A stretch of 48,988 nucleotides of DNA from the NCBI RefSeq assembly GCF_029960785.1, contig NZ_JASBQE010000090.1, forward strand, positions 1 through 48,988, given 5' to 3'. Shown piece by piece: positions 1-48,988 of the stretch. The stretch is from Polyangium sp. 15x6. GTDB taxonomy: Bacteria > Myxococcota_A > Polyangia > Polyangiales > Polyangiaceae. The translations under genes and the position numbers were made by a program. The stretch's first letter is position 1; each line of letters opens with the position of its first letter. The notes below the pieces were generated by a model. That model was not told where the DNA came from and ran no database searches. It saw only the letters and a program-made list of their open reading frames with translations.

Positions 1-50
1 TCCACGATCCGCCGCCAGCGACGCTCGGCCTTGGTCGTCCTCGTAGCCAT
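1..50 (-). CDS. Start of a truncated ORF, possibly an IS66-type accessory protein (partial)
   Basis: Only the first 16 residues (MATRTTKAERRWRRIV) are in the window; the gene runs off the left edge. The basic, Arg/Trp-rich start resembles the N-termini of small TnpA/OrfA accessory proteins of IS66-type elements, but this is a weak resemblance over very few residues. The ATG lies in frame with the RadC-like frame upstream, with no stop between them, so it could also be the tail of a RadC fusion. A GGGAGG motif (minus strand) lies about 7 bases before the ATG and supports an independent start. Confidence 0.4.
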   Translation of the reverse strand, partial: MATRTTKAERRWRRIV

Positions 51-665
51 GACAAGCCTCCCTTCAACGAGGCATACATGCATGGCCGAGGGGGGAGGCG
101 GAAGGATGGGGGTGGCGGGACGGATACTGACGCGCAGGGTGAGCTCGATGTCCTCGGCCGAGGGATTGGGATTGCCGCTCGGGTGGTTATGGATGAGGAC
201 GAACCCCGAAGCGGCGAGCTCGAGGCCAGCGCGCAGGATGTCGGATGTGCGAACGGCGAGTGCGTGGAGGCCGCCTCGGGCGAGCATCCGTGCCCCGCGG
301 AAGTGGCTCTGCCCGCTGAGCGCAAGGAGGTGCATCTCCTCGTGGATGAGGTGCCCGAGCCGGGGTTGGGCCCAGGCGACGACGTCAAGGCAGGAGGCGA
401 TCGAGGTGACGTCTGCGGCTTCGACGAACCGGCGGTGGCCGAGCTCCAGGGCGGCGAGGATACGGGTGGCTTCGTCGGGGGTGAGGGCGAAGCGCTCGGT
501 GAGGGCGAGGGGCGAGAGGCGGGTGAGAGAGGCGAGGTTGCCGAGGGATTCGAGGAGATGGGCTGCGACGCCGGGGCGTCCGAGCACGTGGTCGATCAAG
601 GCTTCGTCGGTGAAACTACCAATATCGATGGGAACCGCGAAGAGGTGGTCGGGGTTGTCTGCCAC
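51..665 (-). pseudogene. RadC-like JAB/MPN-domain protein, C-terminal end lost
   Basis: The GTG start at 665 has an AAGGAG motif about 11 bases upstream. Residues 20-80 are a helix-hairpin-helix-like helical region. Residue E109 or E110 is followed by the JAMM signature HNHPSG (H159, H161) and D172 in 'PSAEDIELTLRV', the diagnostic RadC Zn-metalloprotease motif. RadC proteins then normally continue with a strand containing LLDHhhhG; here the frame instead reads a Pro-rich stretch and enters the 16-residue frame at position 50. None of the three frames restores the RadC end. I infer truncation by an insertion or rearrangement near 75-125. RadC-like proteins are common on mobile islands and their molecular role is unsettled. 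Confidence 0.6.
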
Positions 666-1274
666 AGCGGGAGGGCTCCTTTTGTCTCTGCTATGGCTCT
701 TATCCCTGCTCGGCTCGACAAATTTCACAGAGGGTTCAGCCCCGTCGCTATGATGTTTGGGAGCTCCGACGAATGCCGTTGAGGCTACATGCGTAGCCCT
801 GTGACACACGGAACTCACCGTCCGAGCTCTCGCGCAGAGAATATAGGCGCTATTCGTGCGATCACTCCGTGCCACGCTTTGGGGTACAGGTCTGGGAGAT
901 CAGTGCCTACGCGGCACGGGTCCCTGCACTCAGGCGCCTGGGGTGGAATCCCGCCCCTTGCCCGCCTCTTGACGGACTGCAACTTTACAGGTGAGGGTGA
1001 TGCGGGGCAGCGCAGCCTACGGGTCGCCGGCGACCCCCCGGATTGAAGCGAACGGGATGCCGAACAGACCCTTCTGTGCGGCAAGCGCCAGTGGTAGATC
1101 CAACCAGGAGCGAACGGCCGTCCATGGCCGACACGCGCCCGCCCCAGGAGACCCCACAATGCAATAGTGAGCGTTCCTCATGGGCGAGACAAAGCCGCCG
1201 CGCGAGACTGGCGATCCCTCCAGTACGCTCCAAATAGCTCATTGCGCTGCCCGGTTAAGTCACCACGAAGACAG
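666..1274. other. 609-bp intergenic region, no convincing gene
   Basis: This stretch separates the RadC-like gene start (665) from the end of the ATPase gene (1275). Several short frames of 60-115 codons cross it on both strands, but none has a Shine-Dalgarno motif, a recognisable domain or the codon bias seen nearby. A small palindrome, CTACATGCGTAG, lies near 786-797. I see no tRNA, terminator with T-tract or IS end. It may be decayed accessory DNA. Confidence 0.5.
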
Positions 1275-3092
1275 CTACTTCAGGAACTCGCCAATCTCGT
1301 CAGGCACCATTGCGGCCGAGAAACGATCGGTGGGGATGTCTTCCAGCATGCCATGTATGGTCGAGCGCACCTTGGGCTGCACCGCAGTCGGAAGTGCACG
1401 GCGCACTCGGTCGAGTATGAAGTCGGCCCGATCCTTCCCCCGCTGCCAGATCTCCGGGTGCGCCCGCACCGCTGCACGAGCGGCCTTCTGCGCGTCCTTG
1501 CTCTGGCGATGCTCGGTTCGGCGAAGTACATCTGCCAGCTCGTCCTCGGCGTGTTCCAGCAAATCTGGGTCCCGGTTTGCAGCCGAGACCGCCTCGCTAA
1601 CGAGTTGCCCTACATCGCTCACGCCCGTGCTCTCTCCTTCGAGGAGCGCCGAAAAACAGGCCGCCAAGGGCTCTATGTCGAGGAAAAGCGATTCGATGCT
1701 GTGTCGTGTCCAGACCTTTCGTTTCTGCGACACCTGTCCACTCGAAATCTCTTCAACCACTGGCTTTCGCTCGTAGTCTCTGTCTAGTACAGACACCACA
1801 GCAATCCGGTCCTCGGCGTCAAGTGACAAGAGCAGATCCGAGGAGAAGAGGCTGCTGAGCAAGGAGCTCGCAGGTGCGTTTTGGGCTCCATTTAACGCTA
1901 CTGGGGTCCACTCCTCGAAGCGCCGTAGTCCATGGGGCTGGTCACGAAAGTATCCTCTTGCGCAGTTGCGGAGTATCAGGTAGTCCACTGCGCCTTCGTG
2001 CAATAGTATTCTTCTATGCTTAAGCCAGTTAATCGATGCAAACGGCATGAGATTATGAGTACGGCCGAAGACCTGGACCGCTTCAGCCTCCGTTTGCAGG
2101 CGGCGGGGATGTGAGAATGCGTCCGAGAGCGCATACAGAGCCCCCTGAAGGCGGCGTCCCAGTTGATGAGCGACTTCGATCGAGTGCGTCGCCGAAATCA
2201 CCTGCGTGTGCCCTGCGGTCGTCAGTTTTGCGAGTCGCTTAGCGACGGCTTCCTGGACACGAGGGGTAAGATGCAATTCGGGCTCATCGAGCAGCAGGAG
2301 CGTGCCACCGTCTTTTGACCTTTCGTGGCTCCGTTCGATCTCAACCAAGATCGTCGTCAAGTTTAGCAACCCTTCATTGCTCGCCGCCAGCTCAAGCTCG
2401 GTGCCCCGGCGGCGAAACATAGCTTCAAGAATTGCATTGGCCGGCGCGTTATTGATGGGCGTACGCCGGACAAGCTCCGTGTCCTGTGCCTCGCGCAGCG
2501 CACCATTCAGACGCGCGATTGATCGCTCCGAGAGGCGGGCAAGGCCGTTTCGTACAATCTCCTCATGTCGACCTGCGGCCCGGAGCGCGTCCAGTTCTGC
2601 GTTGAGGAGGAGGCGCTCGCTGGCCAGCACGCGGTGGATGCGTGAGATGAAGACCGCGGGATTCGCCGCCAGAGGAGGGCCCATGGTGCTCTCTACCTCG
2701 ACAGTGAGATCCGGCTCGTTGCCACGGACCGCAAACTCCATCCGACCACGGCGGAGCCCTCTCGCCCCGCTGAATGACGCCACGATCTCGAAGCCGTCTG
2801 CCTTGTAGCGGCCCTGATGGTGGAGGAGATTGCGCCAGCCGAGGCCCGCAGGCCAGTTGGGATCGACCACACGCTGCCGACGACGTCGCACGCACGTACC
2901 GTCTGCGCGAACAAACACTTCTGCATCTCCGCTCGCAAGCACATCTGCCGTCGCGAGCGTGAGCAATTGCATCGCTTGGAGCAGAGTGGTCTTGCCGGTT
3001 GCGTTGCGGCCTACGAGCACGGTTATCGGCGCCAGCTCCAGGTCGAGTGATCGGAACCCACGAAAGTTCGACAGCGACAGACGATTGATCAT
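1275..3092 (-). CDS. Single-chain AAA ATPase + TOPRIM (DUF4435-like) nuclease, OLD/PARIS-like
   Basis: This 605-residue protein starts MINRLSLSNFRGF, typical of RecF/SMC-like AAA_15/AAA_21 ATPases. Walker A is GRNATGKT (28-35). A SNEGLLNL segment (239-246) sits where the ABC signature is expected. Walker B is LLLLDEPELHLTPR (265-278), followed by ATHSIE (301-306). The C-terminal third carries TOPRIM-type acidic motifs: HEGAVD (365-370) and LDRDYE (436-441). These are followed by TRHSIESLFL (462-471), like the conserved 'h-IEs/nyL' motif of DUF4435. OLD-family nucleases and the PARIS proteins AriA/AriB combine these activities in anti-phage defence; fused PARIS versions are known. The start at 3092 is preferred over an upstream ATG at 3110 because homologous N-termini begin with the first beta strand. 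Base composition is lower in GC than the flanking core genes. The family assignment is sound; the PARIS label is a hypothesis. Confidence 0.75.
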   Translation of the reverse strand: MINRLSLSNFRGFRSLDLELAPITVLVGRNATGKTTLLQAMQLLTLATADVLASGDAEVFVRADGTCVRRRRQRVVDPNWPAGLGWRNLLHHQGRYKADGFEIVASFSGARGLRRGRMEFAVRGNEPDLTVEVESTMGPPLAANPAVFISRIHRVLASERLLLNAELDALRAAGRHEEIVRNGLARLSERSIARLNGALREAQDTELVRRTPINNAPANAILEAMFRRRGTELELAASNEGLLNLTTILVEIERSHERSKDGGTLLLLDEPELHLTPRVQEAVAKRLAKLTTAGHTQVISATHSIEVAHQLGRRLQGALYALSDAFSHPRRLQTEAEAVQVFGRTHNLMPFASINWLKHRRILLHEGAVDYLILRNCARGYFRDQPHGLRRFEEWTPVALNGAQNAPASSLLSSLFSSDLLLSLDAEDRIAVVSVLDRDYERKPVVEEISSGQVSQKRKVWTRHSIESLFLDIEPLAACFSALLEGESTGVSDVGQLVSEAVSAANRDPDLLEHAEDELADVLRRTEHRQSKDAQKAARAAVRAHPEIWQRGKDRADFILDRVRRALPTAVQPKVRSTIHGMLEDIPTDRFSAAMVPDEIGEFLK

Positions 3093-3247
3093 GTGCGCCT
3101 CGCGAGGCATCCTCTGCTACTCGCTGGATCCACGTAGTCAAGCCACGGAGTTCACATACTCGGTGGAGCGCATTCTAGAGATGTTCGGGTCGAAACTCGT
3201 TCTTGAGCGTTTAGCTCACCGAGCTCCGGCAAATGGGGCAGCTCGCT

Positions 3248-4993
3248 TCATGCTCCGCACGCTTGCGTCTGGGCCGTAGAAGCTGCACTTCGCGCCGTCC
3301 GCCCTGGGTCCACCTCGCCACCTTGCTCCGTGAACGCTCCGCGCGCTTGCAGCAGCGACCCTGCCGGCAACATTACCGGCGCACTCTTCGCGTCATCGAC
3401 CTCGGCGAGCTCCACGTTCAGCGCCTTCAGCGTCGACTTTGCCTTGCGCAGCAGCAAACCGAGCGCGTCGCCGCCCTTGCGCACCTCGTCGGCGAGCTTC
3501 TCCGCGTCGCTCCGGATCGACTCGCTGAGCTTGCGCATCTTGTCGAGCCGTTCGAGCTCCTTCTGGATGCGATGCTCGATGTCGGCGAGCGCCTCGATAT
3601 CGCCCGCATCGTCGGAGCGCCGCTGACGGCTCGCGAGGGCGAGGCCGAGGAGAACGGCGGCGTGGAGATACGGGTCGGTCGCCTCGTCTTCCTCGTCCCA
3701 CACCACGAGGATGTCGTTGCCGTAGCGCGCGAAGCTGGGGAACGCCGCGGGGGCGTGGCTGCGCGCCATGACTAAGATCCCGCTGTTCGCGTTGCGGTTA
3801 CCACGCGCGAGCTCGAGCTCCTGCAGGGCCTTGGTCACGGTGTACGCGCCCTCGCGTTTCGCCTCGATCACCAGGGCGCCACCCGCGTAGATGCTCTCTT
3901 GCGTGAAGCGGACGACCTGGTCGCCCACCTTGCAGCTCGGCTTTGCGCCTACGGTGTTCGCCGTCGTGTCCACCGTCACCGGCGCCCCCTGGACCGCACC
4001 CTGAACGAAGCGCAGCACGGCGTCCTGGTATTCGAATCCTCCGCGCGTCGACTTGGCGGCGCCGCGCTTGCGCTCCTCGAGACGGACGAGAGATTCGCGG
4101 ATCTCCTGCTCGAGCTTCGCCTGGCGCTCCTGCATGGCGACCATCACCTCGCGCTGCTCCTCTCCGTGCTGCCGAAGCAACGTGGAAAGCGCGTTCTTCA
4201 GGACGGCCATCGGCGAGTTGGGCATCTCGGGGTTCATGGCTGAGACGAAGGCGGTGCGGGCAGAAGCCGTCTCACGCACGAGGCGACTGAGAAGGGAGTT
4301 CTCGTCGTTGGCGTCGAGAGCCTTGGTCGCGAGCGCGAGTTGCTTGCTGCGGTCGTTGTCCGCGTCCTCCAGCTGCTGGCGCAGGGCGCGGAGGAAACGC
4401 GCGACGGCGCCGTCCTCGGCGACGGGATCGAGGGCGCGGGTGACCTCGGCCTGGTTCTCCGCGAGCGCGTCGCGCAGCTTCGACTCGAGCAGGAAGAGGA
4501 CGCCTTCGCTGTCGGTGGGGCTTAACCGGCGGAGCATCGGGCTGTTCTCGCCGAGCTCGCGGGCGAGCGTCTGCGCGAGGGCCCCATGTTCGGGCGCCAA
4601 GAAGCGCTCCATCGTCCTTGCGAGGTCGCCTTCGTCCCGCAGGAAGCCTTCGAGGCGCGTGATGACCTGGCCGTCGCGGGGGTCGAAGTAGCGCGCGAGC
4701 ACCTGCACGAGGGTCGTCTGCTGCCGCTCGATATAGGCAGCGAGCTGTTTGTCGAGATCTTCCTTCAGCGTCTTGCCGACATCCACGAGGCGCGACTCCT
4801 CGGCTTGCCGGTGCGCGTTCAACAGCGCGCGCAGCCCGACGGTCCACGCGTCGGTGACGAGGCCTGTTCGCTGGGCGTCGTTGAGGGGCGCAAAGGCGGC
4901 GAGGACGTCGGCGCGGTTGTCGAGGATGCGGGCCTCGATGGCGTTGGTCTGGGTGTTGACGTGTACGGTGAGAGGGGCTTGCGTGTTGTTCAT
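3248..4993 (-). CDS. Coiled-coil protein with PD-(D/E)XK nuclease-like domain
   Basis: The 581-residue protein is mostly long helices. Residues 60-310 are Gln/Glu/Arg-rich and coiled-coil-like, ending in a strongly charged helix (285-312). Residues 318-435 look like a restriction-endonuclease fold: FEYQDAVLRFV (320-330), a GDQVVRF strand with D358, and LVIEAKR (374-380) giving the E-x-K pair E377/K379. Then come a conserved helix and a VMARSHAP...DILVVWDEED strand. This resembles DUF2130-type nucleases. A second coiled coil spans 465-530. I chose the ATG at 4993, preceded by AAGAAGGGG, over the ATG at 5023, which has no ribosome site and whose codons overlap a sigma-54-like element. It is divergent from the CARF/sigma-54 regulator, as rtcBA is from rtcR in E. 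coli, which suggests it is a target of that regulator. Confidence 0.6.
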   Translation of the reverse strand: MNNTQAPLTVHVNTQTNAIEARILDNRADVLAAFAPLNDAQRTGLVTDAWTVGLRALLNAHRQAEESRLVDVGKTLKEDLDKQLAAYIERQQTTLVQVLARYFDPRDGQVITRLEGFLRDEGDLARTMERFLAPEHGALAQTLARELGENSPMLRRLSPTDSEGVLFLLESKLRDALAENQAEVTRALDPVAEDGAVARFLRALRQQLEDADNDRSKQLALATKALDANDENSLLSRLVRETASARTAFVSAMNPEMPNSPMAVLKNALSTLLRQHGEEQREVMVAMQERQAKLEQEIRESLVRLEERKRGAAKSTRGGFEYQDAVLRFVQGAVQGAPVTVDTTANTVGAKPSCKVGDQVVRFTQESIYAGGALVIEAKREGAYTVTKALQELELARGNRNANSGILVMARSHAPAAFPSFARYGNDILVVWDEEDEATDPYLHAAVLLGLALASRQRRSDDAGDIEALADIEHRIQKELERLDKMRKLSESIRSDAEKLADEVRKGGDALGLLLRKAKSTLKALNVELAEVDDAKSAPVMLPAGSLLQARGAFTEQGGEVDPGRTARSAASTAQTQACGA

Positions 4994-5006
4994 GGACGGC
5001 CCCTTC

Positions 5007-5022
5007 TTCAAGGCCCGTGCCA
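5007..5022 (-). promoter_or_regulatory. Sigma-54-like -24/-12 element before the divergent nuclease gene
   Basis: Reading the minus strand, the sequence is TGGCACGGGCCTTGAA. The -24 half is a perfect TGGCACG, the spacing is canonical, and the -12 half is TTGAA instead of TTGCA, so the usually invariant GC is GA. It shares 12 of 16 bases with the element before hsdR. The predicted start of transcription (about 4996) is only a few bases before the ATG at 4993, which would leave almost no leader; this argues for caution. Confidence 0.35.
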
Positions 5023-5133
5023 TGCGCTCGCGCTCGCGCGTCAGGCAGAACGCGCGGCTGTTTCGCGAGAAGAACGCACCAGGACAAGAAGAAGCTCTCT
5101 GTCGCCAGAAGGTTTGTTACCCTGCAGGCGGCG

Positions 5134-6639
5134 ATGCCTCGCGTTCTCTTGGCCTGGATTGGGAAAACCGACATCAAGGCTGCGACGGGGGACGCCTCGG
5201 CTGGCGATAGTCCCATCGCACAGGCTGTCGCCGCGCGCGCCTTCGATCACGTCGTCCTGCTGAACAACTACCGCACGGAAGAGGCTGCGCTCTTCGAACG
5301 GTGGCTCGAGAAGAAGGCGAAGGTGAACGTCGTGGTCCGGCAGGAGACGCTATCTTCTCCGACGAACCACGCGGACATCTACCGCGCCGTGACAGGGGCG
5401 GTTCCATGGGTGCTCGCGGAGTACGGCAAGAAGGCGAAGCTGACCTTCCACCTGAGCCCCGGCACACCGGCGATGGCGTCCATCTGGATCATCGTCGCGA
5501 AGACGCGCTTCGAGGCCGAGCTCATCGAGTCATCGAAGGAGGCGGGCGTCCGCACCGTCGACGTGCCCTTCGAGCTCGCCGCGGAGTTCGTCCCCGATGC
5601 AATCCGGCGCGCCGATGAGGATCTCGAGCGACTGAGCGGCGGGCTTCGCCCCGAGGAGCCCAAGTTCGGAGACATCCTGCATCGCAGCGATAAGATGAAG
5701 AGCCTGGTGCGTCGTGCTCGACAAGCGGCACCGTACTCGGCGTCGATCCTCATCGAAGGCGAGTCCGGGACGGGCAAGGAGTTGCTCGCGGCGGCGATCC
5801 ACATGGAGAGCCCGCGCAAGGGCCAACCCTTCGTCCCCGTGAACTGTGGCGCGATTCCGAAGGACCTCGTCGAGTCGAGCTTGTTCGGGCACGTGAAGGG
5901 TTCGTTCACCGGCGCCTTCGCGGACTACGCTGGCGTCTTCGAGCAGGCCAACAACGGAACGCTCTTCCTCGATGAGGTGGGAGAGCTGCCGCTCGATGCG
6001 CAGGTGAAGCTGCTCCGCGCGCTCCAGGAGAAGGAGGTCCGGCCCATCGGCGGCAAGAAGGAGGTCAAGGTCGACGTCCGCGTGATCGCGGCGACGAACC
6101 GCAACCTTCTGGAAGAGGTCCGCACCCGTCGCTTCCGGGAGGACTTGTACTTCCGGCTCGCCGTGCTCGTTCTGAAGGTACCTCCGCTACGCGATCGTGA
6201 AGGAGACGTCGGGCTCCTCCTCCAGAAGCTCCTCGACAGGCTCAACGTGGACATGGCAGCCCAGTCCGGCGGGGTGCAGAAGAAACTTTCTGTCGGGGCA
6301 AAGAACCTTCTCCAGCGGCACCCCTGGCCCGGCAACGTCCGCGAGCTCGAGGCCACACTGCTGCGCGCCTACATCTGGTCGAAAGGGCCGGTCATCGAGG
6401 AGGCTGAAGCGCGTGAGGCGCTCGTCGGGGTCCCTGGGGGACAGACCCAGGACGTGCTGGAGCGCCCCCTCGGGGATGGCTTCAGTTTGACGGACCTCCT
6501 CGGCGACGTCGCTCGTCACTACCTGGCGCGCGCGATGGCTGAAGCGAAGGGGAACAAGACGAAGGCAGCTTCCCTCGTCGGGCTCGCCAACTACCAGACG
6601 CTGAAGAACTGGCTCGAGAAGTACGAGGTCGCTGGTTGA
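5134..6639 (+). CDS. RtcR-like sigma-54 activator with N-terminal CARF domain
   Basis: The 501-residue protein has three parts. Residues 1-155 form a Rossmann-like CARF domain: a first strand RVLLAWIG, an acidic loop, NHADIYRAV, and the ligand-loop motif HLSPGTPAMASIW (106-118). This parallels 'HITTGTHVAQICW' of E. coli RtcR. Residues 178-430 form the AAA+ enhancer-binding domain: Walker A GESGTGKE (209-216), the sigma-54 contact loop GSFTGA (256-261, Ala to Ser variant of GAFTGA), Walker B GTLFLDE (275-281) and WPGNVRELE (398-406). Residues 450-497 are a Fis-type helix-turn-helix (KGNKTKAASLVG...YQTLKNWLEKY). The start at ATG 5134 is where the CARF strand begins; earlier in-frame ATGs add only a basic, non-conserved leader. 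No rtcA or rtcB is nearby; instead the gene sits between a divergent nuclease gene and a restriction operon. In known relatives the CARF domain binds a nucleotide or RNA ligand and releases ATPase activity to open sigma-54 promoters. Confidence 0.85.
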   Translation: MPRVLLAWIGKTDIKAATGDASAGDSPIAQAVAARAFDHVVLLNNYRTEEAALFERWLEKKAKVNVVVRQETLSSPTNHADIYRAVTGAVPWVLAEYGKKAKLTFHLSPGTPAMASIWIIVAKTRFEAELIESSKEAGVRTVDVPFELAAEFVPDAIRRADEDLERLSGGLRPEEPKFGDILHRSDKMKSLVRRARQAAPYSASILIEGESGTGKELLAAAIHMESPRKGQPFVPVNCGAIPKDLVESSLFGHVKGSFTGAFADYAGVFEQANNGTLFLDEVGELPLDAQVKLLRALQEKEVRPIGGKKEVKVDVRVIAATNRNLLEEVRTRRFREDLYFRLAVLVLKVPPLRDREGDVGLLLQKLLDRLNVDMAAQSGGVQKKLSVGAKNLLQRHPWPGNVRELEATLLRAYIWSKGPVIEEAEAREALVGVPGGQTQDVLERPLGDGFSLTDLLGDVARHYLARAMAEAKGNKTKAASLVGLANYQTLKNWLEKYEVAG

Positions 6640-6655
6640 TGGAACGGGCTCTGCA
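6640..6655 (+). promoter_or_regulatory. Sigma-54 -24/-12 promoter of the restriction operon
   Basis: TGGAACGGGCTCTGCA matches the consensus TGGCACG-N4-TTGCA at all but two consensus positions. It keeps the essential GG and GC dinucleotides at exactly ten bases apart. It begins one base after the stop codon of the CARF/sigma-54 activator and 49 bases before the hsdR ATG. Transcription would start near 6666, leaving a leader of about 23 bases that contains the GAGGAG ribosome site. Its placement next to a bEBP gene makes function likely; it is unproven. Confidence 0.65.
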
Positions 6656-6688
6656 CTTGGCGCGGGCATGCTGCGCGAGGAGACCATC

Positions 6689-9600
6689 ATGAAATCGCAG
6701 AACTTCGAGTTCTTGCGACGGAAGCATCCCGCGCTCGCCGACCTCGGCGGGTTCGCGGAGGTGTATGCGCGGACCGACCCGGGCAGCTCGCTGATCAAGC
6801 TGAGGCTCTTCGTCGAGCGCGTCGTGGGCCTCATCTACGCTGGGTATGGGCTTCCGCGCCCCTACAGCGACAACTTGAACGACTTGCTGAACGAGACGGT
6901 CTTCCGTTCGGCCGTCCCCGAGGTGGTCCTCAACAAGCTCCACGCCATCCGTAAGTCGGGCAATCGCGCCGCGCATCGAGAGGCTCCGAGCACGCAGGTC
7001 GCTCTCCTGAACCTGCGGGATGGCTTCGACATCGGGCAGTGGGTGCACGTACAGCTCGACGGAGGGAGCCCAGGGCAATGCCCGGCGTACCGCGAGCCGC
7101 CTCCGCCGGCGCAACCTGGCGCCGCGCTCGAGAAGGCGACGAAGGAGGCCGAGGCCAAGCTCGCCGCTCAGGAAGCGCAGCTCAAGAAGGTGCTCGCCGA
7201 CCTCGAAGCCGAACGCAAGAAGCGTGAGGCGGCCGAGCAGTCGTTCTCCGTCACGCAGGAGCAGCTCGAGCAGCTTCGGGCCGAGGGGCAGAAGGCTGCC
7301 AACATCCTCCACTTCAACGAGCTCGCGACGCGCCGTCGGCTGATCGACGAACAGCTCCTCGAGGCAGGCTGGGACGTCGGGAAAAACGGCAAGGACACGG
7401 AGCAGGTACGGCAGGAGGTGCAGGTCTTCACCATGCCCACGCCTTCGGGCGAAGGGTACGCCGACTACGTGCTTTATGGCGATGACGGCAAGCCCCTCGC
7501 GGTCGTCGAGGCGAAGAAGACCTCCAAGGATGCACGGGCCGGCGCCGAGCAGGCGCGCATCTATGCGACGTGCCTCGAGAAGGAGACGGGCCAGCGTCCC
7601 GCCGCCTTTTATACGAACGGGAGCGATATCTACCTGTGGGACGACGCCCAGGGATACACGCCCCGCAAGGTCTACGGCTTCTACTCGAAGGACAGCCTCG
7701 AGTACCTGATCCACCAGCGAAAAAACAAAATGCCGCTCGCCGCGGCGGCGCCGAACCTCGCCATCGCCGAGCGCATGTACCAGCTCGAGGCGGTGAAGCG
7801 CGTCAGCGAGCGCTTCGACAAGAAGTTCCGCCGCGCGCTTCTCGTACAGGCCACGGGCACGGGCAAGACACGCGTGGCGATCTCCCTCTGCGAGCTCCTC
7901 ATGCGCGCTGGCTGGGCAAAGCGCATCTTGTTTCTCTGCGACCGTCGCGAGCTCCGCAAGCAGGCCGACAAGGTCTTCAAGGAGTTTCTGCCCGGCGAGC
8001 CGCGCGTCGTCGTCGACAGCACGACCTCGTCGGAGCGGGACAAACGCATCTACCTCGCCACGTACCCGGCGATGATGAAGTGCTTCGAGAGCTTCGACGT
8101 TGGCTTCTTCGACCTGGTCATCGCCGACGAGTCGCACCGCAGCATCTACAAGAAGTTCCGCGAGTTGTTTCTGTACTTCGACGCCCTGCAGGTCGGCCTG
8201 ACGGCGACGCCGGTGCAGTTCATCGACCGCGACACGTTCAAGCTGTTCGGGTGCGAAGATAACGATCCAACGTCGAACTTCAGCTTCGGGGAGGCCGTCA
8301 ACTCGACGCCGTCCTACCTCGTGCCGTTCCGCGTGCGCGAGTTCCAATCGAAGTTCCGCAAGGACGGATTCAAGTATTCGCAGATGTCGGCCGACCAGCG
8401 GGCGGAGCTGGAGGAGCAGGAGGAAGACGCGTCGACCGTCGAGCACGAGGCGGACGAGCTCGATAAGGATGTCTTCAACAAGCCCACGAGCCGGATCATC
8501 CTCCGCAGCCTCATGGAAGAGGGGATCCGCGATGCGACCGGGAGCCGCATCGGCAAGACCATCGTCTTCGCGCGAAACCACCTCCACGCGGTGCACCTCG
8601 CCGAGCTGTTCGACGAGCTCTACCCGCAGTACGGGGGCACGTTCTGCCGGGTCATCGACAACCAGGAAGCACGCGCCGACCAGCTCATCGACGACTTCAA
8701 AAACAAGGACAGCGACCCGGTCATCGCGATCTCGGTCGACATGCTGGACACGGGCATCGACGTGCCCGAGGTCGTGAACCTCGTCTTCGCCAAGCCGGTC
8801 AAATCGTACGTGAAGTTCTGGCAAATGATCGGCCGCGGCACGCGCCTCTGCGAGAACCTCTTCGGGCCGGGGAAGGACAAGACCGAGTTCCTGATCTTCG
8901 ACCACGGGCGCAACTTCTGGTTCTTCGAGGAGAAGTACAAAGAGAAGCAGCCCTCGCCGCAGAAATCGCTGTTGCAGAAGGTCTTCGAGGCGCGCATCGC
9001 GGTCGCGGAGGCGGCGCTCGAAAAGATGAACGAGCCGGTATTCCAGGCGACGGTCGACCTTCTCGTGCAGGACATCCGGGATGTGATTGCCTCGAAGAGC
9101 ATTGCCGTGCGCGACAGGCGCATGGAGCTCGAGCGGCTGTCCGACCGGGAGACACTCGCCCAGTTCGCGGCGGCGACCAAGGCGGACCTGCTCTCGATCG
9201 CGGCGCCGCTCATGCAGTGGCGCAACATTCGCGGCGAGGAGGACGCTTACCGCTTCGACCTGCTCGTGACCCGGCTCGAAGAGGCGGTGCTCAAGAGCGC
9301 CCCCGCCGTGGCTGATCTGAAGGCGGCCGTGGAAGTCGAGGTGGCCCGCCTGATGAAGAACCAGAACCCGGTGAAGGCGAAGGCGGCGGCCATCCTGGCG
9401 GTCGAGAGCAAGGAGTTCTGGACGGCCGTCACCGTGCCAAAGCTCGAAGACATCCGTGGGGAGCTGCGCGGGATCATGAAGTATCAGGCGCAGGTGACGA
9501 CGGGTCGCCTCACGCCGCGCGTCTTCGACGTCAGCGACTCCGACATCGAAGGCGTCGACCATACCCCCAAGCTCGAGGGGCTCGAGCTCATCGAGTACCG

Positions 9601-10099
9601 GCACCGCGTCGAGAAGGTCATCCGTGAGCACTTCGCGAACGACCCGACGCTGCAGCGCATCCGCCTGGGCAAGGCCGTCCCCGAGGAAGAGCTCGAAGCG
9701 CTGGCCACGCTGGTGCTCCGCGTCGACGACAAGGCCAACCTGAAGCACCTCGTCCAGCCCGAACTGAAGCGGTCGCTGCTCGACGTGCTGCGCGGCCTGG
9801 TGGGGCTCGATCCTGGTGCGGTCGACGAGGCCTTCACCGTCTTCGTGCACAAGCACCCTCACCTCTCCGCGCAGCAGCTCCGGTTCATGCAGCTGCTGAA
9901 GAACCATATCGCGCAGAACGGGGGCATCGAGCTCGAGCGGCTCTACGAGCCACCGTTCACCACCATCCACGCCGAAGGCATCGACGGCGTGTTCACCGAA
10001 GCGGGCCAGGTCGACGAGATCCTGGCCATTCTCGAGACCTTCCAGCCGCGAAAGGCGTCGCCGTCGAGCCGGCCGCCCCCCGCAAAGCAAGCATCATGA
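6689..10099 (+). CDS. hsdR: Type I restriction endonuclease subunit R (EcoEI-like HsdR)
   Basis: The 1136-residue ATP-dependent translocase/nuclease subunit of a type I R-M enzyme. The N-terminal ~110 residues are DUF4145-like (HEPN-type motif RKSGNRAAH), followed by a coiled coil (about 140-205). The HSDR_N nuclease core follows: [20 protein letters not shown], with the E-x-K around residue 272. The helicase core has Walker A ATGTGKT near 388, DESH near 480, motif III GLTATP, and motifs V/VI ([21 protein letters not shown]). The C-terminus is EcoEI_R_C-like. I use the ATG at 6689 because it has GAGGAG seven bases upstream; the in-frame ATG at 6668 lies at the predicted transcription start. 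The stop overlaps the hsdM start (ATGA at 10096), so translation is coupled. Modification and specificity subunits follow in order. Confidence 0.92.
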
Positions 10100-11595
10100 T
10101 CACCGGCAAGCTGAAGACCGATATCGACAGGCTGTGGGAAGAGTTCTGGACCGGCGGCATCACGAACCCGCTGACGGTCATCGAGCAGATTTCGTTCCTC
10201 ATGTTCGCGCGTCTGCTCGATGTCACCGAGACGCGAAACGAGAAGCGGGCGGAGCGGACGAAGAAGGCGTTCAAGGGGACGTTCGACGGCCCGGACGATC
10301 CACGGCGCTGGAAGAACTTCAAGCACCTAAAGGCCGAGCAGATGCTGGCGGTCGTGAACCAGAAGGTTTTCCCGCACTTCCGGAAGCTGAACGGGGGGAC
10401 GACGTTCGCCGAGTACATGGCCGACGCGCAGCTCATGATCCAGAAGCCGAGCCTTTTGGTGTCGGCGGTGAACATGATCGACGCGCTGCCGATCACGGAC
10501 GGCGATTCGAAAGGGGACCTTTACGAGTACCTGCTGAGCAAGCTCACGACGGCGGGGATCAATGGTCAGTTTCGGACGCCGCGGCACATCATCCGGTTCA
10601 TGGTCGAGATGCTCGACCCGAAGCCGACGGAGACGGTCGGGGATCCGGCGTGCGGGACGGCGGGCTTTCTCGTGGGTGTGATGTCGTACCTACTGGAGAA
10701 GTACACGTCGCCGAAGGGGATTGTGATCGGCGAGCACGGCGAGAAGGTTTATACGGGGGACAAGCTCGAGCAGTATCGTGAGCATATCCAGAATGATATG
10801 TTCCACGGGTTCGACTTCGACAGCACGATGCTGCGGATCGCGTCGATGAACCTGATGCTCCACGGGGTCGAGAACCCGGACATCCATTATCAGGATACGC
10901 TGTCGAATTCGTTCCCGGAGAAGTTCGGGAAGCAGGCGACGGGGTATTTCGACGTGATTCTCGCGAATCCGCCGTTCAAGGGGAGCCTGGACGCCGAGGA
11001 TGTGCATCCGACGCTGACGCAGAAGGTGAAGACGAAGAAGACGGAGTTGCTGTTCGTCGGGCTGATTTTGCGGATGTTGAAGAGGGGCGGGCGGAGCGCG
11101 ACGATTGTGCCGGATGGCGTGCTGTTCGGGTCGTCGAAGGCGCATGTGGCGCTGCGGCAAATGCTGGTCGAGGACAACCAGCTCGAGGCGGTTGTCTCGT
11201 TGCCGTCGGGCGTCTTCCGGCCCTACGCTGGCGTCTCCACGGCCATCCTGGTCTTCACCAAGGGTGGCAAGACCGAGCACGTTTTCTTCTACGACGTCGA
11301 GGCCGACGGCTATTCGCTCGACGACAAACGCGACCGGGTGAAGGAGAACGACCTCCCCGACGCGCTCGTACGGTGGCACAAGAAGAGCCCAGCGGACACC
11401 GATCGAACCGTAAAGCACTTCATGGTGCCGGTCGCCGAGATCCGGGACAAGAACTTCGACCTCTCGATCAACCGCTACAAGGAGGCGGTGCATGAGGAGG
11501 TGAATTACGACTCGCCGAAGGTGATTCTGAAGAAGCTGCGGGCGCTGGAGGCAGAGATCGCTACCGACCTGAATGCGCTGGAGGAGATGCTTTGA
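10096..11595 (+). CDS. hsdM: Type I DNA methyltransferase subunit M
   Basis: The 499-residue N6-adenine methyltransferase has an HsdM_N helical domain (residues 1-150; '[19 protein letters not shown]...[11 protein letters not shown]'). The SAM-binding motif I is DPACGTAGF (about 183-191) and the catalytic motif IV is NPPF (about 290-293). The length is typical of HsdM. It transfers methyl groups to adenines in the bipartite site read by HsdS and is also part of the restriction complex. The gene starts inside the hsdR stop (ATGA), and its own stop overlaps the TTG start of hsdS (TTGA at 11592), so the three genes form one coupled transcript. No frameshift or missing catalytic residue is seen. 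Confidence 0.95.
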
Positions 11596-12869
11596 GCTGG
11601 CGTCGAGTACCTCTCGGAAGCGTTGCCGACATCCAGCTCGGCAAAATGCTGTCGCCGAAGGCACGTACCGGCGTGTCGAGCTACCCCTATCTGCGCAACG
11701 TGAACGTCCAGTGGGGGCGACTAGACTTTTCCGATCTTATCGAGATGGACTTCGACGAAGAGGACCGAGCCAAATTCTCGCTAAAGCAAGGTGACCTCTT
11801 AGTGTGCGAAGGTGGAGAACCAGGCAGGTGCGCCGTCGTCGAGCGAGACCAACCCGGCGTTTTTTTCCAGAAGGCGTTGATGCGGGTTCGACCTCGAGAC
11901 AGTCGCCTCGATACCCGATTCTTACAGCGATTCATGGCGTTCGCTGCGGAACGCGGCACGTTTGCAAGACATGGGAATCAGGCGACTATTGCTCACTTCC
12001 CCGCCGTGAAGTTGAGTGCTTTTGAAGTTCCGCTTCCCCCCCTTCCCGAGCAGCGCCGCATCGCCGACATCCTCGACAAGGCCGACGCGGTTCGACGCAA
12101 GCGGCAGGAGGCCATCGCCCTCACCGAGGAGCTGCTGCGGTCGGCGTTCCTGAAGATGGTGGGGCCGCACGCTTCGGATTACAGCACATGGCGAGAAGTC
12201 ACCTTGGAGACCCTGGCGCACCCCGGTCCAAACACGATGAGGACGGGTCCCTTCGGAAGCGACCTCCGGCACTCGGAGTTTGTTGATACCGGGGTCGCGG
12301 TGCTCGGCATCGACAACGCTGTCCAGAACCGGTTCGTCTGGGGCGAGAGACGATACATCACGCAAGAGAAGTACGAGGGACTCAAGCGGTACACGGTTCG
12401 ACCGCACGATGTCATCATAACCATCATGGGGACTACCGGCAGGTCCGCCGTTGTCCCCGAGGACATCCCACTCGCCATCACGACGAAGCACCTTGCAACT
12501 CTGACGCTAAACCGCGCATTGGCAGAGCCGGAGTTCGTGGCGCAGGCAATTCATCGCCATCCCGCCGTCCTCGCGCAAGTTCACAAGGCGAACCGAGGAG
12601 CCATCATGAGCGGTCTCAACCTTGGTCTCATCAAGTCGTTGGTCGTCCGGCTGCCGCCGATTGAATACCAGCAACGCTTCGCCGCCCTCACAACCCGTGT
12701 TCGCGAGCTTGGACGACGGCTTGAGAGCGCGCAGGGCGAGGCAGATGGCTTGTTCGCGGCACTCGTGCAGCGGGCGTTCCGCGGTGAGCTTACGGCGAAA
12801 TCAACTATCTCGATGGTGCAACCGCAGACGCAGGTGCTCGACGCTTCGTCGACACGGAAGCAGGCATGA
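11592..12869 (+). CDS. hsdS: Type I R-M specificity subunit S
   Basis: The 425-residue HsdS carries two target-recognition domains, each followed by a conserved helical spacer. TRD1 spans residues 1-150. The first spacer is [20 protein letters not shown] (about 149-169) and continues to about 190. TRD2 spans roughly 195-355 and contains the typical '[18 protein letters not shown]' and '[21 protein letters not shown]' elements. The second spacer is about 360-410, ending in RAFRGEL. Translation starts at TTG 11592, overlapping the hsdM stop. Both TRDs have visibly lower GC and different codon use from the spacers and from hsdR/hsdM, the usual sign of TRD exchange. The DNA target cannot be read from sequence alone. 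The stop overlaps the next ATG (12866). Confidence 0.93.
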
Positions 12870-14521
12870 TTACCCGCATCGAACTCGAGAACTTCAAGGG
12901 CATCTGCGATCGTGCTTCGCTGAATTTAAGGCCCATTACGCTACTGTTTGGGGCCAATAGTTCAGGCAAGAGTACTATCATCCAAGCATTGCATTACGCG
13001 CTTGAGATATTCCGCCACCGTAACTTTGATGCTGACCGGACGACGCTCGGCGGACGCTCCGTCGACCTCGGCGGGTTCCAGAGCATGGTACACGCCCACG
13101 ACCTCGACAAGCGCATTACGATGCTGTTTGCGATCGACGTGAGCGACTCGACGCTGCCAGATCATACGGTGGGAAACACGGATCTGACGCCCGAGTCGCC
13201 GGGTTTTGCCGGTGCCCCGGACATGGATGATCAGATCATGACGGTTTGGGCTCGAATTGAAGTTGGGTGGAGTCTCGCCCTGCGAGCACCGCAGGTCTTC
13301 GTGTATGAGGTGGGCGTCAACGATCGCGAGACGCCAGTGATTCGTATCGACGCCAGCGCAGGAAAGGGGCAACCCGCAACGCTAAGTCTCCACGTTGATG
13401 ACGCGCTATTCACACGGCCCAACAGCGAGCCTGACGAGGCGACGCCACTCCTCCAGCACCTCGCCGACGCTGACGTGGGCGTGAGCCCGGATCGGCGCGC
13501 TTCTTTTCCCATCTATGATCAGCCCTCGGCCATCCCGAATTGGGGACGGCCCCTCCGAATCTGGGCGACGAGCGACATGGAGCCCATTCCAGATGCACTT
13601 ATCGAGCTGCGTCGGCTCCTGAGCAAGTTAGCTGTCGGGATTGGCGAGCAGCTCCTCGCCCAGCTCGAGCGTATGCTGTACGTAGGTCCCCTCCGCGTCG
13701 TCCCGCCGCGAAGCTATCAGCCGCCGCTCACGGAAGACCTTTCTCGTTGGGCCGACGGATTGGGCGCATGGGACGCACTCTATCGGCGCGGGCCTCATTT
13801 GCCTTCCCGCGTCAGCGAATGGATGACACGCCTCGGAGCCGGTTATCGCATTGAACTCCGGAAAGTCTTCGAACTGCCGGAAGCGATCCGAGATGTGGAT
13901 CATGAGCTAACATATATCGTCAATACTGCGCTACACGATGACGAAGGGAATGTGCGGTTGTCGCGGGCCCAATTCGATTGTTTTCGACGTGTAGCGGAGG
14001 TTGTCCGAGAGGCGCGGGAACGCACTGATCTAGTGCTGATCGACGAGCGCAATGGCGTTGCCGTTCGACCCTACGACGTTGGCGTAGGCATCTCTCAAGT
14101 GCTCCCGATCATCGTGGCCGCCCTTTACCGTGGGGAGCGCGGGGCCGGTGCGTTCGTCACCATTGAGCAGCCGGAGCTGCATATTCATCCGAGATTGCAG
14201 GTGGCCCTGGCCGATCTCTTCATCGAGCAGAGCACGAGGGGGACGAGCAGCGATCATTGGTTTTTGCTGGAGACGCACAGCGAGCACCTGATGCTTCGAC
14301 TCATGCGCCGTATCCGGGGATCCTCGGAAGCAGACGCCGGGAGCACTGAAGACGGCGAGGAGCGTCTTCGGCTGCCGCCGCACCACGTGGGGGTCATTTA
14401 TGTCCAGCGGGACGATGACGGTGCCGTGCGGTTCGTACCCCTCGAGCTCGATAGCAGTGGCGAGTTTCGCGACGTTTGGCCCGAAGGGTTTTTCGACGAG
14501 CGACTTCGAGAGCTGTACTGA
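12866..14521 (+). CDS. AAA ATPase with DUF3696-type C-terminus
   Basis: The 551-residue RecF/OLD-type ATPase begins [12 protein letters not shown]. Walker A is GANSSGKST (29-37). The ABC-like signature segment is VGVGISQVLPI (about 407-417). Walker B is FVTIEQPELHIHPR (about 429-442) and the switch/H-loop is LLETHSEHLMLR (about 469-480). The end (VGVIYVQRDDDG...DVWPEGFFDERLREL) matches the DUF3696 module often found in defence ATPases. No TOPRIM follows, so any nuclease or effector is presumably the next gene, whose start overlaps this stop by one base (TGATG). The gene also overlaps the hsdS stop (ATGA). Base composition is clearly lower in GC than hsdR or the McrBC pair, so this two-gene unit probably entered the operon separately. 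A paired ATPase-effector role is inferred. Confidence 0.8.
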   Translation: MITRIELENFKGICDRASLNLRPITLLFGANSSGKSTIIQALHYALEIFRHRNFDADRTTLGGRSVDLGGFQSMVHAHDLDKRITMLFAIDVSDSTLPDHTVGNTDLTPESPGFAGAPDMDDQIMTVWARIEVGWSLALRAPQVFVYEVGVNDRETPVIRIDASAGKGQPATLSLHVDDALFTRPNSEPDEATPLLQHLADADVGVSPDRRASFPIYDQPSAIPNWGRPLRIWATSDMEPIPDALIELRRLLSKLAVGIGEQLLAQLERMLYVGPLRVVPPRSYQPPLTEDLSRWADGLGAWDALYRRGPHLPSRVSEWMTRLGAGYRIELRKVFELPEAIRDVDHELTYIVNTALHDDEGNVRLSRAQFDCFRRVAEVVREARERTDLVLIDERNGVAVRPYDVGVGISQVLPIIVAALYRGERGAGAFVTIEQPELHIHPRLQVALADLFIEQSTRGTSSDHWFLLETHSEHLMLRLMRRIRGSSEADAGSTEDGEERLRLPPHHVGVIYVQRDDDGAVRFVPLELDSSGEFRDVWPEGFFDERLRELY

Positions 14522-15495
14522 TGATCTACGAATACGCATTGGAACCCGAGTTGGTCGCTTCGTGGGTCGACCGAGCGGCTTATCGGTTCTTCGATGGCAA
14601 ATTCGGGCTCGGCTGCCGCCGTATCGCGTCAGCCTTCCCCTCGAATGAAGCATGGAGAAGACGCGTTGTCGAAGTGTTAGAAGCAACGTTCGTTGGACGT
14701 TCCGAGCCGGAGAAACAAGCTGCGAGGAAGCGGCTGGACGCGCTCCTGTCGCACTTCCGCCCCATATCGGAGCGGAGAGGCGCGCTCGCCACGACGTGGC
14801 GGCAAGATATCCTCGCCGAGCACCGCGAATACCCGTTCGCGGCCTTACTCGGCCACGCCACGCCGCGGCCCACCGCTCCCATCGTGATCGCCGAGGACCT
14901 CGACGAACAGCATCCGGCTTGGATCCTTCCGACGCCTCCCACGCCGCGGCGGGCGGCTGAATTTGCCAAGGCGCTACGACCGATGCTCCGATTTGCTCGA
15001 GATATCAGGTTCGTGGATCCCTATTTCGACCCGGAGAAAGACAACTTCAGTGAGCCTCTGGCTGCAATGATAGAGGCGGCGCAACAACGGCGCGACCCCA
15101 GGGGCGTTCGATTCCAAGTACATACTGCGATCAATGAGGCTCGTCGTAAAGGCTTGCCGAAGGAAGCGAGCTGCCGCTCGGAGGACATTGCACGGGAAAT
15201 ATGCAACACGTGCAGTGCGCGGTTCACCGCGAACCTTCGGCCGGGTGTGGAATTGGCCGTCTGCGTATGGGAAGAGAGCGCCGGCGACAAACTGCACAAT
15301 CGCTACGTCCTCTCGGATATCGGCTCGGTGGGTTTACCGGCGGGACTCGAGCAGGCCCGCAAGAGGCAGCTTGCCCATACCGACGACATCTTCGTGCTCT
15401 CGCGCGAGCAACACGCTCGGCGCTGGACGCAATACCGCATTGATAGCACCGAATTCAAACGCGCGCGAGCACCGTTGATCATCGTAGGCAAATGA
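14521..15495 (+). CDS. PLD-superfamily-like protein with HxRx4D motif
   Basis: This 324-residue protein is of no family I can name. Residues 1-110 are helical and carry many Arg. Residues 160-172 (RDIRFVDPYFDPE) look like the first core strand of a phospholipase-D-like fold. Residues 257-277 contain KLHNRYVLSD followed by a Gly-containing turn (GLPAGLE). H259, R261 and D266 have the exact spacing of the HxKx4D signature, with Lys replaced by Arg. A Cys cluster (C218, C228, C231) precedes it. Only one such half is visible, so catalysis would need a dimer or the motif may be degenerate. The ATG overlaps the ATPase stop (TGATG), indicating a coupled pair, and the McrB-like gene begins one base after this stop. 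Low GC matches the ATPase gene. It could be a nuclease effector or a structural partner. Confidence 0.55.
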   Translation: MIYEYALEPELVASWVDRAAYRFFDGKFGLGCRRIASAFPSNEAWRRRVVEVLEATFVGRSEPEKQAARKRLDALLSHFRPISERRGALATTWRQDILAEHREYPFAALLGHATPRPTAPIVIAEDLDEQHPAWILPTPPTPRRAAEFAKALRPMLRFARDIRFVDPYFDPEKDNFSEPLAAMIEAAQQRRDPRGVRFQVHTAINEARRKGLPKEASCRSEDIAREICNTCSARFTANLRPGVELAVCVWEESAGDKLHNRYVLSDIGSVGLPAGLEQARKRQLAHTDDIFVLSREQHARRWTQYRIDSTEFKRARAPLIIVGK

Positions 15496-15496
15496 C

Positions 15497-17806
15497 ATGC
15501 TGACCGACGAACAAGTCATCACCCTCTGGAACAACTTCGACGTTCCTGCCTGGGCCAAGTGGCAGAAGGACTACCTCGACTTCGTCGCCTGGGCACGGGA
15601 GGCCCCCGAAGCGGAGCTGCGCATCGAGAGTGCCCAGAAGCGGCTATGGAACGCGCGGGTGATCACGCCCGCGGGCTACGGCGACGCGGTCAACGTCGGG
15701 GCGCTCCTCGCCGACCAGGAAGTGGTGGATGCCATCGTCGGACTGCGCACACGCGCGTGGCCCACGGACACCTCCGCGCGTGCTGCGGCGATTCAGGGCG
15801 AGTTCGAACGAATCCTCGCCATGGCCGTCGCACGTGGCCTCAAGCCTAGGCCCGCCGCCAAGCTGCATCGACTCATCGGCGTGCTGTTGCCTGGAGAGCT
15901 CACCTGCGTGCTCAACTACGATGCGAACCGCCACGCCGCGGAACTGCTCCTCGGCAACGCGAGCGAGCCTGGGCCCTCGGGGCAGGTGAAGATGCGCGCC
16001 CGTCTGCGGGCGGTGCTCGGGGAGGAGAAGGACCTCGCCGAGCACGTTCGCCGCTCGACCTTTTGCTGGTGGTTGCACGAGAATCACCCGCGCCTCGTCG
16101 CCGGGCAACTGCCGCCCTGGAAGGACAAAGACCCGAGCGGCAGCAAGGCCGGTGAAGGCGACAATCTCGTTCGTCCGCCCGAAGACAAGCTGCCGCCGCT
16201 CGTGCTCTGGCCCTTCGCCAAGCAGTTCATGGGTAACTTCGGCATCCGCAACTTCGGCGCCGCCTACCGCGCCGTGGTGCAAGCGGCGCTCCCCGGGCTG
16301 TCTCAAGATGACCTCGTAGGCGTGCTCCAGGCGAGCGGCGATTTCGAGAACATCGCGGCGCAGTCACTACGGCTGCTCATCATCCGGGTGAAAGGACTCG
16401 GGTTCGTCGAGGAGCGAGGCGGCCTGCTCTATCCAACGAAGGACGGTGAAGAACTGCTGGGCAGCGGGCAGTTCGACATTCTCATCGAGCGCTTCTTCGA
16501 GCGGATCTTCGGCTTTGCCCAGCTCCTTCGCTTCGTGGCCGAGCATCCAGGCGCGAACGATGAAGCGATGGTTGGCGCTCTGCGGGCCCTTTATCCCAAC
16601 TGGACCACCGCGCGCGTCCCCACCGACCTTCGGAACTGGAGCAGCTACCTCGGCTTGCTGAAACGCGACGGGAGCGGCGCTCTCAGCCTCACGGAGTACG
16701 GCGCGGCATGGGTCGCCCGGCTTCCGAAGGAGCTGCCGACGCCGCCCGTGGAGGAGAGCGTCGAGACCACCACGACCACGACCGTCGCCGCGTCGCCGAC
16801 CGTTCCCTATCCGGAATTCGACGCCATTCTCGCCCGCTTCAAGGCCGATTCGGAAATCGCCAATTTCGTCTTCGACGACCGCCAACTCGCCACGCTCCAC
16901 GCCGCCTGGCGCAGCAACCCACGCAAGCGCTTCGTGCTCCTCTCCGGGCTCTCCGGCACCGGAAAGACGGCCGTCACGCTCTGCTACTCGCGCGCCGTCT
17001 GCGAGCTGATGGGCCTTTCCGTCTCCGACCACCGGGAGATCGTGCCCGTCTCCCCGGACTGGCGAGATCCCTCCGGTCTGCTCGGCTACTTCAATGCCCT
17101 GCACGCCGATCCCACGTTCCAGGCCGAGCCCGCCCTTCGCCTCGTCCTCCGCGCAGCGGCGGATCCCGGGCGCCCCTATTATCTCATCCTCGACGAGATG
17201 AACCTGGCCCGCGTCGAGCGCTACTTCGCGCCGTTCCTCTCGGCCATGGAGACGGGCAAGGATCTCGTGCTCCATGCCAACGGTGTCGCCGTCAACGACG
17301 TTCCTCCTCGGGTCCCGTGGCCGGCGAACCTCCACATCGCGGGCACCGTCAACATGGACGAGACGACCTACCCGTTCAGCGACAAGGTGCTCGACCGAGC
17401 CTTCACGCTCGAGTTCTGGGATGTCGACCTGAAGAGCTTCTTCGACCGCGCCGCGGCCAAGGCGCCGGAGAAGCGGCTCCCGGAGGTGGAGGAGACGCTG
17501 CTCGAGCTGCACGATGCAATGCGTGGGATTCGCCGGCACTTCGGCTACCGAACGGCCGGAGAGGTTCTGGCGTTCATGCAAGCCTGCTCAACGCTGGGCG
17601 GCGCGACGTCGACCACATTCCTCGACCAGGCCGTGTTCTCGAAGGTGCTACCCCGCCTGCGTGGCGAGGACACGGCGGCCGTCAAAGGCGCGCTCGAGAC
17701 CCTGATGGGGATCTGCAAGCGCCGCGGCCTTGGCGCGAGTGAGGCGAAGCTCGGGAGCATGATGGAGCAGCTCAGGCGAACGGGCGTGACCCGGTTCTGG
17801 GCATGA
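15497..17806 (+). CDS. McrB-like AAA+ restriction protein
   Basis: The 769-residue protein has an N-terminal region (1-420) of unknown fold. It contains winged-helix-like segments near 275-345 (VGVLQASGDFENIAAQSLRL) and near 350-420, then a Thr-rich linker. The C-terminal AAA_5 motor has Walker A GLSGTGKT (484-491), Walker B YLILDEMNLARVE (D566/E567), and the McrB-type sensor segment TVNMDETTYPFSDKVLDRAF. That last segment corresponds to the MNTADRS signature of McrB. The family hydrolyses GTP or ATP and drives a McrC nuclease, usually on methylated DNA. The next gene is a McrC-like nuclease overlapping by four bases (ATGA), which supports the assignment. The long N-terminal domain differs from E. 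coli McrB and probably sets target specificity; I cannot name its ligand. Confidence 0.82.
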   Translation: MLTDEQVITLWNNFDVPAWAKWQKDYLDFVAWAREAPEAELRIESAQKRLWNARVITPAGYGDAVNVGALLADQEVVDAIVGLRTRAWPTDTSARAAAIQGEFERILAMAVARGLKPRPAAKLHRLIGVLLPGELTCVLNYDANRHAAELLLGNASEPGPSGQVKMRARLRAVLGEEKDLAEHVRRSTFCWWLHENHPRLVAGQLPPWKDKDPSGSKAGEGDNLVRPPEDKLPPLVLWPFAKQFMGNFGIRNFGAAYRAVVQAALPGLSQDDLVGVLQASGDFENIAAQSLRLLIIRVKGLGFVEERGGLLYPTKDGEELLGSGQFDILIERFFERIFGFAQLLRFVAEHPGANDEAMVGALRALYPNWTTARVPTDLRNWSSYLGLLKRDGSGALSLTEYGAAWVARLPKELPTPPVEESVETTTTTTVAASPTVPYPEFDAILARFKADSEIANFVFDDRQLATLHAAWRSNPRKRFVLLSGLSGTGKTAVTLCYSRAVCELMGLSVSDHREIVPVSPDWRDPSGLLGYFNALHADPTFQAEPALRLVLRAAADPGRPYYLILDEMNLARVERYFAPFLSAMETGKDLVLHANGVAVNDVPPRVPWPANLHIAGTVNMDETTYPFSDKVLDRAFTLEFWDVDLKSFFDRAAAKAPEKRLPEVEETLLELHDAMRGIRRHFGYRTAGEVLAFMQACSTLGGATSTTFLDQAVFSKVLPRLRGEDTAAVKGALETLMGICKRRGLGASEAKLGSMMEQLRRTGVTRFWA

Positions 17807-19380
17807 GCCTCCAGGTCCGCGGCGCGGATGGCTCGGACGAGCACATCATCGACGGGGTCTTGCGCCTCGAAGAGGCAAGAACCTACCACATCGACGCGTT
17901 GCCCGGCGCGAGCGCGCCGCGGGCGTGGCTCGGGCCGCGGGAGTTACCCTGGAGCGAGGAACGCGGGACGTTCACGCTCGAAGTGGGCCATTGGGTCGGC
18001 TCGGCGGCGCTACGGGTAGCTCACGGCACGCAAGAGACGGTGGTGCCTGTCGAGGTGGCGCCGCGTCAAGAGAAGCTCTCCGACGGCGCATGGCTTTCGC
18101 TGCTCGCGGATCTGGAGGCGTGGTCGCCGGGCCTGGCGATCGGCCTCGAGGGCGGCGGCGTCGGCGCCGTACAGACCGAGGGCACCACGGCCACGATCCT
18201 GGCCGCGGCCCTGTTGCCGCTCGTGCCGGCGCTCATCCGAGCCATTCGGGCCATTGCCGCCGCTCCGCGGGAGCTCGCGACGTCCACGCGCGAGGACATC
18301 CCGCTACGCGCCGTGCGACGCGCCGATCGGGAGACGCTTCAGTGGCTCGCAAGGCACCCGGCGGTCGCGCGCGCGGTAGATCCATGGCTGGCCGCTCGCA
18401 CGGGCTTGCAGGACCCCTACGTCCCGCAGGACACGACGCATGAGACCGTCGATCACCCAGTCAACCGCTATATCGCCTGGATCATCGGAAGAATCGCCCG
18501 CGTGCTCGGCGAGCTGACCGACGCGCTCGGCCGCGCTGCTCGAAATCCGCGTCTGCAACCGGACACCGCACAATGGTGTCGCGCGCGAGGCCGCGCGGCT
18601 GCGAGCGCCACCGACGAGCTATTGGCCACGTTGCGCCGAACGTTCCTCGGGTCGTTGACGCCCATGCCCGCCACCGAGGCCGCGCTTCTCGCGGTGCAGG
18701 ACGATCCTGTCTACGCCCGCGCCCACGCGCTGGCGCGTCCTTTCCTATCGCCTCGGTTTCGCCTGTGCGAGTCGCGGGACGGCGGCGAGGCTCCGGTGCG
18801 TCCGAGCTTCGAGCTCTACGAGCTGTGGACGCTGCTTGCCGTCCAGCGGGCGCTCGCCGAGACGCTCGACGGATGGACGTGGACCTGGCACCCGGTCCCG
18901 GGGAATGAGCTTCTCGCTGGTTTTGGGCCGGGAGCGGCGTTCACCGCGAGGCGGGCGGACGGAGCACGCCTCGACCTGCGATACAACGTGACCTTCTCCG
19001 GGTACCTCGCACGGGGGAACTCGGACAAATACAGCATTTCTGGCGAGAGACGCCCCGATATTGTGATCTCGTTCGAGCCCCAGGCCGGCCAGCGCTCGTG
19101 GATCTGCCTGGATGCCAAGTACCGCGTTCGTCGGGACGCGATCGCGGACGCCTTCGCCTCGCTCCACATCTATCGCGATTCACTGCGGTGGGAGGCGTTT
19201 GGCGGGCGATGTCGCAGCGGCCTGCTCTTGGCCCCTGCGGTCGATCCCGAATGCCAGCCCTGGTTCATGAGCGAGTTCCGCGAGCGGTTCGGTATCGGCG
19301 CATGGCGACTGACGCCGGGGGAGCCGTCGGACCTTACGCTGGGAAAGCTCATCCTCGCCAGGGTAGGTGACCCGGCATGA
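17803..19380 (+). CDS. McrC-like PD-(D/E)XK nuclease (DUF2357-type)
   Basis: The 525-residue partner of the McrB-like motor. The N-terminal half is DUF2357-like: beta-rich 1-90, then helical with THETVDHPVNRYIAWII around 208-224. The C-terminal domain has the nuclease core RRPDIVIS (D419) followed by WICLDAKYRV (D437, K439), giving the D...D-x-K form of the PD-(D/E)XK site used by McrC and DUF524 proteins. The start overlaps the mcrB stop (ATGA at 17803). It is the last gene of the operon; the next strong terminator on this strand is about 300 bases downstream. Cleavage would depend on motor-driven translocation between sites, by family knowledge. No key residue appears lost. Confidence 0.8.
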   Translation: MSLQVRGADGSDEHIIDGVLRLEEARTYHIDALPGASAPRAWLGPRELPWSEERGTFTLEVGHWVGSAALRVAHGTQETVVPVEVAPRQEKLSDGAWLSLLADLEAWSPGLAIGLEGGGVGAVQTEGTTATILAAALLPLVPALIRAIRAIAAAPRELATSTREDIPLRAVRRADRETLQWLARHPAVARAVDPWLAARTGLQDPYVPQDTTHETVDHPVNRYIAWIIGRIARVLGELTDALGRAARNPRLQPDTAQWCRARGRAAASATDELLATLRRTFLGSLTPMPATEAALLAVQDDPVYARAHALARPFLSPRFRLCESRDGGEAPVRPSFELYELWTLLAVQRALAETLDGWTWTWHPVPGNELLAGFGPGAAFTARRADGARLDLRYNVTFSGYLARGNSDKYSISGERRPDIVISFEPQAGQRSWICLDAKYRVRRDAIADAFASLHIYRDSLRWEAFGGRCRSGLLLAPAVDPECQPWFMSEFRERFGIGAWRLTPGEPSDLTLGKLILARVGDPA

Positions 19381-19602
19381 CGTGAATGCCGGCGGTACGA
19401 GGGGCCTCGTGTACACGCGCCGTCGCCCACGCACACCGGCCACGCCCCGTTGCCCATCCGTTGCCCACGCGCTCGCCCCAAGCCGTCCTCCCCCGTCCCG
19501 TCCTGTCGCATTCCCCACCTCGGCCAAGCCCCCTGCCCAAGGCACCCAAGTACGCGTCCAGGCCGTGTTTTCAGCCTGCAACCAGGGTTCTTCGCCGTTT
19601 CA

Positions 19603-19673
19603 CCCGAGGAGCGCATTCAGGGTCGGGCGGGCGTTTTCAAAACCGCTGCCTTCGACCACTCGGCCACTCCTCC
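19603..19673 (-). pseudogene. Degenerate tRNA-Ser (UGA anticodon region)
   Basis: On the minus strand, GGAGGAG-TG-GCCGAGTGGTCGAAGGC is a perfect tRNA-Ser acceptor and D-arm start. It is followed by an anticodon loop TTTGAAA. The 3' anticodon strand reads ACGCC instead of ACCGC, so the stem fails. The long variable arm and T-arm are missing; only a GAAT...CTCCTC trace of the 3' acceptor (19606-19611) remains, with about 20 bases lost overall. It is unlikely to be functional. A tRNA relic at an island boundary suggests a former integration site. Confidence 0.6.
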
Positions 19674-19682
19674 CGAACGGAC

Positions 19683-19703
19683 GCCGAAAATCTTCGGCTT
19701 TTT
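19683..19703 (+). terminator. Rho-independent terminator
   Basis: A perfect six-base-pair stem GCCGAA/TTCGGC with a four-base AATC loop is followed directly by TTTTT. It is oriented for plus-strand transcription and is the first good terminator after the McrC-like gene, so it probably ends the restriction operon. It would also insulate the downstream amidohydrolase gene. Confidence 0.75.
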
Positions 19704-19872
19704 CTTCCTGGTTTGTCAATCCCCTGCTGCTTGTGCTCCTGCTCGCCCTTCGCCTTTCCTCGTCCCGGGTCGGCTCCGGGGACCGGCGCTCGGGACAGGA
19801 CTACCACGGGGCGGCGCTCGTCGCACCTCCTCGGCGCGGGCCGGGCGTGCGATGCTCGGTCGCCGAGGTGCC

Positions 19873-20706
19873 ATGAACACGCCCGCCTTCGTCGTCGATG
19901 CCTGGATCCAGCATCCTACCGGCCCGTTTCTGCGGGATCCGCTCTTCGCCACCCTCCGCCGGTGGATGGGCGTCGAGGCGGACGCGCTCCCCGACGTCAT
20001 TCCCGATGCCTTCACCCTCGGCGCGCTCGAGGCCGCTTCCGTCTCGGTCGCGCTCGTCTCCGCGTGGTGGGGGCCCGCGGGGCCGATGCTCGATAACGAT
20101 AGCGTGGCCGCGTTCGTCGGTCGGTATCCCGATCGCCTCGTGGGCGTTGCCTCCGTCGACCTCGCGAGGCCCATGGACGCCGTGCGCGAGCTCCGGCGCG
20201 CCGTGCGCTCCCTCGGCATGCGCGCGCTCCGCATCCTGCCGTGGCTCTGGGGGCTGCCGCCGAATGACAGGCGGTATTATCCGCTTTATGCCGAGTGCAT
20301 CGAGCTCGACGTGCCGTTTTGCCTGCAGGTCGGGCATGCAGGGCCGCTCCGGCCGAGCGAGCCCGGACGGCCCATTCCTTATCTCGACGAGGTCGCCTGC
20401 GACTTTCCCGAGCTCCGGATCGTCGGCGGGCACATCGGGTATCCCTGGACGACCGAGATGGTCGCGCTCGCCACGAAATACCCGAACGTCTACATCGACA
20501 CCTCGGCCTACAAGGTGAGCCGTTATCCCCCGGAGCTCGTCTCGTTCATGCGCGGACACGGGCGCGAAAAGGTGCTGTTCGGGAGCAACTGGCCCATGCT
20601 CTCACCCGTGAATTGCCTCGACAAACTCGATTCGCTCGGGCTCGATGAGGAGGCTCGCGCCGCGTTCCTCGGGGAAAACGCGCGACGGGTGTTCAAGCTA
20701 CGCTAG
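19873..20706 (+). CDS. Amidohydrolase-family protein (ACMSD-like fold)
   Basis: The 277-residue TIM-barrel metal-dependent hydrolase is of the amidohydrolase-related group (Amidohydro_2). Visible family segments are an initial 'VVDAWIQHP' that replaces the usual DxHxH, 'LVGVASVDLARPMDAVRELRRAV', 'LQVGHAG', 'LRIVGGHIGYPWTTEMVALATKYPNVYIDTSAY', 'KVLFGSNWPML' (family usually GSDWP/GTDxP) and 'LGENARRVFKL'. The first metal motif and the final catalytic Asp are altered (N in GSNWP), so activity on a classical substrate is uncertain. The ATG at 19873 has GAGGTG just upstream. The gene ends tail-to-tail with the PLP enzyme, overlapping by four bases. Confidence 0.75.
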   Translation: MNTPAFVVDAWIQHPTGPFLRDPLFATLRRWMGVEADALPDVIPDAFTLGALEAASVSVALVSAWWGPAGPMLDNDSVAAFVGRYPDRLVGVASVDLARPMDAVRELRRAVRSLGMRALRILPWLWGLPPNDRRYYPLYAECIELDVPFCLQVGHAGPLRPSEPGRPIPYLDEVACDFPELRIVGGHIGYPWTTEMVALATKYPNVYIDTSAYKVSRYPPELVSFMRGHGREKVLFGSNWPMLSPVNCLDKLDSLGLDEEARAAFLGENARRVFKLR

Positions 20707-21644
20707 CGCAGCCATTCCCGGGTGAAATATCGGTCCCAGCTATCGGCCAGGATCGCGACCACCGGGCCCTGGAGGTCGCCGCTCGCCGCCACGCGGAGCG
20801 CCGCGACCACGGCGGCGCCCGAGGAGGCGCCCACGAAGAGGCCCTCCTCGCGGATCAATCGACGCGTCATGAGGAATGCGTCTTCATCGCTGACGGTGAT
20901 CGCCTCGTCGATGACCGTGCGGTCGAGCAACTCCGGCGGCCGGCTCGCGCCGATGCCCTCGATGCGGTAAGGCGCGTCGGGGCCGATTTCGCCGGTCTCC
21001 ACCCAATGCGCCAGGACCGAGCCGCGCGGGTCGGCGAGGACGATTCGTACGCCCGGGGCGAGGCGCTTCAAATACCGGCCGACGCCCGTGATCGTGCCGC
21101 CCGTGCCCGCGCCGGCCACGAATGCGCCGATCTTGCGGCCCATCGAGACCAGGATCTCCGGGCCCGTGGTCTCCTCGTGCGCCCGGATGTTCGCGGGGTT
21201 CCGGAACTGGTCGGTCAAGAACCAGCCCTCCGTCTTCGCGAGGCGCTCGGCCACATTGCGGAAATTGTCGGGGCTGTCCGGCGGATCGTTCGGCGTGATG
21301 TGGAGACGCGCGCCGAGCGAGGAGAGCGCAGCGCGTTTGTCGACGCTCATTTTCTCGGGCATCACGCAGACGAGCTCGTAGCCGCGGAGCGCGGCCATGA
21401 GCGCGAGGCCCATGCCCGTATTGCCGGCCGTGGCCTCGACGAGCGTCGCGCCGGGCCTGAGCTGGCCGCGCTTTTCGGCGTCCTCCACGATGGCCCGCGC
21501 GATGCGATCCTTGATGCTGCCGCCGGGATTCAGGTGCTCGCATTTGACGTACACCGGCACGGGAAGGCCCTTGCCGATACGCTTGAGCGGCACGATGGGG
21601 GTATGGCCAATCTCGTCGAGGATCGTCCGCGTCTTCGTCGTCAT
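20703..21644 (-). CDS. Cysteine synthase-family PLP-dependent enzyme
   Basis: The 313-residue fold-type II PLP enzyme of the cysteine synthase/cystathionine beta-synthase group. The PLP lysine is in NPGGSIKDR, the substrate-binding loop is EATAGNTGMGLA, the phosphate-binding glycine loop is GAGTGGTITG, and the C-terminal cofactor motif is GASSGAAV. Family members make cysteine from O-acetylserine (or phosphoserine) and sulfide, or cystathionine from serine and homocysteine. The length lacks a CBS regulatory domain. The start at ATG 21644 overlaps the stop of the HExxH lipoprotein gene (ATGA), so the three minus-strand genes from rpe downwards form one run. Choice between CysK and CBS substrates cannot be made from sequence alone. 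Confidence 0.88.
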   Translation of the reverse strand: MTTKTRTILDEIGHTPIVPLKRIGKGLPVPVYVKCEHLNPGGSIKDRIARAIVEDAEKRGQLRPGATLVEATAGNTGMGLALMAALRGYELVCVMPEKMSVDKRAALSSLGARLHITPNDPPDSPDNFRNVAERLAKTEGWFLTDQFRNPANIRAHEETTGPEILVSMGRKIGAFVAGAGTGGTITGVGRYLKRLAPGVRIVLADPRGSVLAHWVETGEIGPDAPYRIEGIGASRPPELLDRTVIDEAITVSDEDAFLMTRRLIREEGLFVGASSGAAVVAALRVAASGDLQGPVVAILADSWDRYFTREWLR

Positions 21645-23014
21645 CGTCCCGCGCGGGCCCTGCCCGCCTCGCCATCCGGTGGTGCGGCCTGCCAAACCTC
21701 CCCCAGCCAAGTGACCGCTTCGGCGCATTGACCCCGCGCACGCGGTCGTCCCCCATCCCTCTCGTAAGGTCCCGCGACGAACGCAATATCTCGACCCCGC
21801 ACCCCCCAGGCGACAGGGCCGAGCGTATCCCGCTCCCGGCAACCCTTCCCATACTTGCGCTCGAAGAGCTCCGCGACCTCGGCCGCGTCCGCCGCCGTAT
21901 CCATGCGGAGCCGGAACGCCACGACGAAGAGCCGCTTTGCGCCTTCCTCGCGCGCCGCCACCATGAATCGATCCCCGCCCCACCCCGCCGCGCCGTCCCG
22001 CGCCTGCGCGCGGCTGCCGACGTCCTCCAGCAGAATCCGGAGCCCCTGCTCGCCCACCACGTCGTCGACGAGCACCCGATAGCCTTGCTGTGCGAGCGCC
22101 CCGAGCACGGGCGGCGCCACGACCTCGGCCGGCTCGCGCGCGAGGAGTTTGTCGACGTGTAACAATTGCTCCGTCGTCTCGGGCATCGCCCGCCAGACCT
22201 CGTCGACCGCGGGCCAGTCGCCGCGGCGGCGCAATGCCTGGATGAACGCGAAGCCGTCGGTGTAGGGCGTGATCAGCGAGGAGGTGATGGCGCGCGGGGT
22301 CTTCTGGCCGACGTCGGACATCGCGGTCGACGCGACGAACGCGAATCGCACCTGCTCTTCGGTCATCTGGAAAGCCGAGCCGAGCGTGACGTCGAGCATC
22401 GCGCTCGTGGCGTCGCCCTCGATGACCGCATGCACGGCCGAGAGGCGATCGCCCGCGCCCGGCGCGTATTCGACCATCGGCGCGAGGGGGAACGTCTGAT
22501 CGGCGAGGGCGTGGGCGAGCTCGTGCGCGAGCGTCTCCTCGGCCTCCGCTTCGCCGAGGTCGTCGGCGAGGTACATGGCGCCGTCGTCCGGATCGTAAAA
22601 ACCCGCGATGCGCCCGCCGAGCAGGGCGAAGGCGCCGGCGACGAAGTCGTACTCGGCAGGCACGACGTCGAGCGCGGCGAGGAACTCGCCCTGCGCGACG
22701 AGCGCGTCCTTCGGCGTGTCCTGTTCGACCGTCTCGCGGATGCGGCGGAGCATCGTGTCGCGATCGAGGACCTTGCCCGGCACGGTCCGCTTGATCGGCA
22801 GGCCGCGCGCGCGCGCGACGCGCTGGAGCATCCTCTGCACCGCCGCCGTGCTCTCGGCGTCGGGCGGGGACTCGTCGTCCAGGTTGATCTCCCTGGGCTC
22901 TGCCGGGGTCGGATGGCTGGATCGCTCCGGCGCGGGAGCGCGCGAGGGCGGCGACGAAGGGCCACAGCCGGAGACGAGCGCGAGGGCGACGGCCCCGAGC
23001 CAGGCTCGCATCAC
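21641..23014 (-). CDS. Putative lipoprotein metalloprotease (HExxH)
   Basis: The 457-residue protein opens with a lipoprotein signal ([17 protein letters not shown], lipobox Cys17) and a Pro/Ser-rich linker, so it is probably anchored in a membrane facing the periplasm. A Zn-metallopeptidase motif HELAHALAD lies near residue 166, preceded by [16 protein letters not shown] possible third ligand, E199, lies in the downstream helix ([11 protein letters not shown]). The remaining ~250 residues are not recognised. The GTG at 23014 gives a four-base overlap with the rpe stop (GTGA); an ATG at 23011 is the alternative. A peptidase role is inferred from the motif only. Confidence 0.7.
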
Positions 23015-23763
23015 GGCTGAGCCTCCGCGCCCGCGGCCGCGTCCTCGCGCAGCGCGCGGATGGCCTTGGCGTAACGAGCGACGCGCTCGTCGAAGGAGAA
23101 GTCCGCGACGCCCGATGCCGCGTTGAAGACGGCCGAGCCGGCCACGAGCACACGCGCGCCGGCGCGAACGACCTCGCGCGCGGTGCCGACCGCGACGCCT
23201 CCGTCGATCTCGAGGTCCACGGCGAGGCCCTGCGCGTCGATCGCGCGCCGGAGCGCGTCGAGCTTGGGCAACGCGCTCGGGATGAAGCGCTGGCCGCCGA
23301 AGCCGGGGTTCACGCTCATCACGAGCACGAAGTCGCAGTCGGGCAGCACGTAGCGGATCGTCTCCTCCGACGTGTGCGGGTTCAAGACGATGCCGGCCTT
23401 CTTCCCGAGGGCGCGGATTTGCTGGAGGGTGCGATGCAGGTGCGGCGAGGCCTCCACGTGCACGCTGATGAGGTCGGCGCCGGCCTTCGCGAAATCCGCG
23501 ACGTAGCGCTCGGGCTCGACGATCATGAGGTGCACGTCGATCGGAAGCTTCGTCGCGGCGCGGACCGCTTGCACGACGAGCGGGCCGATCGTGATGTTCG
23601 GCACGAAGCGCCCGTCCATGACATCGACGTGGATCCAGTCGGCGCCCGCGGCCTCGACGGCGCGGACCTCCTCGGCGAGGCGACCGAAATCTGCGGAAAG
23701 TATCGAGGGGGCGATGCGGATCGCGTCGCGACTCACGGGGCTACGGCTAGCATGTTTTTGCAT
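23011..23763 (-). CDS. rpe: Ribulose-phosphate 3-epimerase
   Basis: The 250-residue TIM-barrel enzyme interconverts D-ribulose 5-phosphate and D-xylulose 5-phosphate in the pentose phosphate and Calvin pathways. Family motifs are [13 protein letters not shown] (17-29), [18 protein letters not shown] (43-60) with metal and catalytic Asp, [24 protein letters not shown], and LEIDGGV. Metal ligands (His and Asp in these motifs) are all present. An N-terminal ~15-residue leader is not conserved; a shorter start is possible. It faces the GNAT gene divergently with about 65 bases between, where the promoters must lie, and is first in a run with the lipoprotein and PLP genes. Confidence 0.95.
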
Positions 23764-23828
23764 TGCGGTCCTCAGCCCAAGAGCGGCTACCCTGGGGAAG
23801 CCCGAGCCGGGCTCACGCAGGAGGCGCC

Positions 23829-24278
23829 GTGGAGCTGACGACGAGACCTCTCAAGAAGTCCGACTACGACGAGATCGTACGCGTCATCGACCGCTGGTGG
23901 GGCGGCCCCACGAGCGCGCTCGCGCATCCGATCTTCTTCTACGAGCTCGGAAAGCTCGCGCGGGTCGTGGAGCACGAAGAGCAGCTCGTGGGCTTCCTGT
24001 TCGGGTTCATCGCGCCCGAAGGGCCGGTCGGCTACGTGCACATCGTCGGCATCCATCCCGACTACCGACGCCGCGGCGTCGCGCGCCTGCTCTACACCGC
24101 GTTCGAAGCCGATTGTCACGGGGCCGGCTGTCGCCTGATGAAGGCGATCACCACGCTCGGCAACGAGGGCTCGGTGCGCTTCCACGACGCCCTCGGCTGG
24201 TCGAGAGCCGAAGTCGAGGACTACGCGGGCCCGGGGCGTCAACGGATCGTGTTCACGAAGGAGCTCTCCGCTCGTTGA
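23829..24278 (+). CDS. GNAT-family N-acetyltransferase
   Basis: The 149-residue acetyl-CoA-dependent acyltransferase has the typical beta-alpha plan: [21 protein letters not shown] (beta1-alpha1), [12 protein letters not shown] (beta3), [24 protein letters not shown] (motif A with the R/Q-x-x-G-x-G/A acetyl-CoA loop, here RRRGVA) and [16 protein letters not shown] (motif B). The GTG start at 23829 is set by a perfect AGGAGG five bases upstream. The substrate is unknown. Its divergent neighbour is rpe and a lipoprotein gene follows 68 bases downstream. Confidence 0.88.
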
Positions 24279-24346
24279 TGCCTTCGCCCCTTGGGCGTAA
24301 CGTTTCTCTCGCTTCTTCCTCCTGCTCCCGTTCGCGCGAGGTGACG

Positions 24347-25237
24347 ATGAGAACAAGCTTGGCCGTGGCGATAGGGCTCGTTTCACTCGTGGGATCGGTG
24401 CTCGGCGCCTGCGCGAAAGGCAGCTCGGGCACGGGCGTGGGCGGAGGCGGCGGCGAGGGCGGCGAGTGGGAGGGGCCTGGGCCCGCGTCGAACAGCTCGT
24501 CGTCCGCGAGCGGCATGGGCGGCGCGGGAGGCATGGGCGGCGGCGCGGTGAGCTCGTCGGGGAGCGGCGCGGGTTCGTCGTCGTCGTCCTCGAGCGGATC
24601 CGGCGGCAGCAGCGCTTGCAACGAGACGCCCTGCAAGCTCGTGTCGCCGCAGTGCGGGTGTGCGGCCGGTGAGATGTGCGATATCGACGGCACGGGCGAG
24701 CGCGCGTGTGTGCCCGCGGGGAGCGCGCCGATCGGCGCGCTCTGCGGCATCGACAACGACTGCGCGGCCGGCGGCATCTGCCTCGCGACGACGCCGACGA
24801 TCAGCACGTGCGGCGAGTTCTGCTCGACCGACGCGCAGTGCACCGCCCCGGGCGGCCTGTGCGTGATCAAGCTCAACGACGGCAGCGGCGGCCAGGTCCC
24901 GGGCGTCACGCTCTGCTCGGAGAACTGCAACGCCACGACGAACGTCGGCTGCGCGGCGGGCACGGCCTGCACGTTCGGGCGCGAGGCGGCGGGACAGATG
25001 CGGCTCTACACGACGTGCCGCGAGGCCGGCAGCGGCACACAAAACTCCGCGTGCACGGACGACACCGATTGCGCGGCGACGTACGGGTGCTTCAACACGG
25101 GCACGGACGAGTGCTTGAAGTACTGCAACGTGAACGCACCGAGCTGTCCCTCGGGCACGACGTGCACGCCGATCACGATCGGCAATGACGCAGTGGAAGT
25201 AATCATCGGCAACGTGACGTACGGCGCATGTCTCTGA
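24347..25237 (+). CDS. Cys-rich lipoprotein with Ser/Gly linker
   Basis: The 296-residue predicted outer-surface or periplasmic lipoprotein. The signal MRTSLAVAIGLVSLVGSVLGAC ends in the lipobox Cys22. A long low-complexity Gly/Ser linker (about 25-90) follows. The remaining domain carries about 22 cysteines in repeated blocks (CxxxDxDC-, CxxxxTDC- and GxxC-type spacings such as LCGIDNDC, ACTDDTDC), likely disulfide-bonded modules. This layout is characteristic of large lipoprotein families in Polyangiales; the function is unknown. The ATG at 24347 has GCGAGG upstream. The stop overlaps the next gene by ten bases. Confidence 0.75.
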   Translation: MRTSLAVAIGLVSLVGSVLGACAKGSSGTGVGGGGGEGGEWEGPGPASNSSSSASGMGGAGGMGGGAVSSSGSGAGSSSSSSSGSGGSSACNETPCKLVSPQCGCAAGEMCDIDGTGERACVPAGSAPIGALCGIDNDCAAGGICLATTPTISTCGEFCSTDAQCTAPGGLCVIKLNDGSGGQVPGVTLCSENCNATTNVGCAAGTACTFGREAAGQMRLYTTCREAGSGTQNSACTDDTDCAATYGCFNTGTDECLKYCNVNAPSCPSGTTCTPITIGNDAVEVIIGNVTYGACL

Positions 25238-25731
25238 AACTCGGCTTCCAGGGTACCGAGCGGCTGCGGGAGATCGGCCTGTTCGGCGGGCTCGGCGACG
25301 AGGTCTTGCAAGACCTGTCGGGCTCGCTCGATCTGATCGAGCTCCCGCCCGGCTCGGTGGTGTTCCGCGAGGGCGACAGCGGTCGCGAGATGTTCGTCTT
25401 GCTGGACGGCGAGATGGAGGTCTTGAAGCAGTCGAAGCGCAAGCACGAGGCGCGCGTGGCCGTGCTCGGTCCGGGCGACTGGTTCGGCGAGATGTCGATC
25501 CTCGACGTGCTGCCGCGCTCGGCGACGGTGCGCGCCGTGGCGCCCTCGAGGCTGCTGCGGATCACCGCGCACGACCTCGACTCGCTCTACCGGCGCGACC
25601 TGCGCGCCTACTCGCTGCTCGTGCTGAACATCGCGCGCGAGATGTCCCGACGCCTCCGCGTCTGCGACAACCTGCTCGCCGAGCTCGTCGCGAACGTGAT
25701 CGACGAGTACACCCGGCCAAACCGGACCTAG
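25228..25731 (+). CDS. Cyclic nucleotide-binding domain protein
   Basis: The 167-residue protein consists almost wholly of one CAP-type cNMP-binding domain (residues about 20-135): PGSVVFREGDSGREMFVLLDGEMEVL and the phosphate-binding cassette FGEMSILDVLPRSATVRA. There is no room for a DNA-binding wing after the C-helix, so it is not a classical CRP transcription factor. It may act as a stand-alone sensor or protein-interaction module. The start lies ten bases inside the lipoprotein gene, suggesting co-transcription. The intact E and R of the cassette suggest that it can still bind a cyclic nucleotide. Confidence 0.85.
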   Translation: MSLKLGFQGTERLREIGLFGGLGDEVLQDLSGSLDLIELPPGSVVFREGDSGREMFVLLDGEMEVLKQSKRKHEARVAVLGPGDWFGEMSILDVLPRSATVRAVAPSRLLRITAHDLDSLYRRDLRAYSLLVLNIAREMSRRLRVCDNLLAELVANVIDEYTRPNRT

Positions 25732-25749
25732 CGACCCGCGCCTCGACGC

Positions 25750-25773
25750 CCCTCACCCCCGCGGGGGTGAGGG
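25750..25773. terminator. GC-rich perfect palindrome, likely bidirectional terminator
   Basis: A 24-base perfect inverted repeat (arms CCCTCACCCCCG and its complement) lies between the convergent ends of the cNMP-binding gene (25731) and the Gly-rich lipoprotein gene (25790). There is no T-tract on either side, so it is an atypical intrinsic terminator or an mRNA-end stabilising hairpin. Confidence 0.45.
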
Positions 25774-25789
25774 CGCCTGTCCGCTTCGT

Positions 25790-26203
25790 CTACTTGCCGC
25801 GCGCGCCGCCTGCGCCGACACCGCCGCCGGTGCCACCAGCTCCACCGGCGCCGCCTGCGCCACCGGCACCACCTGCGCCGCCCTCTCCGCCGGCGCCGCC
25901 CTCTCCGCCGGCACCGCCTGCGCCGCCTGCGCCGCCACTGCCGCTGGAGCTACTCGCGCTGCCCGCTCCACCGGAGCCGCCTTCGCCACCCGACCCGCTG
26001 GGACCGCCGTCCCCCCCGTAACCGCCGCCCGAGCCACCCACGCCGCCCGAGGCGCCGCCGCCCCCACCGTTGCCCGCCCCGTCGGACGCGCCCGCGCCGG
26101 CGCTGCCTGTCTCGGTGGCTCCAGGCGGATCCGGTTGCGGGTTGAAGGAACACGCCGTGATGGCAAGGTTCGTGATTACGAAGAGGACGAAGAGCTTTCG
26201 CAT
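25790..26203 (-). CDS. Small Gly-rich lipoprotein
   Basis: The 137-residue protein begins MRKLFVLFVITNLAITAC with lipobox Cys18, then FNPQPDPPG. From residue ~33 on it is almost entirely Gly/Ala/Ser/Glu low complexity (GGxGG, GGAGGAGG repeats). There is no folded domain. The NPQPDPPG motif after the lipidated Cys recurs in myxobacterial lipoproteins (recollection). The opposite strand shows long open Pro-rich frames that I consider shadows, because only this strand gives a signal peptide. The function is unknown; it may be a surface spacer or slippage-prone repeat. The tract is prone to assembly or replication length errors. Confidence 0.65.
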   Translation of the reverse strand: MRKLFVLFVITNLAITACSFNPQPDPPGATETGSAGAGASDGAGNGGGGGASGGVGGSGGGYGGDGGPSGSGGEGGSGGAGSASSSSGSGGAGGAGGAGGEGGAGGEGGAGGAGGAGGAGGAGGTGGGVGAGGARGK

Positions 26204-26375
26204 GGCTGAGGGCGTTGTGCCGCAACCATCATGCCATGACGTCCAACGTCGTTTCCATGAGGAAAGAGGCGCACGAGCGGCACAACTTGGCACGTCTCCG
26301 GACGCCCGGATCGCGCTCACCGTTGGCACAGGTGCAGCCCTCGCGAGGCGCGCGCGGCGCGGTATCGTGAGGCCC

Positions 26376-27068
26376 GTGAACGAGGAAGAGAGCACGATCC
26401 CCGCGCGCCTCGCCGCCGTGCGCGCGCGCATCGATGAAGCTGCGATCCGAGCCGGGCGGAGCCCGGGATCAGTGCGGCTCGTCGCGGTGTCGAAGACCAA
26501 GCCGCTCGAGGCGATCCGCGCCGCGTACGACGCGGGCCAGCGCGACTTCGGCGAGAACTACGTGCAAGAGATGGCCCAGAAGGCCGCAGCGCTCGCGGAC
26601 CTGCCGGAGCTCAGGCTGCACTTCATCGGCGCGCTCCAGCGCAACAAGGCGAAGCAAGCCGCGAGCGCGGCCGCCGTCATCCACACGGTGGACCGCGAAG
26701 AGCTCGCGACGGAGCTCGACAAGCGCGCCGGCGCGCTCGGGCGCAAGCTCGACGTGCTGCTCGAGGTGAACGTGGGCGGCGAAGCGTCGAAGGCCGGATG
26801 CGCGCCCGAGGCCGTTCCTCTTCTGCTCGAGGCGGCGAGGCGCGCCGAGCATCTGCGCGTCGTCGGGCTCATGGCGATCCCGCCCTACCTCGACGATCCC
26901 GAGGCCGTCCGCCCGTACTTCGCGCGCCTGCGCGCGCTGCGCGACACACTCGAAGCGCCCGCGCTCTTGCCCGAGCTCTCGATGGGCATGTCCCACGACT
27001 TCCACGTGGCGATCGAGGAAGGCGCGACGATCGTCCGCGTCGGTACGGCCATCTTCGGCGCCCGATAG
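26376..27068 (+). CDS. YggS/PROSC-family PLP homeostasis protein
   Basis: The 230-residue alanine-racemase-fold protein binds pyridoxal phosphate and buffers PLP and amino-acid pools. Family motifs are RLVAVSKTKPLEAIRAAYDAGQRDFGENYVQE (PLP Lys in SKTKP), LHFIGALQRNKAK, VNVGGEASKAGC and LSMGMSHDFHVAIEEGATIVRVGTAIFG. All expected landmarks are present and the length is typical. The start is the GTG at 26376 (VNEEEST); upstream in-frame codons are non-conserved. The signal-less sequence indicates a cytoplasmic protein. A TlpA-like gene follows after about 40 bases on the same strand. Confidence 0.93.
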   Translation: MNEEESTIPARLAAVRARIDEAAIRAGRSPGSVRLVAVSKTKPLEAIRAAYDAGQRDFGENYVQEMAQKAAALADLPELRLHFIGALQRNKAKQAASAAAVIHTVDREELATELDKRAGALGRKLDVLLEVNVGGEASKAGCAPEAVPLLLEAARRAEHLRVVGLMAIPPYLDDPEAVRPYFARLRALRDTLEAPALLPELSMGMSHDFHVAIEEGATIVRVGTAIFGAR

Positions 27069-27106
27069 CCTTCCCGAAGGAGGCGGCCTAGAGTCTGGGC
27101 ATCCCC

Positions 27107-27631
27107 ATGCGTGGTCCTCTTCGATCCATCGCTGCCACGCCGAGCGTGCTCGCTTGCGCGTGGGCGATCGGCCTCTTCGGTTGCGCGCCGGCCATGCCCG
27201 TGTCGATGGGCCATCCGCTGCTCGGCTCGACGTCGCCGCCGTTTCACGAGACCGCGATCGACGAGCGCTCGGTCGACGTGCCGGGCACGCTCCGCACACA
27301 CGTGACCGTGATCGATTTCTGGGCGTCGTGGTGCGGCTCGTGTCAGCAGACGATGCCCGCGCTCGAGAGGCTCTATCAGGATCGACGCGCCGAGGGGCTC
27401 GTGGTCGTGGGCGTGAGCGTGGACGACAGCGCCGATGAAGCCGCGCGCGGGGCCGAGGCGTTCGGCGTGTCGTTCCCGATCGTGCACGATGGCGGTCACG
27501 GGCTTCAGTACGCGTTCGGGGTGTCGGAGGTGCCGACGACGTTCGTGGTCGATCGGTCGGGGACGGTGCGTTTCGTGGGGCGTGATCCGTCGAGCATCCA
27601 GCGCGCGGTGATCGCGCTCCTGGACCGGTGA
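27107..27631 (+). CDS. TlpA-like thioredoxin-fold lipoprotein
   Basis: The 174-residue thiol-disulfide protein has a signal and lipobox ending at Cys26 (AIGLFGC). The thioredoxin fold has VIDFWASWCGSCQQTMPALERL (active-site C76-G-S-C79), GVSVDDSADEAARGA, and the cis-Pro segment SEVPTTFVVDRSGTVRFVG. Proteins of this family reduce or oxidise disulfides on exported proteins, often during cytochrome c maturation. The gene ends one base before rarA begins, so the two are probably co-transcribed. The redox direction (reductase or oxidase) cannot be told from this sequence. Confidence 0.88.
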   Translation: MRGPLRSIAATPSVLACAWAIGLFGCAPAMPVSMGHPLLGSTSPPFHETAIDERSVDVPGTLRTHVTVIDFWASWCGSCQQTMPALERLYQDRRAEGLVVVGVSVDDSADEAARGAEAFGVSFPIVHDGGHGLQYAFGVSEVPTTFVVDRSGTVRFVGRDPSSIQRAVIALLDR

Positions 27632-27632
27632 A

Positions 27633-29090
27633 ATGACGGCTCGGCGAAGTCCTCGCGGTGGCGACAAGGACGCGGGCCCGACGCTGTTCGAGGCCGCGCT
27701 GAAGCGTGACCCGAAGCTCGCGGAGCTCGTGCCGCTCGCCGAGCGGATGCGACCACGCGCGCTCTCGGACCTCGTCGGGCAAGGACACATCGTCGGCGAG
27801 GGGAAGCTGCTCGCGCACGCGATCGCGGCGGATCGGGTGCCGTCGATGATCCTGTGGGGGCCGCCGGGATCGGGCAAGACGACGCTCGCGCGGATCGTGG
27901 CGGAGTCGACGCGGGCGCGGTTCGTCCCGTTCAACGCGGTGCTCGGCGGCGTGCCGGAGCTCAGGCAAGTGATGGCCGCGGCGAAAGAGGCGCGCGCGTA
28001 CGAGGGGAAGCGGACGATCCTGTTCGTCGACGAGATCCACCGGTTCAACCGCGCGCAGCAGGACGCGTTCTTGCCGCACGTGGAGGACGGGACGATCACG
28101 CTGATCGGCGCGACCACGGAAAACCCTTCGTTCGCCGTGAACGCGCCGCTCCTGTCGCGGTGCCGCGTCTTCCGTCTGAACCTGCTCGACGAGAAGGGGA
28201 TCACGGAGCTACTCCGGCGCGCGCTCGAATCGCAGGAGGGGCTCGCGGGGTCGGTGGACGCGGACGAGGAGGCGATCGAGGCGATCGCGAAGCTCGCGAG
28301 CGGCGATGCGCGCAGAGCGCTGACGACGCTGGAGATCGCCGCCGACGAGGCGAAGCGCCGCGGGGAAGGGGAGCCTCGCGCGCGCGTGACGCGCGAGGAC
28401 GTGGTGCAGACGAGCGGGCAGAAGACGCTGCTCTACGACAAGGCGGGGGACGAGCACTACAACGTCATCAGCGCGTTCATCAAATCGATGCGCGGATCGG
28501 ATCCCGACGCGGCGATCTACTGGCTCATGCGCATGCTGGAAGCGGGCGACGATCCGCTGTTTCTCTTGCGGCGCATGATGATCTTCGCGAGCGAGGACGT
28601 GGGCAACGCGGACCCTCGCGCGCTCGACGTGGCCGTCGCGGCAGACGCGGCGTTTCAGCGGGTGGGGATGCCCGAGGGGATCTACTTCCTCTCGCAGGCG
28701 ACGATCTACCTCGCGTGCGCGCCCAAATCGAACGCGTGCAACATGGCGTGGAAGGCGGCGCAAGAAGTCGTGCGCGAGCGGGGCAGCCTGCCCGTGCCGA
28801 TGAAGCTACGCAACGCGGTGACGGGCCTCATGAAGCGCGAGGGGTACGGGACGGGATATCGCTACGCGCACGACGAGAAGGGCGGCGTCGCGTGGGGCGA
28901 GACGTACCTGCCGGACGAGATCGCAGGGACGCACTTCTACGAACCGACGGAGCGCGGCTACGAGAAGGTGATCGCCGAGCGCGTGCGATGGGTACGCGCG
29001 CAGCAAGAGCGTCGCGACGAAGAAGGGTCGGGGGTGAGCGAGTCGTCCGAGCCGAAGGATCAGTCGTCGAGCGCCGACAAAGCCGACTGA
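27633..29090 (+). CDS. rarA: Replication-associated recombination protein A
   Basis: The 485-residue AAA+ ATPase of the RarA/MgsA/WRNIP1 family acts at stalled replication forks. Landmarks are RPRALSDLVGQGHIVG (40-55), Walker A GPPGSGKTT (76-84), Walker B TILFVDEIHRFNRAQQDAFLPHVE (from about 128), sensor 1 LIGATTENPSF and the MgsA C-terminal region KSMRGSDPDAAIYWLMRMLEAGDDPLFLLRRM and PVPMKLRNA. The protein is about 40 residues longer than E. coli RarA because of a charged Ser/Glu tail. Its end overlaps the convergent TPR-like gene by 31 bases. Confidence 0.96.
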   Translation: MTARRSPRGGDKDAGPTLFEAALKRDPKLAELVPLAERMRPRALSDLVGQGHIVGEGKLLAHAIAADRVPSMILWGPPGSGKTTLARIVAESTRARFVPFNAVLGGVPELRQVMAAAKEARAYEGKRTILFVDEIHRFNRAQQDAFLPHVEDGTITLIGATTENPSFAVNAPLLSRCRVFRLNLLDEKGITELLRRALESQEGLAGSVDADEEAIEAIAKLASGDARRALTTLEIAADEAKRRGEGEPRARVTREDVVQTSGQKTLLYDKAGDEHYNVISAFIKSMRGSDPDAAIYWLMRMLEAGDDPLFLLRRMMIFASEDVGNADPRALDVAVAADAAFQRVGMPEGIYFLSQATIYLACAPKSNACNMAWKAAQEVVRERGSLPVPMKLRNAVTGLMKREGYGTGYRYAHDEKGGVAWGETYLPDEIAGTHFYEPTERGYEKVIAERVRWVRAQQERRDEEGSGVSESSEPKDQSSSADKAD

Positions 29091-29374
29091 AGCTCCGAAA
29101 GCGCGTGCGAATCGCCCTTGCCGCGCGCCCGCGTGACGCCCTCTTCGAGCCATTCGCGCCCCGCGTCCACGCGCCCCGCCTTCACGAGCATCTGCCCGCA
29201 CATGAGGTACTGCGGCACGTAGTTCGGATCCATGTCGCGCAGCTCGGTGAACGTGCGGAGCGCGTCGTCGATCCGATCGGCCCCCGCGTACTCCATCGCG
29301 AGCGCGTACCACGCGAAGGGATCCTTCGATCCCTTCTGGATCATGCTCTCCAGGACCGCGAGGCGCTTGCTCAC
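29060..29374 (-). CDS. Small TPR-like protein
   Basis: The 104-residue helical protein has two tetratricopeptide-like repeats: DPFAWYALAMEYAGADRIDDALRTFTELRDMDPNYVPQY (about 18-57) and YLMCGQMLVKAGRVDAGREWLEEGVTRAR (about 57-85). TPRs mediate protein contacts. The GTG start at 29374 overlaps the hpt stop (GTGA), so it is translated with hpt. No partner can be named. The 3' end overlaps rarA on the opposite strand. Confidence 0.75.
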   Translation of the reverse strand: MSKRLAVLESMIQKGSKDPFAWYALAMEYAGADRIDDALRTFTELRDMDPNYVPQYLMCGQMLVKAGRVDAGREWLEEGVTRARGKGDSHALSELQSALSALDD

Positions 29375-29898
29375 GACGACGACTCCACGAGGCCGATGAA
29401 CGGCAAGTTGCGGTAACGCTCGGCCCAGTCGAGCCCGTAGCCCACGACGAACTTGTCTTCGATCGTGAAGCCCAGGTAGTCGACCGGCACCTGGATGCGC
29501 GTGCGCGCGGGCTTGTGCAGGAGCGCGCAGACCTTCACGCTCGCGGGCTTGCGCGTGCGGAGCAGGTCGAGCAGGTGCGCGATCGTGAGGCCCGTGTCGA
29601 CGATGTCCTCGACGATGAGGACGTGGTCGCCCTCGACGGGCTGTGTGAGGTCGTGGGTGATTTGCACGACGCCCGAGGACTTGGTGCCCTCGCCGTAGCT
29701 GCGCACGCCGAGGAACTCGACGCGCATCGGCAGATCGATGTGGCGCGCGAGGTCCGAGGTGAAGACGAAGCTGCCCTTGAGGACGCAGACGAGGACGAGG
29801 TTGCGCCCCGCGTAGTCGCGCGTGATCTCGGCGCCGAGCTCGCGCACACGCTGCGCGATGCGGTCGGAGTCGATCATCGTGGTGACGTTGGTGGCCAT
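29371..29898 (-). CDS. hpt: Hypoxanthine phosphoribosyltransferase
   Basis: The 175-residue type I PRTase salvages hypoxanthine (and often guanine) with PRPP to give IMP/GMP. Landmarks are LVLVCVLKGSFVFTSDLAR (PPi loop), the flexible loop with SYGEGTKSSG, the PRPP loop VLIVEDIVDTGLT (residues about 94-106), and KFVVGYGLDWAERYRNLPFIG (base recognition and final Asp). Length and motifs fit bacterial HPRT exactly. It heads a two-gene unit with the small TPR protein. A divergent Uma2-type gene begins about 95 bases away, so promoters of both lie in 29899-29993. Confidence 0.96.
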   Translation of the reverse strand: MATNVTTMIDSDRIAQRVRELGAEITRDYAGRNLVLVCVLKGSFVFTSDLARHIDLPMRVEFLGVRSYGEGTKSSGVVQITHDLTQPVEGDHVLIVEDIVDTGLTIAHLLDLLRTRKPASVKVCALLHKPARTRIQVPVDYLGFTIEDKFVVGYGLDWAERYRNLPFIGLVESSS

Positions 29899-29993
29899 CG
29901 GGAGCGCGAGGTAGCACCGGAGGGGCGGGGCGACTAGGTGGACGGCGTGGGGGCGCGCTCCCGGTGGATTCCGTGGCGCGCTATGCTGTTCGC

Positions 29994-30641
29994 ATGGCGC
30001 TTCACGTCGAACCGTCGGCCCGTCCGGACAAGCCCGAGCCTCATGCCTGGAGCGCGCCCGCGCCGGCCGAGGATCAGCGGGTGATCCTGAATGGGATGAG
30101 CTGGAAAGACTACGAGATCCTGCTCGCCGTCCGCGGAGACGAGTCGGGCGTCCGCATGGCCTACTCGAACGGAGCGATCGAGCTGATGAGTCCTTCCATC
30201 AACCATGAGGGTGTCAAGAAGACGATGGCTCGTCTGGTCGAGGCCTACGCGGACGAGCGGGGGCTCGACCTCAACGGCTACGGCTCCTGGACGCTGAAGA
30301 ACGCGCTCGTGGAAAAGGGCATCGAGCCGGACGAATGTTACGCGCTCGGCGTGCCGAGCGGCGACGTGCCACAGCTCGCCATCGAGGTCGTGTGGACGAG
30401 CGGCGGCCTGAACAAGCTCGAAATCTACCGGAGCCTCGGCGTGGGCGAGGTCTGGGTCTGGGAGCGAGGCGCGGGGATCTCGGTGCACCTGCTCCGCGCA
30501 GGTCGATACGAGAAGGCGTCGAGGAGCGCCCTTTTGCCCGAGCTCGACTTGCCGCTGCTCCAGAGCTTCCTCGAATCGCCGAACCAGAGCCAAGCGGTGC
30601 GGGCGTTCCGGGAGGCGTTGCGCGGGTCGATGGGCGGGTGA
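29994..30641 (+). CDS. Uma2-family (DUF820) putative endonuclease
   Basis: The 215-residue protein has a PD-(D/E)XK-type Uma2 fold: MSWKDYEILLAVRGDESGVRMAYSNGAIELMSPSINHEGVKKTMARLVEAY, then DECYALG, and PQLAIEVVWTSGGLNKLEIYRSLGVGEVWVWE with the catalytic-type E-V near 129 and K near 138. The family is expanded in cyanobacteria and myxobacteria with no firm role. The start at ATG 29994 is preferred; an upstream in-frame ATG at 29964 adds ten non-conserved residues. The stop codon lies inside the first unit of a 21-bp tandem repeat. Confidence 0.85.
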   Translation: MALHVEPSARPDKPEPHAWSAPAPAEDQRVILNGMSWKDYEILLAVRGDESGVRMAYSNGAIELMSPSINHEGVKKTMARLVEAYADERGLDLNGYGSWTLKNALVEKGIEPDECYALGVPSGDVPQLAIEVVWTSGGLNKLEIYRSLGVGEVWVWERGAGISVHLLRAGRYEKASRSALLPELDLPLLQSFLESPNQSQAVRAFREALRGSMGG

Positions 30642-30719
30642 CCATGGGCTCCGGCCGGGTGACCATGGGTCCCGGCGAGGTGACCATGGGTCTTGGCCGG
30701 GTGACGGTGGGTCGCGGCG
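30636..30719 (+). repeat. Four 21-bp tandem repeats
   Basis: Units begin at 30636, 30657, 30678 and 30699, with consensus GGGTGACCATGGGTCCCGGCC (written as GGGTGACCATGG plus TCCCGGCC-like end). The fourth unit is the most diverged. The first overlaps the Uma2 stop codon. With a period of seven codons, the array would encode VTMGxGR-type heptapeptides if read in the +2 frame, so it may be a decayed C-terminal repeat or simple slippage DNA. Confidence 0.8.
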
Positions 30720-30854
30720 TAGCCGGCACGCATGGGCTCGGCTGTCAAGCATCACCCACAGCAGCCTACAGAGCAGGGTTTCCACCCTTTACACCCCACC
30801 ACCCTCCCTCGTACCCTGCCCCACCACCCTCATCCCGTCCCCGGAGAATCCCCC

Positions 30855-31709
30855 ATGTCCGAACACACCCTCGCAAGCATCGCCAGCGCGCTCGGGGCGC
30901 CCGATCCCGCGCTGCTCGATGCATTGCTCGACGGCACGACCGAGGCCCAGCTCGTCGCCAAGGGGAAACACGTCGCCTCGTCGCGCGTCCTCACCGATGT
31001 GCGGCGGCTTTATGCGCTCGCGTATTCGTTCTGGGAATCGGCCACGGTTACGCAGAAGGAGGCGCTCCGGGGGTTTTCGCCGGCATTGCTCTCGGTCGCC
31101 GTGCATCAGGCGATCGCGCTCGATGCCATGCTCGTCGAGCACGAGGAGCGGGGAGATTCGCGGGAGGCTTCACGCGCGACGCGCGACGCGGCGCTCAGGG
31201 AGGCCTTCGAGAAGGCGCTGACGCTGCGGGATCAGGCGCACTCCATTCTGCTCAAGGTCGCAGGCAATCACGCCGCGGCCGAGGAAGAGGTGAATCAGGC
31301 CGTGGGGACCGCGGAGGATCCGGCGGCGCTCGCGCGAGGGCTCGGCGCGCTCGTCGCCCTCGCGAAGAAGTATCTCGACGAGCTGTCCGGGCCGGTGAAG
31401 ACGCGCGCTCAGCTCATGCGGCTCGATTTCGAGTACGTCGCGAAGCTCGAGAATGCCGCCAATACGCTCGCGATCACGGCCCGGGCCGCCTCGGCGCGGC
31501 CCGCGGGGGAGAAGATCACCCAGGGGTCGCTCGATCGCGCGGACGGGGTGAATCTCCTCTTGCTCACGCACATCATCAGCGCCTTCGAGAATGCCCACGA
31601 GCAGGACCCGACCATTCCGCGCCTCGTGCCGATCTCGACCCGCCGGATGTTCGAGCGGAAAGTGAAGAAAAAGAGCTCCAACGAGGGCTCGGCCGGCGCA
31701 ATTTCGTGA
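30855..31709 (+). CDS. Hypothetical helical protein
   Basis: The 284-residue soluble protein has no signal or transmembrane segment and is rich in Ala, Leu, Glu and Arg, predicted almost all helical. Conserved-looking segments include VLTDVRRLYALAYSFWESATVTQKEALRGF and SPALLSVAVHQAIALDAMLVEHEE. I do not recognise the family. The ATG at 30855 has GGAG nine bases upstream. The stop overlaps the start of the thioesterase gene by one base (TGATG), so the two are translationally coupled. Basic C-terminal residues (RRMFERKVKKKS) could bind nucleic acid or membrane, but this is a guess. Confidence 0.75.
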   Translation: MSEHTLASIASALGAPDPALLDALLDGTTEAQLVAKGKHVASSRVLTDVRRLYALAYSFWESATVTQKEALRGFSPALLSVAVHQAIALDAMLVEHEERGDSREASRATRDAALREAFEKALTLRDQAHSILLKVAGNHAAAEEEVNQAVGTAEDPAALARGLGALVALAKKYLDELSGPVKTRAQLMRLDFEYVAKLENAANTLAITARAASARPAGEKITQGSLDRADGVNLLLLTHIISAFENAHEQDPTIPRLVPISTRRMFERKVKKKSSNEGSAGAIS

Positions 31710-32143
31710 TGGCCACCGGAAAAGAGCCGCTCCCCGAGCACCTGACGAGCCGCATGACCCTGACCGTCCGCTTCTGCGAGACGGACCTCATGGGCATCGT
31801 GCATCACGCGAACTACCTGACCTACTTCGAAGCCGGCCGCGTCGACTGGCTCCACCGGCGCGGCATCTCCTACGAAAAGTGGGTCGAAATGGGCATCCAC
31901 CTCCCCGTCGTCGAGGCGAAGCTCCGCTACCGGAAAGCCGCGCGCTTCGACGAGACGCTCGTCGTGGAGACGACGTGCGCCGAGGTGACGCGTGTGACCG
32001 TGCGCTTCGCCTATCGCATCCTGCGCGGCGCGGACGTGCTCTGCGAAGGCGAGACGCTGCTCGCATGCGTGGGCAACGAGCTCACGCCGAAGCGTTTGCC
32101 GGCGGAGATCGCTGCCGTGTTTCGGAGCCCTGAGACGGTTTAG
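31709..32143 (+). CDS. Acyl-CoA thioesterase, YbgC/4HBT family
   Basis: The 144-residue hot-dog-fold thioesterase has the diagnostic start TVRFCETDLMGIVHHANYLTYFEAGRVDWLHRRG (catalytic Asp in ETDLMGIVHHANY). It continues with VVEAKLRYRKAARFDETLVVETTCAEVTRVTVRFAYRI. Such enzymes hydrolyse short or medium acyl-CoAs and in other bacteria accompany tol-pal or lipid genes; here the only partner is the preceding helical protein. The ATG overlaps the stop of that gene. It ends tail-to-tail with a minus-strand lipoprotein gene (four-base overlap). Confidence 0.93.
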   Translation: MATGKEPLPEHLTSRMTLTVRFCETDLMGIVHHANYLTYFEAGRVDWLHRRGISYEKWVEMGIHLPVVEAKLRYRKAARFDETLVVETTCAEVTRVTVRFAYRILRGADVLCEGETLLACVGNELTPKRLPAEIAAVFRSPETV

Positions 32144-33468
32144 TTCGCGCTTCCGCCGGCATCCGGCGCGCCCGCGTCGGGGACCTCGCCGAAGGTGAAG
32201 CGCGCCGGGAGGTCGAGCGTGCTCGCCGGGCCGATGCGGTCGCCGAGGAACGTGCGCCACTGGATCACGTATTTGCCGCGCAACGTGCCGATCACGTAGC
32301 GCTGGTCGTTCGGCGGGACCGCGACGACGGGCACGCCGTCGACGAGCACGTAGGCGAGCATGTCGGACGCGTTCACCGCGACGAACCCTTCGCCCGGCGC
32401 GAGCGGATCCGTGGGCGGCGGGAGCGAAAGCGCCGATGATCGGAACGCCGTGACCTCCTCGCGCGTGAGGAACACGCCGCCAGGCGACGCCGGAAGGCCG
32501 CTCGGCTGGTACGCCGAGCCGGGCGGAGGCACGAGCGTATCGTTCGTCGGGATGTCGGTGCGACGCGTGATCGTGGTGATCTCGAAGTCGATGCCGCCGC
32601 CGTCCTGCCACGTGTACGCGGCCGCGAGCGGGACCTCGCCGCCCTGACAAACCGGCGTGCGCGGATCGACGCCGACGACCTCCACGAGCGCGCGGCAGAG
32701 CAGCGCCCCGCCCTCGCCGATCTCCGCGGACTTGCCGAGCTCGAGCCGCACCGAGCCGAGGCTCGAGGTGATCTCCACTTTGCGCGTCGGGAGCTGCAGC
32801 CGTTTGCCTTCGCCGACCGAACGCACGACGCCGGGCGAGAGCGGCGTGACGTCGACGCGCCGCTCGCCGAGCACGGTGCGGAGCGCGCCGGGCGGGACGA
32901 CGCGGTAGTCGGTCGCGTCGGGCCAGAGGACGATGTGACCGTACCGATCGGTACGCGCGCGGATCTCCGAGCGCTGCGGCAGCGGCATCGCGCGCGAGGC
33001 GAACTCGATGCGCATCCGGCCCGTGTCCGTGAGGTCGATCTTCCACTTCGGCGCGGTGAGCGCCGCGGCGGCCTTGATGCCGTCCTGCGAGATCTCGGGG
33101 CCGCGGGGCGCGGGCGGGACGTTGCGCGGGCGGAAGACGGCTTCGAGCGTGGCGCCTGCGAGGTCCTTCGTGGCCGGCGCCTCCGCGGGGATCGCCTCGT
33201 CGCCGCGAAGAACCCCCGGCGGCGGCGCGCCCGCGTCCGGGATGATCAGGCGGCCCGAGGGATCGGCCATGAGACCGATCGGCCCGCCTTCGGGGAGGCC
33301 GGCGTCGTGCGGCGCCTCTTCCGCCTCGGTGGCGAGGGGCGCGGGCAGGATGCTCGCGTTGGGGCTGGCGGCGTCGGTCGTCGACGTCGTGGAAGAGGGC
33401 GTGCCGGGCGGCGCCTCGCATGCGGCGAGGGCCGGGAGGAGCAGGGCGAGCGCGACAGGGGGTTTCAT
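32140..33468 (-). CDS. Large lipoprotein of unknown function
   Basis: The 442-residue exported lipoprotein has the signal MKPPVALALLLPALAAC with lipobox Cys17. A Ser/Thr/Pro/Ala-rich linker runs to about residue 125. It then has a beta-rich domain with several strands and a final GEVPDAGAPDAGGSAN tail. No catalytic motif is seen. The ATG at 33468 overlaps the stop of the HAD gene (ATGA), so they are co-translated. DAGAP/DAG-type spacers are frequent in Polyangiales exported proteins. The role is unknown. Confidence 0.75.
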   Translation of the reverse strand: MKPPVALALLLPALAACEAPPGTPSSTTSTTDAASPNASILPAPLATEAEEAPHDAGLPEGGPIGLMADPSGRLIIPDAGAPPPGVLRGDEAIPAEAPATKDLAGATLEAVFRPRNVPPAPRGPEISQDGIKAAAALTAPKWKIDLTDTGRMRIEFASRAMPLPQRSEIRARTDRYGHIVLWPDATDYRVVPPGALRTVLGERRVDVTPLSPGVVRSVGEGKRLQLPTRKVEITSSLGSVRLELGKSAEIGEGGALLCRALVEVVGVDPRTPVCQGGEVPLAAAYTWQDGGGIDFEITTITRRTDIPTNDTLVPPPGSAYQPSGLPASPGGVFLTREEVTAFRSSALSLPPPTDPLAPGEGFVAVNASDMLAYVLVDGVPVVAVPPNDQRYVIGTLRGKYVIQWRTFLGDRIGPASTLDLPARFTFGEVPDAGAPDAGGSAN

Positions 33469-34220
33469 GGTTCGAGCTCGAAGGAGTGGATCACGTGGGC
33501 GCGTGGATCGAGCGGCGGCGGATCGGGGGCGTACTGGGTGTCCACGAAGACCGTCGTGCACGCGGGGTGAATCTCCACGAACAGGTTACAGTTCGCCGGC
33601 TCGTTGTCGAAGACGGCGACGACCTCGCCGAGCCGCGAGAGCGCCGGCGCGACCTCGCGCTTGAAGACGCTGTCGGGCGTCTCGAAGGCGGGCTTCGTGA
33701 CGAGCTCGGTGCCGACGACGCCGATCGGAAAGCCGAGATCACGGAGGCTCGCGAAGGATCCGAGCGCCATGTTCGGCAGATCGCGGCCCGTCAGGTACAC
33801 GATGGTCGCGCCGCCGTCGTAACAAGCGCGCACGTAGTCCCGGGCGCCGGCGATCTCGGTGTCGTGGCGGATGTGCGGATCGTAGAAGAAGCGCTCGCGC
33901 CAGAACCGGAAGCCTTCTTCGTGGAGCGTCGGCTCGCTCACGCCGAGGCGTCGCAGCGTGTCGACGAGACCGTAGACCACGTCGTGGATGCCGGCGGCGG
34001 CGAGGGCGGCGGCCTCGGTCGGGTGCCGCGTCCGCCAGACCTCGGCGAGCTCGTGCAGGATGGCGACGACCCGCGGCCGGTTGTCCATGATCGTGCCATC
34101 GAGGTCGAAGACGACGACGCCTGCCCCCCGGGAGCGATCGCGTAACCGCTCCAGGACCTCGCGGAGCAGCCGCTTACGTTCTACCTCGCCTAGCCTTCGA
34201 TGCGTGAAATGTGCTCCCAC
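33465..34220 (-). CDS. HAD-superfamily phosphatase
   Basis: The 251-residue hydrolase has HAD motif I VVVFDLDGTIMDNRPR (nucleophile in FDLDGT, about residues 36-51), a long helical cap, motif II IVYLTGRD, a Lys in the LVTKPAFETPDSVFKREV region, and motif IV VVAVFDNEPANCNLF. Enzymes of this class remove phosphate from small molecules by an Asp-phosphate intermediate; the substrate is unknown. There is no signal peptide, although the downstream partner is exported. The start at 34220 is the first reasonable ATG; the N-terminal 30 basic residues are non-conserved and a shorter start is possible. It overlaps the lipoprotein gene by four bases. Confidence 0.85.
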   Translation of the reverse strand: MGAHFTHRRLGEVERKRLLREVLERLRDRSRGAGVVVFDLDGTIMDNRPRVVAILHELAEVWRTRHPTEAAALAAAGIHDVVYGLVDTLRRLGVSEPTLHEEGFRFWRERFFYDPHIRHDTEIAGARDYVRACYDGGATIVYLTGRDLPNMALGSFASLRDLGFPIGVVGTELVTKPAFETPDSVFKREVAPALSRLGEVVAVFDNEPANCNLFVEIHPACTTVFVDTQYAPDPPPLDPRAHVIHSFELEP

Positions 34221-34439
34221 CGGACGCTAGCCTTGGCGCAGGTCGAGGCCCCTTGTCCAGCCGAAGGTGACGGCCCGTGAGGGTGGGCTACGTAGGGGAC
34301 ACACCTTCACGTCGGCACATTGTCGCCTGATCTCCTACATTTGTTGGCCCCAGGATCCAGGCTCCCTTAACGTTTTGCCCAGCCGGCGGACGTGGCACGC
34401 GAGTGGAGATCGCGGCCTCGGTTCGTCGGTTGGAGGCCC

Positions 34440-34835
34440 ATGCGTTTTTCCAAGAAGACGGCCCTCGCGCTGACGGCCGTCGCCCTGTTCGCGTCGGGTT
34501 GCGGCAAGACGCCGAAGGACCGGCTCCAGGGGCGATGGCTCGGAGAATCGATCGAAAACGTGCCGGAGCCGCACCTCGCCAAGGCCATGGGCTGGGTGAA
34601 AGGCACGGCGTTCGAGTTCACCGGGAGCAAGGTGACGGTCACGATCCCAGCCGAATCGCCGCGCACCGGCTCGTTCCGGGTGACCGAGGCGAACGGCGAC
34701 CGCGTGCTCCTGAGCTTCCTGCGCGACGAAGGCGGCCGCGACGAGGCGGAGTTGCAGTTCGTCGGCGAGGGTCAGCTCCGGTGGAAGATCGGGGACGGTC
34801 GGGAGATCGTGCTCGTGAAGTCCGTGCAGAACTGA
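34440..34835 (+). CDS. Small lipoprotein, lipocalin-like lineage protein
   Basis: The 131-residue exported protein has the signal MRFSKKTALALTAVALFASGC (lipobox Cys21). It then has a beta-rich domain: [76 protein letters not shown]. The alternating strands and 'GRW...' start suggest a small beta-barrel lipocalin-like fold, which is an inference. The ATG at 34440 has TTGGAGG upstream. The 219-bp gap before it holds no other gene that I can support. Confidence 0.8.
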   Translation: MRFSKKTALALTAVALFASGCGKTPKDRLQGRWLGESIENVPEPHLAKAMGWVKGTAFEFTGSKVTVTIPAESPRTGSFRVTEANGDRVLLSFLRDEGGRDEAELQFVGEGQLRWKIGDGREIVLVKSVQN

Positions 34836-34869
34836 AGCGGGCCTCTCGGCCGTTCGGGATCCCAGCGAA

Positions 34870-35262
34870 ATGTGGATCCTCGTCGTGTGGGCATTGACGC
34901 TCGGGGCAGCGCTCGCTGGAAGCGCTTACACGACGCTCGAGCGTCGCTCGATCCGCGATACCGCCGGAGCGTTGTGGATCACGGCCGTGGGTCCGGTCCT
35001 CGGGGCCGGGCTCATGGGCAAGTACCTGGTCCTGTCGATCGTTCGTGACCCCGAGAGGTACAAGCCCTCGGCGGACTACGACATCTTCATCGTCATGGCC
35101 GCGCTGCTCGGCGTTCTCCTGGGTCCCATGGGCTTCGTGGAAGGCCTGCGGCATGCACATCCGCTCCACGTGCCGGCGCACGTGAACGTGACGCGAGGGC
35201 TCTTCTTCGCGGCCTGGACCATCTCCGCCTGCCAGACGGCGTTCATCGCGTTTTACGCGTAG
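34870..35262 (+). CDS. Small integral membrane protein
   Basis: The 130-residue protein has four predicted transmembrane helices: about 2-22 (ILVVWALTLGAALAGSAYT), 31-56 (TAGALWITAVGPVLGAGLMG), 71-92 (IFIVMAALLGVLLGPMGFVEG) and 108-128 (GLFFAAWTISACQTAFIAFY). No enzyme motif is visible. It starts 34 bases after the preceding lipoprotein gene and probably shares its transcript. It ends one base before the convergent CarboxypepD_reg protein gene. The function is unknown. Confidence 0.75.
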   Translation: MWILVVWALTLGAALAGSAYTTLERRSIRDTAGALWITAVGPVLGAGLMGKYLVLSIVRDPERYKPSADYDIFIVMAALLGVLLGPMGFVEGLRHAHPLHVPAHVNVTRGLFFAAWTISACQTAFIAFYA

Positions 35263-38214
35263 CTACCGCCGCACCCGCTCCCGCCGCACCCGGAGCCTCC
35301 GCGCCTTCTCCCCTGCCCCATCCGGCGCCAGCGTCAGCACCACATCCTCCGCGAGCGGCCCCGAAATGCGCCTCCGCGCATCCTCGATCGTCCGCACCTC
35401 GTGATCGTTCACCTTGAGTAGCCGATCCCCCGGCTCCACACCCGCGACCTCCGCCTCCCCGTTCGGCGGCACCATCACCACCACGATCACCTTCGCGCCC
35501 CGCTCCGTCCGCTCGCCGAGCGTCAGCGCGATGCTGCCCGCGCCCTTCGCCTCGCCCTTCGCGCTCCCCTCGCCCGGCAGCGTGATGTCCACGCGTGACG
35601 TGCTCCTCCCCGCGCGCACCTTCACCGTCGTCGACGCGCGCCCGAGGTCCGACGAATACGCCTCGATCGTCGCATCGCCCTCGGGCACGCCGACGAGCTT
35701 GAAGTGCCCCTCGCGATCCGTCGTCGCAACGCCCCGCGGTAGCGGCCCGAGCGGCAAGTACGTGGGCACGAGCCCCGCCGCCACGCGCGCGCCCGCGACG
35801 GGTTCGTCGTTCGGATCGATCACCGTGCCCTCGACCTCGCCGGCCTCGGCGAGATCCACCGCGCCGACATCCACCTCGCGGCTCGGCGCCGCGGCGACCG
35901 TGGCGATCTTCTCGTTCTGCGCCCAGTCCGGATGCGACGCGACGATCCGCACGCGGCCCGGCGCGAGATCCTTCACCTCGAACGCGCCCTCGGCATCGCT
36001 GCGCGCGCGCCGCACGCCCGCGTCCGTGTAGACCACGACCTCGGCGCCTTCGATGCGCTCGCGCCCATCCCTGCCCGTGACCTCGCCGCGTGCCGTGATG
36101 CCCTCGGCGAGCTCGTACGTCAGTTTCGCCGGCGCGATCTCCACCTCCTCGACGATCGGCGCCTTGCTCGGCCGCATGAGCACGAACCGCAGCGGCAAAC
36201 CCGCGGCGTCGGGGATTTCCACGTTGCCGTCGTCGTCCGTGAAGAACGTCCGGCGCAGCGGGACGGCGGGGTCGAGCGACACGGCGCGCACCTCGACACG
36301 ATCGAGCGCGTAGCCGCGATCGTCGGTCACGTGCACGACGACCGCGTCGCGCTGGCGCGGCAGGACGATCTCGACCTCCTTGCGCTCGCGATCCGGGATC
36401 TCGACGATGAGCCGCGCCGCGACGTCGCCCGGCGTCTCGGGGCGCGCGACGCTGATCAACACCTCGTCCGGGACGGCGGCAACCGCAAAACTGCCGCTGT
36501 CGTCGGTGTAGGTGACGCGCTCGAACGTACCGACCGCCGCCGCGATCTCGACACGCGCGCCGCCGACGGGTCGGTGATCCGCATCGACGACGCGGCCTTC
36601 GAGCGAGCCACCCTGACGCAGCACGACCTTCACGCGCGCCTCGCCGCCCGAGGTGATCGTGACCGTCTCGCTCTCGGCCTCGACGTAGTCGGGATGCCGC
36701 ACGATCGCATGCACGCGGCCGGGCGGGATCGGCTCGGCGCGGAACTCACCGTCGGCGCGCGTGACCCACGGATCACCGCCGACGCCGAGCGAGGTGGAAG
36801 CAAAGGAGCCCGCGCGCGGCAAGTCGGGGATCGGGCCCGGCATCACGCCGAGCTCACCGATGGGCAAGAGCGGCAGCGGGCCGGGCAGCGCGAGATCGAA
36901 GTGATCGTCGCGGAACTCGGCCATCGCGCTCGTCTCGTCGATCGGCATCCCCTCGATGTCCACGCCGACGACCTCGATCGTCGCGCCGCCGACGGGAAAA
37001 CCTCGATCGTCGACGACCTCGCCGACGAGCGCGCCGCCGCGCAAGAGCGAGACACGCACCTCGGTCGTGTCGTCCTCGACGGGCACGGCGCTGCGCGGCA
37101 CGAAGCCCGGGGCGCGCGCGCTGACGGTCGCGTAGCCGAGCGCGATCGGGCCGAGCACGACCACACCTTTCGCGTCCGTACGACCGTGGATCGGGAACGG
37201 GCTCAGGCCCTCCTCGGCGAGCACGACGCTCGCTTCCTTCACGGGCGGCGCGTCCTCGGACTCGCCGTCGGTCACCTTCACCGTGATGCGTCGACCTGCG
37301 CCGAGCACGAGCTTCACGGGCTTCGTCACGGCGCGCTCGAGCTCGACTCCGAGCTCCGTCGCGCTCACCCGTTCGCCGAGCTCGGCCTTGAGATCGTACC
37401 CGCCGCGCCGCAGGCCCACGATCCGCGCGACGCCGTTCGCATCGGCGACCGTGCTGCGCGCCGGCCAGAGCCCCGCGCCCGCGCAGAGCACGCGCGCGTA
37501 GGGCGCCGGTTTGCCATCGGCCTCCACGACCGACACCTCGAGCGCGCCGAGCCGTTCGAGCTTGATCCGCACGGGAACCGGACCCGGCAAGACGCCCGTC
37601 CGCACGACGTCGTCGTACCCGCGCGCCGCCACGCGCACGGAAAATGGACCCTGCCCGAGCCGATCGATCCGCGCGCGCCCATCCGCGCCGGTCATGCTCA
37701 CGAACGGCAGCGGATCCCCGCCCGTGACGGTGATCTTCGCGCTGGGGTACGGCTTCTCGGCCTCGTCGACGACGACGACGTCGATCGCCGCGGCCGGCTG
37801 GAGCACGAGCCTCACGACGCGCTCGCCGGGCCCGAGCACGACCCGCACCGACCCTCGCGCGCGCCCCTCCGCGTACGCGAGAAACCACGCTTCCCCGCGC
37901 GGCATGCTCTCCAGCGACGCGACGCCGTCCTGCCCTGCGCGCGCCTCGCCTGCGAAGTACGTGGTCCCGCCCTGGATCGAGAACAGCCGCACGAACGCGC
38001 CGGGCAGCGGCTTGTCGTGCTCGTCGACGATGGCCACGCGCACGTCGGCGTCGCGCGTGGAGAGCATCGCCGGCAGCGCGGGCGCCTGCATCACGAGGTC
38101 GAAGGGCGAGAGCCGCGTGTCGAAGAGCCCCCCCACGTAGACGAAGCACACGAGGGCGGCGAGGATCGCGACGAGGCGTGAGGGCCAGGAGGGGTGCGGG
38201 ACGCGGGCGCTCAC
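35263..38214 (-). CDS. Giant CarboxypepD_reg-repeat protein with C-terminal PDZ domain
   Basis: The 983-residue protein has one N-terminal membrane anchor (about 12-30, LVAILAALVCFVYVGGLF). It then has ten or so carboxypeptidase-regulatory-like beta-sandwich repeats, recognised by recurring 'V.D....PV.GA.V', 'T.ADG.' and 'V.GxP.G.' segments (for example GRVVDADHRPVGGARVEIAA and GTVIDPNDEPVAGARVAAGL). A C-terminal PDZ-like module (GEAEVAGVEPGDRLLKVNDHEVRTIEDARRRI) follows. Such proteins are thought to be surface or periplasmic scaffolds. I start at GTG 38214 because upstream in-frame codons include CTA, ACA and GCA, rare here; GTG 38271 and ATG 38262 are alternatives. It ends against a small membrane-protein gene. 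Confidence 0.8.
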   Translation of the reverse strand: MSARVPHPSWPSRLVAILAALVCFVYVGGLFDTRLSPFDLVMQAPALPAMLSTRDADVRVAIVDEHDKPLPGAFVRLFSIQGGTTYFAGEARAGQDGVASLESMPRGEAWFLAYAEGRARGSVRVVLGPGERVVRLVLQPAAAIDVVVVDEAEKPYPSAKITVTGGDPLPFVSMTGADGRARIDRLGQGPFSVRVAARGYDDVVRTGVLPGPVPVRIKLERLGALEVSVVEADGKPAPYARVLCAGAGLWPARSTVADANGVARIVGLRRGGYDLKAELGERVSATELGVELERAVTKPVKLVLGAGRRITVKVTDGESEDAPPVKEASVVLAEEGLSPFPIHGRTDAKGVVVLGPIALGYATVSARAPGFVPRSAVPVEDDTTEVRVSLLRGGALVGEVVDDRGFPVGGATIEVVGVDIEGMPIDETSAMAEFRDDHFDLALPGPLPLLPIGELGVMPGPIPDLPRAGSFASTSLGVGGDPWVTRADGEFRAEPIPPGRVHAIVRHPDYVEAESETVTITSGGEARVKVVLRQGGSLEGRVVDADHRPVGGARVEIAAAVGTFERVTYTDDSGSFAVAAVPDEVLISVARPETPGDVAARLIVEIPDRERKEVEIVLPRQRDAVVVHVTDDRGYALDRVEVRAVSLDPAVPLRRTFFTDDDGNVEIPDAAGLPLRFVLMRPSKAPIVEEVEIAPAKLTYELAEGITARGEVTGRDGRERIEGAEVVVYTDAGVRRARSDAEGAFEVKDLAPGRVRIVASHPDWAQNEKIATVAAAPSREVDVGAVDLAEAGEVEGTVIDPNDEPVAGARVAAGLVPTYLPLGPLPRGVATTDREGHFKLVGVPEGDATIEAYSSDLGRASTTVKVRAGRSTSRVDITLPGEGSAKGEAKGAGSIALTLGERTERGAKVIVVVMVPPNGEAEVAGVEPGDRLLKVNDHEVRTIEDARRRISGPLAEDVVLTLAPDGAGEKARRLRVRRERVRR

Positions 38215-38298
38215 GTCCCCTGTTGCTAGCGCGGTCCCAGCGAGGCGACCAGCCAGGAGCATGTACGACACCCACCCGACGATCGGTAGAATCGACCC

Positions 38299-39225
38299 AT
38301 GAGCACCTTACCCAACCCGAACACTTTGGTTCGACTCTTGATCCTCCAAGCCGCGCTCGGCCTCACCGCGCTCGCTTGCAGCGCGGAGAGCGGTCAGGGC
38401 GGATCGACCAGCAGTTCGGGCAGCTCGACGGGGGGTGGCTCGGCCGGCGGCATGGGTGGAATGGGCGGCGTCGGCGGCCAGGATCAAGGCGGCGCGGGGG
38501 GACAAGGCGGCATCGATTTCACGACCGGGAGCGGCGGCGGCGTCCCCTTGGTCGACGTCGACGTGGTCATCACGGCCGACAATGCGTACAGCTTCGGGTA
38601 CGGGAACGTCGACGGAATCACGCATTTCACGCAGGGCACGCGCGCGCAGACGGCGGGCCAGATCTTCAATTGCGGCGAAGGACCCGAGGCCTACGTCGTG
38701 CCCGCGGCCGACGCGCCTCCGTCCGCGTACCTGTACATCGTGACCTGGGACGACCTCTCGGTGACGCAAGGCGTGCTCGGGCAGTTCCGCCGCGGCGACG
38801 GCGCGCCTTTGTATACCGGCGACGCCAAGTTCGAGGTCTGCGCGACCGGCATCAACATGCAGGCGAGCCAGACCGGCCCGACCCAGAACGAAATCAACGA
38901 GCAGATCGCCCTTTGCAACAGCGGCAATGGGGACGAGTCCACGACGAGCGCGGGCTGGGTGAACGTCGCGGGGGCCGTGACGCCCGGCGCGGTCGGCTCG
39001 CTCGCGGTGGGGGAAGCCAATGATCCGGCGCCGGGCGGCACCTTTCCTCCCACCTGCCCCACGACCGTCGCGCCCCCCGAGGCGGCGAGCATCGACCCGG
39101 AGGCGCGCTGGATGTGGTATCAGCCGGGCGGCATCGCCAATCCATTTCAATCGACCGGCTCGAACACGTTCCGCGCGTATCTGATCTTCCGCCTCGCGGC
39201 CGAGGACATCCCGGATCCCAAGTGA
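38299..39225 (+). CDS. Ser/Gly-linker lipoprotein of unknown function
   Basis: The 308-residue exported lipoprotein begins MSTLPNPNTLVRLLILQAALGLTALAC (lipobox Cys27). A Gly/Ser-rich linker (28-75) follows, then a beta-rich domain: VDVDVVITADNAYSFGYGN, AYLYIVTWDDLSVTQGVLGQF and WMWYQPGGIANPFQSTGSNTFRAYLIFRL. The domain pattern resembles secreted adhesin-like proteins that Polyangiales keep as large paralogous families; this is an impression, not a match. It is divergent from the CarboxypepD_reg gene (85 bases). Downstream, the 43-bp tandem array begins 27 bases after its stop. Confidence 0.78.
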   Translation: MSTLPNPNTLVRLLILQAALGLTALACSAESGQGGSTSSSGSSTGGGSAGGMGGMGGVGGQDQGGAGGQGGIDFTTGSGGGVPLVDVDVVITADNAYSFGYGNVDGITHFTQGTRAQTAGQIFNCGEGPEAYVVPAADAPPSAYLYIVTWDDLSVTQGVLGQFRRGDGAPLYTGDAKFEVCATGINMQASQTGPTQNEINEQIALCNSGNGDESTTSAGWVNVAGAVTPGAVGSLAVGEANDPAPGGTFPPTCPTTVAPPEAASIDPEARWMWYQPGGIANPFQSTGSNTFRAYLIFRLAAEDIPDPK

Positions 39226-39251
39226 GCGGTCGCAGGGGTCGTGTTCGCCTC

Positions 39252-39494
39252 GCAACCGGTTCGAGCAGGTCGATCGACCCCCTCCACCCCGTCCGCAACC
39301 GGTTCGAGCAGGTCGATCGACCCCCTCCACCCCGTCTGCAACCGGTTCGAGCAGGTCGATCGACCCCCTCCACCCCGTCTGCAACCGGTTCGAGCAGGTC
39401 GATCGACCCCCTCCACCACGTCTGCAACCGGTTCGAGCAGGTCGATCGACCTCCTCCACCACGTCTGCAACCGGTTCGAGCAGGTCGATCGACC
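39252..39494. repeat. 43-bp tandem array with two palindromes per unit
   Basis: Six copies start at 39252, 39295, 39338, 39381, 39424 and 39467, exactly 43 bases apart; the last lacks its 15-base spacer part. A 28-base core (start GCAACCGG, end GATCGACC) is identical in all copies. It contains the palindromes AACCGGTT and GGTCGATCGACC. The 15-base interval varies at three positions only. It lies between the convergent lipoprotein and isopropylmalate-synthase-type genes. It is not CRISPR: spacers are nearly identical and too short. It may be a protein-binding or terminator-like array, or a simple VNTR. Confidence 0.9.
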
Positions 39495-39537
39495 TTCCGA
39501 GGGTGGTTCGAACCGCTCCGGAGAGCCGTCCGACCCC

Positions 39538-40797
39538 CTACCGCCCGTTCACTTCCTCGACGACCGCCAGGATCTCCTCGTCCGAGAGGATGTGGCTCGA
39601 CCCCTTGGCCTTCTTCAGGATCGCCTCCACGAGCTCCTTCGAAGGCTCGATCCTTCGATGCCGCAGCCAGAAATTCACGTTCGAGGCGCCCGACATGTAC
39701 CCCACGCAGATCTCCTGCTTGCGCCCGAACATGCCGGCCGGCACGCCCGAGTAGATCCGATCCGCGAGCCACGCGTCGCCCTTGCCTTGCGCCTTGATGA
39801 TCGCCGCGGCGTGCACGCCCGTCGCCGTGCGGAACGCGTCGCGGCCGACGAGCGGGTAGTTGATCGGGATCTGCCAGCCCACCGCCTCCGCCGCCGTGTT
39901 GCAGTAGTCCAGCATGTGCGTGAGGTCCTGGTGCTCCAGGAGGCCGAGGAGCTTCAGGTTCAGGAGGATCAGCTCCATCGCAGCGTTCCCCACGCGCTCG
40001 CCGATGCCGAGCGCCGTCCCGTGCACCCGATCCGCCCCGAACTCCAGCGCCCAGAGCGCGTTCTCCAGCGCGAGCCCGCGATCGTTGTGACCGTGCCAGT
40101 CGATGCGGACCTTTCCGTCCGCGCCATGGCCCGCGATGATCGCCTTCGTGAACGAGATCAGGTTGCGCACGCCGTCCGGCGTCGCGTGACCCACGGTGTC
40201 GCAGAGACAGAGCCGCGACGCGCCGTGATCGATCGCCATCTTGAACAAGGTCGCCAGCATGTCCGGCCGCGAGCGCGTCGTGTCTTCCGTCACGTACGCG
40301 ACGGGCAGGCCCGCCTTCACCGCGACGTCGATCGCCTCGGCGCTGCGCTTGACGATCGTGTCGAGGTCCCAGTCCTCCGCGAGCTGGCGGATCGGGCTCG
40401 ACCCGATGAAGCAGTAGACTTCCACGGGGATGCCCGCGCGCTGGGAGATCTCGATCATCGGGGTGATGTCGGAGACCACGGTGCGACCCGCGCACGCCAC
40501 GCCGAGCGGCAGGCGGTTGTCCGTGATCTCGCGGCACATGCGCAGGACGTCGTCGAAGGCGCGCTTGGAGCTGCCGGGCAGGCCGATGTCCGCGACGTGG
40601 ATGCCGATCTTGGACATCAGGTGAATCAGCCGGAGCTTGTGCTCGATGTTCGGATCCGCGACCGAGGGGTTCTGCAGACCGTCGCGAAGCGTCTCGTCGA
40701 AGAACGTGACGTCCCGGGGGATCAAGCGTCCTTTGCGCCCGATCTCGTTCCAGTCGTAGATGAGGTCGTCGGATCGGAAGTCGGGCGTGGCGCTCAT
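39538..40797 (-). CDS. Isopropylmalate/homocitrate synthase-family aldolase (HMGL-like)
   Basis: The 419-residue TIM-barrel enzyme of the DRE-TIM/HMGL-like family condenses acetyl-CoA with a 2-oxo acid. Landmarks are FFDETLRDGLQNPSV (about 32-46, the DRE-type metal motif with RDG), VADIGLPGSSKRAFDDV, the HxH-type DWHGHNDRGLALENAL, and VHGTALGIGERVGNAAMELIL. A LeuA-type C-terminal regulatory dimer is absent, so it may be leucine-insensitive, a homocitrate synthase or a citramalate synthase. The start at ATG 40797 fits the domain start; an in-frame ATG at 40827 is possible. The long frame extending further upstream on this strand is an antisense shadow of ccmF. Confidence 0.85.
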   Translation of the reverse strand: MSATPDFRSDDLIYDWNEIGRKGRLIPRDVTFFDETLRDGLQNPSVADPNIEHKLRLIHLMSKIGIHVADIGLPGSSKRAFDDVLRMCREITDNRLPLGVACAGRTVVSDITPMIEISQRAGIPVEVYCFIGSSPIRQLAEDWDLDTIVKRSAEAIDVAVKAGLPVAYVTEDTTRSRPDMLATLFKMAIDHGASRLCLCDTVGHATPDGVRNLISFTKAIIAGHGADGKVRIDWHGHNDRGLALENALWALEFGADRVHGTALGIGERVGNAAMELILLNLKLLGLLEHQDLTHMLDYCNTAAEAVGWQIPINYPLVGRDAFRTATGVHAAAIIKAQGKGDAWLADRIYSGVPAGMFGRKQEICVGYMSGASNVNFWLRHRRIEPSKELVEAILKKAKGSSHILSDEEILAVVEEVNGR

Positions 40798-40962
40798 GTG
40801 GAAGAGTATAATCGCGTTCGCTCCCATCGGACGAGGGGACGCGTATTTGCCGCCTCGCGTCGTCGTGACCGCGCCCGGCGAGCGGCGACGAGGCGTCCTC
40901 GGGAAATAGGGCGCGTAGACGTGGCCCCGGCTCCGTGGCCGGCCTAAGCTCTGCCCCCGGCC

Positions 40963-43191
40963 ATGTCGATCTGGCAATCGCTCCCCGAGTTCGGAACCGG
41001 CGTTCTTTACGCGATCCTGATCGCCGCGGCGTACACGTTCGCCGTCGCGCTCGCCTCGAGCACGGGCAGGCCACGCCTGCTCCAGGCGGCTCGACTCGGC
41101 GCGTACGGCACCGTGGCGCTCGTCGGGCTCTCGGTCCTGGTCCTCGCGTTCGCCTTCGTGAGCCACGATTTCCGCATCAGCTACGTCGCTCGGTACAGCG
41201 ACCGCTCGATGACCACGCCGTACCTCGTCGCGGCGCTCTGGGGCGGCCAGGATGGCTCGCTCCTCTGGTGGCTCTTCCTCACGTCCGGCTTCTCCGCGGG
41301 CTGTGTGGCGTGGCTCAAGCGCAGATACCTCGAGCTCCAGCCCTTCGTGATCGCGACGCTGATGACCATCATCGGCTTCTTCGCGATCCTCATGATCTTC
41401 GCGGCGAACCCCTTCCAGACGAGCGCGGGCGGCGCGCCGATGGATGGCAGCGGGCTGAACTACCAGCTCCGCAACTTCTACATGATCATCCACCCGCCGA
41501 GCCTGTACATCGGGTTCACGAGCTCGGCGATCCCGTTCGCCTTCGCGATCGCGGCGCTCGCCACGGGAAGGCTCGACAACGAGTGGATCGTGGCCACGCG
41601 CAAGTGGATGCTCTTCGCCTGGCTCTTCCTGTCGATCGGCAACGCGCTCGGCATGCTCTGGGCCTACGAGGAGCTCGGCTGGGGCGGCTACTGGGCCTGG
41701 GATCCCGTGGAGAACGCGGCGTTCCTGCCGTGGCTCACGGCGAGCGCCTACGTGCACTCGACGATGATCCAGGAGCGGCGCGGCATGCTGAAGGTCTGGA
41801 ACGTCTTCCTCATCTGCGCGACGTTCTTCCTCACGATCTTCGGCACGTTCCTCACGCGCTCCGGCCTCATCTCGTCGGTCCACTCCTTCGCCCAGTCCGG
41901 CATCGGCATCTTCTTCGTCTGGTACATGGGCGTGATCGCCGCGGTGAGCATCTCGCTCATCGCCTACCGCCTGCCGCGGCTGCGCAGCGACGGCGTCTTC
42001 GAGTCGGTGCTCTCGCGCGAGACCGCGTTCGTTCTGAACAACTGGGGCCTCTTGAGCCTCACGGTCTTCATCGCGGTCGCGACGACGTGGCCGCGCATCA
42101 GCGAGTGGCTGCTGCAGCAGGAGTCGACGCTCGGGCCGACGTTCTACAACACCTGGATCCCGCCGCTCGCGCTCGTGATCTTCTTCCTCATGGGCGCGGC
42201 ACCGCTCCTCGGCTGGCGCAAGACGAGCCCGGAGCTCTTCCTGAAGAGCTTCCGCTGGCCCGTCGCGGTGATGCTCGTCGTCGGCGCGCTCCACCTGCTC
42301 GTCGGCAAGCGCGTGAACTACCCGGCGTTCTACGACGCCGCGCCGATCTACGAGGGCACGCTCGGCCGCGCGCTCGCCTGGATCTCGGGCAAGCTGCCGT
42401 TCGTCACGGTGATGCTCGTCGCGTTCAACATCACCGTGGTCGTGCAGGAGTTCTACCGCGGGGTCGCGGCGCGGCAGCGCAGCAAGAGCGACGAGGGCCT
42501 GTTCACCTCGCTCTTCAACCTCGTGGCGAAGTCGCGCCGCCGCTACGGCGGCTACGTCGTGCACGTGGGCATCGCGCTCATGTTCCTCGGCTTCACCGGC
42601 CGCGCGTGGGGCGTCGACAAGGAGCTCAGCATGTCGCCGGGCGAGACGGCCCAGGTCGACTACTACTCCATGACGTACGTCGGCCCGCGCATGGAGGTCG
42701 ACAACGAGAAGCGCATGATCTTCACGGACCTCGACGTGGTCCGTCAGGGCAAGGCCATCGGCCGCGTCACGCCGGCGAAGTTCATCTACAAGACGGGCGC
42801 CGATCAGCCCTCGACCGAGGTCGCCAAGCACATGACCATCCGCGACGATCTCTACGTGATCGTAGGAATGGTCAACCCGACGACGAAGGTCGCCTCGTTC
42901 CAGTTCCACGTGAACCCGCTCGTGAACTTCATCTGGATCGGCGTGGGCATCCTGATCCTCGGGGCGATCGTGTCGATGTGGCCCGAGGTCGCGCTGGAGG
43001 AGGCGGGCGCGTTCGGCTACATCCGCGCCGCGGCCTCGGTCGCGACCTCGGTCATCTTCGCCCTGCTCCTCGCGGGCGGCCCCTCCCTCGCGTACGGCGG
43101 ACCGGCCGCGCCGCGCGCCCCGCCCGCGCCGGCGATCGAAGCGCCCTCCCCTGCGCCAGCTCCCGGCGCTGCTCTCGCTCCCGCCAAGTAA
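40963..43191 (+). CDS. ccmF: Cytochrome c heme lyase subunit CcmF
   Basis: The 742-residue polytopic membrane protein belongs to the CcmF/CcsA heme-handling family and attaches heme to apocytochrome c in the periplasm. Landmarks are the WGGQDGSLLWW signature (93-103), HPPSLYIGF, and the tryptophan-rich WWD domain (WGGYWAWDPVENAAFLPWLT, about 233-260). Multiple transmembrane helices and a large periplasmic loop after about 500 are evident. Length is slightly above E. coli CcmF. It leads a run of five plus-strand genes; the ccmH-like gene starts six bases after its stop. No ccmABCDEG are in the window. The ATG at 40963 is the obvious first start. Confidence 0.95.
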   Translation: MSIWQSLPEFGTGVLYAILIAAAYTFAVALASSTGRPRLLQAARLGAYGTVALVGLSVLVLAFAFVSHDFRISYVARYSDRSMTTPYLVAALWGGQDGSLLWWLFLTSGFSAGCVAWLKRRYLELQPFVIATLMTIIGFFAILMIFAANPFQTSAGGAPMDGSGLNYQLRNFYMIIHPPSLYIGFTSSAIPFAFAIAALATGRLDNEWIVATRKWMLFAWLFLSIGNALGMLWAYEELGWGGYWAWDPVENAAFLPWLTASAYVHSTMIQERRGMLKVWNVFLICATFFLTIFGTFLTRSGLISSVHSFAQSGIGIFFVWYMGVIAAVSISLIAYRLPRLRSDGVFESVLSRETAFVLNNWGLLSLTVFIAVATTWPRISEWLLQQESTLGPTFYNTWIPPLALVIFFLMGAAPLLGWRKTSPELFLKSFRWPVAVMLVVGALHLLVGKRVNYPAFYDAAPIYEGTLGRALAWISGKLPFVTVMLVAFNITVVVQEFYRGVAARQRSKSDEGLFTSLFNLVAKSRRRYGGYVVHVGIALMFLGFTGRAWGVDKELSMSPGETAQVDYYSMTYVGPRMEVDNEKRMIFTDLDVVRQGKAIGRVTPAKFIYKTGADQPSTEVAKHMTIRDDLYVIVGMVNPTTKVASFQFHVNPLVNFIWIGVGILILGAIVSMWPEVALEEAGAFGYIRAAASVATSVIFALLLAGGPSLAYGGPAAPRAPPAPAIEAPSPAPAPGAALAPAK

Positions 43192-43197
43192 CTCCGA

Positions 43198-43746
43198 ATG
43201 ACCACCCGACGAACACCGCTCCACCTCGCGCTGCTCACCGCGGCCGGCCTCGCGGCCGCGTGGCTGACGTTCGATCCGCACCTCGCGCACGGCCAGCACA
43301 CGGGCGGCACGGGGACCGTGTCGATCCAGAACGAGACCGAGCGCCAGCTCTTCTGGAGCCTCATCTGCACCTGCGGCTGCCCGCGCGAGACACTCGGCAC
43401 CTGCCCGTGCGACATCGCGCATCAGCGCCGCTCGGCGCTCCGCGAGCTGCTCGCCGAGGGCAAGACGGTCGAGCAAGCGCAGGACGTCTACGTGTCGCAG
43501 TACGGGCCGAAGTCGCTCGCCGTGCCGCGCAACCAGGGCGCGAGCCGCGCGCTCTGGGTCGTGCCCATCACGGCGATCGTGGCCGGCGCCGGGCTCGTGT
43601 TCGTCATGTTGCGTCGCTGGCAGCGCCGCGGCCTCGCCGCCGCGGCGGCCGCGCCCGCGGGGAAGAAGACCCAGGCCAAGAACGAGGCGCGTGACGCCTA
43701 CGACGACAGGCTCGATCAGGAGCTGAAGGACCTCGACGACGAATGA
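43198..43746 (+). CDS. ccmH: CcmH-family cytochrome c maturation protein
   Basis: The 182-residue membrane-anchored protein has an N-terminal signal or anchor (8-23), a periplasmic Cys domain, and a transmembrane helix at about 116-139 (LWVVPITAIVAGAGLVFVMLRR). The Cys region reads ICTCGCPRETLGTCPC (56-71), replacing the classical LRCxxCQ of CcmH with a CxCxC...CxC cluster. Such Cys presumably handle the apocytochrome CxxCH thiols. The surrounding residues (ALRELLAEGKTVEQAQDVYVSQYGPKSL) fit the CcmH helical domain. The stop overlaps the next gene (ATGA). Confidence 0.85.
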   Translation: MTTRRTPLHLALLTAAGLAAAWLTFDPHLAHGQHTGGTGTVSIQNETERQLFWSLICTCGCPRETLGTCPCDIAHQRRSALRELLAEGKTVEQAQDVYVSQYGPKSLAVPRNQGASRALWVVPITAIVAGAGLVFVMLRRWQRRGLAAAAAAPAGKKTQAKNEARDAYDDRLDQELKDLDDE

Positions 43747-44594
43747 GCTCCGAGAAGAGCACGGACAAGCGCGCCGTGGACAAACGCGCTGCGGACAAGC
43801 GCGACGAGGAGCTCGAGCGCAAGATCGCGGATTCCGTGAAGTACGGCGTTCCGATCGTGACGGCCTTTCTCGCGCTCCTCGGCGGCCTCTTCGTCGACGT
43901 GTCCACGGCCATCCTGGTCCTCGCGGCCGGCGTCCTCGTGACGGTGATCGCGAGTTTCTGGGCGAGTCTGCGCACGCTGCTCGGCGAGACGCCGCTCTCC
44001 GGCGCTGACGCCTACGCGATCGGCGCCCCGCCCCGCGCCGAGGAGGAGCAGAAGCGCGCCGTCATCCGCGCGCTGAAGGATCTCGAGTTCGAACGCAGCG
44101 TCGGCAAGATCAGCGAGGAGGACTATCGCGCCCTCGTCGCGAAGTACCGCGCCGAAGCGAAGCGCCTGCTCCAGGCCCTCGACCAGAGCGCGGCGCCCGG
44201 CCGCGAGCGGGCCGAGGCGCTCGTGCAGCGACGCCTGAAGCAGCTCGGCCTGGTCGACGCCGAGGAAGAGACGAACGAGGCGGACGAGGACGGCGCGACG
44301 GACGAGGCTGCGGAGGCTGTGGAGGCCCCGGCGCCGAAGGACGCGCCGGAGCCTGTGGCGGCGAAGGAAGAGGCCGACGAGGCCCCGCGCAAGCCCAAGA
44401 AAAAGAAGAAGGCGAAGAAGCCCGCACAGGCGAGCGACGAGGCCGCCGCGCAGCGCGCGTGTGACGCGTGCGGCACGGAGAACGACGAGGACGCTTTGTT
44501 CTGCAAGAAATGCGGCGCGCGCATGGCCGCGCCCGAGCCCGCGGAAGAGCCCCGCGAGGCGAAGAAGGCCGACGAGGAGGCGGAGGCGTCGTGA
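43743..44594 (+). CDS. Membrane protein with zinc-ribbon, in the ccm operon
   Basis: The 283-residue protein has a charged N-terminus, two transmembrane helices (about 33-54 and 57-77), and a helical segment RALKDLEFERSVGKISEEDYRALVAKYR (about 100-127) like the CcmI/SHOCT-type helical hairpins. It then has a long acidic/basic low-complexity linker and a C-terminal zinc ribbon ACDACGTENDEDALFCKKCGARM (CxxC...CxxC). Its location between ccmH and the following gene suggests a cytochrome-c-maturation accessory role; none is proven. The start and stop overlap both neighbours by four bases (ATGA, GTGA). Confidence 0.75.
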   Translation: MSSEKSTDKRAVDKRAADKRDEELERKIADSVKYGVPIVTAFLALLGGLFVDVSTAILVLAAGVLVTVIASFWASLRTLLGETPLSGADAYAIGAPPRAEEEQKRAVIRALKDLEFERSVGKISEEDYRALVAKYRAEAKRLLQALDQSAAPGRERAEALVQRRLKQLGLVDAEEETNEADEDGATDEAAEAVEAPAPKDAPEPVAAKEEADEAPRKPKKKKKAKKPAQASDEAAAQRACDACGTENDEDALFCKKCGARMAAPEPAEEPREAKKADEEAEAS

Positions 44595-46192
44595 GCACGA
44601 TCCGACGAACCCGTCTCGGGATCCTCGGCGCGGCCCTGACCATCGCCGCCGCGATCTCGCTGCCGCACGTGGCGACCGCCGCGGGCGAGGACAAACCCGC
44701 GGAGCCGAAGAAGGCCGAGGCGGCCCCGAAGAAGCCGGACGCGAAGGCCGAGAAGGAAAAGCCCAGCGCAGACAAACCCGACGCAGGGCCCGGCGACGCG
44801 GGCGCGGGGGATGCCGGCAAGACGGCCGGTCCCCTGCCCGAGGGACATCCCGACGTCGGCGAGCTTCCGCCGGGGCATCCGAGCGTCGAGGACGGCGCGG
44901 GGATGGATCCGCACGGGCCCGGCGAATCGCCGCACGGGGCGAACCCGCATGGCGGCGACATGCGCCGCAACAACAGCGGGTTTTTCGAGGCGCCGCCCGA
45001 CACCGCGGTCGAGGATCAAACGCTGCCGCCGGGCACGATGGTCTTCACGATCCGCGACGCCGACGATCGCCCGATCCCGAACGCGACCGCGATCATTGGC
45101 ATCCTCAAGAGCAGCGTGGCGCAGGGCGACAAGCGCGAGCGCCGCGAGGTCACGACCGACGCGCAAGGCACGGCGCGGCTCGAGGGCTTGGCCGTCGGCG
45201 CGGGCACGAGTTACCGCGTGACCACGCAGCGTGGCCTCGGTACGTACGCGACGGAGCCGTTCGCGCTCTCGGACAAGGCCGGCAAGCGCGTCGTGTTGCA
45301 TTCCTACGAAGCGACCAACGACGTGAACAACGCGCTCGTCGGCGCGCAGTCGTTCGTGTTCGTGTCGCTGCGTGAAGGCGTGCTGCAGGTCGAGCAGCTC
45401 TTCAACGTGTTCAACATCGGCAAGGTCGCGTGGGTGCCGGGCAAGGGCGACGCGCAGGTCGGTTTGCCCGAGGGGTATCAAGCGTTCCGCATCCCCGACG
45501 GCATGACCGACGTGCGGTTCGTCGACGAGCCGAACAAAGGACCGTGGCTCTCGGGCACGATCGCGCCCGGCCGGCACGAGGCCTCGTTCAGCTACCAGGT
45601 GAAGCTCGAAGGCAAGGACCGACAAACCTTCCACGTCGCGCTCCCGCCGCGCGTGGGCGAGGTGCGGATCTTCTCCGAGGCGAACAAGACCATGGGCCTC
45701 CAGGTCGCCGGTTTCCCCGAGGCGCAACGCCAGACCGGGCGCGACGGCCGCAAGGTGATGGTGACGATGCGCCAGGCGATGCAAGGCGAGCGCGGCATCG
45801 GCGGGCTCGACATCACCATCACGGGCCTGCCCGTGCCCGGAAACACGCGCTGGTTCGCGCTGTTCTTCGCGCTCTCGGCAGCCGCGCTCGCGGCGGCCTA
45901 CACGATCCGCCAGCGCACGGAGGGCTCGGTGCCCGAAGAGGCGAAGGACGATCTCATCGAAGCCCGCGAGGCGCTGCTCGGCGAGTTCGTCGCGCTGGAG
46001 AAGGCGCACAAGAAGGGCGACATCGGTCCGAAGACGTACGGTCGGCTCAAGGCCGCGCTGCTCGACGCGCTCGCGCGGATCGAAGCGCGCCTCGACGAGG
46101 TGAAGGCCGCGCGCGCCGAGCAGCGCAGGCGTGACCGCGGCGAGACGCGACGACCCCGAGGGGAGGCCCGCGGCGAGGGTGGCTCGGCCTGA
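44591..46192 (+). CDS. Membrane-anchored exported protein with CarboxypepD_reg-like domain
   Basis: The 533-residue protein starts at GTG 44591, overlapping the preceding stop (GTGA). An N-terminal signal (about 9-30, LGILGAALTIAAAISLPHVATA) is followed by a Lys/Glu/Ala/Gly-rich linker with PEGHPDVGELPPGHPSV. Next is a beta-sandwich region (FTIRDADDRPIPNATAIIG) like carboxypeptidase-regulatory domains, then a transmembrane helix near 415-435. A final helical segment holds LEKAHKKGDIGPKTYGRLKAAL, patterned like the helical segment of the preceding protein. The function is unknown; operon position suggests a role with the cytochrome-c maturation membrane complex. Confidence 0.7.
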   Translation: MSTIRRTRLGILGAALTIAAAISLPHVATAAGEDKPAEPKKAEAAPKKPDAKAEKEKPSADKPDAGPGDAGAGDAGKTAGPLPEGHPDVGELPPGHPSVEDGAGMDPHGPGESPHGANPHGGDMRRNNSGFFEAPPDTAVEDQTLPPGTMVFTIRDADDRPIPNATAIIGILKSSVAQGDKRERREVTTDAQGTARLEGLAVGAGTSYRVTTQRGLGTYATEPFALSDKAGKRVVLHSYEATNDVNNALVGAQSFVFVSLREGVLQVEQLFNVFNIGKVAWVPGKGDAQVGLPEGYQAFRIPDGMTDVRFVDEPNKGPWLSGTIAPGRHEASFSYQVKLEGKDRQTFHVALPPRVGEVRIFSEANKTMGLQVAGFPEAQRQTGRDGRKVMVTMRQAMQGERGIGGLDITITGLPVPGNTRWFALFFALSAAALAAAYTIRQRTEGSVPEEAKDDLIEAREALLGEFVALEKAHKKGDIGPKTYGRLKAALLDALARIEARLDEVKAARAEQRRRDRGETRRPRGEARGEGGSA

Positions 46193-47111
46193 AGCGAGCA
46201 GGGCGAGGCCGGTCGTCCGGACGATCGGCCTCGTCGCCCTTTCGATCGGGCTCGCCGTCGCCGTGGTGCTCGTGGCGCGGGAGCGCGCGGCCCCGCCGGC
46301 ACGGTGCGCGGCCGGCATGATCGCGCTCGGGGCGCGCTGTTGCGGGGAAGGGCAAACCCTCGCGGGTGATCGTTGCGCGGGCAAACCCACGCGATGCGCG
46401 GCGGGGCTCGTCGTGACGGAGGCCGGGTGCGTGGCCACGCCGCGCGCCGTGGGCATCACGGCGGGCCTCTTGCGGATCGGTCCGAGTGACTGGGAAGCGC
46501 AAGGTCAGGTCACGCCGCGCGTCGTGCCGATGGAGGCCTTCGCGCTCGACGCCTACGAGGTCACGGAGGCTCGGTATTCCGCCTGCGTGGCCGCGTCCGC
46601 CTGTGCGCCGGTGCCGCTCACGGACGAGCCCGGTCGCGCGCTCTCCGGCGTGGGTTTGTCCGAGGCGCGCGCGTTCTGCGCGTGGGCGGGCGGCGCGCTC
46701 CCCACGCCGGAAGAGCTCGCCTTCGCGGCCGCGGGTCCGAAGGGTCGACGTTACGCTTGGGGAGACACGGGCGCGGTTTGTCGGCGGGCGGCGTGGGGGC
46801 TCGTGCGTGGTCCTTGCGGCGAGGGCGCGACGGGGCCGGAGATCGCCGGCTCGCATCCGGACGGCGCTTCGCCCGAGGGCGCGCACGATCTCGCCGGCAA
46901 CGTGGCCGAGTGGGCGGCGCCGAGAACGGGCGAGGTCGAGGGCGCGGCGCTCGCCGAGGTGCGGGGCGGGTCGTTCGGAAACGGCGCGGCGAGCGCGCTT
47001 CGGAGCTGGAATCGGCTGGAGATCGCGGCAAGCACGCGCTCGACCGAGGTGGGCTTCCGGTGTGTGTATCCGTTCGCGGCGGCGGCCGAGGGCTCTGCCC
47101 TTCCGCGCTGA
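46179..47111 (+). CDS. FGE-sulfatase (SUMF1)-domain protein with membrane anchor
   Basis: The 310-residue protein has a transmembrane anchor (about 12-34, VVRTIGLVALSIGLAVAVVLVAR). It then has a Cys-rich stretch (CAAGMIALGARCCGEG, CAAGLVVTEAGC) and an FGE-sulfatase fold: MEAFALDAYEVTEARYSACV, LSEARAFCAWAGGALPTPEELAFAAAG, GAHDLAGNVAEWAAP and VRGGSFGNGAAS...GFRCV. True formylglycine-generating enzymes need a C-terminal Cys pair not visible here, so it is more likely a non-catalytic or redirected member, as is common in myxobacteria. I start at GTG 46179 because GGAGG lies 12 bases upstream; an in-frame GTG at 46131 is an alternative. The stop of the preceding gene lies 13 bases inside. Confidence 0.72.
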   Translation: MARPEASRARPVVRTIGLVALSIGLAVAVVLVARERAAPPARCAAGMIALGARCCGEGQTLAGDRCAGKPTRCAAGLVVTEAGCVATPRAVGITAGLLRIGPSDWEAQGQVTPRVVPMEAFALDAYEVTEARYSACVAASACAPVPLTDEPGRALSGVGLSEARAFCAWAGGALPTPEELAFAAAGPKGRRYAWGDTGAVCRRAAWGLVRGPCGEGATGPEIAGSHPDGASPEGAHDLAGNVAEWAAPRTGEVEGAALAEVRGGSFGNGAASALRSWNRLEIAASTRSTEVGFRCVYPFAAAAEGSALPR

Positions 47112-47178
47112 ATCGTGGCTTTTTCGCCATCGAGCCCCTCGTCAAGGGCGCGTGATGGGATAGAGTGCATGCCCCCAA

Positions 47179-48426
47179 ATGACCGCCGCGATTCTCTCGA
47201 TCGGTACCGAGCTCACCCGAGGCGAAATCGTCAACACGAACGCGGCGTGGCTCTCCGCGGAGCTGACGGCCGCGGGCTTCACCGTGGATGTGATCGACGC
47301 GATCCCCGACGACGTGGACCAGATCGTCACGGCGCTGCGCACGCTCGCGCAGTCGCATCGGCTGGTCGTCGTGACGGGCGGGCTCGGGCCGACCACGGAC
47401 GACCTCACGGCAGCAGCGGCGGCGAAGGCCGCAAGCGTGTCGCTCGCGCGCGACGAGAGCGCGCTGCTCGCGATCCGGCGGCGCGTGGAGTCGCGCGGCA
47501 AGACGATGAACGCGGGCCACGAGAAACAAGCGGACCTGCCCGCGGGCGCGGACGTGCTGTCGAACAGCGTGGGCTCGGCGCCGGGTTTTTCGATCCTGCT
47601 CGGGGACACGCCGCTCTTCTTCCTGCCGGGTGTGCCGCGCGAGATGAAGCGCATGTTCACGGATCAGGTGTTGCCGCGGATCCGGCCGTCGGCGCCGAAC
47701 AACACGTCCCAGGTGCGGCTCCGGACGTACGGGCTCGGCGAGAGCCTCGTCGGGCAAGCGCTCGCGGGGATCGAGGGGACGCACGCGGGCGTGACGCTCG
47801 GCTATCGGGTGCATTTCCCCGAGGTCGACGTGAAGGTGCACGCGCGAGGCGCGAATCGAGAGGTGGCGCGGGATCTCGCGATCCGGGCGTCGACCGAGGT
47901 GAAGGCGCGGCTCGGCGACGTGGTGTACGGCGAGGGCGACGAGGCGTTCGCCGAGATGGTGGGCCGCGCGGTGCGCAGCCGCGGCTATCGGTTGGCGCTC
48001 GCGGAGTCGTGCACGGGCGGGCTCATCGCGCACATGCTGACGCGATACCCGGCGAGCGATTACCTCGTGGGCGGCGCGGTGGTGTACGCGAACAGCGCGA
48101 AGACGCGGCTGCTCGGGGTCTCGGAGGACACGCTGCGCTGGCACGGCGCGGTGTCGGCCGAGGTGGCGGCGGAGATGGCCGAGGGCGTGCGCCGCACATG
48201 CGAGACGGACGTGGGTCTGTCGGTGACGGGTATCGCGGGCCCAACGGGCGGCACGCCGGAGAAGCCCGTGGGGCTCGTGTACTGGGCCGTCGCGCATCCG
48301 GGCGGCACGGTCGTGCGGAGCAAGGTTTTTCAGGGCGAACGCGAGGAGGTGCAGATCGCCGCAGCGTATGCCGTGCTCGATCTGCTCCGCCGGATTGCGC
48401 TCGGTTTGCCCGAGCGGGCGCAGTAG
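47179..48426 (+). CDS. cinA: CinA-family nicotinamide-nucleotide amidohydrolase
   Basis: The 415-residue two-domain protein. Residues 1-170 are the MoCF/COG1058 domain ([52 protein letters not shown]), a likely ADP-ribose pyrophosphatase. Residues about 255-415 are the CinA C-terminal NMN deamidase ([17 protein letters not shown]; catalytic Ser in [29 protein letters not shown]). It acts in NAD salvage. It lies alone after the ccm operon; the 67-bp gap has no clear terminator. The ATG at 47179 matches the conserved start. Confidence 0.95.
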
Positions 48427-48432
48427 CGGCGC

Positions 48433-48750
48433 TCAGCGCGCGTCCGGGCGTTTGCCCTTTCGTGGGCAGGGCGGCTCTTCCGGTTCGGGCGGAGGCTCGT
48501 CCACGTCGCTCGGCGAGATACATGAGTGCGCCCCGACGAACGCCGGCAGGGGCTCGATCTGCACGGGCATGAGCCCCTTCGCGCGCGCCTTTTGATCCTC
48601 GTCGTCGCCGAGGACCATCACGAACGCGAGGAGGAGCAGCGTGCCCCTGCCGAGCCACGAGAGCGTCGTCATCTGCCCGGAGACCCATCGCTCCCTGCCG
48701 AGCCGCCGACCGACGAGCCACCCGCGTAAAGCGTGAACGTGGAACCTCAT
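48433..48750 (-). CDS. Small membrane protein with Pro/Glu-rich tail
   Basis: The 105-residue protein has one hydrophobic helix (about 31-48, LSWLGRGTLLLLAFVMVLG) after an Arg-rich N-terminus. A charged Pro/Glu tail (DEPPPEPEEPPCPRKGKR) follows. There is no recognisable domain. The start at ATG 48750 is the only one that avoids the opposing lipoprotein gene start; no strong ribosome site precedes it. It ends seven bases after cinA, convergently. It may be a lineage-specific envelope protein; moderate doubt that it is real. Confidence 0.5.
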   Translation of the reverse strand: MRFHVHALRGWLVGRRLGRERWVSGQMTTLSWLGRGTLLLLAFVMVLGDDEDQKARAKGLMPVQIEPLPAFVGAHSCISPSDVDEPPPEPEEPPCPRKGKRPDAR

Positions 48751-48847
48751 GGCTTGGGAGGACACCTTCCCGCCGCCGGAGGTTCCGCAGTGCCGCACCA
48801 CACACGACGCTTGACGCGCGGCTGGAAATGGAATGTTGCACCGCGCC

Positions 48848-48988
48848 ATGCGCCCTCGTTCCCGTTCGTTCGCCCTCGCCACCGCGACCGTCTTCCTCGC
48901 CGCGTGCGCGTCCGCGCCGCCGCCCGCGCCGCCCCCGGCCCCGCCGCCGCCCGCGCCCGAGGCCAAGCCCGCCACGCCGCCCCCCGCG
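48848..48988 (+). CDS. Start of a lipoprotein gene (partial)
   Basis: The last 141 bases are open and encode MRPRSRSFALATATVFLAAC (lipobox Cys20), followed by SAPPPAPPPAPPPPAPEAKPATPPPA. This is a lipoprotein signal plus the start of a Pro/Ala linker. The gene continues past the window edge, so its domain is unknown. Confidence 0.75.
   Translation, partial: MRPRSRSFALATATVFLAACASAPPPAPPPAPPPPAPEAKPATPPPA

Follow-up and report, generated by a model that had tools for sequence, protein, structure and literature searches.

Gabija GajA, a class 2 OLD protein, and the effectors of retrons Eco8 and Eco2 pair an ABC ATPase with a TOPRIM domain. In PARIS, the ATPase senses, the TOPRIM protein cleaves tRNA, and growth stops (PMC12409363). 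Single-gene fusions of the two PARIS proteins (AriAB; PADLOC model AriAB PDLC02981) have already been published (Rousset et al. 2022, PMC9122126; PMC12409363; PMC10568477), so a fused AriAB, which a first-pass annotation of this DNA had suggested as a possibility, would not be new. Among the matches listed by our literature search, which left most subscription papers outside, no title announced that the function of a fused AriAB had been tested. Whether such fusions make up an OLD class of their own, or act by a mechanism unlike that of class 1 OLD nucleases, is left open in one review (PMC10568477). The class 1 enzyme Ts OLD (from T. scotoductus) is described as binding metal A through E377, D431 and D433 and metal B through D381, S478 and E480, and as having no C-terminal helical domain (PMC7049728). 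Single-gene phage defence has been reported for HEC-04 / IbfA, an ABC ATPase fused to a TOPRIM domain (PMC12111858), which, compared by description only, has the same two-domain, one-gene layout as the protein described here.

We examined a gene in a 48,988-nucleotide stretch of DNA from Polyangium sp. 15x6 that is rich in antiviral genes (the whole stretch is called the window); the gene product, like the fused AriAB of PARIS, carries ATPase and TOPRIM in one chain. We consider it fairly probable that this product is a defence nuclease that acts alone as one chain and is a distant relative of fused AriAB.

The ATPase-TOPRIM gene and its motifs

The ATPase-TOPRIM gene at 1275-3092 is real. Its open frame runs from 3110 to 1275 on the minus strand (611 aa), and plus-strand frame 1 across 1275-3092 holds several stops; the first-pass annotation had given the interval exactly and left the strand (3092..1275) unstated. 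Translation from the ATG at 3092 yields 605 aa, and four full-length relatives, at 28-32% identity to the window protein, align from the same methionine; the upstream ATG at 3110 is an alternative start. Aligned with these four relatives, the window protein is gapped over 28 columns near residue 145; the relatives carry 21-28 residues there. Its description as compact is apt beside its own family (605 aa, versus 634-658 aa in six full-length relatives) but not beside every AriAB-type fusion: six of these, all with DUF4435, span 573-698 aa.

Table 1. Features of the ATPase-TOPRIM gene and its predicted product (window coordinates; residues of the 605-aa form).
Feature	Residues	Coordinates	Strand	Basis
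Whole gene, 605 aa + stop	1-605	1275..3092	-	start Met common to four full-length relatives
Walker A (P-loop) GRNATGKTT	28-36	2985..3011	-	sequence; AAA_15/AAA_21 above cut-off
Walker B TLLLLDEPELHL	264-275	2268..2303	-	sequence; 5-row alignment
H-loop SATHS (H303)	300-304	2181..2195	-	sequence; 5-row alignment
TOPRIM motif 1 EGAVD	366-370	1983..1997	-	hhalign to DUF4435 and OLD motif 1; predicted ligands E366, D370
TOPRIM motif 2 DRD	437-439	1776..1784	-	hhalign to DUF4435 and OLD DxD; predicted metal A ligands
S-I-E, inside HSIESLF (464-470)	465-467	1692..1700	-	hhalign to DUF4435 IE motif; predicted metal B ligands
C-terminal helical region, with QRGKDR (550-555)	494-605	1278..1613	-	AlphaFold2 models

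The N-terminal half is an SMC/OLD-type ABC ATPase. In agreement with the AAA_15-type motifs first read from the letters, the whole protein scored above the Pfam cut-offs for both AAA_15 (78.1 bits, cut-off 32.1, E 1.3e-21) and AAA_21 (56.6 bits, cut-off 27). In the five full-length rows (the window protein and the four relatives), D269, E270, P271, E272 and H274 of Walker B and A301, T302, H303 and S304 of the H-loop were invariant. The full-chain AlphaFold2 model (pLDDT 80.6, pTM 0.61) had T. scotoductus OLD (6p74) as its top Foldseek match (1e-11), with PtuA, retron Eco8, GajA and SMC-type heads among further matches. When residues 1-349 were compared by VIA, the matches listed were mostly SMC/cohesin, Rad50 and PtuA-type heads.

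The TOPRIM-like motifs announced for the same 605-residue chain were likewise all found, in the half where they had been predicted. E366, G367, D437, D439, S465, E467, S468 and L469 were invariant in the five full-length rows and also across seven C-terminal rows, which include a gammaproteobacterial MAG; the position of D370 held D in six of these seven rows and E in one. Judged from the alignments, such conservation among relatives at 28-32% identity is more than chance. The order of residues in the window protein, E366, D437 and D439 for metal A and D370, S465 and E467 for metal B, matches class 1 OLD as a motif pattern, not as a superposition, and by this pattern none of the six metal ligands of OLD nucleases is missing. 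The HSIESLF motif had been put forward as a DUF4435-like feature, but it is not specific to DUF4435, because its S-x-E is also the pattern of S478/E480 in class 1 OLD (PMC7049728). We therefore read it as a candidate metal-B pair that OLD and AriB-like enzymes share. Three of the six DUF4435 fusions have H-x-E in place of the S-x-E of the window protein; one of them, L046, also has S-x-E.

The spacing between the second DxD aspartate and the glutamate of (x)IE was 26-30 residues in all seven family rows (the HSIES-type candidate being picked by eye where several were present), 26-28 in all five rows of a second ring of sequences, and 20-26 in nine of 11 DUF4435 rows. Four OLD rows had 31-33 and the others far longer spacings or no candidate, by automatic picks that were ambiguous, and spacing was therefore not used as a discriminator.

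The nuclease domain between AriB and OLD

Single-model searches did not settle the TOPRIM family, whether with Pfam, PADLOC or PHROGs (whole protein and C-terminal piece) or with NCBIfam (whole protein). PF14491 (DUF4435) matched neither the whole protein at E<=1 nor residues 334-605 at E<=10, and gave no match at E<=1e-3 across the window's genome. The published PARIS rule asks for AAA_15 (32 bits) or AAA_21 (27 bits) together with DUF4435 at 27 bits or more (PMC9122126). The window protein exceeds the ATPase thresholds (78.1 and 56.6 bits) and draws no PF14491 score, and because the Pfam model gives no match it is not DUF4435 by that rule. PF20469 (OLD-like_TOPRIM) likewise matched neither the window protein nor its C-terminal piece, and three relatives reached E 0.011-0.16, all below the cut-off. 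A sequence search of the PDB with the C-terminal profile gave nothing notable (best 0.064), nor did two DUF4435 pieces searched in the same way.

The PADLOC results were divided. With the whole protein, the Old model (74.0 bits) outscored AriAB (54.8 bits, strongest over residues 264-380), and the AriAB model also gave 30.9 to another ATPase of the window (12866-14521). Among seven C-terminal pieces of the family, three had no match, one matched AriAB weakly (0.0073), one matched AbiLii (0.003), and two had GajA as their best match (6e-6 for L038, and 0.0069); among the matches listed for the seven pieces there was no HEC-04 model.

Profile-profile comparison was carried out with sets of 11 DUF4435 rows, 16 OLD rows and five second-ring rows. 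The family scored 95.1% with DUF4435 over 108 columns, covering the core through the IE motif, and 90.5% with OLD over 75 core columns that end shortly after DxD. Controls stayed at or below 0.2% for 39 column-shuffled profiles per set and at 0.1% and 0.3% for reversed ones. The C-terminal piece of the window protein by itself scored 60.8% with DUF4435, 1.1% with OLD and 88.7% with the second ring. The family reached 98.4% with the second ring, which in turn reached 95.9% with DUF4435; against the fused DUF4435 rows the family scored 94.2%, versus 60.3% against the stand-alone rows.

Scoring of individual rows drew a less sharp line. The OLD HMM was slightly above the DUF4435 HMM in two of the seven family rows (L002, 10.9 vs 10.0 bits; L040, 10.2 vs 9.4), and the remaining five were higher on DUF4435, the window protein at 11.8 vs -0.5. 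The family HMM barely separated the two sets, with 14.0 and then 4.5 bits for DUF4435 rows and 6.8 for the best OLD row. In a quick tree, the eight family rows grouped together (99) and joined three ring ATPases (SH-aLRT 96). A branch supported at 91 separated 12 of the OLD rows from a side that held the family, the ring, the six DUF4435 fusions and the remaining OLD row, a long one; support was 24 for the DUF4435 fusions as a group and 78 for OLD as a group, with long-branch warnings.

The comparison also brought up other proteins of this kind. L058, L068 and L003 form a sister group of single-chain ATPase-TOPRIM proteins that have the same layout, an (E)IE motif and no TOPRIM match in Pfam, and that link the family to DUF4435. 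Two stand-alone frames of 294 and 311 aa (L065 1234-2115, minus strand, and L067 1198-2130, plus strand) carry EGxxD, DRD and an RRHIE motif. Neither has a Pfam match above cut-off, L065 matches AriAB (1.1e-5), and both may be solo AriB-like nucleases.

The C-terminal piece was modelled alone (272 residues, numbered 334-605 in the 605-aa form and 340-611 in the 611-aa form) with AlphaFold2 and a seven-row alignment, giving pLDDT 83.8 and pTM 0.79. Foldseek returned one match at E<=1e-3, AriA-AriB 8v46_D (8.1e-4, probability 0.96, TM 0.28). By VIA, AriB 8ux9_A led with Z 11.6 (rmsd 5.4, 216 of 306 residues aligned) and 8v46_D followed with 10.9; lower rows were 2p62 (7.8), retron Eco2 9i2f (6.8), B. 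pseudomallei OLD 6nk8 (6.7) and GajA (5.5 and 5.1). Mostly helical models can reach a Z of about 13 through a common arrangement. We nevertheless favour the AriB match because of its lead over the lower rows and its near-complete coverage of the piece (residues 16-272 of 272); families missing from the VIA lists were not counted as evidence. The match is loose (Foldseek TM 0.28, VIA rmsd 5.4), and AriB exceeds the OLD targets in length. In the predicted models, helices run through residues 494-605, unlike in Ts OLD.

Among the solved TOPRIM structures that came up in the search, AriB is thus the one closest to the predicted nuclease domain, and on this model the domain falls, by a loose match, within the AriB fold. 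Its predicted fold is AriB-like, and its sequence places it more probably on the DUF4435 side, in a continuum with OLD. Of the DUF4435-like character first proposed, the profile-profile link (95.1%) and the AriB-like model speak in favour, and the Pfam DUF4435 model misses it. The first-pass annotation had named, as the outcome that would count against it, profiles placing the domain in the OLD TOPRIM family with no DUF4435 similarity; DUF4435 profile similarity was found instead.

Distribution and genomic neighbourhood

By tblastn and profile searches, the family comprises eight genomes and a decayed copy on Leptolyngbya plasmids. With the seven-row C-terminal alignment, 11 of 377 genomes of the phylum matched at E<=1e-3, six of them strongly, the window's genome included (five at 3.6e-118 to 3.8e-107, one at 2.7e-56). 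Because the window and four other strong genomes had supplied alignment rows, only G302 is independent among the strong ones. The three same-genus genomes within these 377 gave no strong match. In the class of the Thiomicrospira MAG, two of 369 genomes matched, the strong one being the seed itself. A scan of contigs found seven loci, five of them on contigs that, judged by size, had already come up, a figure that is a floor and not a census because the scan used a single peptide pattern; among viral contigs no relative was found. The plasmid copy was present in four of 72,556 plasmid records, on Leptolyngbya boryana plasmids. The one of the four that was read (L021 7550-9416) is broken by stops and a frame change, is annotated as separate short proteins, adjoins an IS4 transposase, and was the highest-scoring of eight related loci (35.7% over 462 aa).

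The neighbours of the gene in the window are radC, a coiled-coil ORF, an RtcR-type CARF regulator, a type I R-M operon, an NsnB-like ATPase and McrB/McrC-like genes. The direct flanks are radC and the ORF at 3248-5023, with no adjacent GajB helicase, and families of UvrD-type helicase or reverse transcriptase were absent from the 10 neighbouring ORFs scanned. No tRNA gene was found in the window, and Rfam at the gathering threshold gave no match in positions 1-6000.

When 11 window proteins were searched by tblastn (E<=1e-3) against the eight related loci, with flanks of up to 10 kb per side of which several end at contig ends, only the ATPase-TOPRIM protein itself recurred; the 12866-14521 ATPase gave three matches, which coincide with homologues of that protein. 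The R-M neighbourhood is therefore unconserved among the flanks examined. The gene looks stand-alone, as had been suggested, because homologues of the other window genes could not be detected in the eight loci and no shared partner appears in their flanks. Ten neighbours of five relatives were searched with Pfam: five belonged to general families (aminomethyltransferase, dehydrogenase, ClpB, TPR, protein kinase), three matched Uma2 or ABC-three-component domains, one was EcsC below cut-off, and one matched nothing. The locus L044 lies near ABC-three-component genes and L040 near a Uma2 gene.

Several features of the surrounding DNA were recorded in their own right. The ORF at 3248-5023 (minus strand, upstream of the gene) encodes a 591-aa coiled-coil protein that contains a VIEAKR motif and matches Mrr_cat weakly (E 0.02); it has no homologue in the eight related loci. 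On the plus strand, positions 5017-19380 hold a CARF-AAA-HTH regulator of RtcR_PspF2 type (PADLOC 9.5e-193) directly upstream of HsdR/HsdM/HsdS, followed in the same region by an NsnB/DUF3696-like ATPase, a 339-aa ORF and McrB/McrC-like genes; as most neighbouring genes overlap, this region looks like one regulated defence operon. Flanked by the NsnB-like ATPase and the McrB-like gene, the 339-aa ORF (14476-15495, plus strand) was matched by nothing in Pfam, PADLOC, NCBIfam or PHROGs.

GC3 of the window gene is 0.67, versus 0.83-0.90 for HsdR, HsdM, RtcR, McrB and the ORF at 3248-5023, which hints at acquisition from elsewhere. Within the cluster, low values (0.67-0.71) were seen for the window gene, HsdS, the NsnB-like ATPase and the 339-aa ORF, and values of 0.81-0.90 for HsdR, HsdM, RtcR, McrB and McrC.

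Function and alternatives

The family is probably a divergent fused-PARIS-like subfamily that Pfam DUF4435 misses, and its members would be putative abortive-infection nucleases. Of the earlier suggestion of a fused PARIS, what stands is the AriB-like nuclease model and the profile link to DUF4435; the missing Pfam DUF4435 match and the mixed PADLOC results do not fit it. We think it rather unlikely that the protein is a class 1 OLD nuclease acting on DNA by degradation or nicking, with its likeness to AriB reflecting shared TOPRIM ancestry and a C-terminal helical bundle. Such an enzyme would account for a single chain with no shared partner in the eight related loci and no UvrD/PcrA/Rep helicase seen adjacent to the window gene (the relatives' flanks are partly annotated), for the E..D, DxD and SxE pattern with its class 1 metal-B pair, and for 6p74 as the best full-chain Foldseek match; the OLD profile score of 90.5% and GajA as the best PADLOC match of two of seven family pieces point the same way. 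It fits poorly with the nuclease-domain VIA scores (AriB 11.6, OLD and GajA at most 6.7), with the window piece alone (1.1% OLD vs 60.8% DUF4435), with the unmatched PF20469, and with a modelled C-terminal helical domain that Ts OLD does not have. GajA and retron Eco2 had the lower structural scores against the nuclease domain, and the UvrD-type helicase or reverse transcriptase that would recall GajA or retrons Eco8/Eco2 is not among the 10 neighbouring ORFs.

That the protein is a true PARIS member, sensing anti-restriction (Ocr-like) proteins and guarding the neighbouring type I R-M locus, we regard as improbable. The PARIS of E. coli B185 does sense Ocr (PMC9122126), the nuclease domain is AriB-like by prediction, and HsdR/M/S lie in the window at 6668-12869. 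However, the gene is on the strand opposite to hsd with two genes between, PF14491 gave no match, and tblastn found no HsdR, HsdM or HsdS homologue in the eight related loci (flanks of up to 10 kb, often shorter). Ocr sensing is in any case not a given even for PARIS, because PARIS also senses Ptr1 and Ptr2 of T5 (PMC12409363), and neither the sequence nor the conserved context of the eight loci held a pointer to Ocr as the trigger. A housekeeping or cell-cycle role in place of defence, such as has been described for the archaeal OLD-like ATPase Cran1, is very improbable. The general kinds found for five of the 10 scanned neighbours of five relatives, and the lack of relatives in viral contigs, are consistent with it. 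The very patchy distribution (strong matches in six of 377 phylum genomes and in none of the three of the same genus), the decayed plasmid copy and the adjoining R-M and McrBC-like genes argue against it, as does the low GC3 of 0.67, although HsdS and two other cluster genes are equally low.

For the reading that we prefer, in which a remote relative of fused AriAB defends the cell on its own as a one-chain nuclease, the following mechanism may be proposed. The ATPase would multimerise with ATP and keep the nuclease inactive until an infection signal alters the state of the ATPase-nuclease assembly. Since the nuclease is covalently attached, it could not be released in the manner of AriB and would therefore be activated in place, possibly when TOPRIM domains pair up, either inside one particle or across particles. 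By analogy with AriB, the active nuclease would cut host nucleic acid, most likely RNA (tRNA in the case of AriB), and growth of the infected cell would stop. Only tentatively do we suggest the more specific possibility that the family is a separate branch of one-chain PARIS-like nucleases, whose effector cannot be released and is switched on in place, with a trigger of its own and tRNA or another target.

A family placed between AriAB and OLD, with an AriB-like domain tied to its ATPase, would allow a direct test of whether activation needs release of the effector. It also indicates that detection based on DUF4435 can overlook part of the AriB-like range.
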